Assembly (NCBI RefSeq): GCF_003573695.1
Contig: NC_039359.1
Span: 155,178,210-155,242,209 of the forward strand
DNA: 64,000 nt
Source: Papaver somniferum
Taxonomy: Eukaryota; Streptophyta; Magnoliopsida; Ranunculales; Papaveraceae
Direction of reading: 5' to 3'
A program made the position numbers and the translations under genes. The number at the start of each line of letters is the position of its first letter. The stretch's first letter is position 1. The notes under the pieces are model-generated. The model did no database searches, was not told the DNA's origin, and saw nothing but the letters and a program-made list of their open reading frames with translations. Shown piece after piece: positions 1-64,000 of the stretch.

Positions 1-1491
1 AAGTGTATATATATTAAACCTGTATCGTGTGATTACGAAGTAATGGATGGTTAAGACTAGGTTGCTTGTAGATATCATAACAATCAATGATTTCTTCATT
101 TTCAGCCTACAAGATAAAAATAAATGAGATAAAAACATGAGGTTGACCATATATATATATAAAAGAAAATTTTCATCACCTTAATAGTTTTGATTATTGC
201 TTTGTTCACTGAGTTTGAAATAGTTCTTCCTTCGGCCAATTCTTCACTAACGAGCATCATTAATACGAGTAACCAATGTGTTAAGCTGATAAATTTTGAC
301 ATGTTTTGCAGTAAAATGTTACACAAATACTATGATATATGGACGATGGGTGGATTCACGCATAAACTTATATACATGTATATAATTTTATTTTGGTATG
401 ATTCTTATCATTTATAAAATATCTGTTTTTTAGATATGATACGATATTGTATGCATTTATGTGATACCTTATGCATTTATATATGTGACTTTTATAAACG
501 TCGTTACCAAAATAATATTACACTGTTACATATATAAATCCATATTGAATTAGAATTAGTTGATACATTTTATTCATTATTATATAAATTTTAAAGGATA
601 TTTGGTATGAAATGGATTGTTTGAAATATTTTATTTATGAGTACCATATAAATTTTAAAGCATATTTGGTTTAGAATTTCTTATTTTTTTTTAATATATG
701 GTAGTATGATATTTTGTGCATCTAAGTGATATCTCATGTGATTCTCAAAAATATCAATCATCAATCAATAACCTAAAAACTCAATACCATCCCTCACTCC
801 AGAATAAAAGTAGCATTGGTGGAGCTTACCCTCTCTCCTATTGGTTGATGAGTGTAACCTCGCGCTCTCATTGGCTAAATGAGAAACCATTTGTATTCGT
901 CGGATGAAATTTCGTTAGATATGGTGCGTTGATCTGACAATATACGGTGTAGATTGGGTGGATTGTTGAGACACACGCGACGGACGACCCCCATTATTTA
1001 AGAAAATTGTTATATTAATTTCGTGTATTTATTGTGAAAATCCTGAAAATAAAGAAAACTACTATATTAATTTTGGAAATTTATGATTAAAATAAAAAAA
1101 AATCAATTCAACATATTTATGGAATAAAATAATAAAATTTATACTTTTTTTGAATCTTTTATAATTTCATGTATTTATTATAAAAAATCCAGAAATAATG
1201 GAAAATACTATATTAACTTCGGACATTTATGACTACAATAAAGAAAAATCAATTCAGCATATTTATGGAATATTATATTAATTTCGGACATTTATGATAG
1301 AAAATCAAAAAAATACACTCTATTATCTAATCTCCACCAAAATACTATATTAATTTCGAGTATTTATAATAAAAATACAAAAGATCAAAGTAAAAAAATC
1401 GATACATACTTTTTTGGATCTTTTGTAAAGTGAAAAAATCTATGAATAATTATTAGTATCATGTTAGAAAATATAAACTATGATTGTAAGG
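1..1491. other. AT-rich intergenic DNA, no gene seen
   Basis: Very AT-rich sequence. Only short ORFs without recognisable domains occur. Between about 1000 and 1450 a degenerate phrase built on 'atattaatttcgg.atttat' recurs several times, which looks like decayed tandem or transposon-derived DNA. No promoter or exon could be supported. Confidence 0.6.
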
Positions 1492-1499
1492 TAAAAAAT

Positions 1500-1540
1500 G
1501 AATGCGCAATTGGGGGATAAAAAAAATAATTGGGGGATAT
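1500..1540 (+). repeat. Left terminal inverted repeat of the MULE
   Basis: About 40 bp containing two copies of the block attgggggata separated by an A/T run. It pairs with 4195-4234 in inverted orientation, with one substitution and one single-base length difference. Confidence 0.88.
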
Positions 1541-1852
1541 TGATTACTTCCCCCAACCCATGGTGTGTGCTAAGGGGTGATTTTTGGGTATGAAAATACT
1601 AAAATACCCTTTGATAATTAAAAACATTATGAAAAGACCATTATACCCTTTCTCCTAAAACATTAAAATCAAAAACCAAATCCATATATCCCCCATTCTC
1701 AAATCAGTACCGGCACTGACCTAGGGTTAGGTTTTGAATTTTTTTCATCGTTCTTCATCGATTAATCGTCGATTCAAAAATTTCTTCGTCAATTAACCTA
1801 CTCGAATCATAAAAAATGGCTCCACGAAAGAAAACCTTATTCCCAATCTAAC

Positions 1853-4024
1853 TCAAAATCGATTGCTCAACAAAAACAGGAACAAAAAATTGCTAAGATT
1901 GCTCAAGTGCATAGGAAATTTTGTGATATGTACATATGAAGTTTTTATGATATTTTGACGTATATGATATGTACATAGTAAATTTTGTGCGTCCGGGAAG
2001 ACGTTGGATATTGCTTTCATTAATGCGTCATCTTGATCGGTTACGATGACCCTCAGAAGTTGATTTTTCCGGAAGAATAATTTCAATTGTCGTAATGCCC
2101 AATGATAATTATAGCCCCTCTCGTTTTCCATTAAACACCAAGACAATGTGAAGGTTACCTTGTCCGAGGTTTGCCCTACGATGTTGAACAACGACATATT
2201 GTATTTGTTTGTCTTGTAGGTACAATCCATCAAAAGAACACCACAACATGTATTTGCCAATTGTGAAAGCAAAGGATGCGAAATGAATATTTGAAGGGGC
2301 TTCTCGTCGGACCCTGTTTTAATGATACACGTGCAGTTGTAATCCCAAGCTATCTTCTCAAATTCTTGCATAACAGACCTCCCTTCCCATTCCAACCTTC
2401 TAATACTTTCTTGTGCGCTATAAATTGTACGTAGAGAAGACATGTTAGACTCATCCTTTTCCTTGAAGCCTCTGATCATTCGTCTCGGTTTTATAAGTGC
2501 TTTGGTCAATCTCTTTACATCCTCGAACTCATGAGGTTTTATCTTCGCAACTAGGGAGTGACCAACAAAATCTTTCGGATCCCGGTGGTTATGACAGCCA
2601 CACAAAACCTCACAATCCCAATTGTTCATGTCATTTAAACGGAATACAAGCTTAAACATGCAATTACTCTTCCTCGTACGGGTCTTGTATACCCTATTAA
2701 TCTTCTTTTGATATACATAATCCTTTCTCTTGTGGCTATTCTTCTCCTTGTATTTCCCACTTCTTTCGCAAGCCATCTCAAAACGCCTCTTTGAACTTTC
2801 GGTATTCCTCACCAACACATACATGTTCTTAAGAGCCGTCTCTTTAACCCAAGCGATTGCTTCATTTCGATCTATTATTCCCTACGTAAGATCAATTTCA
2901 CGTTCATTAGAAGGTTCATTACTAGCAATCCATTAGCAAAGTTCAAGATACTAGGTGAAAAGTATTCTTTGGTCACATACCGAAGGTATTCTATAGTATT
3001 CTGACGTATCCCGATGAAGCGGCTTTGTATTTGTTGGATCAATATATGTCACCACCTAAAGATCGAATGAAAATTAGTTCCAAACGAAATTAAAACACTA
3101 TGCCGGAAACCCGTACCAGCATGCTCGACCAATGTTCCGGCATAGTCGAACTTAACCAAAAGTGAAGACCAAATTTGAAACATATTCCGGCATAAAAGAT
3201 TCATTAGACAGCAACGCCGGAAGCAAAGGTGTCGAGATTCTCGTAATTTATTGTCCCGAGACGGTACACGCTTATGGCATTAAAAATAATTGATATGTAA
3301 TGCCAGTATTTAGCTTTGGAAAACATTTATTCATGTATGTTTTTTGGTAGGTACCGACATTGTAAATTTGAAACTTAACAACACCGGTTGCGCTGCCGGC
3401 ATTCTCGATATTGATGGTACCACGCCGGTACGGAGTTCCGGCATTTATATTTATTAATTTCCCATGCCGGTATTTGGTTTTAGATGGAAATGTTTCTTGT
3501 ATGTTTTTCATGCAGTTCTGGCATGGTAACCTATCAATGAAACCATGCCGGTTAAATATTCCGTAGTAGGTAAAAAAGTTAACTGTGTACCGACATAGTT
3601 TTTTGGTAGAATACTATGCCGGATCAATATTCAAAATGGGGGATATCGCTCTACCGACATGGTATTTATACCATTTCCATACCGGCACCGAGGTTTTACA
3701 GTTGAAAAAATGGAGGGTTTAAAGAAAACAATCGATTTTTCAACCTCCTAGCAGCTTTACCTGTGTATTGGGGATGCTTTCATGTTGTGCAAGTTTACTT
3801 TCTTGTGTAGCTTCTTCGAGAAACTCTCCATACTCGTCAAAATCATCATTCAAGGGTGTTGTCTTAACAAAGAGTTGCAATTGAGAGTTGTTGTCGTTAG
3901 CTCCTTGTTGTAGTAGAGCTAAAGATTCAGCAGCTACAATTCTCTCCTCATAATCATCTTCCATTTCCACAAAAAAATTCCACTCAAAAATATTTTTCCC
4001 TCCTTCTACTCTCACCTCACTCAC
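1853..4024 (-). pseudogene. Truncated FAR1-like MULE transposase (two exons)
   Basis: Exon 1 (4024-3761) starts with an ATG, encodes an acidic 88-residue segment and ends at ACACAG|GTAAAG. Exon 2 begins after an acceptor at 2882 (...cgtag|gga), with both junctions in phase 0. It encodes a FAR1-type basic/Cys DNA-binding region, followed by the MULE transposase core. Two core acidic residues are visible in MDCTYKTN and VTDQDDAL, followed by LLCTYHIRQNI. The reading frame then runs into unrelated sequence and stops at 1853, so the third catalytic acid and the SWIM zinc finger usual in this family are missing. The intervening intron (3760-2882, 879 bp) contains the tgccgg word array. The family is clear; the truncated protein is unlikely to be catalytically competent. 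Confidence 0.82.
3099..3690. repeat. Array of 'atgccgg/ccggcat' words in the MULE intron
   Basis: About a dozen and a half copies of a 6-8 bp word (tgccgg, ccggca, and variants accgacat and ctggcat) occur in both orientations at spacings of about 20-60 bp. The sequence between words is not conserved enough for an ordinary tandem repeat. The array lies inside the inferred transposase intron and is much richer in CG than its surroundings. Confidence 0.75.
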
Positions 4025-4194
4025 CCAAATTCAAATAAAACATACACTAATCATTTATCAAAAATCTTATGATTTTACTAATTATTATTAATCACTAATC
4101 CTGATTAATGAGGGGTAGATTATGTAATACGTAAAATACTTAGATAAGAGGTGACCCCGAATTGATATCTGGAACTATTTTTTGTCCTTTTCTT

Positions 4195-4234
4195 ATATCC
4201 CCCAATTATTTTTTTATCCCCCAATTTCGCATTC
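4195..4234 (-). repeat. Right terminal inverted repeat of the MULE
   Basis: Inverted partner of 1500-1540. It ends in ...tttcgcattc, directly followed by the target duplication taaaaaat at 4235-4242. Confidence 0.88.
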
Positions 4235-4242
4235 TAAAAAAT

Positions 4243-5645
4243 CCAGTAAAATCTGATTTATATTTTGTGGATCATTTTTAGCGTAAAAGATATATGGATA
4301 ATTAATAAATTCGTTTTAAGATATACAAATTTTTTTAGGCTAGATGTTCAAATTAATTAAGATAAAAAAATATTTAACATTGGTAATGCGTCATAAATAC
4401 TTCCCTTTGACCTTTGATATAAGGGAAAAAAATCCAATATATATCATTATTGATATGATTTAGATTGAAATGGAATAATAATTTTGTATTTCTATTGGGA
4501 TACATAAAATAAAGAAAATGTAATTTTAAAAATTATTGATATCACTCTGAATATAAGCGCACAAGGGAAGCCTCATTCGTTTCATATCGATTCTGCTCCG
4601 GAATTGTCTTGATTTTCTTTGTTCTCTTCTTAGGGTTAAGATTTTATGATTTTAGGATATTTTGATGTCTATGTGATCAGCTTATGTACGTAGATTTTAT
4701 TTTATTTTATTATTTTTTTCTCAATTTACTTTTTTGTTTTCTGATTAGTGTTTTGATCAGAAAACGTGATAACCACTACACCACTCAGACATGATCTATT
4801 TTCTGATTAGTGTTTGTTGTTTATTCTCGTAGGTCTTAATTGACAATGCAAATATTTTTCAGCAGGAGTTCTAACAAGTTGATATATCTCTGTCTTTTTC
4901 TCTATCTTGGCGTATCTATATTACAAAAAGCAATGATTTTTATGCCAGTCCGACAATCCATCTTCGAAAGTGTAAAGATAGAAATATAGGTAATAACAAT
5001 TGATTAGGAAAAGTAGATGTTATATTAGTTTGATAGAAAATATTCCTATATTAACTAACAACCTAAAATTGATATCACTGTTTTTGTGTCCGCAGCAGAT
5101 TCTACAAATACGAACAAAGAAAAGTATCAAATTGAATTTGTTTTGTTCTCAAACTTTATTTTAAGAGATTAAGAGCTTATTGATGCTGGTCGTATGAATA
5201 AAAATGATCATGTTTTCACTCAAAACAAGTGTGAATTCAGTTTGATGCTTTTCTCTTTCTTAACACTTGGGTATCACAAGTTTACTTTGTCACATTTAGT
5301 GACTACTATAGAAACAGGTACAAATTCAGTTTAGGTTGTGGAGAACGTTTACTTTGTCTTGACTGTGTGACCATGCTTAGGTTGTGGAACAATCAAATAA
5401 AGTTGGATCTCAAACTGCAGATTAAGTGAGTTAGCACCCACAAAATAAATATACATTGTTGTTTTGGACAGAGCTTGATATGCGAGCGGATGTAGCACCA
5501 TGAATAAGATTTTCGGTTGGTTCATTTTCTTTCTCTTGGTTTACTTTGTTCTCAAACTCTATGGACTTAAAAATTGGGTAGCTATGTGAACGAGCTATAG
5601 GAAACTATTCATTTCTAGATAAAAGGCAAGCGTTCTTCCTGTGAT
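4243..5645. other. AT-rich intergenic DNA
   Basis: No ORF with a recognisable domain. The segment near 4560-4650 resembles a 5' leader or intron in composition, but no exon can be supported. Confidence 0.45.
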
Positions 5646-5695
5646 CATTAGTACAAAAAGTAGCATAGGCCACATTTGATCACCGTGTCCATAGG

Positions 5696-6525
5696 ATTTC
5701 GGCCGTGGATTTTTTCACTCCAGAAATGTGGTATTAGGTGTCGTGATAAATGGATACCTTTATGGCTACATAAAATTTGTGTGTCTATTAGACATGATTT
5801 ACCATGGCCAAAACCTCTATAACTGCGTCTCTATGATACTCATATTTTTTATGTAGTCAAAAATTTTACCTATCACGGTGGCCATAAGATCCTTATAAAC
5901 ACGCAATTTGACCTAAACGTGGCTAGACTTTAACTTAAAGTCACGTGAACTTTATTTTAGCCATGGCCTATGTCATCAATTGGACACACAAAATTCATTT
6001 TACCGTGGCCAATTCATGAGTTACAATTATCCTAGAGTCACACTATTTTTTTCTTAATCATGGCCATCTCTGTCATTCAGACAAACTGAAAATAATTGAA
6101 CATGGCCAATACATGACTTGTAGTCACGTTCAATCTGTATTACCATGGCCATCCGTATTTTCGAACACATGATAAATATTTTTACATGGCCAATTAATAA
6201 GTTATGGCTACTATGATTTTGCAGCACCATGGCTAAAAACTTTCCAAAGACACACCATGGCGCTAAACTTTATAAAATCACACATAATCTTTTCGGTGTA
6301 GCTGTTGTTCACGTTTTATACACAAGAGATACGATAAACCATGGCGCTAAATTTTATAAAATCACACAAAACGAATCAACATGGCAAATACTAGTTTTTA
6401 GCTACTCATAATATTGACAAACCATGGCGCTAAACTTTATAAAATTACACAAAATGTGGCAGATATTAGCTATCAGCCACTCAAAAATCGCAATTTTCAT
6501 AGTTCGGTTTATTCTTTGGCCATGG
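5696..6525. repeat. Array of 'catggcca' words (putative CACTA subterminal repeats)
   Basis: Copies or close variants of accatggcca, acatggcca and gtggcca recur every 30-80 bp, for example at 5801, 5962, 6058, 6101, 6143, 6185, 6228, 6256, 6340 and 6422. The last three full copies extend to a longer shared block (accatggcgctaaa.tttat). Such arrays are the usual transposase-binding region just inside CACTA ends. Confidence 0.7.
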
Positions 6526-6838
6526 TTTTGAATCTAAATGGTGGTTGTATCTTATATTCGACCACATGAATACAATATTGACCACCTTTACCGAGTCTTT
6601 AGGGACCTATTGGTCTCCTCTTTCTATCACGTGTAGCAAAACTCATCTTAATAACCATTCACAAAATTTAATCACGCCATAATTAAAATTGAACCAAAAT
6701 AAATTTTATTAATAAAATGATAAACGTCTAAATATCTGACCAATTGGGCAATAACCTTAACATAACAAATTTAAAAGGGAAATTTAAATCTTAAACATCT
6801 GAATTCTTCGGTCCACAACTATTTCGCTTTATAATTAG

Positions 6839-7010
6839 GCTGCAGTCTTGAGTCTCTTGCTGGATTTCTGAGACTTAAGTTCCCCACTCTTCGTCGAAGG
6901 TTTCTTCTTCTTTGTCTTCTTAGTCTTTGGGTCGGCATCATGTTCATCAGGGTATGAAAGTGGATAGTTCTTCAGCAAGTAAGTGGATGTATAAGGAAAC
7001 AAACCATGCT
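6839..7010 (-). CDS. Possible C-terminal exon, lysine-rich
   Basis: On the minus strand a reading frame of about 57 codons follows a plausible acceptor (...gattagtag|cat) and ends in TAA at 6839. The product begins HGLFPYTSTYLLKNYP and ends in a strongly basic tail (KKTKKKKPS...KSSKRLKTAA) that looks like a nuclear localisation signal. It may be the end of the second gene of the CACTA element, transcribed away from TNP2. No family was recognised. Confidence 0.3.
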
Positions 7011-7916
7011 ACTAATCAGGGTGCATAAGAAAATAACTTAAATGTTTACCGTTAACTGCCTCAACAAACCAAGAACATATTTCTTTGGGAATGGCGAATG
7101 GGTTAAGAACATATTACGTTGGGAATGCGAAAGTACTTTATAGTTAAAACACGTGAATAAAAATATCAACATCTCTGTTGTTGAAACCAAGACATATTAC
7201 TTTAAGAATGACAAATGGGTTAATATTACACTAGTTGTTCTATTAACCTATGTTGATTGCTTAATTAGTTAGACTCTAAGCGGATAATGTAGATCATCCT
7301 TCATATGTTTGTGTTTTTTTTCTCTTTTAAGTGAGAATTGGTGTGGCTCATATTCGGCACCAGTTACTGATTAAACAAGATGAATACACAACATATGATA
7401 TGTCTGCTTTAGGAATTTTAACTTGATATGTAGACTCTAGTTAATTCATTTTGCTTGGGTTCGAATTTCATTTCTCTGTTTTTTCATTCATCATAATCTG
7501 TTTTGCATGTTCTTACATCAGATAGGGTTCCGCCTTCTTATGTTTTTACTTATATACTCATCTGATCAGATAGGGTTCTGCTTTTACTTCGCAGAACCAT
7601 CCGTTTTTGCAGCATTCATGTGTATGTTTTTTACTTATTTCTGGATTAAAAATTTGGAAAATTAGTAATAAAACAAACATATCTATAAAATTAATTTACG
7701 CTCGAAGGTTAAATTTGAACCGAAGCTTCTTTTCTGTTCTTCTCTGGAGTTTGTTGAAACTCTATGAAAAGTTAGTTCTAGAGCATGGAAATTTAACTAA
7801 CTTCTTGGATATATTCTTGCAGGTAAATCGCATGTTATTCATAAGTGGATTGAACAGATTTTCTCAAGAGCAATCAATTGCCGTTAACTGAAAATAAAAA
7901 CAAAGGTGGCTCTTTC
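7011..7916. other. Non-coding DNA within the CACTA region
   Basis: AT-rich with no supported gene. A short direct repeat (cagatagggttc.gc) occurs near 7520 and 7568. Confidence 0.4.
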
Positions 7917-8261
7917 TGTTAGAATACGGGCATCCAACTCAAAACCAAATGGCAATGAGTGGAGGGGACCTAAGATATTATAAACCGCAGGAACTTAGAT
8001 ATTTCCAAACAATGTGGGACTAATAGTCTCAACACGACCCCTCACGTGTAGCCTCATTGGGTCTAACACGTGACAATAAATCGGGTGGCACGGAGTAAAG
8101 GCGCGGTCAAATGAATCGTCGCAAAATAACCTGCTCTAATACCATGTTAGAATACGGGCATCCAACTCAAAACCAATTGGAAATGAGTGGAGGGGCCCTA
8201 AGAGATTATAAACCACATGATATTAGATTTCCCAAACAATGTGGGACTAATAGTCTCAACA
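7917..8261 (-). mobile_element. TRIM (miniature LTR retrotransposon)
   Basis: Two direct repeats of 118 and 117 bp (7917-8034 and 8145-8261) flank a 110-bp interior. Read on the minus strand, the LTR runs TGTTGAGACTATTAG...TTCTAACA. It is followed by a primer-binding site tggtattagagc (complement of 8133-8144, close to the initiator-Met tRNA site tggtatcagagc). The interior ends in a purine tract, gtgaggggtcg, before the 3' LTR. There is no coding capacity, as usual for TRIMs. Flanks (ctttc and agctg) do not form a target duplication, so an end may have been rearranged. Confidence 0.85.
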
Positions 8262-9375
8262 AGCTGACTCAATAATATTGCTGGTACCTGTTGTAGTTTA
8301 TTTCTCTGTGTCATTGTCCAATCATTCTTCATGAACATTAGATCTCTTTCTCGAGTGATGTAACTTCACATCTATCTAAAGAAAGCAGATTTGAGTTCCC
8401 AGAGATATAACAGTTGGAAACTATATATCAATTATAGAACTAGGGACATTATACTTATAATCTGATATTCCTAGTTTTGTTTGTTTTAGCCATTCTAGTT
8501 CGTCACTGTAGATGTTCTTGTTTATGTTTGTTGTTAAAATTTGATTTCGAACCACAATTGGAAACGACAGATTCCCGAATACTCATGAGCTAACTCAATT
8601 GTGTTTTCACATTCTCAGGTACTTGGGGAGTTGGTTCTCAAAACTATTGTATTTTGTTCGACAATCTTTGGCAGAGCTTCATCCGAAAATGCTACTTCTG
8701 AATGAATCAAAGCTGAGAAAATGATGTTGTGTTAACACATTATCTAATACGTGTACAACGTAACTTGAATTCAAAGGTTGTACGTCACCTTCTCAATTAA
8801 GAGTTTGTCTAGTTTTGGTAATACTCCTATATTAGGTAATTTTAGCTTAGCTTAGGAAATACGTTTACCTTGGTGACCAAGAAGCTTGTGTATATATATT
8901 CAGTCTATTCTGTGTATGATTGTACGAAGTTTCAAATTAGTAACATTTTGTCGAAGTTTATTCTCCGTCTCTTTTCTTACAGTCAATTGTAAACCTAAGT
9001 CTTGACAAATCTGTCTATGTTGTCTACAAATCTGTGGGAAGCTATATCAAGAAGGGGCCAAAAGGAAATAACAGGTATCCTTAAATTTAATATGTACACA
9101 CCTTGGAAACAACATCGATGTCCTTTTAGAACTTCTTTTTAAGGATTTTTAGTTCTTATTTGAGAAGGGAAAGAGAACATGGGATGCATATGCCTAAGAA
9201 ATGTTTACTATACGTGCAGTTGTTTTGTAGATGATAAACTATTATCCTACTCTTGGTACACTATGTGGTTGTCGCTACGCTGGATATCATAGTTGTGTAG
9301 TGTGTCGGAAAAAAAGTCACAGTATTAGACTTGATATGTAGGTTATAGAAGATTTTTACCTTATGATCATCCATT
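8262..9375. other. Non-coding DNA
   Basis: AT-rich and probably CACTA interior. No ORF with recognisable similarity. Confidence 0.4.
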
Positions 9376-11475
9376 CAGGAGTCAGAAGAAGGCATTTGGC
9401 GGAGAACAAGAGTGAGAGACTTCTCCAATACCAATGACGGGGGTAGAAATATATGAGGAGGTAAAGCACATAAAGAATTCATGGGGAAAGAAGGGGAAGA
9501 ATACTCAAGAGGAAGACGTGCAGGCTACACATGGAAAAGGTGGAAAGATGAAGAGCATCAAAGAAATGAAGATTAAGCGCTCCAAAAAAATTTCAAAGAA
9601 AGTCGACAAGTCAGGTGAGGAAGAGGAAGGCAGGGAAGCCACCTACTGGAGCAAGTACAATATATGGAAGCGAATACTTAGATATTGGTGTTATAATGAT
9701 GTCCAACATTGTATTGACTTCATGCACGTCGAAAAGAATGCGGGCCAAAGTCTTGTTGGAACGCTGCTGCACAACGGGAATACAAAAGATGGATTACACG
9801 CCATATTGGATTTGGAACGTTTAGGTTTAAAACCATAGTTCCAACCTAAGACAGATGACAAAGGAACGATACTTCGCGCAACATATTACACATTAACCAC
9901 GGAAGAAAATGACATATTCTTGAGACACTATCCTAGTTAAGAGTTCCAGAAGGGTATTGTTCGAATTTTTCCACCCTTGTAAACCAAAAAGAGCGTAAGC
10001 TTATCAGACTTAAATCTCATGATTATCATATGCTTATGCAACAATTTTTTCCCGTCGCAATTTGATCAATTATGCCTACACCTGTGAGATATGCTATTAT
10101 CAGGTTTCGTTTCAAGAGATATGCCAAATAAATCAACATGGAAGAGCTAGATAATTTGCATGAGTATCTTTGTGTGATGTTATGCTTACTAGAGAAGTAT
10201 TTTCTTCCATCCTTTTTCGACATCATGATTCATTTAACTGTTCATCTTACCAGGGAAGTGAAATTATGTGGTCATGTTTGCTTTTGATGGATGTATCCTT
10301 TCGAAAGGTGTATGAAGGTTATCAAGGGGAATGTGCGAAACAAGAATCAACCTTGTGGATGCATTGTCGAAGATAATGTTGCAGTAGAGACGATTGAGAT
10401 ATATTGTGAGTACCATAGAAGCATCAGGACAATTGGTATTCCACTGGATAGGCATAATACATCTCACGATGGTCAGGATTCTGAAACTGTTATGGATGGA
10501 GAACCGCTATCAGCTGGGGAGCCGTGTAAAGTTACACGTGACCAGTTGAGACAAGAACATTTCTATGTAAAGGAGAACACGTCGGAAATTGAACCCTACA
10601 TAGAGTAAGTATTAATTTGTTTATGTTTTTTTTTTCTTTTTGAGAGTTCAAAATATAATAACATTGGTTATTGTACATACCATCCGACACAAGCTCTATT
10701 TGCAAACTAAATATTCTACTAAAAAGCGAGCATGGAAGAAGAAAGAGCACTTTAACTCGTTTGGCGATTGGTTAAGAAATGAGGTAATAGGTTGTAGAAA
10801 AGATGTCATGTTTGATGTGTTATATTTCTTTATAGTCAAGGTTCATCCTAATAATGAATTTCAGGTTGAGAAAGAGTTGGCAGTCGACAGAAAAAGTATC
10901 TCAAAGAACTTAAAATGGATATCACACGGCCCGCACTACGAAGTAATGAAATACACCGTATATCGCATCGATGGATATATATTCCGCACAAAATCTCGTG
11001 ATGGTAAAATTCACCAGAACAGCGGGGTTAGCGTTGCGGCAAATGACATGCACATATCTAGAGATGATGGCGTAAGATATGGTAAACCGTCTTATTATGG
11101 TGTCTTGGAAGAGATATGGGAGTTCGATTACGGTGAAAGAAATGTTCATTTGTTCAAGTGCAATTTGGTTGACGATAAACGCGGGGTCAAAAGAGATAGT
11201 CTTTCCTACAAGATTGTTGAGCTTAATCTGTTGGGACAAAAAAATGATCCTTTTATTTTACCCTCACAAGCTAGGAAGGTATTTTATGTCAAATACCAGC
11301 TAAATAAGAAAAAATCCATTGTTTTTGTGACACCTCCCAAAAATTATAGACATGTGTATGATGATGATGGCAACGATGAGGAATTCAGTACAATAGTTTT
11401 TTCTCGAATGATAATATCTTGCCGACTGTAGATCCACAAGACCTGGCTAAAGAGTCCCGAAATGATTACTTCTGA
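9376..11475 (+). pseudogene. CACTA TNP2 transposase with DUF4216, broken
   Basis: Homology starts near QKKAFGGEQE. A TGA follows, then the frame from the ATG at 9434 (MTGVEIYEEVK, FGK-like basic linker, DVQHCIDFMHVEKN, GTLL, TKDGL). A stop at 9836, a second stop and a frameshift break the frame before KSHDYHMLMQQFFPVAI. A later segment (10140-10605) carries FFDIMIHLTVHLTREV and WMYPFERCMKVIKG, the C-terminal TNP2 signature. A GTAAGT donor-like site follows at 10606. From 10640 to 11431 lies DUF4216 (FRTKSRDG, QNSGVSV, YYGVLEEIWE, FKCNLVDDKRGVK, NDPFILPSQA). A frameshift near 11400 leads into VDPQDLAKESRNDYF and a stop. TNP2 normally excises and inserts CACTA elements; this copy cannot be translated intact. 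Confidence 0.85.
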
Positions 11476-13229
11476 ACTGACTGTCGGGGTTTACTTATAC
11501 TCAAGCAAAAATGACACACTCCGGCTGGTACGTCCTTTTATTTCCTTTAATCTATGGTTATTCAGTCAACGACATGATTTTGATAGAACGAAAATGATGG
11601 CCCTTTTGTTTATTCATGTTCCTTAGCATGCTCGAAAATGAATAACATGATTTCAACCGTGTCTCATATGGAACTTCAATTGCAATTTCTACTTTTGTAC
11701 TTGGAAACTTTCTACTCTAGGCACTTTAAAATATATATCCAAGAGAATGACGGTGGGTATGTTTTTTGTCTTGTTGCTTAAAATGTTGGTATTTATTTTT
11801 GTTATATAGTGAAACGTTTATATCTGCTTTGTTGTGTGATCTCTTTGAGTCTGTGCATTTTTGGTTGATATTTGTGAAATTATCTATCTCAATTTCATGT
11901 TGTTGGTATCTTAAGTTAGGTTCGTTCCGAAAGTTCTGTCGACTTTGGTGTCTCAAATATCAGTACATAATTATTAGTCTTTGGAACTTAGTTGTAAACT
12001 TTTCATCGAGTACTTTTGACTTGCTTAACGCCAAATTCCTGATTGTGGGTTCTCTACTTAATTTTTGTAATTTTGTTTCTTGCCTCTTATTATTAGTTTT
12101 CTATTTCCCGCACTACTGTATGTTTCCCGAGCTTAATCTTTGGACTGGTAAAATGTTAGCTATAAATCCACGTATATATGTGGAAGTTTAGTTCTTGTGA
12201 CACCAAGTGAAATTGAATAATCTCGTTTGGTTGTAATTGTTGGAATATTGACAACAATAATGAAAATAAATTGAATAAGCACAAGTGATACTTATCTTGA
12301 TTTGCAGAAACTTGGTGGATGCATCACGTCGAGTAGAATGCGGAGCAAATATTGATACGCTGTCCTAAAGACAATATCACCTTGTACTCCTCTAAACAAA
12401 GAGATGCTATAGCTTCATTGGAGAGTTGCCTTCAGGATACAACTATCTTTAACATTCCTTCTTGTAGCATACAAGAGAACACCCTAAGAACTTGGCAGTG
12501 AAAAACGACTCAGTGAAACCACCTTGTTTCACTAAAAAAAAAATTAAAAAAGAAAAATGGAAGAATAAAAGTTGTTTTTCTCATTTTTCTCTCCTACTCT
12601 TTTTCCACCAAAAACAGAGGAGTTAATGTTGAGTTGTTTTTCTCTCAAAACATGAAAACCAAAACATGAAGGAGTTCATTTTGTTTTTCTCTTTCTATAA
12701 TGAAAACATAAGAAGAGTTTTTTATAAAATTATTCACACCAATGTCAGAACAAGCAAAACTCACAACAAAAACTAAATGCAGCAGGGTACTCAGTATACC
12801 TTATCATATGGAGTTTTATCTGATCCTTTAAAGGTTACCCTATTCAGGATATAACAGTTTTAGATAACGACCCCCACACAAGTTGGTGGTTTAATCCTGA
12901 ACTAGTCAACATGGCATATAACATCTCCTTAATGGTTCTTTCTTTATGTTTAACTATACCAATAGTCTATGGTGAAAAAGAAGTGTGATCTTACGAATAA
13001 TTCCATTTAAAAATTAAAATTCTCTTTAAGAATTTCATACTAAGTATCACGCCCAGACCTCACCTTTTTAATGGTAACACCTGATTGGTTTTCAACTTCA
13101 ACTTTATACATCTTACGGCTTCTAAGGCATCATCCTTACTTAAGCAAGTATATATGACAATAACACATATGGTCAACTACGTAAGTTACAAACCAATTTT
13201 TACCGCCTTAGAAAGGATTAAAAACAAGT
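11476..13229. other. AT-rich DNA, no gene supported
   Basis: A hydrophobic 141-codon ORF at 11766-12191 has phenylalanine/leucine-rich composition typical of T-rich non-coding DNA. A dispersed repeat starts at 12239. The stretch near 12300-12500 has a more balanced composition and could be old retroelement sequence. Confidence 0.4.
12239..12310. repeat. Dispersed repeat with relatives at 14565-14640 and 56559-56640
   Basis: The phrase (tgttgg... acaataataaaa... aaaagtgatacttatctcctttg) occurs in three diverged copies in the window, always with an A-rich middle. It may be the edge of an LTR or of a non-autonomous element. Boundaries were not resolved. Confidence 0.4.
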
Positions 13230-14715
13230 TAATTAGGTCTAACGGGATTAATTTTGCTAAAAGATTTTAAAAGAAAATTTGGATACTTCACAAGTTTCTC
13301 GTTTGTGTTCAAAACCAAACTAAATTTGGGTTTGTCTGCTACATTAGCCAGTAAAAGCATTGACTTATAAACTAACGGTTCTAAGTATACCATGCAAACA
13401 TTCAAAAACACACAAAAGAAAAAATAAGAACCAACTATGTTCACTTTATCAAATTTTTCTGTTAAGCTTATATAAACCCTAAGTCTATAACCATTGCCTA
13501 AAAAAAAAACAGTGCCCTTGGTTTCAAAAATTTCTACAAATTTAATTAATATATTAAATATTAAATATCTACAACAGAACAAGAAATAAGATTTTTACAT
13601 ATGTCCGGAATATGGAAACTCCACTCAATGTGAGAGTCTTTACAGATATGAGCTTCTGCTCGACCTTTCCCTTTATGCAACCTTTGATGCGGATGAGTTA
13701 CTCATATAGAGTCATTCGACATCCCTTATCCTATGATAAGAAGTGATCAGGTCTCTGTTTCAACAAACATACCTAGTAGCTCCAGAGTCCACCCTAGTTT
13801 CTCATATTGGTTATTATAATAACTTCCGACATCATGCCACTGCACTCGTTCTAGTTTGTTTCAACTAGTTAAATTAACATTAAATTTCTACTTATTAAGG
13901 TTTTTATGTTGTCTACAAAAAAATTTCCGTATGGCCAGGAATTTTACAAACATAACAATAACCCCTTAATTAAAGTACTACCGGATTCAGTTTTACGAAA
14001 CATACCTTTCTTATGAAGACTACGCTTAGAGTTGCGTTTGATGCTCTTTCCTTTGTCATATTTGGAAGACTTGTGTTCATCAACATACACCTGATAGCCA
14101 TGTCCCTTTTCAATTTCATGTCACAATATTCGTTTATACTCTGACCACGGACACGGTAATTTCCCAATCACCTAATACACCACATCTCACAAACCTTAGT
14201 TCCGAATTGGAAAATAAAATATGAATTTTGAAGATAACTTCTAGATATACAAACTTCGTTGGAATCACCATTTCAAAAACCATTTTAAAACTAATTTAGT
14301 CAACAACAAATTTCTGCTCGTCAGAATTTTTCAGGAACATTTAGCTGTTTTGTAAAATATTAAAATAAATACTTTTACAACTCCAAAGATTCTGAAATTT
14401 TGTGTGGGTAACTATCAATATGTCTAATACGTTTGGTCAAAAGGGTTCATCTAAATTCCATCTAGGTTAAGAAATAAAATTGAAACTCTACAGCTGACGA
14501 AAAATTCGTTTTTTTTCACTCTACAATTAACATCCATGATTATTACAAACTTTAGTGTCTTAAGATGTTGGGTGCAAAAGTCAAAAACAAGGAACAATAA
14601 AATAAACAAAAGTTATTGATACTTATCTCCTTTGTAATGTAAGTGATCGATTTCACGAAACGGACGACCTCCCCAGAAAATTTTGCAGGCCTATAAACAT
14701 CATTCTTACCCATTG
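13230..14715 (-). pseudogene. Ty1/copia gag-protease relic
   Basis: On the minus strand, the complement of about 13921-13970 encodes a gag zinc knuckle CYVCKIPGH, whose last cysteine is displaced by a frameshift in a T-run. Downstream, the complement of about 13765-13800 encodes VDSGATRYVC, the copia-type aspartic protease motif, followed at once by a stop. Upstream, minus-strand sequence near 14167-13970 reads as a basic gag-like linker, and a possible gag start lies near 14713. Further downstream (13582-13229) a 117-codon frame could be protease-to-integrase linker. Several stops and shifts make it non-functional, and no LTR pair was identified. Confidence 0.6.
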
Positions 14716-17078
14716 TTACAGAAAAGAGCTATCGTGTTAAGATTGTTGGTACGACAACAATAAAATACTGAAAAAAATGATGTTAGAAACAAATTTATGA
14801 AAAAGCTTAAATAAACACTTAATGGGAAACAACAAACAAAGGACATAGTCACGTGTTCAACAAGCTGTCCTTAACACGATAGTTCACTGGTACGCCTCAA
14901 AATGAGTGATGCCTATATCCCGTGGTGAAGTCGTATCCAGGATAAAATTTCCCATTGCAAATACTTGATACAACACAGCGGAAGCGATATAAATGATGAG
15001 TAATACAAGGAGAATCCACTCCTTAAAAGTAAAACTCACTCCAATCCAAGAGCTACAATAACCTCTAATCCAAGAGTTAAAACATAAACGACGGTATAAA
15101 CCAATCAACTTGATAGATTTGATAAACGAGCTCGGAAGCTGAGTTACAAGATGATGAAATAGGCTATTTATAGCTTCAACATAAAACCTAGAAATCTGGA
15201 ACATTCTTAATAATCCTAACAGAATATATTATTCTCATAAATGAAGATAAAAAAAATAATAATCCTAATAAATAAAATGCTATAATTGATAGATATCCAA
15301 GATATAGCCATATCTTGGAATATACTTTTAACTTTCCTAATACGTCCCGTATCAATACTATAAGCACTATAATACTTTCCCACTCTTACAAACTCAACAA
15401 CAATGGCAAGGAATATAAAAACCACACAGAGGGAGAAAGACGAAAAGAAGAAGGATAATAGCTTCTTCTGGACACTCTTTGGAATGAAGAATTTTAGTCC
15501 CTTTTATATGTAGAAATGAGAGAGGTGAAATCAATTCACATTAATGTGCGAAATTATGTTGCATGATGTCGACATAAATCAGTCAAAAGATAGTCAAAAA
15601 ACGATAAGAAATAATGTCGTCATTTATGCACATAAAAACGTTATGAAATATTTTTGGTAAGAAAATAAAATCTATCATGTCACACGCCCCCCACATTCAA
15701 GACATTATTTAATTTGAGTTTAAATTCGTTTAGGAAATAATTAAAAATTAATTTTGCCAAAAAGATAAGTCTTGGTTGACATACATCCATAGCGTAAGCA
15801 CGAGCCCGAGCCATAAAACCAAGCCTTCGTTGAAAACAAATATATTTTGCTCTACTCGTGTTCCACCCACATTGTTTGCCTAACTATCCATAATGAATTA
15901 GTTAAATAGTGGAACACCTCTTTAGTTATACCCTATATGAGACTAAAGGTCAAATTTCATTCGCTCGTAAGAAAATGAGAAAGTACCCTTAAAAACTTAA
16001 AGGTCCTAAGTTCCATTTCCACCAAGACTGTAGAACCAACAAATAAAACTCATTTTCTCCACCAAAAATCTCTCGCCACCAGGACAGAAATTGCATTTCT
16101 CTGGAATTTCAGTTTTGTTAGATTCCAATCTAAAATTCGCACATAATTTATTGAGATTCAGTAAATTTTATTTCGTTGGAAACCAGAGAACACAAAATTG
16201 GTTAAAAAGACCAAAATCAACAATTCCTGAGTGAAATGGACAGTTAGATTTTGATACTGTTTAAATGGACAAAAATGTAAAAATAGGTGAAACCAGTTTC
16301 ATCCTTACTATTTTTTTTTTGGCCATTTCACCCAAACTATTTTTTACTCGTCCATTTAAATCGTAATTTAAAAATATTTGGACAAATGATCTATTTTCCC
16401 ACTAGATAAGTATAGAAAGATATAGAAATGTCCATACCTTTGTTTGAAAAGCCTCATCAAAATAGTACAGGAAGCATTTATAGGAATCCCGATTTTGAAT
16501 AAAGTTGTCTTATAAGAGAAATCAGTTTACAAGCAAGTGATAATTTAAACAAAGATAACGGATAAGGTAAGAGTAATAGTTAGCTGGCCAAAGAGGTCGG
16601 TTCAAAAAAAGAAAAAGAAAAAAGAGTAGTTAATTCCATGCACAATGAAAATTGAAAAATCATTTCAAGGATTACGGGTACAAGTTGTACGCATGCAGTG
16701 AAATGATAAATCAGTCACCGAAGTTTGAGTTGTAAAGCTAAAAGTACCCACTTGAGAGCTAGCTGCAACTCACAAACTACAAGAATGAATTAGCTAACGT
16801 CTACTCTTGCAAATCTTAGAAATTCATTCAAAAATTATGACTGTCAGACTAGGTTAGGGCAAGGATCCACACCACACCACTTTGATTAGTCCTTTTTTCC
16901 CCCCCAAATTGATTAGAAATATTTCAACAATTTCACAGTAGAAATCAAGTCAACATTTCTTATTTTATCTAAGAAATGGGTTATGAATTCTCCATTCATT
17001 ACACTCACTCAGTGGTGCTAGTGCTCTTTGTATAACTGTTCAGACTCTTTTTCACCTCATTGTGTGTTTAAAGTGCAG
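14716..17078. other. AT-rich intergenic DNA
   Basis: No exon supported except that the final 100 bp leads into the chlorophyll synthase relic as intron-like DNA. A small imperfect inverted repeat lies at 16228-16380. The 14884-15700 part resembles retroelement LTR or leader DNA in composition, but no repeat partner is in the window. Confidence 0.4.
16228..16380. repeat. MITE-like imperfect palindrome
   Basis: The left arm contains gtttaaatggacaaaaatgt and ggtgaaa. The reverse complement of the right arm contains gatttaaatggacgagtaaa and gggtgaaa. Arms are about 45 bp around a short T-rich loop. Target duplication not resolved. Confidence 0.4.
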
Positions 17079-18062
17079 GGAACTTCCACTGGGGAGTGGA
17101 AGAAGATGCTAAGTCAGTGCTATGCTTGTTGATGTCTGGGCCATGTAACTGTCTTCCTCTTAGTATAACTCTCATATTAACTTGGTCTGATTCAAATTTC
17201 ACCTACTAAATGAATTCCTAAATCTTATTTTATCTTGCAGACGATCAATGATTGGTATGTTGATGAGATAAATGAACCTTATCGTCCAATTCCTTCGGGA
17301 GCAATATCAGAATTCATAAAGTGAGGTGTGTACTTTTATAGTTAACCATTGTATGTTCACACACTTTGACTTGTCCTTCTTTTATGAGAGGTTTTAACAT
17401 TCACAGTTTCCCTCATGTAGCACTACAACTTTTACACATTATCCATTTCCATGCCAAATGACTTTCACGAGAGGTCGTTCACGAAACTGTTATTTCATGT
17501 GATTACCCAGATTTGGGTGCTACTTTTAGGAGGCCTTGGGATTTCCGGTGTTCTAGAGGTGTGGTCTTGTTTTTTTTCTCCTGACTATATTTATAAATTA
17601 TAATCATTGTGAAGTCCTGAATTGCATCTCTTTCTAGGCAGGGCATAATTTTCATACCATTTTTAACTTGCTCTCGGAGAATCGTTGTTATCATACATAT
17701 ATTCTGCTCCACCACTAAAGGTAAAGTCATTTACTTCTTTCTGCTGCATTACTAAAACTGTCAAGATTTATTTGAAGAATTTAATTGGCTTATATTGTTT
17801 CCACTCTTCCAATTAAAGCAGAATGGTTGGATTGGAAATTTTGCACTAGGAGCGAGCTATAACAGTTTACCATGGTATGCCTTCTTTTCTTGTTGTTTCA
17901 TTTGCAAAAGTGACTCTTACAAGCTACAACATTTTCTCTTCATACTTGTTGCCATCTAGTATGCTATCAAGACTAATATTATCGACCTCGTTAACTAAGG
18001 AACCTGGTCAGGACTTGCAGATATTACATAGCCATATAGGGCATACAAGAGAATTGAGCTAA
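17079..18062 (+). pseudogene. Chlorophyll synthase (CHLG) pseudogene, internal exons only
   Basis: Consecutive exon-like blocks match the UbiA-family chlorophyll synthase, which esterifies chlorophyllide in plastid membranes. They read GNFHWGVEEDAKSV (from 17079), TINDWYVDEINEPYRPIPSGAISE (17241-17312, in two overlapping parts), VITQIWVLLLGGLGISGVL (17499-17565), LGESLLSYIYSAPPLK (about 17672-17719, after a frameshift) and NGWIGNFALGASYNSLPW (from about 17821). A weakly similar block runs to 18062. Introns with acceptors such as cttgcag|acg remain, so this is a decayed genomic copy and not a retrocopy. The DREIDA part of the DxxxD motif is reduced by a 9-bp loss. The first and last exons are absent. 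A copia LTR begins about 120 bp downstream. Confidence 0.85.
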
Positions 18063-18182
18063 TAGGTGACACGAGTCTTTTTGTGGCCGTGGTTGAAAAC
18101 CAAAATTTGTTATGCTTCCCATGCTTCCTTGTCAATTTCCTATCTGTATCTGTATCTGCTGATTTTAGTGAGTCACACTTCT

Positions 18183-18710
18183 TTTAGTTATTGAAGACTA
18201 ATTAATATTTCTTAAAGTTAGACGTGATTATTTTAGGAAAGGGGTTCCCTAAATCGGTTAGAATTCTTGATGGACAAGTTTGTAACCTATATAAATAGGT
18301 AATTAGGCCTTGTATAATTGTGTGAAGAACAATTGTTTAAGAGAGAAAAAGAGAGTTCTTTCTTGTATAACTTTTAGGGTAAAAAGCTAGGGTTTCGTTG
18401 TGAGAGCATATTGGTGAGGAACAAGAGACAAGGTTATCGTCTCGGGTAATTGTTACGGTGTAACCAAGGGTTTGCTGGGATTCACACGACGTTGTAATCG
18501 TTTTTCTTCATAATGCATTTCAGTTGGTGTGGCTCAAAGTACAAGTTGTATGTATTGGTCGAACCACTATAAATCTCGTGTCTTGTGAGTTGATTTATCT
18601 TTCTCGTATTATTATAGTTGCTTGTGTTTGGTTTACTTATTATTCATCAACTATGATCTCAAGATCCATTATTCCGCGGTTGCCAGTGATTCCATAAGAA
18701 AATCCTGACA
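18183..18710 (+). repeat. 5' LTR of the truncated copia element
   Basis: About 528 bp, clearly homologous to the LTRs at 26480-27021 and 31153-31695. It ends in ...aatcctgaca and is followed by the primer-binding site tggtatcagagc (18713-18724), a perfect initiator-Met tRNA complement. It contains the TATA-like word tatataaatag. The first bases (tttta) diverge from the expected tgtta. Confidence 0.85.
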
Positions 18711-18769
18711 ACTGGTATCAGAGCTCGGGTAAGAGCTTTAGGGTTCATAGTACGATTGGAGTGGGAGTT

Positions 18770-20712
18770 ATGAGTGACAATAACGAAAGTACGGTAGCTA
18801 GGGTTAAAGTTTTTAATGGGAAGAACTTTGCTTTTTGTAAGTCTCAGATGGAAGACTACCTATATGAAAAAGACCTTGCTGATCCATTAGGTGGAGTTGC
18901 GGAAAAGGGAGCACGCAAAGACGATGAATGGACAAATCTTGATCGCAAGTTTGTAGTTGTGATCCGTAGATATATAACGGAGGAAGTCTACAATAACGTA
19001 CAAGAGGAAACTAGTATGAAGAATCTTATGGATAAACTTGAAAAGTTGTATCAAAAGTCATCATCCTCGGGTAAGATTATGTTGTGTGAATAATTATTTA
19101 ATCTGAAGATGCAAGAAGGCGAAGCAATTTCAACACATCTTGGGAAGTTCAAATCAATTATTTCTCAACTTTCAAAAGTTAGTATTACTTTTGATGATGA
19201 AGTTCAAGCATTACGATTGTTGTCGTCATTACCAAAGAGTTAGGAAACCGCAAGAACAACTATTTGTAATTTTGCATGGAGCGAGAAGTTGAAGCTTGAT
19301 GATGTGCAACAAAGGTTAATTTCTGAAGAGGAGAGAAGAATAAAACAAGGTTATGTTTCTAGTTCTTCAAGATCGCCCTTAAATATGCAAGATGAAGATA
19401 GAGGCAGGAGTTCAAATAGGAACACCAACAACAAATCCAGATGGAAGTCTAGAGGAAAGTCTAGGGGGAGATCTCAATCCCGGACTAGAGGTGTTGTTGA
19501 GTGTTGGGCGTGTAACAAAGTAGGACACTTCAAGCGTGATTGTCTGGAAAACGAAAGTGTTAATAATGGTGGAAACAAAGGTAATCAAGAAGAGGTCAAC
19601 GTAGTTGCAACTGCGGAACCGGTGAAGGTCCTTTTTGACAACAAGAAAGTGATTACGAAAGGTTTTCTATTACTCTCTGAGGACAAGCAAAATGAGTCTT
19701 GGATTATAGACTCGGGAGCTTCTTTCCATGCAACGGGTGATAAGAGTATTATGATCTCTTATAAAGAAGGATATTATGGCCAAGTATTCTTAGGTGACGG
19801 TGAAGCATGCGACATCATTGTTTTGGGTGATGTGATCTTGAAAGTCAACGGTTCAACATGGAAATTGAAGGATGTACGACACGTTCTAAATTTGAAGAAG
19901 AATTTGGTGCCTGTGGGACAAGTTTGTGACGATGACTGTGAAGTTGTGCTTACTAAACACAATTGGAAAGTAAAAAAAGGAGTTATGGTATTAGCTCGTG
20001 GAGTTATAGTCGGTACTCTATACCGGACTTCAGATGGAACTACTTTAGCAGTGTCTAGGAGTGGTGAAGACACTAACTTATGAAATATAATATTATGGCA
20101 CATGAGTGAGAAGAACATGAAGATTCTATGTTCGGGAGGATATCTACCTAAGGTGAAGTCTGTTGATATGAATTTTTGTGAATACTGTGTTCTTGGAAAA
20201 TAAAAACGGGTTAGTTTCAGCAGAGGAGGAAGAGACTTGAGAAGTGCAAAACTTGATTTGGTTCACACGGATATATGGAGACCAATTGATGTTGCATCTC
20301 CCAAAGGTTCCATTATTATGTAACCTTTATTGATGATCACTCAAGGAAGGTGTGTCTTTACTTTATAAAGAATAAGTTCAAGGTGTATGAAGTGTTTAAG
20401 AAGTGGAAAGCTTTGGTTGAAGCAGAAACTGGTCTGAAGTTGAAGTGTCTAAGGTCAGACAACGGTGGTGAGTATGACAAAATAGAATTCTTACAGTTAT
20501 GTGCTACAAATGGAATTTGTTTGGAGAGGACAGTTCCAAGGACGCCACAGGAGAATGGAGTAGCAAAACATATGAATTGGACGTTGAATGCACGTGCTAG
20601 GTGCATGAGGTTGCAGTCTGGTTTGCCCGAGACCTTCTGGGCACATGCAACAGAGACGACTGCTTATCTAATCAATATGACACCTAGTAGTCCATTAGAT
20701 ATGAAGATACTA
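18770..20712 (+). pseudogene. Ty1/copia gag-pol, truncated in integrase
   Basis: Gag starts at the ATG at 18770 (SDNNESTVARVKVFNGKNF). It includes a zinc knuckle (CWACNKVGHFKRDC), protease (WIIDSGASFHAT), and part of the integrase (LRSDNGGEYDK, RTVPRTPQENGVA). Stops include TAA at 19091-19093 (also present in the second copia at the same place), TAG near 19242 in place of a Trp codon, TGA near 20081 in place of a Trp codon, and TAA near 20202. Homology to the second copia ends abruptly at about 20712 inside the integrase C-terminal part. RT, RNase H and the 3' LTR are absent. Confidence 0.88.
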
Positions 20713-20754
20713 CCCTTAGCTTGGAAGAGTTAAGATTAAAATATACTACCCTTA
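20707..20754. other. Deletion junction between copia and Tat relics
   Basis: Copia homology stops at about 20712. The word atactacccttag occurs on both sides (about 20707 and 20742), a short direct repeat at the join. The downstream side is the interior of the Tat element's plus-strand ORF. The missing pieces are the copia 3' half, the Tat 3' LTR and the 5' part of its antisense ORF. Confidence 0.55.
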
Positions 20755-21558
20755 GACAATGCCATAAAAGTGCATTATCCTCTGCCAATAATTTTAAACG
20801 ACGTTTTTATGAGAGGAGGGAAGCAATTCAAGTATTAGAAGCGAATAAGAACAAACTTATTATTGAAAAAGATGAAATCGCTCTTAAGGGTACGAAGGCA
20901 ATAGAACATTTTCAAGAATATATTATTGAAATTAAAATATAACGTGATTCAGCTTTTCGTGAGAGGGGCACGCTTATCGAAGAAAGAAACTTAATTCGAT
21001 CTCAACTCCTTATAGAAAGTGAAGATGAGTTTAATTGGGCTGCTAGAATTCTGAACGATGCTAGAAATAATTTAGGTGTAAATGTTATCCTTCAAACTAA
21101 ACATTCCACACTGGTCGCAGACATTATTTCCAATTATGAAGGTCATTTGTTGTTCTTTGATCTTCACTTATACTTTTAAGAATAATTGTCTGTTATTTTA
21201 ACTCATTTGTTGATACTTCACAGAGAAAGAGAAGGAGTATCAAAAGAGAATTGCAGAGTTAGAAACTCGCTTAGCTGCTAAAGAAGAAGAATCATCCGCT
21301 CGTAACTCCAAGTATCAGCAATTGAAGGAAAATTGGTTCAACTTAGTCCAAAACAACAGTAACGATGCTAATCGCTCTCGTGAGGCTGCTGTTAAAAGAG
21401 TTTTTCTGGAGAACGGTATTCCTTTGTCAAAGTACAATTTTCCAATGATTCCTGAAAATGTACCCATTCCTGATATCCAAGTTACTGATGGAGAAGAAGA
21501 TTATGAAGAAGAAACTAGTGATTCTGAAACTGAGCGAAATGAGAAAGATGAAAATTGA
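20721..21558 (+). pseudogene. Antisense ORF of the Tat element, coiled-coil protein, 5'-truncated
   Basis: Two exons can be followed. The first runs from the junction to 21141 and is highly charged, with heptad-like spacing (LEANKNKLIIEKDEIALK). It contains one in-frame TAA at 20940-20942, where CAA would keep the frame. An 82-bp intron (21142-21223, tgaag|gtcat ... cttcacag|ag) joins in phase 1. The second exon (21224-21558) continues the coiled coil (EKEYQKRIAELETRLAAKEEE) and ends in an acidic tail (DGEEDYEEETSDSETERNE). No ATG is present upstream because the 5' part is lost. Plus-strand ORFs opposite the element's own direction are known in Tat-lineage elements. The function is unknown. 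Confidence 0.6.
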
Positions 21559-23023
21559 TCGCTTCTTCTTGTTGTAATATTTTGTTGTAAATTCTTGTAA
21601 ATTCAGCTTTCATCTTTTTAATATAAATCTTCTTTTCTTCGCTTCATATTTATGACCTCTTCATATGCATATTAGACTATCAAAATGGGGCAAATAACAC
21701 TTCCTTTGCATTCCCATTCTTGCCTCTTGTTATTTGGAATATATTGATAGACCAAGTATGATTGTTATCCTTTATCATAAACTTCTCTTGGTGCGAGCAC
21801 ATGTGGAACTACATGAATAATTTCTTTTCTTTTTTTGTATTATATATGAGGTCTTATTTTTGCCTTCCTATGTAAAGGTCTTACGCTGCCTCTGTTTATG
21901 TGCGACGAAATCGCAGGAAGTCTTTACACCGTAGTGTATTGGCCGATTGATATCGTCTTATCATTTTCTCGTATTATTTCCTCTTCAGGTTAATTCGCAT
22001 AAATATCACAAGTCTTAATACTCGTATGAGTTAAAATTCTTGTGACATTTACGACTTTTGACACATTTAGCTCCCTAATGGAGGGTGTCGTCCTTATCTT
22101 CCCCCTGGTTGCCCCTTCAAGGAAGCTTACCTCTATCGGGTTAAGATTATGGCTCTTCCCATCCAGTTTTTCAACAACCAGTTGATTTCGCAGTCTTGTA
22201 GCCTTTCATCTACAAGACTGCACCCTAAGTGGGGTTTCTTTGGACCGAGTGCATCATAGTCAGGACTTGTCAAGAGTGGCAAGGTACGCTCCAGACGTCC
22301 CGGACACTCTTGACTCAACCGTGTACCTCGGCGCCCTGATCGAGTTTCTGCACTCCTTGGGAGAGCCTTTCTCACCTTAGGCTCTCAATCTAAGATTACT
22401 ATCTTAGACTAAAAATTGAAGGTATCTCTCCCTGATGGGCATTATCGTTTAATTCTCACCCCAAATCTCCACAAATCAAGTTTCGGGGTTGGTGTAGCCT
22501 TCCCTTGAGTCATGCCTTCTAAGTTTCTCCAATTATGACATGCGATAGGTCTTACTCTATTGCCTCTTGCATATAAGCGAACTAGGGTGCACGCCACATT
22601 CGGATTCCTAACCAATCTGATAATAAATATAATTTTTTGTAGCCTTTTATAAAGGTCTTATTATAAAGATTTCTCTTTTTGTTTTCTTATTATGGATTTA
22701 CCATCTGAAATTAAAATTTCTCATTCCAATCTTTAAACTCGTACAAATCTATTACATAAAAGCTTTTATCGAATCATCTTGCTCAAAGAAAATCAGATAC
22801 ATTATTCATTCTACTCACTTGTCTTCTGCACTTTTTGAATCTTCTTAAGTTCGTGTATGTTTTCCATAATATTCATTCGCATAACCATTCAGTTGGCTTT
22901 GTGCGAAAGTCATTGTACCCTCCAATTTTTGATATTTTGCCTCTACGCTTTTTCTTTCCATAGAAACTATGTTGCTAATCTTGATTAACATTTTTTATTC
23001 GCAGAAGAATCTATTCCAGCACT
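21559..23023. other. Non-coding 3' interior of the Tat element
   Basis: No ORF with a domain. The composition is mixed, with a GC-richer block at about 22080-22380 in which a short ORF is accidental. It lies between the protease end and the antisense ORF, where an autonomous element would carry RT and integrase. Confidence 0.5.
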
Positions 23024-26001
23024 TCACATACTTGTTTCCCCAACTTCGTACGCCGCATCAACCATCATTCTCTCTGTTCTTTGACTATCTGCCACATATT
23101 TTTTCCAATTCCTTCGCTTGAATTCTCTTGCTTTGCATTTGTCAACATCAATTTCTTGGAAATTTTTTCTTTCAACTGTATCTCCTCTTATAATGCCAAC
23201 ACCCTGAGGTAAAGGATACTTAATGCATTGATGAAATGTTGATGCAACAACTAATATACTATGCATCCATGGTCTTTCAATGAGATCACTATAAGGCGAC
23301 TCGACATCCACTACACAGAATGTGATATCTGTTGGTAAATGTTGTAGAAGAATTCGCATAGTCGCTTCTCCCTTTGGTTTATTCGTAGAACCATTAAAGC
23401 CATATATTTTGTATGTTGAAGGGATTAACTCATCATCTCTTCCACCCATGGTTTTATATGTATGGTAAAAAAGAATATCTACAGAACTTCCAATATCTAT
23501 AAGTATCATATTTATTGCCCAGGTGTCTTTCTCATTTTCTTCCTCATCTTCTTCCAATGGCTTCAGATTAATTCCCAATTGCACCACCAGTGGACACTCA
23601 TGTGATTATCCTCCTCCCAGTGTTTCATCTGCACTAAATGAGATTTTATGCTTTTGTCATTCCTTCAAGGGTGATATTTTTTCCAGGTTAAGAATTTCCC
23701 TTCCTTCAGCATCTCTTGCATATACTTGACTTAAGACATTATCATAAAAATCTTCTATGTTTTTGAACGAGTGTATAATCGAGTTACAATATAAATTCTT
23801 TGCCCTCACGCCCACTTCAATAACAAATGTATTCCTGTCCTTCTCCTTTGCATATGTATTTTCTTGAGGAGGTGGTGGTGGTAAATTCCTTGGTTGTTTT
23901 AGTAAGAAATCAATCATTCGCAATATAATCTTCCTCACATTTCTACAGTTGCTTGTTTTTTGACCGTGAAATCTATGATAGACACAAAATTATTTACTCC
24001 TCCTCCCTGACGGTGGCTCTTCGCCTACATTATGTGGTTCTGGAATATCATCCATTAGGAGAGCGGCTTCCCATACTTTATCCACTGTAGTATTCAACTT
24101 TGGCAAATTTATCTGTTCCCACACTATTCTTCCAGTTTTCTTGTTATAATGTGTTTGTTGTCCTGCAGAACTTCCTGGTTGAACTGTATCAGTACCTCCA
24201 CGATTTTGAAGTTGCTTGTCTCTGTACTCTTTATCAATCTCTGCTTGATCTGCACTGCCCATAGCCACTAACTTTTGTTCCATCTATGCATTATTCCTTC
24301 ATTGATTTCCCTGCGATGTACTCGCAACAACATTTGTCAGCATCGGAAGTAAACTTGTATTTCCACCTTTCAAATCAGATATTGCGAATGGGTAAGACTC
24401 CATATCTCTTTGCTTTTCCTCAAGTGCTATGTATTCTTCTTGAAATTCGCGAAGCTCCGACATTATTATTGTATCCTTTATTCTGAAGATTTGGGTATAT
24501 AATAGATCTTTTGCAAAGAGAACATTAATGAATGCAAGAATAAGATGTCGCTCATCCACCCGTCTTCCCATTTCACTACACATGGTTCTCCAACGTGTCG
24601 TTAGATGACGCAAACTCTCATTTGTTCTTATGCGAAGTCTGAATGCTGTCTCAATCCCTGGTTTGGATAGATTATTACTTATGTATTTCCCCAAAAAGAT
24701 ATTTTGGAAGTGATGAAATGAGCCAATGGATTCTACAGGTAGTCCTTCAAACCACTTCAAAGCTTCACATGCTAAACTTGCAGCAAAATATTTTCACATG
24801 TTGTATCGCACATGCACCTCCATCAAATATACTTGTAAATGCCGGTAAACTGCACTTAGATGGTATCGGTGCTCTCTGAATTTCCTTTGTAAATAAAGTT
24901 TTTCCAGCTTTCTCCACTGCTTCCTCTTGTTGTCTTCTTCCGCCATTTCTTTTGTAGTCATCATTTCTCTTAATTCTGCCATCTCCTTAAGAATTTATTT
25001 GCTTAATTATTGATCCAAATCCTCTCGCATGGGTCTTTTTAATCTTGCTTGTCTCAATCTATTCTCATGATTATTTTGGCGTATTGCTTCTTGTATCTCA
25101 TGTTGTTCAGTTTCTTCTCTTCTTCGACTATGCCTGTCAGTATTTGCTTCAATTTGTACTCTATCATGTCTTTGTTCGTAGCCTGTGCGATCATATCGAT
25201 GTCTTGATATCTCTCTTTCTTGTGGTGTAACTCGACCTTGTAATTCTCTTTCTTCTTTTCTTCTCTGTCTATCTCTCGCACGTGCAGTCTCTCGTTCGCG
25301 CTCATATTCGTCTCTTAATATTTCTCTGCCATGTAATATCATTTGTCCTTGCCTTGGATCATCTTCTTCCCTTTCAAAATTAATACGTGCGCGATGAAGA
25401 ATCTCACGTGGATGTTCATACCGATTAGTTGCTAAGTCAGCTATACGTCTCCTTTCCCTTTGATCCTCCAAATTTTCATTTTCTTGCGAGTTTTCTTCAA
25501 TGACTTCCATGTGTTGCCTTCGCCTATCATTTCCTCGATTAGATTGATGCTGTCGTGAAGAACTTCTACTTGATATTGACCTTGAGCGTGTAACACTCCT
25601 GACCTTTGATCTTGTAGTCTAAGATTCTCTTTTCGTAAATCATCATTTTGACGGATTAGATTCGCACGCTCTTCTTCTTCTCTCCTTCGTTCAATTAGTA
25701 ATCTTTGCCTAAGCTCTGCAATCGTCACATTTCCTTCACTCGCTGTAATTGGTCCTTCGTTCCCAATTCTCTGTCTTTCCTCCGTAGAATCCGTCATTTC
25801 AATATGGACACTCACCCTATCATAATCTATATCATTATTCTGTCCTTGTTCTCGCTGAGATCCAATTGGAATTTATGTTCTTTGATGTTCGTCCACTCTT
25901 TCTTCTCGTTGCTCAAGATTTGTAATTCGTCTTCGTTCAACAACTCTGTTACTTCTTCTAGTTGTCATTCCTTGTTCAACAACAGATTCAATCCATACCA
26001 T
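23024..26001 (-). pseudogene. Tat-type gag-protease, multiply disrupted
   Basis: A likely gag start is the ATG at 26001-25999. Translation then meets a TAA near 25880 and several frame changes. Gag is recognisable as an Arg/Glu-rich N-terminal region (25815-25007) and a capsid domain (24760-24299: MKWFEGLPVESIGSFHHFQ...). After more linker (24283-23657), the aspartic protease (23587-23024) reads ILIDIGSSVDILFYH, RPWMHSI and GVGIIRGD. No reverse transcriptase follows. It would have formed virus-like particles and processed Gag; it is now a relic. Confidence 0.72.
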
Positions 26002-26066
26002 CTCTAAATTTTTAGATCTCACTTTTTCCTTAAAATCTATGATATACTATCAGGAATTATCATCCA

Positions 26067-26087
26067 GAGCTGTTTCTGGCGCCAAAA
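26067..26087 (-). promoter_or_regulatory. Primer-binding site of the Tat element
   Basis: On the minus strand, ttttggcgccagaaacagc directly follows the LTR end ...caactaca. The tggcgc core is the usual tRNA-primed site in Tat and related lineages. Confidence 0.6.
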
Positions 26088-26479
26088 TGTAGTTGTCATA
26101 AATTAGACAATTACATTCCACTATCACTAAATGAGAATTTAGGTAATCATCTTCTTATTATATGAAATGTAGATAGAATTACAAGGATTGATCTAACTAT
26201 TACAATGATCTATTTTCCCTAGATTTATTTTCTCTCTCTCTATTTCTTGACCAAGACTCACTCTAGAACCTCTCTTCTTTATATAGGATTTTACATAGTG
26301 GATAACAGCTAAGAAACACATTATTTTCGGGATCACTATGCGACACATTCGCTCATCTTCGTATAGCGTACCTCTTTGCATAGTTCTTGACACTTTACTC
26401 GTGACTTTGCTGACATCATCTGGTGCGTCATCTCAACTTTGTTGTGTGCGATGCTCTTCGCTTAGGTTGTACTATTTAC
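26088..26479 (-). repeat. Tat LTR, inner part (392 bp)
   Basis: It begins at tgtagttgtcataa (plus view) and is interrupted at 26479 by the copia insertion. It continues at 31701-31740. The two pieces together give an LTR of about 432 bp with TG...CA ends. Confidence 0.65.
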
Positions 26480-27021
26480 TGTTAGTTATTGAAGACTAAT
26501 TAATTATTTCCTAAAGTTAGTCGTGGTTATTTAGGGAAGGGGTTTCCTAAACCGGTTAGGATTCTTGGTGGCCAAGTTTGTAACCTATATAAATAGGTAA
26601 TTAGGCCTTGTAGAATTAGATTGTGTAGAAAACGATTAAGAGATCGGTGAGAGATTTCTTGTATAGCTTTTATGGCTAAAGCTAGGGTTTCGTTGTGAGA
26701 GCATATTTGTGAGGAACAAGAGACAAGGTTATCGTCCCGGGTAATTGTTGCGGTGTAACCAAGGGTTTGCTGGGATTCACACGACGTTGTAATCATTTTT
26801 CTTCATAGTGGATTTGAGCTGGTGCGGATCAAAGTGGACGTAGAAAATATATACAAGTTGTATGTATTGGTCGAACCACTATTAATCTTGTGTCTTGTGA
26901 GTTGATTTATCTTTCTCGTATTTTATAGTTGCTTGTGCTTGGTTTACTTATTATTCATCATAATATCTCAAGATCCGTTATTCCGCGGTTGTCAGTGATT
27001 ATTCCTAAGAAAATCCTGACA
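26480..27021 (+). repeat. 5' LTR of the full-length copia
   Basis: TGTTAGTTATTG...AATCCTGACA. It contains a TATA-box word (cctatataaatagg, about 26586) as the likely promoter. It is near-identical to 31153-31695 and a closer match to it than to the LTR at 18183. Confidence 0.93.
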
Positions 27022-27084
27022 ACTGGTATCAGATCTCGGGGTTAGAGCTTTAGGGTTTATCGTAGTACGATTGGAGTGGGATTT

Positions 27085-30000
27085 ATGGGTGATAATAACG
27101 AAAGTACGGTAGCTAGGCTTAAAGTTTTTAATGGGAAGAACTTTGCGTTTTGGAAGTCTCAGATGGAAGACTACCTATATGAGAAAGACATTGATGATCC
27201 ATTGGGTGGAGTTGCGAAAAAGGGAGCACGCAAAGACGATGAATGGACAACCCTTGATCGCAAGTGTGTAGCCGTGATCCGTAGATGTCTAACGGAAGAA
27301 GTCTACAATAACGTACACGAGGAAACTAGTACGAAGGATCTTATGGATAAACTTGAAAAGTTGTATCAAAAGTCATCAGCCTCGGGGAAGATTATGTTGT
27401 GTGAATAATTATTTAATCTGAAGATGCAAGAGGGCGAAGCGATTTCAGCACATCTTGGGAAGTTTAAATCGATTATTTCTCAGCTTTTAAAAGTTATTAT
27501 TACTTTTGATGATGAATTTCAAGCTTTACGGTTGTTGTCGTCATTACCAAAGAGTTGGGAGACTGCAAGGACAACCATTAGTAATTCCACAGGGAGCGAG
27601 AAGTTGAAGATTGATGATGTGCAACAAAGGTTAATTGCTGAAGAGGAGAGAAGAATAGAACAAGGTTATGTTTCTAGTTCTTCAAGCTCGACCTTAAGTA
27701 TGCATGAAGAAGACAGAGGAAGGAGTTCAAATCGGAACAACAACAACAAATCTAGATGGATGTCTAGAGGAAAGTCTAAGGGAAGATCTCAATCTCGGCC
27801 TAAAGGTGTTGTTGGGTGTTGGGCGTGTAAGAAAGTAGGACACTTCAAGCGTGATTGTCCTGAAAACAAAGGTGCTAATAATGGTGGAAACAAAGATAAT
27901 CAAGAAGAGGTCAACGTAGTTGCAACTGCGTAACCGGTGAAGGTCCTTGTTGATAACAAGAAAGTGATTACGGAAGGTTTTCTACTACTCTATGAGGACA
28001 AGCAAGATGAGTCTTGGATTATAGACTCGGGAGCTTCTTTCCATGCGACGGGTGATAAGAGTATTATGATCTCTTACAAGGAAGGATACTATGGCCAAGT
28101 ATTCTTAGGTGACGTTGAAGCATGCAACATCATCGGTTTGGGTGATGTGATCTTGAAAGTCAACGGTTCAACATGGAAATTGAAGGATGTACGACACGTT
28201 CCAAATTTGAAGAAGAACTTGGTGTCTGTGGGACAAGTTTGTGATGATGACTGTGAAGTTGTGTTAACGAAACACAATTGGAAAGTGAAGAAAGGGGCTA
28301 TGGTTTTAGCTCGTGCAGTTAGAGTCGGTACTCTATACCATACTTCAGATGGAACTACTTTAGAAGTGGATAGTAGGGGTGAAGATACTAACTTATGGCA
28401 TAGAAGACTAGGGCACATGAGTGAGAAGAACATGAAAATTCTATGTTCGGGAGGATATCTACCTAAGGTGAAATCTGTTGATATGAGTTTTTGTGAAGAT
28501 TGTGTTCTTGGAAAGAAAAAAAGGGTTAGTTTCAGCAGAGGAGGAAGAGACTTGAGAAGTGCGAAACTTGATTTGGTTCACACAGATGCATGGGGAGCAA
28601 TTGATGTTGCATCTCACAGCGGATTCCAATATTATGTCACCTTTGTTGATGATCACTCAAGAAAGGTGTGGCTTTACTTCATGAAGAATAAGTTCGATGT
28701 GTATGAAGTATTTAGGAAGTGGAACGCTTTGGTTGAAACAGAAACTGGTCTGAAGTTGAAGTTTTTAAGGTCAGACAACGGTGGTGAGTATGACAAAATA
28801 GAATTCTTACAGTTATGTGCTACGAATGGAATTCGTTTGGAGAGGACAGTTCCAAGGACACCACATGAGAATGGAGTAGCAGAACGTATGAATTGGACGT
28901 TGAATGCACGTGCAAGGTGCATGAGATTGCAGTCTGGTTTTCCCGAGACGGCTGCTTATCCAATTAACAGGACACCTAGTAGTCCATTAGATATGAAAAT
29001 ACCAGAGGAGGTTTGGACTGGCAAAAAGGTAAATCTTTCTTATTTGAAAGTTTTTGGTTGTGTTGGTAATGTTCATATTAGTACCGGTGAGAGTTCTAAG
29101 ATAGGTGCTCAAGCAAAGAAGTGTATATTCATTGGTTATGAAATTGACGCTTTTGGGTATAAACTTTGGGACTATGAGGGTCACAAAGTTATTAGAAGTA
29201 GAGATGTCACTTTTAATGAGAACGAGTTGTACAAGGACAGGAATACAACACAAGTTGAAGATGTCAGGTCAAGCAACATCGATAAGGAGTTGTATATCGA
29301 TATTGATGATATTTCTGGAAAAAGAGTGGTACAAGAAGAGCACGATGTTGCTGTTGGCAGAGAAGTACAAGAAGGGACTTATGCTGCAGTGGGATTTACT
29401 CCTACAATTCCACAAGAAGTACGAAGATCGTCAACAACTCCGAAACCGAACCCAAGGTATGCTCTGAATTATCTATTACTTACGGATGGAGGTGAACCTG
29501 AAGATATTAAAGAAGCACTAGCGGCTGATGATTCAGGCAAGTGGCAACTTGCTATGGAAGATGAGATGAATTCACTTGAGGAGAATGACACTTGGGTGTT
29601 AGTAAAATTACCAAGAGGTAAGAAGGCGTTGCATAACAAGTGGGTTTATCGTATGAAATCTGAAGAAAATGGATAAATTCGCTACAAGGAGAGGTTGGTT
29701 GTGAAAGGTTTCCAGCAGAAACCTGGTGTTGATTACAACGAGATATTTTCTCAAGTTGTGAAGATGACTACTATACGAGTAGTGTTAAGTCTAGTGGCTT
29801 CTAAAGATCTATACCTTGAACAGTTGGATGTAAAAACAGCTTTTCTTCATGGTGACCTAGATAAAGAAATTTACATGAAGCAGCCAGAAGTATTCATAGT
29901 AAAAGGCAAGGAAGAGATGGTGTGCAAGCTAAAGAAGAGTTTGTATGGTTTAAAACAAGCCCCGAGACAGTGGTACAAGAAGTTTGATAACTTCATGTAT

Positions 30001-31044
30001 ATAAGTGGTTACTCACGGTGTAATTCAGATCATTGTTGTTACTTCAAAAGGAATGGTTCCGACTACATCATATTACTACTGTATGTGGATGATATGTTGG
30101 TTGCCGGAACATCTCTACAAGAAGTTGAGAATTTGAAGAAACAATTAGCAAGTGAGTTTGCTATGAAAGATCTTGGTGAAGCAAAGCATATTCTTGGTAT
30201 GAGGATCATAAGGGACAAAGCTAAGGGTACTCTTGTGCTTAGTCGGGCTGAATATATTGAACGGGTCTTGAAAAGGTTCAATATGAAGAATGTTAAACCA
30301 GTTAGCTCTCCACTTGGAAGTCAAATTCGTCTTTCAAGTATGAAGTGTGCAAAGACAAATGAAGAAAAGGAGTACATGACTAACGTACCATATTTTTCAG
30401 CTATTGGGCGTCTAATGTATGCTATGGTGTGCAAGAGACCGGATATTGCACATGCAGTGGGAGTAGTGAGTAGATATGCAAGCAACCCGGGAAAACAACA
30501 TTGGGAAGCTGTGAAGTGGATTCTCAGGTATTTGAGAGGTAACACAAATGTACCATTGTGTTACGGAAGAGGTGGTTTTATCTTGAGGGGTTATGTGGAT
30601 GTAGACTTCGCAGGTGATGTAGATAAAAGGCGAAGTACGACCGGGTATGTTTATACTATGGGGTCAGCTGCAGTGAGTTGGAACTCACGGTTACAGAAGT
30701 TGGTAACATTGTCTACTACGGAAGCGGAGTGCGTAGCATTGACAGAAGCGAGCAAGGAGATGATTTGGTTACAAGGCTTATTAGCTGACTTGGGCAAGGA
30801 ACATCGAGATAGTGTTATGTTTAGCGACAGTCAAAGCGCTATACATTTAGCCAAGAACTCAACCTATCATGCTAGGACGAAGCATATAGATATTCCTTAT
30901 CATTTCATTCGGGATCTCTTAGAAGAAGGAGAGTTGAAGCTCGAGAAGATTCTTGGTTCGAAGAATCCAGCGAATATGTTTACCAAGGGAGTTACATCAG
31001 ACAAGCTAAAGCTCTGCAAGGCTTTAGTTGGTCTCTCAGAATGA
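27085..31044 (+). pseudogene. Ty1/copia gag-pol with three in-frame stops
   Basis: A single frame runs from the ATG at 27085 to 31044, broken by TAA at 27406, 27931 and 29674. Order: Gag with zinc knuckle CWACKKVGHFKRDC; protease WIIDSGASFHAT; pre-integrase HRRLGHMSEKNM; integrase core with DAWG, LRSDNGGEYD and PHENGVAERM; reverse transcriptase with LDVKTAFLHGDL, YGLKQAPRQWYKK and YVDDMLVAG; RNase H with GYVDVDFAGD, TLSTTEAECVALTEA and KHIDIPYHFIRD. Compared with the copy at 18.8 kb, 24 bp are missing in the integrase between two gagac words. The first TAA is shared with that copy. All three stops can be reached by one substitution from CAA or GAA. Confidence 0.93.
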
Positions 31045-31140
31045 GGATCTGGTAGGGGAGCCGCACTGACATGAAGATGTTTTAGCACCGTAAATCCAAA
31101 GTTGAAGAAAAGGAGAATTGAAGACAATCAATGAGTCTTC

Positions 31141-31151
31141 AAAGTGGGAGA
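31141..31151 (+). promoter_or_regulatory. Polypurine tract of the copia
   Basis: aaagtgggaga lies two bases before the 3' LTR start TGTTAG, as needed for plus-strand priming. Confidence 0.8.
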
Positions 31152-31152
31152 T

Positions 31153-31695
31153 TGTTAGTTATTGAAGACTAATTAATTATTTCCTAAAGTTAGCCGTGGT
31201 TATTTAGGGAAGGGGTTTCCTAAACCGGTTAGAATTCTTGGTGGCCAAGTTTGTAACCTATATAAATAGGTAATTAGGCCTTGTAGAATTAGATTGTGTA
31301 GAAAACGATTAAGAGATCGGTGAGAGATTTCTTGTATAGCTTTTAGGGCTAAAGCTAGGGTTTCGTTATGAGAGCATATTGGTGAGGAACAAGAGACAAG
31401 GTTATCATCTCGGGTAATTGTTGCGGTGTAACCAAGGGTTTGCTGGGATTCACACGACGTTGTAATCGTTTTTCTTCATAGTGGATTTGAGTTGGTGCGG
31501 CTCAAAGTGGACGTAGACAATATATACAAGTTGTATGTATTGGTCGAACCACTATAAATATTGTGTCTTGTGAGTTGATTTATCTTTCTCGTATTTTATA
31601 GTTACTTGTGCTTTATTTACTTATTATTCATCATAATATCTCAAGATACGTTATTCCGCGGTTGTCAGTGATTATTCCCTAAGAAAATCCTGACA
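31153..31695 (+). repeat. 3' LTR of the full-length copia
   Basis: 543 bp, pair of 26480-27021. It carries the TATA word at about 31259. It is followed by the target duplication tttac. Confidence 0.93.
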
Positions 31696-31700
31696 TTTAC

Positions 31701-31740
31701 TTCGCTTGATTACTAACGTGTGCGATATTTTACTCCTACA
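31701..31740 (-). repeat. Tat LTR, outer part (40 bp)
   Basis: Continuation of 26088-26479 after removing the copia and one copy of its target duplication. It ends ...ttttactcctaca, the minus-strand LTR start TGTAGGAG. Confidence 0.6.
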
Positions 31741-32264
31741 AAGTGAGCACTAGCTCTTTCTATAACTATTCAGACTCTTATTTCACTTGATGATGAACCC
31801 TAAGAAACTATGATTAATCCCATATTACATAAGTTTTTGTGTGCAAACTGGTTCACGTGAAAATATTTAAATGGAAGTTGAAGTAGATAAACTTCTAAAG
31901 ACTGATACCCCGAATAGCAGCTTCATTCTTACACCGAATCATCCTCAACGACTGGAACTCGATGGATGTAGAAGTTCATTAAAAACTTTGCATCTTGAAA
32001 TTACTTTTGCCGTGGAAACAAAAAAGGTTGGAACTTAATAGAATCTTGATTTGAATGAGTTTATAGTAACCACAGTATACACTGTTAAAATCTGGCTAGA
32101 TTCGTACTTGAATTATTGGACTTACGGGCAACTGCTCGATTTTTTTTTAGACAGTTTAAGTTTGCGGATTTCATACAAGATTGGGGGTTTTAAACGGTAA
32201 CTTTGATCCATATTTAAACTTTTGGTCGCTCTTTTTTTATTTCAAAATGACAAACATCCTTACG
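31741..32264. other. Flanking DNA upstream of the ACC synthase relic
   Basis: No ORF supported. The first 55 bp (agcactagctctttctataa... ttcagactctta) resemble 17018-17070, the intron in front of the first chlorophyll synthase exon. Confidence 0.4.
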
Positions 32265-32275
32265 ATTATATATAA
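32265..32275 (+). promoter_or_regulatory. TATA box of the ACC synthase-like pseudogene
   Basis: attatatataa, about 100 bp before the ATG at 32375, with an AT-rich leader containing CT-rich and A-rich runs between. Position and sequence fit a plant core promoter. Confidence 0.5.
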
Positions 32276-32391
32276 GGGCTCTTTGACAAGGTGTTTTTCC
32301 TCACCACACCTCAAAGATCAAAGGATAATTACTTGAAAACAAGAACAATCTCACTCAAACTTTTTTTTCCCAATATGGTGGCTGTAGAAGT

Positions 32392-32718
32392 TGTTGGAAT
32401 ATATGGGAAAGTTAGCATACGTACAAGATACGTGCACCAAAGAAGACCAAGTCAATAACAAATCTAGCTAGTAAATCTCTAGATATATTTCACCTAGTCA
32501 ACATAGTTAGATTGTTCTAGGTTTACTGAGTGTTGTTTATCCTATTATTTGTATAAATAGGAATCACCCGTGTACATGTAATCTCATATCAGTAGTACTG
32601 ATGATCAATATAATTCACCCCTAGAGGGTTTTATCAGTGGACGTAGGTCAAGTGACCGAACCACTTTAATCTCTTGTCTCTCTTATTTGTCACTGATCCT
32701 AACTCTTATCATAAATCT
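32392..32718 (+). repeat. Left LTR of the element in ACC synthase
   Basis: 327 bp, about 98% like 34761-35087 by hand comparison. TATA word gtataaatagg at about 32560. Confidence 0.85.
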
Positions 32719-34760
32719 AATATGCTACATAGCAGGAAAAAGATCCAAATATCTTTTTCTGATCAATTGCTTCCACATCTGATTTCTTTTTCCCTTCTCA
32801 TTTCATTAAATTTTTTTTTCCCGAATATTACTTTTTGTTTGGTGATTCTTGTGTTTTGAGTTGGTAGCACAACTAGTTGATCTAGTTTCTAATTTGGATA
32901 CTGTCATTTGGTTTTCCAAATTCTCCTTCTCTTTGTTATGTCTTCAAAGCACTGTAATGGCTACCCTAGCCGACTGATTTTGTTATTCAGTGCCTTGCTC
33001 ATTAGCTCTGTCCTTTGCTAATCAATCTAATTTTATTTTTTTGTTTTGATCTTTTATATCAAAGATTAATCCAATGTTATTTTATTCCAAAAGTAACTTC
33101 AATAATCTCTCTATTATTAAACAATCTCTTTGTTGTTCTCTCCAACTAATTTTGTTGGTCTCCATTAGCTTTGCATATTCCGAATTTAGAGTATCCTATG
33201 GCTGTTTTTCTTTGTTCTCGTGTTGTAAATGGTGGAGTAATCCCATTACAGACGATGTTTGCTAACCTTCTTTTTTGGTGCGTCTCTGATGCATCAACAA
33301 ATATCAAGTGGATTTTAGTACTATAGAAAATCCCGTTTGTGTTTAAAATGGAAAACCATGCATGCTGTTGTTTTGGAGCTTCCGTTTTTCAATCGTTCAA
33401 CACCAACAAAGGGATTTTCTTATTTGGTTCGCTTGATAAAACAGATCAGGTAACAATTATTTTTAATTGTTTTCTTTCTTCTTCGTTGCTATTTTAGTGT
33501 GGATGATCAAATGTACATTCACAAGATTTTTTTTTTCTTTCTTGGTTCATGCTTGCCAAGAAGATCCAATTACATTTTTTGTCAGTAATAATAATGGTTG
33601 AGTCTTGATTCTCAAGGAATACCATTTTGATGACATGAATATCCTTTCTCGCCTTCCAAACATATCTCGTTTTGGATTTTTATTCAAGATTGCAATATTC
33701 AATCTTTGTTATCCGTGAACAATGATGTCAATATTGATTCTTTGATTCACTTACGTTTCAGATGTCAACACTTGCTTGACTTGACTATTTCATCCAATCC
33801 CTCATTCCTCCAAAGGTTGGAGACGTTAAACATGTGGATTTTTGTTCACCGATTCCACATTTTCAATCATTTTCAGATCCAACGATATCATCTTGACTTT
33901 GTCAAGATAATCAATTTCAAATTGGTTCTTTCTCTTCCTGAATTTGGTAACATCTTTCTTTTACGATACCGTCTCATATTATGTTTTTAAAAGAACATAA
34001 ATTTCATACAGTGGATTAAACCCACTTCACTCATCTGAGTTTTTTTTTTTTTGGATGATATCATAAATCTAATATTCATTTTTGTTGGTTCATTTTGATA
34101 ACCTTGCATCAGCAATATCTTTTTCGTCCATGTTTTGGATTTTTCAGATCAATCGTATCATCGTTTCTTTGGGTATTACTCCAAAGTCAATTTTGAGAAC
34201 AATTCCGTTTTGTGTTCTTATCAATTTAATATATGGACGACGAATTCAAGTTTTCCAGCAAGTTTCTTGCTATTCCAGGAAACATCAAGTATGGTCGACT
34301 CCTTTTATATGATCGTGCTTTATTTATCCTAATCAATTTTCTAGTCTATTGGTTTTCATGGACTTGATAAATTGCATTTATCCATTTCCATGGGCATGTT
34401 TGTATCTCAAATCAATCCCATTCAATATATCATTGTTCTATAACTCTTTTAAGTAACTACTATGGAGTTATGTTTATATCATCTGCATTCTCTATATCAC
34501 AACATCTGGACAATGCTGAATGGTGGAGTTAAAGGCTTTTACCAAGATCAAGGTTCGTTAAGTCGAGTTTTCATACACCAGTGGTACTGTGGCACCTCAA
34601 GTAACTACTCTATGATGTCCAAGTAAAGAGCGAGGAATCCACCGTTTGAAGACCGAATAGAGCAAGAGAAGAAGAATATAAAGTTTTTTTTTGCATCCAT
34701 CTTCTTCAACGACAGTTCAAGTTGCCCACTTCGATTCTCTCCATGTCCAACTTGAGGGGG

Positions 34761-35087
34761 TGTTGGAATAAATGGGCAAGTTAGCATACGTACAAGATAC
34801 GTGCACCAAAGAAGACCAAGTCAATAACAAATCTATCTAGTAAATCTCTAGATATATTTCACCTAGTCAACATAGTTAGATTGTTCTAGGTTTACTGAGT
34901 GTTGTTTATCCTATTATTTGTATAAATAGGAATCACCCGTGTACATGTAATCTCATCTCAATAGTACTGATGATCAATACAATTCACCCCTAGAGGGTTT
35001 TATCAGTGGACGTAGGTCAAGTGACCGAACCACTTTAATCTCTTGTCTCTCTTATTTGTCTCTGATCCTAACTCTTATCATAAATCT
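34761..35087 (+). repeat. Right LTR of the element in ACC synthase
   Basis: 327 bp, directly after the purine tract ttgaggggg and directly before the resumed ACC synthase codons (ata gca caa ttg). Confidence 0.85.
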
Positions 35088-36602
35088 ATAGCACAATTGT
35101 CTACTAATGGTTCATCCAAAGTAGTTGAACAATTTGCTAGTGTTGGTTTATCAAAAGATGCAGTTTCTGATAGTCATGCAGAAAATTCGCGCTACTTTGG
35201 TGGTTGGAAAGCTTAGGATGAGAACCCATATGACGATTTGACAAACCCTAATGGTGTCATACAGATGGGTTTAGCAGAAAATCAAATGAGTATTTTTACA
35301 ATGATATATTAACCCCTTTTTGTTTTTGAGTTTTTCACAAAAACATGATCCTTATTTGTCTTGAATTTTTGTAAACAGGTTTCATTTGATTTACTAGAAG
35401 ATTACTTGGAAAAACATTCTGAATCACCTGCTATAGCACTGAAAAATGGGATCTCTAGGTTTAGGGAAAATGCTTTTTTTCAAGATAACCATGGGCTTTT
35501 AACTTTTCGAAAATCAATGGCAAGTTTCATGGAACGCATCAGAGAAGGGAGAGTGAAATTTGATCCCGAACGGGTTGTTCTTACAGCAGGTGCAACCGCA
35601 GCTAATGAATTAATCACATTCGTATTGGCTGATCCTGGTGATGCTTTGCTTATTCCAACTCCATACTATCCAGGGTAAGAAAAGGGCGCAACATGGAATT
35701 TAGAATGATTTGTCATTTCTTTAATTTAAACTAAGATCTGGATGTCTTGTTCGCAGATTTGATAGAGATCTAAGGTGGAGAACCGGTGTGGAAATTGTGC
35801 CTGTTCATTGTGACAACTTCTATGAACATTAAGGTTTCAAACGATTTCCAAGTAGCTCCTAAAGCGTTGGAAGAAGCTTTTAGCAAAGCAACTTCTATGA
35901 ACATTAAGGTTAGAGGATTGCTACTGACGAACCCTTCAAACCCATTAGGCACATCAATGCAGCGATCCGTTCTCGAAGAAATTCTCAACTTCGCTGCAGA
36001 AAAGAACATTCACCTGGTCGTGGATGAAATCTATTCTGGTTCGGTTTTCTCTTCATCCGAATTCATCAGCATTTCAGAAATTCTTGAAGCTCGAAACTAC
36101 AAGAATGCTGAAACAGTTCACATAGTTTATAGTTTATCCAAATTCCAAAGATCTTGGCATACCCGGTTTTAGAATTGGAACAATTTGTTCCTACAACGAT
36201 CATGTCGTGACAACTGCACGAAGAATGTCAAGTTTTAGTTTAATATCATCACATACTCAACATTTATTTGCTTCAATGTTATTAGATACTGAGTTTACAA
36301 AGATATATATACAAACTAATAGAGAAAGATTAAGAAAGGGATATGAAATGATAACCCAGGGGTTGAAGAAAGCTGGGTAGATTAAGCCCAATTTTGGGGG
36401 ATAATCCTACAATAGAAGGAGAAATTGAGTAATGGGAATCATTTGTGCATGAAGTGAAACTTAATATCTCTCCTGGATCTTCTTGTCATTGTTCTGAACC
36501 TGGTTGGTTTAGGGTTTGTTTGCTAATATGAGCGAAAAAACATTGGATGTTGCACTCTATAGAATTTGTGCATTTATGGAGAAAAGAGGAAAACTAGAAT
36601 GA

Positions 36603-37084
36603 TACAAGTATATCTAGCAAATGATATATAATGGGTGGTACTGTAGAATGCGAGCATTGTTTAGCTACCCCTTGTCATTGTTCTCGAGAAGTTCTTTATT
36701 ATCGAAGTTTAGGCTGCTCCTGCATGAGCGTTGAAGGTTGTCTTGTGTGGGTTTTATTTATTCGTCTATCGTTGCTGGAAATGAAAAAAAAAAATTATTA
36801 GGGTTTTACGTACTGGGTTATTTTGATTTTGTTGTACTAGAGTTATCTATATAAAGTGCTCTAAAATAATACAGTATATATATATATATATATATGTAAA
36901 TCTGATATTTATCTAATATTAAGTAATAAGTATTTATTTTGTTATAAAAATTTAAGTATCTTTTCCCAAGTATTCTTTTAAGATCCGATCATTTCCTGAG
37001 TGTTATGCTTCAAAAACAAAAAATTCCTGAGTGTTCATGTGACATCTTAGTTTCATTCTTTTAACTTGAACCTCAATGAAAACC
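36603..37084. other. Non-coding spacer between two ACC synthase relics
   Basis: AT-rich with a TA dinucleotide microsatellite at about 36873-36895. No gene. Confidence 0.5.
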
Positions 37085-37329
37085 TTAGCAAGGGTAGAAG
37101 GATCTTTAACGCGTCAATCAGTTCTGGAGATCAACACGGGAAAAACATGCAAGTTGTCGTGGATGAAATCTATTTAGTTTCGGTTCTTCATACAAAAAAA
37201 CGTACATCAGCATTTCGGAAATTCTTGAAGCTCGAAGTTCTAAATATTCCAAAACGGTTCACATTGTTTTACAGTTTATCGAAAGATCTTGGTACACCCA
37301 GTTATAGAGTTTGAACAATTTATTCGTAT

Positions 37330-38015
37330 GTCCTGAAGCAAACACTTTTGCTCAATTTATGCTGAGAATTGGTAGTATTCCACCGGTGTTAAATAGTCTC
37401 CCAGACACTAGACGCTGGTCCCTAAACAATTTTGGTACTTTCAGCGTGAAATCTCTTTATTCTAAGATGGTTGAAGGCTTTGGTATTGAAGACTTCCCGT
37501 ATGCTTTTGTCTGGAATAAATCAGTTCCCCCGAAGGTCAACTTTCTGGTTTGGTGCATATTACATGAGAAGCTTAATACCATTGATAACTTGCATATCAG
37601 AGGTGTTGATATCTACAATTCCTGCATCCTCTGTGGTGATGACACGGAATCGCATGATCATGTTTTCCTACATTGCAAAGTAGCTCATAAGATATGGTCC
37701 ATGATTTTTCCTACCTCTTGTTGGTCTTGGGTTGTTCCGGGTAATATGAAGATGCTTGCTTGTAATTGGCAACATAAGCACTTTTCAGCCTCTGGCAATT
37801 TTATCTGGAGTCTAATTCCAGCTGCAGTGGTCTATACGATCTGGTTGGAGAGGAACAAACGTATTTTTGAGCCAAACCATACTTTCAAGACTGAAGCTGA
37901 CTTGGGAATGGAAGTGAGAAGCTCAATTTTAGCTTGGGCTGATGCGGCAAATAGAAGTGTTCATATAAACCATGCCAGCACAGTCCTGAATACTTCGGAT
38001 GCCATTTTTATTTGA
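37330..38015 (+). pseudogene. LINE ORF2 C-terminus (RT zinc-binding domain)
   Basis: About 228 codons in frame to TGA at 38013. It contains the zf-RVT domain of plant L1 elements: FSVKSLYSKM, FVWNKSVPPKVNFLVW, CILCGDDTESHDHVFLHC and IWLERNKRIF. Endonuclease and RT domains are missing owing to 5' truncation. No start codon of its own is expected. Confidence 0.88.
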
Positions 38016-38116
38016 TTTCCTGTAATCTTCTCTTTTTTTCTATCTACCGCTGGTAGAATTTGTGTATATTCTTCACTCTTTAATAAATCTCCTCTTCTTA
38101 TCAAAAAAAAAAAAAA
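37330..38116 (+). mobile_element. 5'-truncated L1-type LINE with poly(A) and target duplication
   Basis: The insertion ends in an A-run (38103-38118). It is flanked by the 13-bp word aatttattcgtat at 37317-37329 and 38117-38129, the hallmark of target-primed reverse transcription. Only the 3' part of ORF2 is present. It lies within the second ACC synthase fragment. Confidence 0.92.
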
Positions 38117-38167
38117 AATTTATTCGTATAACAAAATGTTGCGACAACTGCACGCTCAAGTTTTAGT

Positions 38168-38521
38168 TTAATACGGTATCATAAACACAACAAAATGACA
38201 GAGAATTATAAAAATCAAGTCAAGTTTAGTAGAAGCTAATTGATCGGTAATTAAAATCTGTGATACATGCATGATCCGAGAGAGATAAAGTTGTTGCCAA
38301 GGTATACCAAGCTTCTCAGGATGTACGGGTCTTGCAGACCCATCTAAAGTTGCTGTTATTGGAGGCTCGCATTGGGGCATTTTAACAACCCACTTGATCG
38401 GCCAGGTAGTTTGCCGCTTTCTTCTTCTGGACTCCTCCAGGACATTAGGATATCTCTGGTTAGATATCAATTTGTGTATATTGGGATATCCCAGAGTTAT
38501 TGCTTCAACCGTTCCTCGCAA
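38168..38521 (-). CDS. Unrecognised minus-strand ORF, no ATG
   Basis: An open frame of 117 codons (LRGTVEAITLGYPNIHKLIS, RRRKRQTTWPIKWVVKMP, SARPVHPEKLGIPWQQL) with composition more like protein than the AT-rich surroundings. The frame opens after a TGA and starts at a TTG codon, with the first Met well inside, so it could be one exon or a fragment. It lies downstream of the lectin-metalloproteinase gene on the same strand. I do not recognise the family. Confidence 0.3.
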   Translation of the reverse strand: MRGTVEAITLGYPNIHKLISNQRYPNVLEESRRRKRQTTWPIKWVVKMPQCEPPITATLDGSARPVHPEKLGIPWQQLYLSRIMHVSQILITDQLASTKLDLIFIILCHFVVFMIPY

Positions 38522-38889
38522 CTTCTTTAACCTTCAGAATTAAGTCCATCTTCATTTTGTATTTTCAAGAGTAGTCACTTCCCCTAATGTACGTGTCTTG
38601 GTTCTCTTGGTGTAGGCACCAGATAGGTTTGTGGCAGCGGTTGCGAGAAATCCTGTTTGTAATCTTGGTTTGATGGTTACGTCTGATATTCCCGTTTGGT
38701 GTTTTGTGGAAGCATATGGTGGTAGGGGGGAAAGATTATTTCACACAAGCACCTTAACTTGATCATCTGCATTGTTGTATGTATAACAAGTCTCCTATTT
38801 CACACCTCTCAAAGGTACTTTATATAGGTTAATCTTTCGAGTCAGTTTGGCATTGATATTAATGTTCGAGTCTTTTTCTTACAAAATCC

Positions 38890-40107
38890 TTACATGAAAA
38901 TACCAGTAATGATTAGAGATACCAAAACATTTACTAGAGAGACCGAATTATCACCGGAAGCATCCTTGTAGTTCGGGGAATAGTTTGCATTTGGACGGTA
39001 CAGGCTTTGAACCCCTAGGACGTCATCTGCTGATAACTCCCTTTTCTCGGTTCGGCGCGGGATACTCCAAAACATGACTGCATCTTGATCTGAGGAGTGA
39101 TTGAGCCCAAGGAGGTGACCTATTTCATGTGTTGCTACCGATTCCAAATCGAAAGCGTCCTTTCTTCTCTCCGATTTGAAATCTACGGACCAAACTACAT
39201 CTGCATTAAAATGAAGCATACCAATTTCCGGCTCAAAAGCATGGGCCAAAATGCCTTGTGTGAATGGCAGACCATCCCCATGGTCTCCATGATAGAACCC
39301 TATCTTGATATCTGCGCTCTCATATGCTTGTATTTCGGTGAAGTTTAACTCAACCACTGAAGACCATCGGCTGAAGGAAGAATGCAGAGCCATAAGGATG
39401 TCATTTCGGTTTATATAGTCTATCATGTAATTAGGAGACATTCCATAGGTTAAGTTTGTTTTACTCCATGCTGGATTTCCTTCAAAGACCGAGAAATGAC
39501 TAGTGGTTGCATTGAGAGATGTTATTGAAGAATGTAACCTTTTTCCAACAGAGTTCAGATCAACTCCAGATCTCAAATTTTGTCCACCAAGAATGGTGTC
39601 GGATGGATGATCAATACTTTGCCAAACGATTTGTGCTCCTAAACCATAAAACACCAGGTTACCATCATCTTGAAGAACTCCAAATGATACTGGTTCTTTT
39701 ATGTAGGGTATTAAGCGTTTCTCTTTGTTGCCTGGCATTACCATCAGCACCAAATTTCCATCGTTTGTAAAGTGAATTGAAGATGGCTCACGAAGATCGT
39801 CACCATTAGTTGTCCATACTAGGGTTTTGAATAGAGATTTGACTAACCATATACCCACGACATATCGATCTTGACAATATTGTGAAGAACGCGAACATGG
39901 TAATTTGTAGAAACCAAAAGCAACGTTACCTGACGGAGAAAGCCAATAGGGAGAAGAAATATTGAATGAAGTAGAAATTGATGAATTTTTTATGTTGCTG
40001 AAGAAAGTACCATTTAGAACAGGAAAAATGGACGAATCCTTAGTTTTATTGCTGACTGAAGTAACAATTAAGAAGGACATGCAGAGAATTACCGGTAGAA
40101 ATTTCAT
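38890..40107 (-). CDS. G-type lectin / matrix metalloproteinase fusion protein, GPI-like tail
   Basis: Intronless, 405 residues from the ATG at 40107. A cleavable signal peptide is predicted (residues 1-19, hydrophobic). Residues about 45-210 form a bulb-type lectin domain like that of G-type lectin receptor kinases: WLSPSGNVAFGFYKL, LVWTTNGD, LVWQSIDHPSDTIL-type motifs, and QDDGNLVFY at 146-154, an exact QxDxNxVxY mannose-binding motif. Residues about 211-372 form a plant matrixin catalytic domain: ADIKIGFYHGDHGDG, GILAHAF, then zinc site HEIGHLLGLNH (327-337) and a Met-turn AVMFW (Met345). The C-terminus (388-405) is hydrophobic, as in GPI-anchored plant MMPs. Eight N-glycosylation sequons are visible. 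The usual MMP prodomain with its PRCGxPD cysteine switch is absent and the lectin occupies its place. Inferred role: glycan-directed proteolysis at the cell wall or plasma membrane. No lesion is seen. Confidence 0.9.
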   Translation of the reverse strand: MKFLPVILCMSFLIVTSVSNKTKDSSIFPVLNGTFFSNIKNSSISTSFNISSPYWLSPSGNVAFGFYKLPCSRSSQYCQDRYVVGIWLVKSLFKTLVWTTNGDDLREPSSIHFTNDGNLVLMVMPGNKEKRLIPYIKEPVSFGVLQDDGNLVFYGLGAQIVWQSIDHPSDTILGGQNLRSGVDLNSVGKRLHSSITSLNATTSHFSVFEGNPAWSKTNLTYGMSPNYMIDYINRNDILMALHSSFSRWSSVVELNFTEIQAYESADIKIGFYHGDHGDGLPFTQGILAHAFEPEIGMLHFNADVVWSVDFKSERRKDAFDLESVATHEIGHLLGLNHSSDQDAVMFWSIPRRTEKRELSADDVLGVQSLYRPNANYSPNYKDASGDNSVSLVNVLVSLIITGIFM

Positions 40108-40169
40108 GTTTGGATGAAAGAAAAACAAGAGACTCGGAATTTTGTGGTAAGTGCAATGTAGGAGTAGAT

Positions 40170-40860
40170 TGATGTGGTTCTATAGGGAAGTAATCACTTC
40201 TTTGTAAAGGCTCAAAAGTTAGAAAGTAATAGATGTTAGAAACTACCAGGAAGGAGCTAGCCAAGTCTACCTGCCACCTGCATCTTCCTATTCCGGGAAG
40301 CTATACTTTTCTTAAGTTTTCTTTTTCATAGTAAGAGTTCTTAATACCCAGCCTTTTCTCGAGTGGTTATTTGCTTCTCATTGAAGAGAGTTTGTTTCTT
40401 GTCACTGTTTCTAGCCAAACGTGGTAAAATTGGTTTGAAAATGGTGACTTTTCTTTTGATACATTTGATGATTAATACTACCACTGTCTAAGTATTAAAT
40501 TACATTTATATATACCTTTCAACCTAGGCATTTGGTGTGTGAACAGATGAGTACAAAAAAAAAAAAAAAAAAGTTTTGATGTGGAACGAGCAGCTGTAGG
40601 CCTGTAATGAATGATACTGAATTAGGGCGTTAGAAATACGAAGGTCCCTCGAGGATGTGCGAAATAGTTTCATGCTTCATTCTCCAAACGCTCAAAACCT
40701 TAAAAGTCAGCCCCTGATCAAACTGAGTCAGTCTAAAGTGAACCACGTGATAATTACGATTGTACATACAACCTATATAATTGTGGGAGTCGAAAATAGT
40801 TTAATTACAAACATTTAATTAATTTCATATTCACAATCTAAAGAAGTTTTTGTAATTTCA
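40170..40860. repeat. Upstream region of the lectin-protease gene, duplicated (copy A)
   Basis: Starts about 60 bp upstream of the lectin-MMP ATG. Similarity to copy B begins at tgtggttctatagggaagt (also near 41227). It continues through agccaaacgtggtaa, cagctgtag, agtcagcccctgatcaa and cacaatctaaagaagttttt. It contains an A-run at about 40555-40573. Confidence 0.75.
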
Positions 40861-41226
40861 TTGAAGTATTTTTGTTACGTCATCACCACCGTGTCGCTGC
40901 CGCTACAACTTACGATTTTGAATTTAGAAAACCATAGTGGATTTGGGAGATAGGCTGACTAAAGTGAAGGATTTTGCTTATAAGGATATAGGTTTAGTTG
41001 ACTCTACTGACGAAGATTGATGGTATGGTGTGATGACAAATAAGAAAAAAGAAAAATTAGGAAGGAAGTAATTACCAGCAAAGAGAAAAAATCATCAAGT
41101 ATTTTTAATAGCAAAAGGAAAGGGGGTTTAAAAAATGTAAAGGAGACAAGTTCTACGAACTACTGTATAATTATGTGGTTGAGTACGAGGACATACTAGT
41201 ATGGATGTTGAAAGGCTTAGAATTTG
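40861..41226. other. Spacer between the two upstream copies
   Basis: AT-rich; no ORF or recognisable element. Confidence 0.4.
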
Positions 41227-41680
41227 TGGTTCTATAGGGAAGTGATCAGTTCCTTATACATGCTCAAAAGCTAGAAAGTAGCAGTAGAAGTTGGACACTA
41301 TACTAGGAAGGAGCGCTAAAGTCTGCCTGCCAACCTGCATTTACCTATTCAGAACAACCATACTTTTCACAATTCCCATCCTTCTCTTTTTCATAGTATA
41401 AATTCTTAATGCCCTGCCTGTGTAGCAGTTTGCTTTTCTTTTCATTGTTTGTTTCTAGCCAAACTTGGTAACACTTATTTGAAAACGATGACTTTTCCCT
41501 TGATAAGTTTGATGATGACTGCCACCACTGAGTTACATTGCATTTATACTCTTTCCACTGACGCATTTGGTTCGTGTAAAGATGAGTAAAATGAGATAAG
41601 TTTTGGATTATTGGAATGAACAGCTGTAGTTATAAATGAATGATCTTGAATAAGTGTTATCTATATTTGGGTTTGTGAAG

Positions 41681-41987
41681 TGATGTAGTGCAAGATATGG
41701 CAGAATCCTACTTGGAAGGAAGGGATCGACGAAAGAATATCCGTTAAATATTTTCCTATTTGTTATTTTTGTTAGGAAATAAGAGATATCTTGCTAGTAT
41801 TGGCATGATATTATATTTAGTAGGATTTCCTCTTTATTAGCATTAATCATAAAAGATATTGGCATATCCCATAAGGCCTATATATGGCCACGTTTGTAAG
41901 GAAGATCGGCAGATTTTTGAGAAAAGAAAACTCTTCCTTTGAGAAGTTTATTCATTGTGTGATTTCTAGTACTAACATTCTACACCA
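41681..41987 (+). repeat. 5' LTR of the gypsy element
   Basis: TGATGTAGTG...CTACACCA. The likely TATA box is cctatatatggcc at about 41877-41888. The first 67 bp equal the polyprotein's last codons. Confidence 0.93.
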
Positions 41988-42003
41988 TTTGGTATTCAGA
42001 AAC
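41988..42003 (+). promoter_or_regulatory. Primer-binding site of the gypsy element
   Basis: tttggtattcagaaac directly follows the LTR. It resembles the initiator-Met tRNA complement (tggtatcaga) with one inserted T. Confidence 0.5.
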
Positions 42004-42023
42004 TGGGTATCGATCCTTCCAAC

Positions 42024-45000
42024 ATGGTTCGTGGTAGAGGTCAGGGTGGTCCTCGCGAGGCTTTAGTTGAGGAGGTAATGGAGAGAACGAGATACGATGA
42101 ACTATCACGCACGGTTGAGCAGCTCGCCGGTCAGGTAGCAACCCTGTTACAACGACATGAGCGCCGTCATCCTCCTATTGATGAGTCCAATTCATCTGAT
42201 GCCGATGACGATAATGATACTGATAACCCTTTTGCTGGGCGTGAGCGTGAATCTAGGAGTTGGGAATCATCATTCCGCATCGAAATTCCTGAGTTTCATG
42301 GTAGCGGGTTGACACCAGAGGATTGTATCGACTGGTTTTCTACTGTGGAGGAAGTTCTGGAATTTAAGAGGGTTCCTGATGATCGAGTGGTTCCGCTTGT
42401 GGCTACACGCTTTCGGGGTAGGGCTGCTGTTTGGTGGCGTCAACTGAAAGCTTCCCGGATTCAAAAAGGTAACACTCCTATTTCTTCCTGGGCAAGGCTT
42501 GAAAAGTGTATGCGTTCAGCCTTTTTGCCATTTAACTATACCAGAGAACTGTATATTCGTTTACAAAACCTTCGTCAGGGTTTTCGTTCCATTGATGAAT
42601 ATACAAAAGAGTTCTATGATTTGGTCACTCGGTCAGGTATTACAGACACCGATGATCAGCTTGTCTCCCGCTATATAGGTGGTCTACGTGAGACTTTCCA
42701 AGACACACTAAATATGTTTGATTATTTTTCTGTGTCTGAGGTTCACCAACGAGCTCTGCGTTTGGAAAAACAATTATCCCGTAAGTCAATTAGAGCAGCT
42801 GTTGGCCGTCCTACTATTACTCCTTCACAGATTGCTTCCGCTCAACAGAATGTTAGTACGTCTCAAAGGCCTGGTCCTAAATGCTACCGTTGTGGTGATC
42901 CTGGTCACTTGGCAAACGATTGTCGTAAGGCTGGTCGACCCGGCAAAGCTTTACTTGTAGAGCCGACTGCTGCTGATGATATATTTGCTGATGCGGAGGA
43001 GACATCAACTGAGTTCGATGAAGTATTTCTGCCGGGAGACCAAGGTGACTGCTTGATGATTTCTCGACCATCGTTCCTGACGCCGAAGGTTGACACTGAC
43101 GAGTCATGGCTCAGAAAGAACATCTTCCAGACAACGTGCACCATAGAAGGAAAAGTCTGTCGAATGATCATTGACTCAGGCAGCTGTGAGAACGTGGTGT
43201 CTGAAGAGGCTGTGAGAAAACTCAAGTTATCGACAGAGAAACATCCTAGTCCGTACTCTCTTCACTGGCTGAGTAAAGGTTCGGAGGTAACTATTTCCAA
43301 ACGTTGTCTTGTGAAGTTTTCCATTGGTTCTGTATACGAGGATGCTTTGTGGTGTGATGTCGTGGTTATGGATGCTTGTCATCTGCTATTGGGACGACCT
43401 TGGCAATACGACAGGGAGGTAATTCACAATGGTAAACTAAACACATATTCATTCTTGTTCAAATCGACTCGCGTCACGTTAGTACCTGCCAAGGAAACTG
43501 TGCACAAACCACTCTCTAATCTGGCTTCCAATTTTCTGTCTTGGCGTACGTTTGAGACCGAGATGATGGATGAGGGTATTGTGTTCATCCTTTGTGGCCT
43601 TTCTCTTGCATCTGCGTCGACTGTGGCGGTTCCGTCATGTATCCAGGGAGTATTATCGGACTTTGCAGACATTTTTCCCGTTGACCTTCCGGATGGGTTG
43701 CCTCCATCTCGAGCTATTCAGCACCGGATAGACTTAGTACCAGGATCGGTTCTCCCTAATCGAGCTCATTACCGTATGAGCCCAAGAGAACACGAGGAAC
43801 TACAACGTCAGGTAGGGGAGTTGTTAGCCAAGGGTCTCATCAGGGAGAGTCTTAGTCCTTGTGCAGTTCCGGCGTTACTCATTCCTAAGAAGGACGGTTC
43901 ATGGCGCATGTGTGTGGACAGTCGTGCTATTAATAAGATTACGGTGAAGTATCGTTTTCCCATCCCTCGTCTGGATGATATCCTGGACCAGCTTCATGGT
44001 GCTACGATTTTTAGCAAATTGGATTTGCGTAGTGGCTACCATCAGATTCGTATACGGCCTGGAGATGAGTGGAAGACCGCTTTTAAAACTAGGGAAGGAC
44101 TTTATGAATGGTTGGTGATGCCGTTTGGTCTCTCCAATGCTCCGAGTACGTTTATGCGTGTCATGAATGAAGTATTAAAACCATTCTTGGGTAAGTTTGT
44201 GGTCGTTTATTTCGATGACATTTTGGTTTATAGTACTAACTTGGATATGCACTTGCGTCATCTTCGTGAGGTCTTGGTAGTCTTACGCCAGCAAAATTTC
44301 TTTGCCGCTACAAAGAAGTGTGTCTTCGGTACAGATCGCATTTTGTTTCTTGGATACATCATATCCAAGGATGGTATTTCCGTGGATGAATCGAAGGTTG
44401 ATGCTGTGCGTACTTGGCCTTGTCCGCAAACAATCCATGAGGCCAGGAGTTTTCATGGGTTCGCATCCTTTTATAGAAGGTTTATTCCCCACTTTAGCAC
44501 TATTGCAGCAGCAATCACCGATTGCATGAAGAATGGCACGTTTTCTTGGACAGATGCAGCTACAGCAAGCTTCCTCTTACTGAAGGAGAAGCTTTGTTCT
44601 GCCCCTATACTGTCGTTACCAAATTTTTCTTTACCATTTGAGGTTCATACAGACGCCTCTAAGGTTGGTATAGGTGCAGTCCTCAGCCAATCCAGCAAAC
44701 CGATCGCATTTTTTAGTGAGAAATTAAATGGCGCTAAGCGTAATTACAGCACGTATGAACTAGAGTTTTATGCCATCATCCAAACCCTTAAGCACTGGCG
44801 TCATTATTTGATTCATTCTGAATTTGTGTTGTTTACTGACCATGATGCTCTCAAGCACATCGGCAATCAAGACAAGATGAATGCACGACAAGTTAAATGG
44901 GCTAATTATCTACAAGATTTCACATTTGTCCTCAAACACAAGGCTGGAACTCAGAACCGTGTGGCTGATGGTCTCAGTCGTCGACGAAGTCTGCTAACGT

Positions 45001-46349
45001 CACTACGGACGGAGGTCTTGGGTTTGGAATCGTTTGCTGATTTATACAAGACTGACCCCTATTTTGGTTCAATTCTGGACGCTGTGCATGCTGGCAACAG
45101 TACCCAGTTCTCGCTGTTGGATGGTTTTCTCTTCAAGGGAACTCGACTTTGCATTCCTGACTGTAGCTGGCGTTTACGTATCATTCAAGAACTGCATAAC
45201 GAGGGTCACTTTGGTCGTGACAAGACCTTCCAGTTGGTTTCAACATCATACTTTTGGCCGCGCTTGTTTAAAGAGGTACAACGTTTCGTTTCTCGTTGTC
45301 ATATCTGTCAGGTATCTAAAGGTTCTACGACAAATGCTGGTCTTTATATGCCATTACCAATTCCGTCTAAGCCTTGGACTGATATTAGTATGGACTTTGT
45401 TGTGGGTTTGCCTCGCACTCAACATGGGATGGATTCTATTTTTGTCGTCGTTGACAGATTTTCCAAAATGGCGCACTTTATAGCTTGCAAAAAAACTACG
45501 GATGCAGTTCATGTGGCATTTTTGTTTTTTCAACACGTGTATCGTCTTCATGGTCTCCCAGAGTCCATTGTATCGGACCGTGATTCTAAATTTCTTAGTC
45601 ATTTCTGGAGGTCTCTTTGGAAATTATTGCGTACGGAGTTGAAATTCAGCAGTGCTTATCACCCTCAAACGGATGGGCAGACAGAGGTTGTTAACCGATC
45701 TCTTGGGAACATACTTCGCAGCCTGGTGGGTTCTCACACTAAACAATGGGACAAGCATTTGTTTCAAGCAGAATTTGCCTTCAACAGAGCCATTCATAAG
45801 AGCACCGGGTTTAGCCCTTTCCAAGTGGTCTGTGGATTTAATCCGCGTTCACCCCTTGATCTTGCGCCTGTGCCAGATTTGCAACGAGTACATGCCACTG
45901 CTGATGAGTTGGTGCATCACTTACAGCAGATACATGACGAAGCTGCTCAAAACTTGGTGGCGTCCTCTACGAAGTACAAAACGGCTGCCGATAAGCATCG
46001 TCGTCACGTTGAATTTGAGGTAGGTGATTTCGTTTGGGCTGTACTTATTAAGGAACGTTTCTCTACGGGCACATACAACAAATTGGGTCCTCGCAAGATT
46101 GGTCCGTTTGAAATTATTGAGAAGATCAATCCTAATGCTTACCGTTTGCGACTTCCCAGTCATATTCATACTGCTGATGTGTTCAATGTCCGTCATCTCA
46201 TTCCTTACCACGGCGACTTGTCTGATGATGATTTTTCTACCCTGCCTAATTCGGGGGCGAATTTCCTCTTTCCCGGGGAGAATGATGTAGTGCAAGATAT
46301 GGCAGAATCCTACTTGGAAGGAAGGGATCGACGAAAGAATATCCGTTAA
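42024..46349 (+). CDS. Ty3/gypsy Gag-Pol polyprotein, 1441 residues
   Basis: Starts at ATG 42024. Gag capsid domain lies at about 75-260 (FRGRAAVWWRQL, YTRELYIRLQNLRQG, IDEYTKEFYDL). The zinc knuckle CYRCGDPGHLANDC begins at residue 287. Aspartic protease active site DSGSCENVV is at 384. Reverse transcriptase has YFDDILVYS at about 729, RNase H starts near HTDASKVGIGAVLSQ (875). Integrase has an HHCC zinc site (about 1058-1100), core acids in ISMDFVVGLP, SDRDSKF and QTDGQTEVVNRS, and a GPY/F-type module (KIGPFEIIEKINPNAYRLRLP). No stop or frameshift interrupts it. The last 22 codons and the stop lie in the 3' LTR. It should provide all proteins for retrotransposition; the lineage within Ty3/gypsy was not resolved. 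Confidence 0.95.
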   Translation: MVRGRGQGGPREALVEEVMERTRYDELSRTVEQLAGQVATLLQRHERRHPPIDESNSSDADDDNDTDNPFAGRERESRSWESSFRIEIPEFHGSGLTPEDCIDWFSTVEEVLEFKRVPDDRVVPLVATRFRGRAAVWWRQLKASRIQKGNTPISSWARLEKCMRSAFLPFNYTRELYIRLQNLRQGFRSIDEYTKEFYDLVTRSGITDTDDQLVSRYIGGLRETFQDTLNMFDYFSVSEVHQRALRLEKQLSRKSIRAAVGRPTITPSQIASAQQNVSTSQRPGPKCYRCGDPGHLANDCRKAGRPGKALLVEPTAADDIFADAEETSTEFDEVFLPGDQGDCLMISRPSFLTPKVDTDESWLRKNIFQTTCTIEGKVCRMIIDSGSCENVVSEEAVRKLKLSTEKHPSPYSLHWLSKGSEVTISKRCLVKFSIGSVYEDALWCDVVVMDACHLLLGRPWQYDREVIHNGKLNTYSFLFKSTRVTLVPAKETVHKPLSNLASNFLSWRTFETEMMDEGIVFILCGLSLASASTVAVPSCIQGVLSDFADIFPVDLPDGLPPSRAIQHRIDLVPGSVLPNRAHYRMSPREHEELQRQVGELLAKGLIRESLSPCAVPALLIPKKDGSWRMCVDSRAINKITVKYRFPIPRLDDILDQLHGATIFSKLDLRSGYHQIRIRPGDEWKTAFKTREGLYEWLVMPFGLSNAPSTFMRVMNEVLKPFLGKFVVVYFDDILVYSTNLDMHLRHLREVLVVLRQQNFFAATKKCVFGTDRILFLGYIISKDGISVDESKVDAVRTWPCPQTIHEARSFHGFASFYRRFIPHFSTIAAAITDCMKNGTFSWTDAATASFLLLKEKLCSAPILSLPNFSLPFEVHTDASKVGIGAVLSQSSKPIAFFSEKLNGAKRNYSTYELEFYAIIQTLKHWRHYLIHSEFVLFTDHDALKHIGNQDKMNARQVKWANYLQDFTFVLKHKAGTQNRVADGLSRRRSLLTSLRTEVLGLESFADLYKTDPYFGSILDAVHAGNSTQFSLLDGFLFKGTRLCIPDCSWRLRIIQELHNEGHFGRDKTFQLVSTSYFWPRLFKEVQRFVSRCHICQVSKGSTTNAGLYMPLPIPSKPWTDISMDFVVGLPRTQHGMDSIFVVVDRFSKMAHFIACKKTTDAVHVAFLFFQHVYRLHGLPESIVSDRDSKFLSHFWRSLWKLLRTELKFSSAYHPQTDGQTEVVNRSLGNILRSLVGSHTKQWDKHLFQAEFAFNRAIHKSTGFSPFQVVCGFNPRSPLDLAPVPDLQRVHATADELVHHLQQIHDEAAQNLVASSTKYKTAADKHRRHVEFEVGDFVWAVLIKERFSTGTYNKLGPRKIGPFEIIEKINPNAYRLRLPSHIHTADVFNVRHLIPYHGDLSDDDFSTLPNSGANFLFPGENDVVQDMAESYLEGRDRRKNIR
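46275..46282 (+). promoter_or_regulatory. Polypurine tract of the gypsy element
   Basis: ggggagaa immediately before the 3' LTR TGATGTAG. It is translated as part of the polyprotein. Confidence 0.75.
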
Positions 46350-46589
46350 ATATTTTCCTATTTGTTATTTTTGTTAGGAAATAAGAGATATCTTGCTAGT
46401 ATTGGCATGATATTATATTTAGTAGGATTTCCTCTTTATTAGCATTAATCATAAAAGATATTGGCATATCCCATAAGGCCTATATATGGCCACGTTTGTA
46501 AGGAAGATCGGCAGATTTTTGAGAAAAGAAAACTCTTCCTTTGAGAAGTTTATTCATTGTGTGATTTCTAGTACTAACATTCTACACCA
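46283..46589 (+). repeat. 3' LTR of the gypsy element
   Basis: Identical by eye to 41681-41987. It contains the polyprotein stop at 46347-46349 and is followed by target duplication tgaag. Confidence 0.93.
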
Positions 46590-46957
46590 TGAAGGAACGG
46601 TCTATGAGAGGTGGTTGGTTAGGCTTCAACATATAAAAACTAGTGTTGGATGCTTGCATTTTCCTTGTGTTAAAGAAAAAGTAACATGCTAGCTTTCAGC
46701 TAAAATATTAAATGCAAACGAGTCTGAATATGGAGAAGGTCTCGTTCTGATTTTGAATGGGTACTAGTTAGAAATATAAAGGTCCCATGAGGAAGGAGAA
46801 ATGCCCAATTTACATGAGGTCTCATACGAAATAGTTTCATGCATTATTTCTCAAACATTCAAAACCGTAAGAGTCAGCCCCTGATCAAGCTGAAGTGCAT
46901 GCGTCTTGGTTTGAATAACCGAACCATGCACACGTGTTAATTACGATTTTTAGAACA

Positions 46958-47682
46958 TGTTACTACCATTATTCTAGTAGCAACAACCAAACGAACAAGA
47001 TCATTGGATCTTGTTTTAAACCATAAAACAGCAAGTAGAAGATGAAAATAAACAAATAAATAACAATAGTTTCACACAACAATAATGTACGTGGTTCGAC
47101 ATCGGAGTGTCTACATCCACGGGAGGGTAAAAGAAAGTTTTATTATGATTTTTATCTGTTACAAGGGTGATGAACCCCATTAATGATGATGAAGTTCAGT
47201 GAAAGTTTCAATAACGAAGGTATAATGAAGATGTAACGAAGGTATAACGAAGGTAACGAAGGTAAAACGAAGGTAACAAAGGTATTAAGAAGGTAAAACG
47301 AAGATAGAACGAAGATATAATGAAGGTTCCGAAGGTAAAACGAAGGTTACTAAGGTAAAACGAAGGTATAACGAAGGTTCCGAAGGTAAACCGAAGGTAG
47401 AAGATAGAACGAAGGTAGTAATACTACCCAGCTATTATTCCTCTCTTCAGAGGTATTGGGTTTCTTACTCCTCCCTCTTTCTTCCACTCCAAAAGTCCTC
47501 ATCCTCTCTTCCTTATCTTCCCCTCTTTATAAGGAAAAGGGATGTTAGTTATTTACAAAAATGACATCTGCTTAGATTCTAAGATAACTTAGAACTGATT
47601 CGGTGTGCGCCATTGTATGCTTATATCCAGCTGCGACTTCTAATCACCTTCCACATGTACGATGCATGATTTGGTATCTACA
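46958..47682 (-). repeat. 3' LTR of the 6.6-kb element
   Basis: 725 bp. It contains an aacgaaggta minisatellite (about 47210-47412) and, on the minus strand, a TATA word ttataaaga near 47526. Confidence 0.9.
47210..47412. repeat. aacgaaggta minisatellite in the LTR
   Basis: Imperfect 9-13 bp units such as aacgaaggta, aacgaaggtat and aaaacgaaggt repeated about 18 times. The other LTR has a variant array at about 53030-53258, which explains the 22-bp LTR length difference. Confidence 0.85.
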
Positions 47683-48305
47683 ATTTGCCCCTTTTCTTGA
47701 GGGTCGATGATAAGCGATCCTTAAGAAAAATTCCTCTCACCATAATCGTTCATGCTGCGGTTGTTGTTTCCTTCGGCCGCTCCTTGTCGAACGGTTCTGC
47801 ATTCTTATCGTACTGGTACAAGCACTCTTCGTGGGTTGTTCTTTGTTGGTATTTGGTATTGACATTTTCAATACTCGGATTGGTGCTTGTCCGTTAAAAG
47901 AAAAGTCCTCATCCTCTCTTCCTTATCTTCCCCTCTTTATAAGGAAAACAGATGTTAGTTATATACAAAAATGACATCTGCTTAGATGATAAGCTAACTT
48001 AGAACTGATTCGGTGTGCGCCATTGTATGCTTATATCCAGCTGCGACTTCTAATCACCGTCCACATGTACGATGCATGATTTGGTATCTACAAGTTGCCC
48101 TTTTTCTTGAGGGTCGATGATAAGCGATCCTTAAGAAAAATTCCTCTCACCATAATCGTTCATGCTTCGGTTGTTGTTTCCTTCGGCCGCTCCTTGTCGA
48201 ACGGTTCTGCATTCTTATCGTACTGGTACAAGCACTCTTCGTGGCTTGTTCTTTGTTGGTATTTGGTATTGACATTTTCAATACTCGGCTTGGTGCTTGT
48301 CCGTT
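47491..48305. repeat. 410-bp tandem duplication across the 3' LTR edge
   Basis: 47491-47900 and 47901-48305 are near-identical direct copies starting aaaagtcctcatcctctc and ending cttgtccgtt. Each contains the last 192 bp of the LTR plus about 215 bp of interior with the purine tract, so the element carries two LTR/interior junctions on this side. Confidence 0.88.
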
Positions 48306-49675
48306 GCATGCTTCAAGTTGAAAACGCTCTGTAAGGCCGGTTGAGCAGCAACAACCTATACATCGTAGCGTCGAAAACTTTTACTTCACTGCACCGTATT
48401 ATTTGGGGTCACAGGGCCTCGTAGGATTACTCAAATTTATCTGGCACAAAAATGTAAGTGGACGACATTTCGTATGAGTTTTTTGTATTATAGTAAATAA
48501 GGTAAATTCATCATATGAGCAGTAACAAATTTATTAAATATTTGTATGGTTTGATCTTACCCCTGCATTGTGGGGAATTGTAAATCCATTGTCGCAGAGG
48601 TAAGATGAGTGTTTGAACCTGTCACCCCGTTGGCCAATCTCGGGCCAAGAGATTACCGAACGGTGGGGGTTGAAAGTCTCCCGGAGACGTGGTGTAAAGC
48701 TGAATGTTTTGCAAACACCCGTTCCGCTGAGCTGCCAAAGGCATGTCATGTTAGGCATCTCTTTCTTATGGAAGCATTCCCCCTGATTGTACACTCATAG
48801 ACGCTTATGGAGGAGTCCGGAGAGATTGCGTGTGAACGCTTTACCCATTATGAAGATATGAGACCGGTGGTGCTTGCCACGGTTCTCCATTATATGCATT
48901 AGTATCCAAAAACGTATCCAATTTATGGGAATGTATGCATTATTCAGAATTGAAATGTATCAAATGTATATAACAATGTATGCTAATATAAACAAGATGC
49001 AAGGAGTCTGAATATTTGCAAACTCTTTTGTTGGGTGTGATGTATGCCCCGTTTTGGTTTTGGAAGCTGGTTGCCGAAGCTTTTGAAAGCAAAAGTAATC
49101 GCCCCGCTTTTGTCAATGGTTGCAAGGCTTATGTTATATGTGTACCCCTTGTGATTGGGAGAATAGTTGTCTTCGCGCCGCTGGGGTGTGTGGATATGTA
49201 TTTCTATATACAAATTTGGCATTGTTGGGCTTGAATTGCACCCTTTAATTATTCCGGAATTGAGACTTGTAACGGTTAGTGGTGGTGCGCCTTCAGCTGC
49301 GTCCCCTAGTTGAGCAGATGCTAGCTACTTTGCTAACTGCTGCAAATTGAACAAACTCACACACTGTCGATGGCGTTGATGAACTTTTCTCGTCCTTGTT
49401 GTGCCTTTTCATCCTTGCTTCGGCTTGGGTGTGATGATTCTACATCTTATAAATCAAGTACCTACACAGATACAAACCGAAAAGAACTTGGGAATTTACA
49501 CTGCATCAGTGGTTACTTCGTCTTCTCCTACATATGAGCTTTGGGCATGTGAGGTCTCCCGGGGTTGATCACACATTTTTCTGAAGAGAAGGTGCAGTCC
49601 TTTATGAACTGTATAGCTTAGGCATCTGCATAAGATCTTCAGTCGAGCTAGGGAACTTTCAAAAGTCACCGACTT

Positions 49676-50038
49676 TCAGAAGTCATCGACTTCTGAGCCA
49701 TCGTCTTGGTACGTTGGACCATGGTCGTTGTTACTTTCGTCATCATCTTCGGATCGAAAGTACTTTTTACGTTGGGTAGCTGCGGGTTCACAGGTGTACT
49801 CTCCACCCGCGTTACTAAAGATGATTTGTGTAACTCTTTTGATGAAGTTAGCATTAGCTTGTATACCGTGGAAGCATGTTCTTCTCAGCTTGTTCAGGGT
49901 AGCAACGTCTTGGAAGTCTGAGGAAACTATCAAATGATACTTGGAGTCTTTGTGTACCACCGTTCCTTGACCTTTAGTCTGAACTATGGTCCGAGCAAGT
50001 CCATCCGTATAAGAGGTAACTGGAAGTAGGGGGGACAC
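49676..50038 (-). CDS. Unrecognised ORF of the 6.6-kb element
   Basis: About 120 open codons in the element's own direction, without an ATG near the start. The product has mixed composition and ends in an acidic tail (YFRSEDDDESNNDHGPTYQ...SEVDDF). It may be the C-terminus of an element-encoded protein whose upstream part is not obvious. Two other minus-strand frames (51929-51717 and 51057-50869) also look somewhat protein-like. No family recognised. Confidence 0.3.
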   Translation of the reverse strand: MSPLLPVTSYTDGLARTIVQTKGQGTVVHKDSKYHLIVSSDFQDVATLNKLRRTCFHGIQANANFIKRVTQIIFSNAGGEYTCEPAATQRKKYFRSEDDDESNNDHGPTYQDDGSEVDDF

Positions 50039-50452
50039 TTTACCGTAAGAAGAGATAAGGGATATCGGTCCTTGGAGAAGTACTTTTTAGTACTTCTTAG
50101 GTCCTTAGTACGCCTTCATGAAGAGTTGTTCTGATGGTTTGAGTTGCTACCACAAACTAAGCTTTGGCGTTTCGTCAAAATCTGTACTACGAGCTGAGTG
50201 CTGGAGCTTTATCTTGCTAAGGTTGTCCCACAAAATTCTCAAATCATATAAACTACGACAGTCTGAGGAAGTATATATACTACGACAAAGTATATATATA
50301 CTTTGTCATGACTGCCGTACTTTGCGTATGAACGGAAGTATATCTTATAAAGAATGAAGCATCAGTTCTCATATCATCATACTAAGCATTGATGCTTAAT
50401 GTAAGGCAAGTCCATCGTACTGATACAAAGATTTCGTCATTAGCTTCGTAAT

Positions 50453-50672
50453 TTGAAGGTTTTGTCATCAGCTTCGTATTTTGAAGCTTCGTCCTTAGCT
50501 TCGTATTTTGAAGCTTCGTGTTTTGAAGCTTCGTTAATTATGATGACGTGTTTTGAAGCTTCGTGTTTTGAAGCTTCGTCCTTAGCTTCGTGTTTTGAAG
50601 CTTCGTTAACTATAATGACGTGCTTTGAAGCTTCTTTAATTATGATGACGTGTTTTGAAGCTTCGTATTTAG
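50453..50672. repeat. gaagcttcgt minisatellite
   Basis: Repeated blocks of ttttgaagcttcgt separated by ccttagcttcgt or taattatgatgacgtg, arranged as a higher-order repeat. Both strands stay open across it because the period keeps frame, so the ORFs here are by-products of the repeat. Confidence 0.85.
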
Positions 50673-51457
50673 TATGAAGCAACGTCATCATATTTGCATA
50701 TCTTTACAAGGTCCTTGTATTAGGTATGTAATCCCTGAAACTTTTGATACTTCCATAATTAGTGAATCGAGCCACACTGTCGATATTGGACTTAAGATCA
50801 TCTCTTTAGCTTGCCTTCTTCGCTCCTTGAACTACGAGACACTTTGTAGTCCGGGTTAACTTGGATTATTAACATCGAGAATCATATGACTTCGAACCTT
50901 GGATCATCTTCTTCAGGCCTTGCATCTTTGTCTGAGGATTTTGAATCGACATTGCAGGATTATGACAATCAGTTACAAGGCTTATCTTCATAAGCATGAG
51001 GACTATCTTCTTAAGCAAGAGCTTATCTTGCCAAGCAAGAGCTTCGGGTCGAAGCATTATCTTCTTAGCTCCTACGTTGGGATGTTAGTACCAAGTAAAA
51101 ACCATCGTTGACTAGAAAAATCCTTGTTGGAGTTTTATTCTTCTGCTTGGCACCTCATCGTCCACTGTCCTACATTGTCGTCATACAATTTTCCCCTTTT
51201 ATTCTGACTGTGGCGTCAGTTGAAGTTAGAGGAAAAATGTCTTCACATTTTCTTCATCGTACTTTGGTTGGTCTGCGACGTTGGAGATGAGGAGAAAGCT
51301 TCGGAATTGGGGTGTTCTTCATTATTGGGGAGATCTGGTATGCATCTGGTGTTCTTCACTATGAAGAACCTTTCGTTTATCATCATTGTCCTTGGACATC
51401 ATTAGCATGAGGTATGAGGAATTCCGAAGCATTCATCGATAAGAATGCGTGAAGTAT

Positions 51458-51562
51458 GAGAAATTCCGCAGCAAGCATTCTTCGAGTTGATTGGTCCGAG
51501 AAATTCCGCAGCAAGCATTCTTCGAGTTGATTGGTCAGAGAAATTCCGCAGCAAGCATTCAG
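51458..51562. repeat. 40-bp tandem repeat, 2.6 copies
   Basis: The unit gagaaattccgcagcaagca plus ttcttcgagttgattggtc recurs with period 40 at 51461, 51501 and 51541; the last copy is partial. Confidence 0.85.
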
Positions 51563-52757
51563 CAGCAATCGTCGGATTTTGCTCGTCGCTGCATGGCTTT
51601 GCACTATCGTTGATCTGATTGGTTAACCCTTATTGGGAAAAAGCATCAGCGTAACAGGACTAAGGATCTTTGTTGCAAGACTTGGTACCATCAGGATCAA
51701 GTCAGGTACTGGTGAATCACTCTTTGGGATTCTCATTATTGAACTTAGCATCGTTGTCTGGCGTGAGCCTAGCTACGCTGTTGTTACATAGCAGTTGCAT
51801 TACGACTTTGGATTGGTCCGAAGCTATCTTCGTAATTAAGCTTTGAGTACTTCGGGTCAGCCGGCTCATTAGCACCAGACCTTTATCATAGTTTGGATTT
51901 ACGCCCTTGGCATCCGACCTTGAATCCAAAATTTATCTTCTTAACTTTCCCCTGTGATGCTGGTCCTTTTGAAAAAGGACAGGACAAAGACATAAAGTAG
52001 AGAAGGTAAAGACATAAAAAAGATAAAGTCATAAAGTAGACAAGATAGATAGTTGGACCAATAATCTGACATCTCCTGACAAGTTTTGAAAAAGGAAATA
52101 ATAAAGAGTTTTTAATCAACATTTCTTGTAATCTGTGACCTGAAAATCACTTTTTCTTTTTGAAAATTATTTGGGTTCCAACACTACTAAGTTGAAATGA
52201 ATCTTTTTTAAAAAGTGATATTTACCCTTTCATTTTAGATCTAAACGAAGGATAACCAGAAGAAATAAAAAAGAATGATTTATAGAAGCATTTTTATAAA
52301 CAGGTCATAAATATTTTCATTATTCAAAAGGACACAGACGTAAAAAAACCAATTCCCAAATAATGATTCGTTGAATCATTATCGCAAATAGTTGACAATC
52401 ACAGATCATGGCTCAAACGGCGAAAACAAAGCTTTTAGATAGCTAGAATGTTGTGTTACTAAAAGTTAAATCAAAAGAGGAGATGGTATGACAATACCAC
52501 TTTATAGTAGCAAAATTTAATAACTAGAAATCCCAAGAGTAAAAGCAAAGAGAGATCAGATAATGGAAAAGCTTAGAAGTTGACACATGGGTGTTGTCAG
52601 GTGGTATTTTTTAGTTGAATGATACTCAACTAAACTTTCTATGTGAAACACCAAATCAGAACAAATCTCCAGTGAAGGAAACAAGAAAGTGAAAACTAAT
52701 TCCAGAGAATAAAAAGCTAATAGATACGGAATAGGTAGAATAAATTCTTTACCCATT

Positions 52758-52777
52758 CCCTGTTTCTAGCGCCAAAT
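52758..52777 (-). promoter_or_regulatory. Primer-binding site of the 6.6-kb element
   Basis: On the minus strand atttggcgctagaaacaggg follows the LTR end ...gtagtaaca. It is nearly the same as the Tat relic's site at 26067-26087. Confidence 0.65.
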
Positions 52778-53524
52778 TGTTACTACCATTATTCTAGTAG
52801 CAACAACCAAACGAACAAGATCATTGTATCTTGTTTTAAACCATAAAACAGCAAGTAGAAGATGAATTTAAACAAATAAATAACAATAGTTTCACACAAC
52901 AATAATTTACGTGGTTCGACATCGGAGTGTCTACATCCACGGGAGGGTAAAAGAAAGTTTTATTATGATTTTTATCTGTTACAAGGGTGATGAACCCCAT
53001 TAATGATGATGAAGTTCAGTGAAAGTTTCAATAACGAAGGTATAACGAAGATGTAACGAAGGTATAACGAAGGTAACGAATGTAAAACCAAGGTAACAAA
53101 GGTATTACGAAGGTAAAACGAAGATAGAACGAAGGTATAACGAAGGTGTAACAAAGGTTACTAAGGTAAAACGAAGGTAAGACGAAGGTTACTAAGGTAA
53201 AACGAAGGTATAACGAAGGTTCCGAAGGTAAACCGAAGGTAGAAGACAGAACGAAGGTAATAATACTACCCAGCTATTATTCCTCTCTTCAGAGGTATTG
53301 GGTTTCTTACTCCACCCTCTTTCTTCCACTCCAAAAATCCTTCTCCTCTCTTCCTTATCTTCCCCTCTTTATAAGGAAAAGGTATGTTAGTTATTTACAA
53401 AAATGACATCCGCTTAAATTCTAAGCTAACTTAGAACTGATTCGGTGTGCGCCGTTGTATGCTTATATCCAATTGCGACTTCTAATCACCGTCCACATGT
53501 ACGATGCATGATCTGGTATCTACA
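52778..53524 (-). repeat. 5' LTR of the 6.6-kb element
   Basis: 747 bp, pair of 46958-47682. The minisatellite at 53030-53258 is a longer variant. Followed by target duplication gaaca. Confidence 0.9.
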
Positions 53525-53575
53525 GAACAAAACCAGATATTTCACAATCTAAAGAAGTTTTTGTTGAAGGTAAAA

Positions 53576-54362
53576 GTTCACTTACTACAATGGTGAAAAG
53601 TAAAATACTGTTCGACAAACAAAAAGGTAAAAGAAAGAAAAATATTACACAAACTCCTCGTTAACTTATGTTTTTCCTAATTCTAAATCACCAGATTCAC
53701 CACCTTCGGTTCTCCCCTGATCAGCATCCTCTGAGGCAAATCATTACTATTGCGATATCAAATAAAAGCTCAATGACAACGAATAAAATGAAAATGGAGA
53801 TAATAAGCCGAAATATCACCTTCACAAAAGTTGCTTTATTGATCTGGACACTAATGCTTGATTGTCAATGCGATCAAGGCCAAATATGGATGAGAGATGA
53901 AAAGAAAAAAGCTGGTGACAGTAGTGCATTGCAATGACTTATTGGAGCTAAGCAAAGCCTTGATTTTGATTTCTTGGCCTATTATACAATATGTTCTCGA
54001 AAAATCGCTAACCCAAACACATGACTTGGTAACGGTGGTCATGGTAGTTGGATTTGCTAGATAATGAAGTGAGTGGGAGAGACCATTTCCAACATTTTTA
54101 CAGATATGAAATATTTATTACTGCTGTTGAGATTAACCGAGTCTGACTCGTTGATTCTGACTCCTCAACAAGAAATAGATTTAAGGGATAATTACCACAT
54201 AACCACTAGTTAAATTTACTAAAAAGATGAGATGTAACAGTATTATTACTGACTGGAAACGCCACACCACACGGCTTTTGGGTTACTTGTCTTTCATTGA
54301 ATCATTTTCCTCGGAATATAAAAGGCTAGCTAGAGTCCTAGACTTCAAAAGGAAGAAAATAA
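53576..54362. other. Intergenic DNA, no gene supported
   Basis: An 89-codon ORF at 53668-53937 has no recognisable domain. Its C-terminal half (FTKVALLIWTLMLDCQCDQG) is amphipathic, but there is no promoter or family support. Confidence 0.4.
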
Positions 54363-54680
54363 GTGCAGTTATTTTCTTCGGAACTTAACCCTAAAGTGGA
54401 TTTTGATGTGGCACATCGTCGACAAAACGTATTGTTGAGACAAAAGTCAAGAATTAGATTTTTTAGGGATGGCGATTGTAGCACAAAACATTTTCATCGA
54501 GTGGTGAAAGGTCATAGAGCTTTTAACAATATCAATAACCTTCGTATCAATGGACGTTAGACCAGGAACAAGGAAGAAATCAAGATGGGTATTGCAAATC
54601 ATTTTGAGATGGCATTTAAAGAAGTTCCAAACAACCGTCCTAGAATCAAAAATATGTGTCTTCAGAACTTAACCCTAGAA
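54363..54680 (+). pseudogene. L1 LINE ORF2 fragment
   Basis: Encodes LLRQKSRIRFFRDGDCSTKHFHRVVKGHR, the linker between endonuclease and reverse transcriptase in plant L1 ORF2, then a TAG, then in-frame KEEIKMGIANHFEMAFKEV. The flanking phrases cttcggaacttaaccctaaa (about 54376) and cttcagaacttaaccctaga (about 54661) are a diverged direct repeat around most of the fragment. Confidence 0.7.
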
Positions 54681-55371
54681 ATCAAAAGAAGTAAAAGTAA
54701 AAAGAAAAAGAAAGTGCCGTGAGTTAACTGGGTGTCTACGGCTAAAAAGTAAAAGGACTTTCCTGCATATATATATATCCCTCTCTACAACTTCTACTTG
54801 CAAGCATGAACCAAAGCTAGAATTCTCTTTAAGCGGATTGAGGACTGTATCAACTCATGAGTTCAGTCAGTGATGATGTATCAGACTCTTTCTCGAGATG
54901 AACCTCTTCTTGCAAATCACAAAAGCAAATGCGCTTCATGATGTTCTAACTATGTTAGGCGCTTTAATGTGTTGCACAGATCATTGATTACAGCGAGATG
55001 TAACAGACCAAAATCCGGAATGGTGCAAAAATATAGTGAATGCCCATTAATAAACAGCTCAGATAATTGCACTACAGTCTACAAACTACAAAGATAGACT
55101 AAACACAGTGCCAAGGAGGCACAAGGGTATAGAAAAGCCTAACTATTGTTTTTAGAAATGGAGTGGGTTAAAGTCGAAAGTTTGGTAATTGCCGGATGGA
55201 GATCGTAATGTAGAAGTGATTTTATTATTTTCACTTGAAACGTGTAGTTATATCACTCTTCTTCCACGGAGAATCTCTTAACAATTCTCATGAGAAAATT
55301 GGTCAGTCAACAGAATAAGAGCTTGACTCGCTCAATCATCCCACATCGATTAATTTGTTCTTTATCGTTTT
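54681..55371. other. Intergenic DNA with a dispersed repeat
   Basis: No gene. Contains repeat copy 55154-55250 (agaaatggagtgggttaaag ... cttgaaacgtgt), which recurs in direct orientation at 56262-56356. Confidence 0.5.
55154..55250 (+). repeat. Direct repeat, first copy (partner 56262-56356)
   Basis: About 95 bp sharing agaaatggagtgggttaaag at the start and attttcacttgaaacgtgt at the end, with a small indel near the middle. The TRIM at 55372-55714 lies between the two copies. Confidence 0.8.
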
Positions 55372-55714
55372 TGTGAATGGACAATAGTCCCAAATCGCTA
55401 TAATTCGCTTAATTAATTTAACATGGTATCAGAGCTAAGTCCCAGACCCAGATCTGCATACACCGGGTGTAGGCCGAGTTATTGGCCGAAGTGTTCGATT
55501 TTGTCACTTGTACACCTGGGGTGTAGGCCAGTGCCGATACTGGCCGAGGTGTTACCCCCTGATTTAGCCACTCACTTGTATGCACCTGTTACCGATGGAC
55601 TGGCAACTCATATGTAGGTCCACGTGTGAGGCCCAGTGACTGTCCTTGCACGTGAGAGGGCGTGCGAAAGGACAATAGTCCCACATCTCTATAATCCGCT
55701 TAATTAATTTAACA
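55372..55714 (+). mobile_element. TRIM with 52-bp LTRs
   Basis: LTRs 55372-55423 and 55663-55714 (TGTGAATGGACAATAGTCCC...TTTAACA) differ at a few bases. The primer site tggtatcagagc at 55424 is a perfect initiator-Met match. The purine tract gtgagagggcg lies before the right LTR. Flanks gtttt and gttta are a probable 5-bp target duplication with one change. The 239-bp interior is GC-richer and non-coding, with repeated gtgtaggcc and tggccga words. Confidence 0.85.
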
Positions 55715-56905
55715 GTTTATCAAGCAACACTTTATTAATCCTCCTCAATACTTTGATTCTAACTGACTATACGGTATAGGGTATGATTCATATGAAGTGC
55801 CATTATGTGCCCTTTTTTTTTTCTTCGTCTTGACCAATAATACGCCAACTTTGTTTCCATCTCTTGTGTTTGTTCAATATTTAGTCTAGAAGGATATGCA
55901 TTTGAAGGTTTGCAGTTCATCATTCTATAGCTCAATGTGTGTGCATGGGCGGTTATCATAAAGAGCCGGATTTAATGTTACAACATTTAAGTGACTATGT
56001 GAGCATCCAAGTGTATGTCATCCATGCATTTCTATTCAAAATTTCACATTAAAAGCAAGAGAAAAAAACTTATCAAGTGGGTCATATGGCTTTCATCCAC
56101 TATCAAGTAGGGTTGTCCTTGTACAGTTGTTTCAGAACTAAAAATGGTGAAAGTTGAGCACTAATCTAAAATGGAAACTGAGAAGGTGAAGTTATGAGCG
56201 CAACAATTTCAAACTTTCCTCACATATATACTCACCTAACGTGATCGTAGTCACTTAAAATAGAAATGGAGTGGGTTAAAGTCGAAAGTTTGGTCTAAAG
56301 GATGGAGAACGTAATGTAGAAGTGATTTTATTATTTTCACTTGAAACGTGTTGTTATTACCATTTTGTTGAGAATATGGCTTTTGATGATATGTGAATTT
56401 GAAAGTGCATTTTTCTTTGCCAGGCTACAACTAATTAGTGTGTTACAAATACTTAAGGGATACAACAATTAATACCAACTTTCCTGTAGATGGCTTCTTT
56501 AACTCCTTTGGCTTGGATCCTCAACATAATTTATGTGACGAAGTTCAGGATCGTACCATCTGTTGGGTGCAATAATAAAATAATAAAAAACAAGGAAAAT
56601 TGAAATGAACAAAAGTGATACTTAACTCCTTTGTAGTAAGGGATATTTTGGTGCCCATAAATGGTATGGCTTTGCGTAATTTGATGTCTAACTTTGTCCA
56701 ACTTCGAGTTTGCGGTGTCAAATCAACCGATTGACTTTGTTGGATCGTGTTGACCATCCACTTTATAGTTATAAATAAGATCAACTAATGGAACCAACGT
56801 TAAGAAACTTTTGAGATTCTTCACTAATCAGGCAAAGAATCATCTGACGTTTGGAATAAATATCGTATTTTAGAAATAGAAATTCTACAATACCATTTGA
56901 ATAAC
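55715..56905. other. Intergenic DNA
   Basis: No gene. Contains the second direct-repeat copy (56262-56356) and a member of the dispersed repeat also seen at 12239 and 14565 (56559-56640). Confidence 0.45.
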
Positions 56906-56914
56906 AATCTTGTT

Positions 56915-58173
56915 ATAGGGGAGGCATGTTTTATTAGAGGGACTGCATTCTAATAGGACAAAAAAGGTCATTACATGATCATTTAAGGTGTTTCTTATCA
57001 AAAAAAATTGGAAATGACAAATTAACCCTCATTATTGATAATCTAGTTTAGTGATGATAATCAAGTTTAGTGTTAATGATTAGTTTCACTTATATTAACT
57101 CAAAATCAAAACAAAATCAGATTTTTAGAGTTAAAAAGAAAAAAGTTTATAGGAGAAGAAAAAGAAAAACTTTTGTGATATTTGTGAAACCCTAGATATT
57201 GATTCACTCAACCAAAATGAGTGATTCCAGTGACCCGGTATACTTTTAAATTAGTTCCCATTAGATTTTTCTCGTTCAAAATTATCTAAAGTACGTAACA
57301 AAATCAAAACTTTTAAATTTTCAGAAGAACTTACGGTTGCAATTTTGCTCGTGACCAACAACAAGTCTTAGTTACGGTTCGTAAGTTATCGAATACCAAC
57401 CGTAACTGGTTAAATTTGGGGAAGATCCAATTGTAAAACCAGTTACGGTTGGTAATTAAATTTGGACAACAACCGTAACTAAATTACGGTTGGTAACTAA
57501 TGAATCGAGACCAACCGTAACTACCCTACGGTTGGTGTGTCGACTTAACTTTTGAACCGTAAATCATTATTTGATAAATTCTTAAGACATGGGATTATTT
57601 ACGGTTGGTATGGTTGTTTGAGTAATTCAATTACGATTGATAAATATGATGCAAATACAAACCGTAACTGAACATATTTCTCAAAACTAAGAACTTACGG
57701 TTGGTATTTGAGTTAAAACCAACCGAAACATCAACCCAATCTACAGTTATGGTTCGTATTTGAGTTATTACCAACCGTAACTCACATGCAACCAGAAATT
57801 TCAATTTCAATTTTCATACAAAATCCTAATTTTTGATACAAAATTAACTTAAATCCAACACGATAAACTAAACCCTAACTGGGTTTTTCCAAACATTTTT
57901 CGAATCGTCGATTAATCGAAGACGATGACATTTTCAGTTTTAATGGAGGTTACGGTTGATGGAGGAGAAGAGAAGATGAAGAAGATGATGAAAAAAAATG
58001 ATTTGATTTTTTCTGATTCATTAGGTTTAAAAAAATTGATTTGATTTTGGTTGATTTAAGATGAAAGGGGTAATCTATTCAATTTACATCCCCTTTAGGA
58101 CATCCCCTAACCAACTAAAAGGACATTACTATCACAATGCCGCCCCTCTAATAAATCATCCCGCCTTTATAAT
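56915..58173. mobile_element. Non-autonomous MULE, 1.26 kb
   Basis: Terminal inverted repeats of about 45 bp share ggcatgttttattagaggg / gggatgatttattagagggg and gcattctaata / gcattgtgata. A 9-bp target duplication with one mismatch flanks them: aatcttgtt (56906-56914) and aagcttgtt (58174-58182). No transposase is present. The interior carries a ttacggttggta word array. Near the right end, the block cgattaatcgacgattc (minus view, about 57902-57925) matches cgattaatcgtcgattc at 1758-1775 in the first MULE. Confidence 0.78.
57331..57960. repeat. Array of 'ttacggttggta/taccaaccgtaa' words
   Basis: About twenty copies in both orientations at spacings of roughly 20-50 bp, often as inverted pairs around short spacers. 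The array lies inside the non-autonomous MULE. Confidence 0.8.
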
Positions 58174-58182
58174 AAGCTTGTT

Positions 58183-59031
58183 GAATAAATAGCCTAATGA
58201 TGTATGAATCATATGACCATGAGCCTAAATTTCCACCAACATTGTGCATTACCACTTCGTTGTAGCTTGGCATTCTTTTAACATGCCGAAATTCATTTAC
58301 GATACCTGGTTTTTAGAAAAGAACGAGCTATAGTAAAATCTTAGCATAACTACTGTTTAGGAACACATGTCATTAGGTTGGCTATAAGGTTAGTTTGTTA
58401 GTCCACCAAATCTAACTACTGAATTCTTAGATTGAAAATACCATGCATGGTTTCCTAGGTGGTGAAATCTTGTGTTTGAATCAAGTGGAATAACCTTGAA
58501 GTTTAACAACAATCAATAACAACGGGCATGACTTGTAACTCGATCACTAAGAAGATCCAACCATTTAAATAGAACGCATGATATCACATATGCAAGCCGC
58601 TCAATTCCAGTATATTTGATTATCAGGCGCATAATAATCTACACTGCTTTCTGAATCATTTGCAAGGGGTTAAATCATGAAACACAAGTTATTGTTATTC
58701 CTATTATCGAAGGCGAGGGTGGTAATGGAGAACTTACCTAAAATTAGAAGCCATATCCTCATAATTTTTATTGTTTTTTTTTCTATCGTAATATGTTACT
58801 GTTTGTTCATATATCTATGGCGAATCAGCGATCTATCCCGCATATCCTTTAAGGAGTAATATAATAATAATGAATAAATTTATCAGTCAATTCCACTTAA
58901 ACATTTTTTAAGATTTATATAATAATCAATCAATACTTCTTTGTATAAAAAGGGCAAGCTTACGCTTATCTGTCGTGACCGGAATCAATTCCAAGTTTTC
59001 TGGAAATGAGTGATTCTCAACGGATTGAGAT
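58183..59031. other. Intergenic DNA
   Basis: No supported gene. A 60-codon ATG ORF at 58677-58859 encodes a hydrophobic segment (HILIIFIVFFSIVICYCLF) but has no other support. Confidence 0.4.
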
Positions 59032-59172
59032 ATCAAACCACGCCAAAACCACGACTCAAAAAACTCTCACACATTTTTTTTGATGGGACCCGTGGGCCCA
59101 CCGGAAGACTGCAGGGCCACTTTTGGTTGGACCAATCGAAAATTTTGTGAGGGGTGGTTTTGGCTTAGTTTA
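59032..59172. repeat. MITE-like inverted repeat
   Basis: Left arm ccacgccaaaaccacgactc; the reverse complement of the right arm reads ctaagccaaaaccacccctc. The palindromic core gggacccgtgggcccacc lies between. About 140 bp, non-coding. Confidence 0.5.
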
Positions 59173-59283
59173 TGAATGCGGTTCCTTGAGTTCTTGTCTT
59201 GAAATATAGATTGCCATGTGACGGCATATTGTCAGCAAGTAACGTGCAAAACGGAAAAGACACGTCTTTTGAGTTACCATCTT

Positions 59284-59520
59284 AGAGCATCTCCAACAGA
59301 GGGTGGATTTATTTACTTTACGTGACACATAGGATTTTAGACTCCCTTTTGCATATATCCATCTCCAACAGTAGGGTCTTACAAGTTAGGAGGGACCAAT
59401 TACTAAATATGACGGTGTTCAATAAAGTATTATCTACACATCCGGTTGCACCTCCACGTCATGTTTTTAACTAATTTTCTTTTAATTTTAAGGATTAAAA
59501 TTCTCACTGTTGGAGATGAT
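59284..59520. repeat. MITE of the 'gagcatctccaacag' type
   Basis: The left end gagcatctccaacag pairs with ctgttggagatgat at the right end. An internal catctccaacag copy at about 59360 suggests a nested or duplicated end. This terminal sequence is common in small plant DNA transposons. Confidence 0.6.
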
Positions 59521-60003
59521 TTTTTAAATTTGAGGTCCTATATTTACTCTATGTGTAGACACCATAAATTAAAAGATTAAATAAAAAATCTACATAGAAT
59601 TTTTTGCACCTAAAATCGTGTATGGCAGAACTGTTACCATACACGATTTTAGGCTTTATCTGGCAGGACTCTTCTGGTGCATAAATACTTATGCCGAAAA
59701 CACTTTCTTTTTTTTTCTTTTTTTTGATAAGATGCCGAAAACACATAACTCCGATCTTGACACCATCCAAAAAGCCCTCTTCTTCGTCATCGTCTAAAAG
59801 TCTCTTAAATCTTTTTTATACCAAACTTTTTCCTATTGAGGCAAACAAATTTTTTAAATGGGAATTGTTTTACCCGATCAGAATTGAAATTTCAGTTCTG
59901 CTTTATTGAATCTGGATGGCTTTTCCGCAGTGTAAGAATACAGGTCTTCCAGTACCATGGTGGTAGTAGTTGGCTTCTAACGAATTGACGAGAAAGTTCT
60001 TTC
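59521..60003. other. Intergenic DNA
   Basis: No gene. Contains an inverted pair of the word acacgattttaggc / ctaaaatcgtgt around 59612-59652 that could form a hairpin. Confidence 0.4.
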
Positions 60004-60252
60004 GGGCTAAGTAGCAAAATCCCCAAAATCGACTCTTTGGCTGCGAAAATGCACCCGACGTTAGGGAAAAAATTAAAATGCCCCAAAATCTTATCAAAAT
60101 GTTCCAACCGTTAATTTTACCGTTATAGATGGTTAAGTGGTCAAATTAGCACGTATGTGGTCCCCACGTGTGAGAAGATGACATTTATAGCCTTATGACA
60201 AATAAGCTGACATAAGGGGATTGTTTTGGACGGTCGTCACTACCAAACGAAC

Positions 60253-60392
60253 AACCACCAACCACCACCGCTGCTACTACCACCACCATACCCACCACCA
60301 CAAACACCACTAGAACCACCACCACCAACACCACCGCCACCGCTAACGCCTCCTCCACACCACCGACACCGCTACCGCCTCCTCCACCACCA

Positions 60393-60426
<34 letters not shown>

Positions 60427-60468
60427 TACCACCACCGTTGTCACCACCACCACCAACGCCACCACCTG
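60253..60468. repeat. CCA/CCG trinucleotide-rich microsatellite
   Basis: Nearly uninterrupted ccaccacc, ccgccgcc and cactacc triplets. In one plus frame it reads as Pro-rich (PPPYPPPQTPLEPPPPTPPPP), then His-rich after a frame drift. The open frame starts at TTG and is a consequence of the repeat. Confidence 0.85.
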
Positions 60469-60532
60469 AACCCTAAATCCTGAATCCCCAACCCTGAACC
60501 CTAAGCCTTGAACCCTAAATCCTGAAACCATA
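60469..60532. repeat. Degenerate telomere-like repeats
   Basis: Several units of gaaccctaaatcctgaa and ccctaag, related to the plant telomere unit ccctaaa, follow the microsatellite inside the TIR element. Confidence 0.6.
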
Positions 60533-60734
60533 GATTTTGTCGAAGGGAAAAAGAGACCATTCATAACACGGTTGATCAGTCAAAATTTGTCAAAATGCCT
60601 CATTTTGACTATTATAGGTAAAAATAACGGAATTGACATTTTGATAAGATTTTGGGGCATTTTAATCTTTTCCCTAACGCCCGGGCATTTTCACAATCTT
60701 GGGTTCGATTTTGGGGCATTTTACCACTTAACCC

Positions 60735-62300
60735 TCTTTCTTATTGCGGCCATATACGTGTGTATGACATCTACTTTTTCCCACTTGATATTTTAGGTGA
60801 AAGTGGTGATCCTAATTTTATCACAGGTTCCTTATTGAACTATTTACTAAAAATCTACAGATAGACTTACTTTTAGTGTGTTAATAGTGAAGCTTTTTTC
60901 TAGATTAGCGGTGCTAAATTTTATTATGTCATAGTACAAAAAAACGTATTGTGAGGCCACAAATTTTTTTCTCGATTGAGGCCACCAAAAAGACAGGACC
61001 GGGCCTGATGCCGGTGATGATAACGAAGAAGAAGAGCTCGAGACTGCTGCCGTTAATGGAGCTGCTAACGTTGATGGTGATGGCTGCTGCCATTAACAGG
61101 GACCGAGCAGTACAAGGAATGATGCTACTGATGATCGAGTTGTTCATTGCTGAGAAGAGCATGGCAGAGAAGATGAAAGTTGAATGGAGCAGGTCAGGAT
61201 GATCATGATGATGTTCGACAGGAAGGTTGCTGTGGCTGGTGATGGCAGTAATGGAGGACGAAAGGGTGTTGCTGTCGACGGTGACTGGTGATGGGTTAGC
61301 CAAGGATATATAAGAGATGGAGCTTGAACTGATAAAACAGATTGGAATAGGAGCTCGAGTCTACCAGCGATTGATGGAGTTTGTGGAGGTTACTGATCAT
61401 CGAAGTTGTTGATGATGAAACAGTCAAGACTCGGGATGTTGGCTGAAGACGAGTATGGAATTGGAGCATGCAGTTGATAACAGATAGTGGTGTGATCGAA
61501 TATATGGTCGAGTGGCGATGCGCTATGGTTCGCTGGCAATGATGGAGAAGCTGATAATCACACGGAGGTGAGGCTGTGCTGCTATGAACTTGGCTGTAGT
61601 GAAGCTGCTATCGGAGATGGAGTAGGTTCAGTTGAACAGTTTGAAAGACAGCAGTGAGAGACGGATGGATGGTAGACAGAGCTGTTCATGCCGATAAAGA
61701 CAGATGGATGCTATCATTTCTGGTCAGGTTGATGGTAGCTGATGGAGATTGAACTAGAGGGAATGGGTTCAGCTGCAGTGATGCTGGTGATTACGAGTTA
61801 GGATTGTCCGAGTTCGAGTCGGTGAAGGTGTTGATGCTATTTTGTATGGGAACTGTTGGAATGAAAGAAAAGGAGAGGGGAATCCAGGAGAAGTTACGTA
61901 CGGGAAGTCCCAGACGCAATGGAATAAACGAACAACTGAGAAAAGTTACAGGGAGAGTTACGGACAGGATAAGCCGGCCGCAGGTTAAAGAAGAAGGGAA
62001 AGGATGTCAGTTACAAAGAACTGACAGGCCATTGACAAGCCAACGACAGTTAAAAGAGATATTCTTGGGCTGGGCCTTTGCCATCTGTGCGAGCCCATTA
62101 GCTGTTTTACACAACTTCTTTTGCATTGGCCGTGAACTGCTTTTGGAACTGTGACGAGTTTTGGCAAGTGAAAACTACCGTGAGATCCATTTTCCCCGAT
62201 TTTTCCACTGAGAAATTCGCGGGCACAAAATTTCATGCGCGCACCCATTTTCACAAAGAAAATTATTCTAAAACCCATGATTAAAAAAATTCTGTTTTTC
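60735..62300. other. Purine-rich, GC-richer DNA of unknown origin
   Basis: From about 60990 to 61800 the sequence is rich in gatggtgatg, gctgctg and gttgctg words and carries short ORFs in several frames without conserved motifs. It resembles retroelement leader or internal DNA in style, but no LTR partner, gag or pol motif was seen. Confidence 0.35.
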
Positions 62301-62305
62301 TCTTT

Positions 62306-62311
62306 TATAAA
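62306..62311 (+). promoter_or_regulatory. Possible TATA box of the gene starting at 62499
   Basis: cttttataaagg followed by a CT-rich stretch (ttctttttcttcttcttccc) typical of plant leaders. Confidence 0.35.
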
Positions 62312-62498
62312 GGAAAAACTAATTCTTCAATTCTTTTTCTTCTTCTTCCCAACTGTAAATCTTCATCAACACCTGAATCAGATCGAGAAGAACGATTATT
62401 TGTGGTCGATGGAGTTACGGATGTGTTGTTGCAGAAAGATAGTTGAAGCTGCTGCCGAATCTGGTGATGATTGAAGAGAATATTTGTTGTTGCTGGTA

Positions 62499-63029
62499 AT
62501 GAATATGCAACATGAAGAATCCAAATCAGATATTACTAATCTCACATCTAGATCTGTTTTTCTACGCTCCACTCGAGGTTAGAATTCATCACTTCTTTCC
62601 AGATCAATTCGTATCCATCCATCGCAATGTCATTTTTAGGGTTTTAATTGACGATTCATTTTTTTGGTTCAAATTATGAGATGGAAATGATTTGAAACTA
62701 TGATATGGTAAGGGTAACTGACCAAGGAATATTTTTTTTGCATGATCCATTCGATGACATTAGATAGGTGCTTTCTTCACAGATTTTGTATTGTTTAGTG
62801 TTCGATTGGGAGTTGAATTGTTGGGTTCTTATCCATTTCGTAATTGCAGCTAGAAAAGAGATAGAAAACAAGAAATACAAGTTGCAGAAAGGAGAACATC
62901 CATACCATCACACTACTGCTTGCAATTCCAACATAAAGGAGCAAAACTCCTCTCCAGAACCAGCAACTCGTTCTTCTCTTTCCCTCTCCAATTCACATCC
63001 ATCACCCTATATTCTACCTGCAATTCTAG
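62499..63029 (+). CDS. Possible 5' exons of an unrecognised gene
   Basis: A first exon from ATG 62499 to 62577 (MNMQHEESKSDITNLTSRSV...) ends at ctcgag|gttaga. An acceptor ttgcag at 62849 opens a second exon, 62850-63029. The junction is in phase, giving ...RSTRARKEIENKKYKLQKGE and a Ser/Pro-rich tail, before a donor tctag|gtacgg. A short upstream ORF (MELRMCCCRKIVEAAAESGDD) lies at about 62409. Downstream exons were not found, and the product belongs to no family I recognise. It may be a real gene whose remainder is outside the window, or coincidental splice-like sites. Confidence 0.35.
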
Positions 63030-63704
63030 GTACGGAGTTAATGGGGTTCCCTAATCTATGAGTCTATTCTATTTAACTTAGCATTTCTTAATGAATATTC
63101 TATCTTACTAAACATTTCACTTGAACTATAATTAGCATATAAAATGAAATGCTAAAGATTCGTTGGATGCTGGTGCTTAAGATAGTGGTGCAAGTGCAAC
63201 TGCTCATAGTAATGACACAGAAAGCCTCTATCTACTTTTTTGTTTTTTGAAACATAGCTAGCCTCTGTGTATTCACTCTTTGGCTTTCGGTCTGCTAGTG
63301 TTGGCTCACTAATCTGTGTGTTTCATTAACTTGTGGGTCATACAGATGTGTACATTGTTGGGTTAATCAGATGTTGCAGATAAGCTTAAGGTAATAATGC
63401 ATGTGTTATAATTGTCTTTCATTTTCCTAAATATCGGGTAGGGAAAAATGTAAGCTTGACAAGTTCATTTTTCTTGTAAAATTATCAATCTTAGTTTAAT
63501 CAATTTCAAAATATTGGGTAACTATAAGTTATGAAGGAAATACCTTATTTCAAGTATTTGAAATGAAAGGTAGCTCTGGCCAGGTTGATGTTGTGTTGAG
63601 GTTACAGGGTCATGGTTGCAGTTCGTTGATGGTGATGTAGTGTGCACCTGGTGTTGGTTGGATGTATTGTGTGAAGTACTGCGAAAATGGAGGTGTGAAT
63701 AGTG
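63030..63704. other. Intron-like or intergenic DNA
   Basis: AT-rich, without further supported exon, leading into the word array at 63705. Confidence 0.35.
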
Positions 63705-64000
63705 ATGCATAACAGGTTATGCATCTACAAAATTTGTTACATAACTTGTTATGCATTCTCGAAATTGGTTGCATAACACATTCTACAACTTTTTTTTTTT
63801 TTTGCATAACTTGTTATGCAGTCCAGAAAACGGTTGCATAACACGTTATGCAGCTACTTTTTTCTTAGTATTGAAACCAACAAAAAATAAGGCTGCATAA
63901 CTAGTCATGCACCTACAATAATATCTACATAACATGTTATGCAGTCGTGAAAATGGATGCATAACCTGTTATGCATCCGAAAATATGACTGCATAATGCA
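63705..64000. repeat. Array of palindromic 'tgcataac..gttatgca' words, running off the window
   Basis: Paired words such as tgcataacaggttatgca, cataacttgttatgca, gcataacacgttatgca and cataacctgttatgca recur about every 35-60 bp. Each is an inverted repeat around two or three central bases that vary. The array reaches the last base. By analogy with the other arrays here it may be the subterminal region of a DNA transposon lying mostly outside. Confidence 0.75.

Follow-up and report, generated by a model that had tools for sequence, protein, structure and literature searches.

The opium poppy (Papaver somniferum) genome encodes a protein in which a bulb-type lectin domain precedes the catalytic domain of a matrix metalloproteinase (MMP), in one intact, intronless reading frame in which no MMP propeptide is found and which recurs, with the same junction, elsewhere in the genome. 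The frame occupies 40107..38890 on the minus strand of a 64,000-nucleotide stretch of DNA, hereafter the window, and comprises 405 codons and a stop; the plus-strand frame across the same interval contains many stops. We suggest, with a probability of roughly 0.6, that the 5' part of a lectin gene was joined to an MMP gene lacking a propeptide, that the joined gene was duplicated, and that its product would be a secreted, tethered protease held on glycans.

From its N-terminus, the 405-residue protein has a hydrophobic leader, then a lectin domain (PF01453) and a linker, and after these a matrixin catalytic domain (PF00413) and a hydrophobic tail. Pfam matches Peptidase_M10 (PF00413) at residues 213-370 (E 1.4e-43, profile positions 1-158 of 159) and B_lectin (PF01453) at residues 95-179 (E 6.7e-10, 39.9 bits against a cut-off of 32.4, profile positions 1-90 of 105), so that the single lectin-matrixin frame of the preliminary description, with its coordinates, is borne out by translation and domain search alike. 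The lectin match stops at the same profile point (90 of 105) in an unfused relative on C6, and, relative to a second copy on contig C788, the window copy is short of about 16 residues where the lectin part ends. At E 0.001, Pfam returned no S-locus glycoprotein/PAN region and no kinase domain for the fusion.

Hydropathy alone gives two peaks, at residues 3-19 and 388-404, which mark a putative signal peptide and a GPI-like tail. Residues 1-19 (40051..40107) are the probable signal peptide. The leader MKFL(P/H)VIL is common to both fusions and to a lectin-only gene on C6, and this agreement supports the upstream start codon. There follow a Ser/Thr/Asn-rich stretch at residues 20-42 (39982..40050), mostly of low confidence in the structural models, and the bulb-type (GNA/G-type) lectin domain at residues 43-179 (39571..39981), with beta strands at 43-163. 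Residues 180-204 (39496..39570) hold the end of the lectin part and a linker with the fusion breakpoint TCAATAACATCTCTCAATGCAACC, which matches the C788 copy. The matrixin domain spans residues 205-372 (38992..39495), with the catalytic zinc site HEIGHLLGLNH at 327-337 (39097..39129) and, in the sequence AVMF beginning at 343, the Met-turn methionine M345 (39073..39075). The hydrophobic tail at residues 388-405 (38893..38946) would serve as a GPI signal or membrane anchor. Cysteines occur only at positions 9, 71 and 78, the latter two with counterparts in a lectin-only relative.

The fusion was sought in the 2.7-Gb assembly of 34283 contigs, where scoring 103 of 399 first-look candidates gave 105 matches. 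Among those scored, both halves were matched together at three places: the window, C788:611027-612280 and contig C28198. The C788 copy encodes an intact protein of 471 residues with the same order of parts and the same junction, and the 5' half of the window frame is conserved in it. The C28198 copy is 98.8% identical to it over 4972 bases, with a run of Ns hiding part of the lectin half; from this identity, it appears to be a haplotig or recent copy of the C788 fusion. A further locus, on C12707, comprises the protease half and is truncated by the contig end.

Database entries for these genes begin at inner methionines, P0002, the entry for the window copy, at residue 122 (M122) and P0003 and P0004 at the lectin motif, and therefore omit most of the lectin half. 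In P0004, which derives from C28198, the public gene model has the fusion spliced to a reading frame further downstream, which replaces the hydrophobic tail; the frame so joined also lies downstream of the C788 copy (compare the reverse strand of L009, 6203-7060) and may be transposon-derived. The matches listed from source 'lgn', which we took to be assemblies of public reads, included no fusion, a weak negative; the same source did yield the unfused MMP L012 (protein P0124).

Comparison of the window and C788 copies (Nei-Gojobori, 2000 codon resamples), a check that the preliminary description had proposed for orthologues, gave Ka 0.134 and Ks 0.356 for the whole protein and ratios well below 1 in both halves. 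The lectin half has Ka/Ks of 0.122/0.331, a ratio of 0.37 (95% interval 0.22-0.62), and the MMP half, the more constrained of the two, has 0.102/0.494, a ratio of 0.21 (0.12-0.34); in neither half did any of the 2000 resamples reach 1. Both halves thus look to be under purifying selection. By the same measure no constraint is seen in the first 30 residues (ratio 0.72) or in the C-terminal tail (ratio 1.69, from 33 codons with 3.5 synonymous differences).

These values bear on the most serious alternative, that the gene is intact but silent or dying, present in the genome and unexpressed or functionless. Neither a transcript nor a protein of the fusion was seen, the lectin half is largely missing from the database entries, the window and C788 copies cease to match in DNA, on the 3' side, where the coding part ends, and the neighbourhood is rich in retrotransposons. 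Against this, two separate copies have kept their frames at a Ks of about 0.36, and in each half Ka/Ks is far lower than 1, whereas unfused relatives on the window copy's chromosome did decay, with stops at C2:64.93 and C2:154.81 Mb. We consider a silent gene unlikely, at about one chance in five.

The window itself contains 12 open reading frames of at least 150 residues, and the 10 that were scanned with Pfam comprise the fusion, seven with transposable-element domains, one with DUF4216 and one without a match. A Ty3/gypsy-type element at 41681-46590, about 1.6 kb upstream of the fusion start codon, has a 1441-residue open polyprotein frame (42024-46349, plus strand) flanked by two direct repeats of 308 bases with 100% identity (41681-41988 and 46283-46590), and its insertion is therefore probably recent. 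Elsewhere in the window are a MULE transposase fragment (1853-2824), Copia gag-pol pieces (27424-31044) and a LINE-like zf-RVT piece (37311-38015), the last with a poly-A run near 38104.

The lectin half can be traced to a particular kind of gene. In a lectin tree of 21 rows, the fusions group with two genes at C6:6.92 and C6:6.91 Mb (support 100/99), which encode a leader, a B_lectin domain, a further C-terminal region and a hydrophobic helix. These lectin-transmembrane genes share part of the upstream region with the fusion; unlike it, they have no protease. No kinase was seen in their translations, nor by Pfam in the C6:6.92 gene, the one scanned. The lectin coding part of the window copy is 84.3% and 81.6% identical in DNA to the C6:6.92 and C6:6.91 genes, respectively, and about 1.5 kb of DNA upstream of the fusion resembles that of the C6 genes. 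Since this upstream DNA is common to fusion and lectin-only genes, the promoter of the lectin gene may have passed to the fusion with it, and is presumed to lie in the block at 40108..41653 (minus strand), which is shared with the C788 fusion and partly with the C6 genes. Two 70% identical copies of upstream sequence stand in tandem before the gene (40173-40625 and 41225-41654), perhaps the remnant of an older duplication of a lectin 5' region.

Mannose-binding lectins of the GNA type have three QxDxNxVxY sites. The fusion falls short of this pattern: QDDGNLVFY at residues 146-154 (39646..39672, minus strand), a candidate mannose-site motif, is its sole exact match, with relaxed D-N-V matches at 114 and 181. 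This motif, HEIGHLLGLNH and the Met-turn were all found by motif scan as the preliminary description had read them.

The protease half falls among plant MMPs. The genome has 89 matches to PF00413, and our MMP tree was built on 50 rows, namely the window, 30 fetched loci and 19 database proteins. Near-duplicates (L023, L028, L029, L044), repeat fetches, the C28198 and C12707 copies and the split locus L015 were left out; the tree program warns of long branches for L030 and P0146. Fourteen rows group at 89/99, comprising poppy loci, three proteins of P. bracteatum, one of P. atlanticum and P0124, whose sequence matches the end of L012 exactly. Within this group the two fusions, L012 with P0124, the broken loci L013 and L014 and the partial P. 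bracteatum protein P0125 form a pro-domain-less clade at 100/100 (88/89 without P0125), in which the two fusions are sisters (93/93). Of the close relatives that share this lack of a propeptide match, L012 (C2:151.64 Mb) encodes 254 residues in an intact frame, with its own hydrophobic leader and no lectin, and L013-L015 are broken and unfused. The window copy lies on the same chromosome; L015 is about 91 kb away from it, L014 0.4 Mb and L012 3.6 Mb.

A profile of the propeptide, derived from 94 MMPs of the database, was positive at 27 of 35 distinct poppy MMP places (at L036 weakly and in pieces) and negative at the other eight: the window, C788, C28198, C12707 and L012-L015. The result for C12707 is uninformative, its locus being cut by the contig end. 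A hidden pro-domain upstream of the fusion, which the preliminary description had named as a possibility that would overturn its reading, is rejected: the profile has no match in window positions 30001-48000 or in the 10-kb loci of C788, C28198 and L012-L015, Pfam gives no PF01471 match in the protein, and a motif scan finds no PRCG in the frame. The profile misses a lone switch peptide, and the absence of a switch in the fusion therefore rests on the missing PRCG.

Intermediate layouts occur among the relatives. L016 keeps a full propeptide, and L050 has a fragment (profile positions 76-91 only). At L048 (C3:165.08 Mb) and L049 (C4098:20.15 Mb) the profile has no match, and their 276-residue proteins consist of a leader, an RCG switch peptide and a catalytic domain, with no helical propeptide; P0127 of P. 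atlanticum and P0128 and P0132 of P. bracteatum share this layout, and all five look like natural minimal pro-enzymes. The free tree suggests that the mini-pro and pro-less groups lost the helical propeptide separately, and a single loss is not rejected (p-AU 0.454). Outside the clade, the 265-residue MMP P0146 of Striga asiatica, on a long branch, also passes from leader to catalytic domain with no propeptide match, perhaps by an independent loss. We also considered the reverse order of events, in which a fusion came first and the lectin was lost later, and rejected it, since tblastn found no lectin remnants beside L012-L016.

The junction indicates which part of the MMP gene was captured. 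The linker of the C788 copy, STSSLNVTNIPTTVRSPELH, resembles the N-terminal region of pro-domain-less MMPs, ISVNVTIPKTPDLNSPELH in the broken L014 and ISVSPTLPTISDLSSPELLH in L012. At the DNA level it scores 41 against each of L013, L014 and L015, a value reached by none of 5000 mononucleotide shuffles and by only seven of 6772 genomic 57-mers, all of them either the L013-L015 sites or the fusion on C28198. Against L012 the match is marginal (139 and 143 of 5000 shuffles), and the case for homology rests on L013-L015, where the linker-like piece lies in a different frame from the catalytic part beside it, a further sign that these loci are broken. The window copy keeps TCAATAACATCTCTCAATGCAACC across the same breakpoint, and the flanking sequence found in C788 is missing from it on both sides. 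Given this homology between the linker and the N-terminal region of L013-L015, propeptide and switch were most likely absent from the MMP partner before the fusion, with the breakpoint most likely just before the mature N-terminus, such that the lectin would have taken the place of a signal peptide. In other words, the earlier proposal that the lectin replaced the inhibitory prodomain does not hold, as the nearest unfused relatives, L012-L015, also have no propeptide.

It might still be that the lectin half acts as a new pro-region, blocking the protease or aiding its folding until the linker is cleaved, with latency achieved by other means. The lectin does occupy the usual position of the propeptide, and the linker, modelled at low confidence, may be cleavable. 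The linker and its surroundings contain no cysteine, however (Cys 9, 71 and 78 being the only ones), and the unfused L012 is intact in frame without any pro-region; we therefore find this idea rather improbable.

Two independent fusions are opposed by the common breakpoint sequence, and an AU test is weakly against grouping the window copy with unfused MMPs to the exclusion of C788 (p 0.0456). The lectin tree runs counter to the single-fusion reading: it does not make the fusions sisters and leaves an open fork among the window copy, C6:6.92 and C788 with C28198. The DNA identities also conflict. The distal upstream block is 96.4% identical between window and C788 (1059/1099), which alone would mean only about 2 million years, whereas the lectin coding part is 83.7% identical; the lectin part of C788 is 93.8% identical to a C6 lectin-only gene. 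Informative sites among four sequences favour window with C788 in the upstream DNA (27 of 38) and C788 with C6 in the lectin coding part (20 of 31, with 10 for window with C788). Gene conversion among the fusion and C6 lectin genes would best explain these conflicting identities, and any date for the fusion duplication is soft and uncertain; the figures to be set beside it are 7.7 for P. rhoeas, 9.7 for P. bracteatum and 16.8 for P. californicum (PMC8521590; PMC9174169).

Structural models support both folds. In a fold search with the whole model, the best 50 matches were MMPs and the like; as one domain fills the whole-model match list, the lectin half was folded and searched alone. Two matches then had E below 0.001, both to 6kyw, with chain 6kyw_B, from the S8-SRK ectodomain complex, at E 8.8e-5. 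Residues 165-202 have pLDDT below 50, consistent with a linker of low model confidence, and the tail is modelled with a helix at 388-404.

A catalytically weak or dead MMP domain, which would make the protein a lectin-bearing decoy or adhesion protein, is a doubtful alternative. Positions that we take to belong to the S-loop and calcium ligands are altered (PFTQG for PFDGxxG, HFNADV for HLDxxE), changes that are partly common to other members of the Papaver clade, and activity could therefore be low. Yet the zinc motif retains its three histidines and its glutamate, and the Met-turn its methionine, the histidines presumed to be structural-zinc ligands are present, and the MMP half is the more constrained half. 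Finally, a misassembly that joined a lectin gene to an MMP gene, which a set of 34283 contigs and the preliminary description's concern about an assembly join might bring to mind, can be dismissed along with chance, because a second intact copy elsewhere shows the same architecture and breakpoint (C788, and likewise C28198) and the window and C788 differ far beyond sequencing error.

The reading that we prefer, a lectin gene's 5' part joined to a pro-less MMP, implies the following course. A kinase-less G-type-lectin transmembrane gene would have given the upstream region, leader and lectin domain, joined in frame to a Papaver MMP without propeptide or switch, close to its mature N-terminus, and the fused gene would then have been duplicated. 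From its sequence, the product is most likely an MMP that is secreted, tethered to the membrane, free of cysteine-switch latency and directed at mannose-type glycans. The hydrophobic tail (GPI or transmembrane) would tether it to the outer face of the plasma membrane, and the lectin domain would hold it on mannose-type glycans, whether of microbes or of glycoproteins in the wall or membrane, with the flexible linker allowing the MMP domain to cleave proteins held at that place. Its activity would depend on transcription, metal ions, glycan binding and inhibitors, and not on propeptide removal.

By analogy, defence or wall remodelling is the likeliest setting, given that both plant MMPs and G-type lectin proteins have been reported there: tomato Sl3-MMP is needed for disease resistance (PMC4465618), and G-type lectin kinases of rice reportedly act in resistance to insects and fungi (PMC5485960). 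Recombinant plant MMPs without the propeptide are reported to be more active than the full-length proteins (PMC4465618).

The fusion shares with plant MMPs of family M10A (the At-MMPs, Sl3-MMP and NtMMP1) the HExGHxxGxxH motif, DLESV, the Met-turn, an intronless gene, a putative leader and a hydrophobic tail (PMC2715019, PMC4465618), and differs from them in having no propeptide or PRCGxxD and in the lectin that precedes the catalytic domain. We would thus describe it as an MMP-derived enzyme that fails one defining feature of MMPs, the propeptide. A plant MMP without a working switch may not be wholly without precedent, since NtMMP1 keeps its propeptide while its authors doubt that the cysteine switch works (PMC2715019).

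Combinations of lectins with peptidases are known in other forms. GNA domains with peptidase M11 occur in other lineages, and a survey names this combination as absent from angiosperms, along with several other peptidase domains not found with lectin domains there (PMC6362431). Such proteins resemble the fusion in pairing a GNA-type lectin with a metallopeptidase, and the Chlamydomonas M11 enzyme degrades the cell wall; they differ in peptidase family and in being non-angiosperm per that survey (PMC6362431), and an independent origin is presumed. Peptidase-lectin proteins are not wholly absent from flowering plants, because peptidase C48 with jacalin domains is mentioned in a study of five angiosperm genomes (PMC5485960). 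For animal genes, Peptidase_M10 and Ricin_B_lectin are listed in separate rows (PMC11788884). Opium poppy itself has another old Papaver gene fusion, STORR (PMC9174169), which joins a P450 to an oxidoreductase, is unrelated in function and serves as a precedent only.

In the literature searched, at the level of titles and the beginnings of abstracts, we found no description of a GNA-type lectin with a matrixin, and the earlier statement that no described family has this order stands within the literature and protein searches made. Three protein database searches found 672, 1202 and 86 proteins (120, 120 and 86 matches listed). Among the matches listed, both domains occur only in P0002-P0004, all on contigs of the poppy genome, and for the same order in other species, which the preliminary description had proposed to look for, this gives poppy alone without establishing a wider absence; the database includes P. 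bracteatum and P. atlanticum proteins, whose gene models may be as incomplete as those of poppy.

Plant MMPs are believed to be synthesized in an inactive pro-enzyme form (PMC4465618), and the fusion departs both from this pattern and from that of the lectin survey, in which several peptidase domains are named as not occurring with lectin domains in angiosperms (PMC6362431). We put at even odds the broader view that the Papaver MMP lineage shed its latency and that one member captured a lectin ectodomain with its upstream region, becoming the first lectin-guided MMP of a flowering plant, a wall or surface protease controlled by location. The intermediates, from the full propeptide of L016 through the mini-pro proteins (L048, L049 and those of P. 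bracteatum and P. atlanticum) to L012 with none, make the loss of latency testable, and the fusion would represent a natural design for glycan-directed proteolysis.
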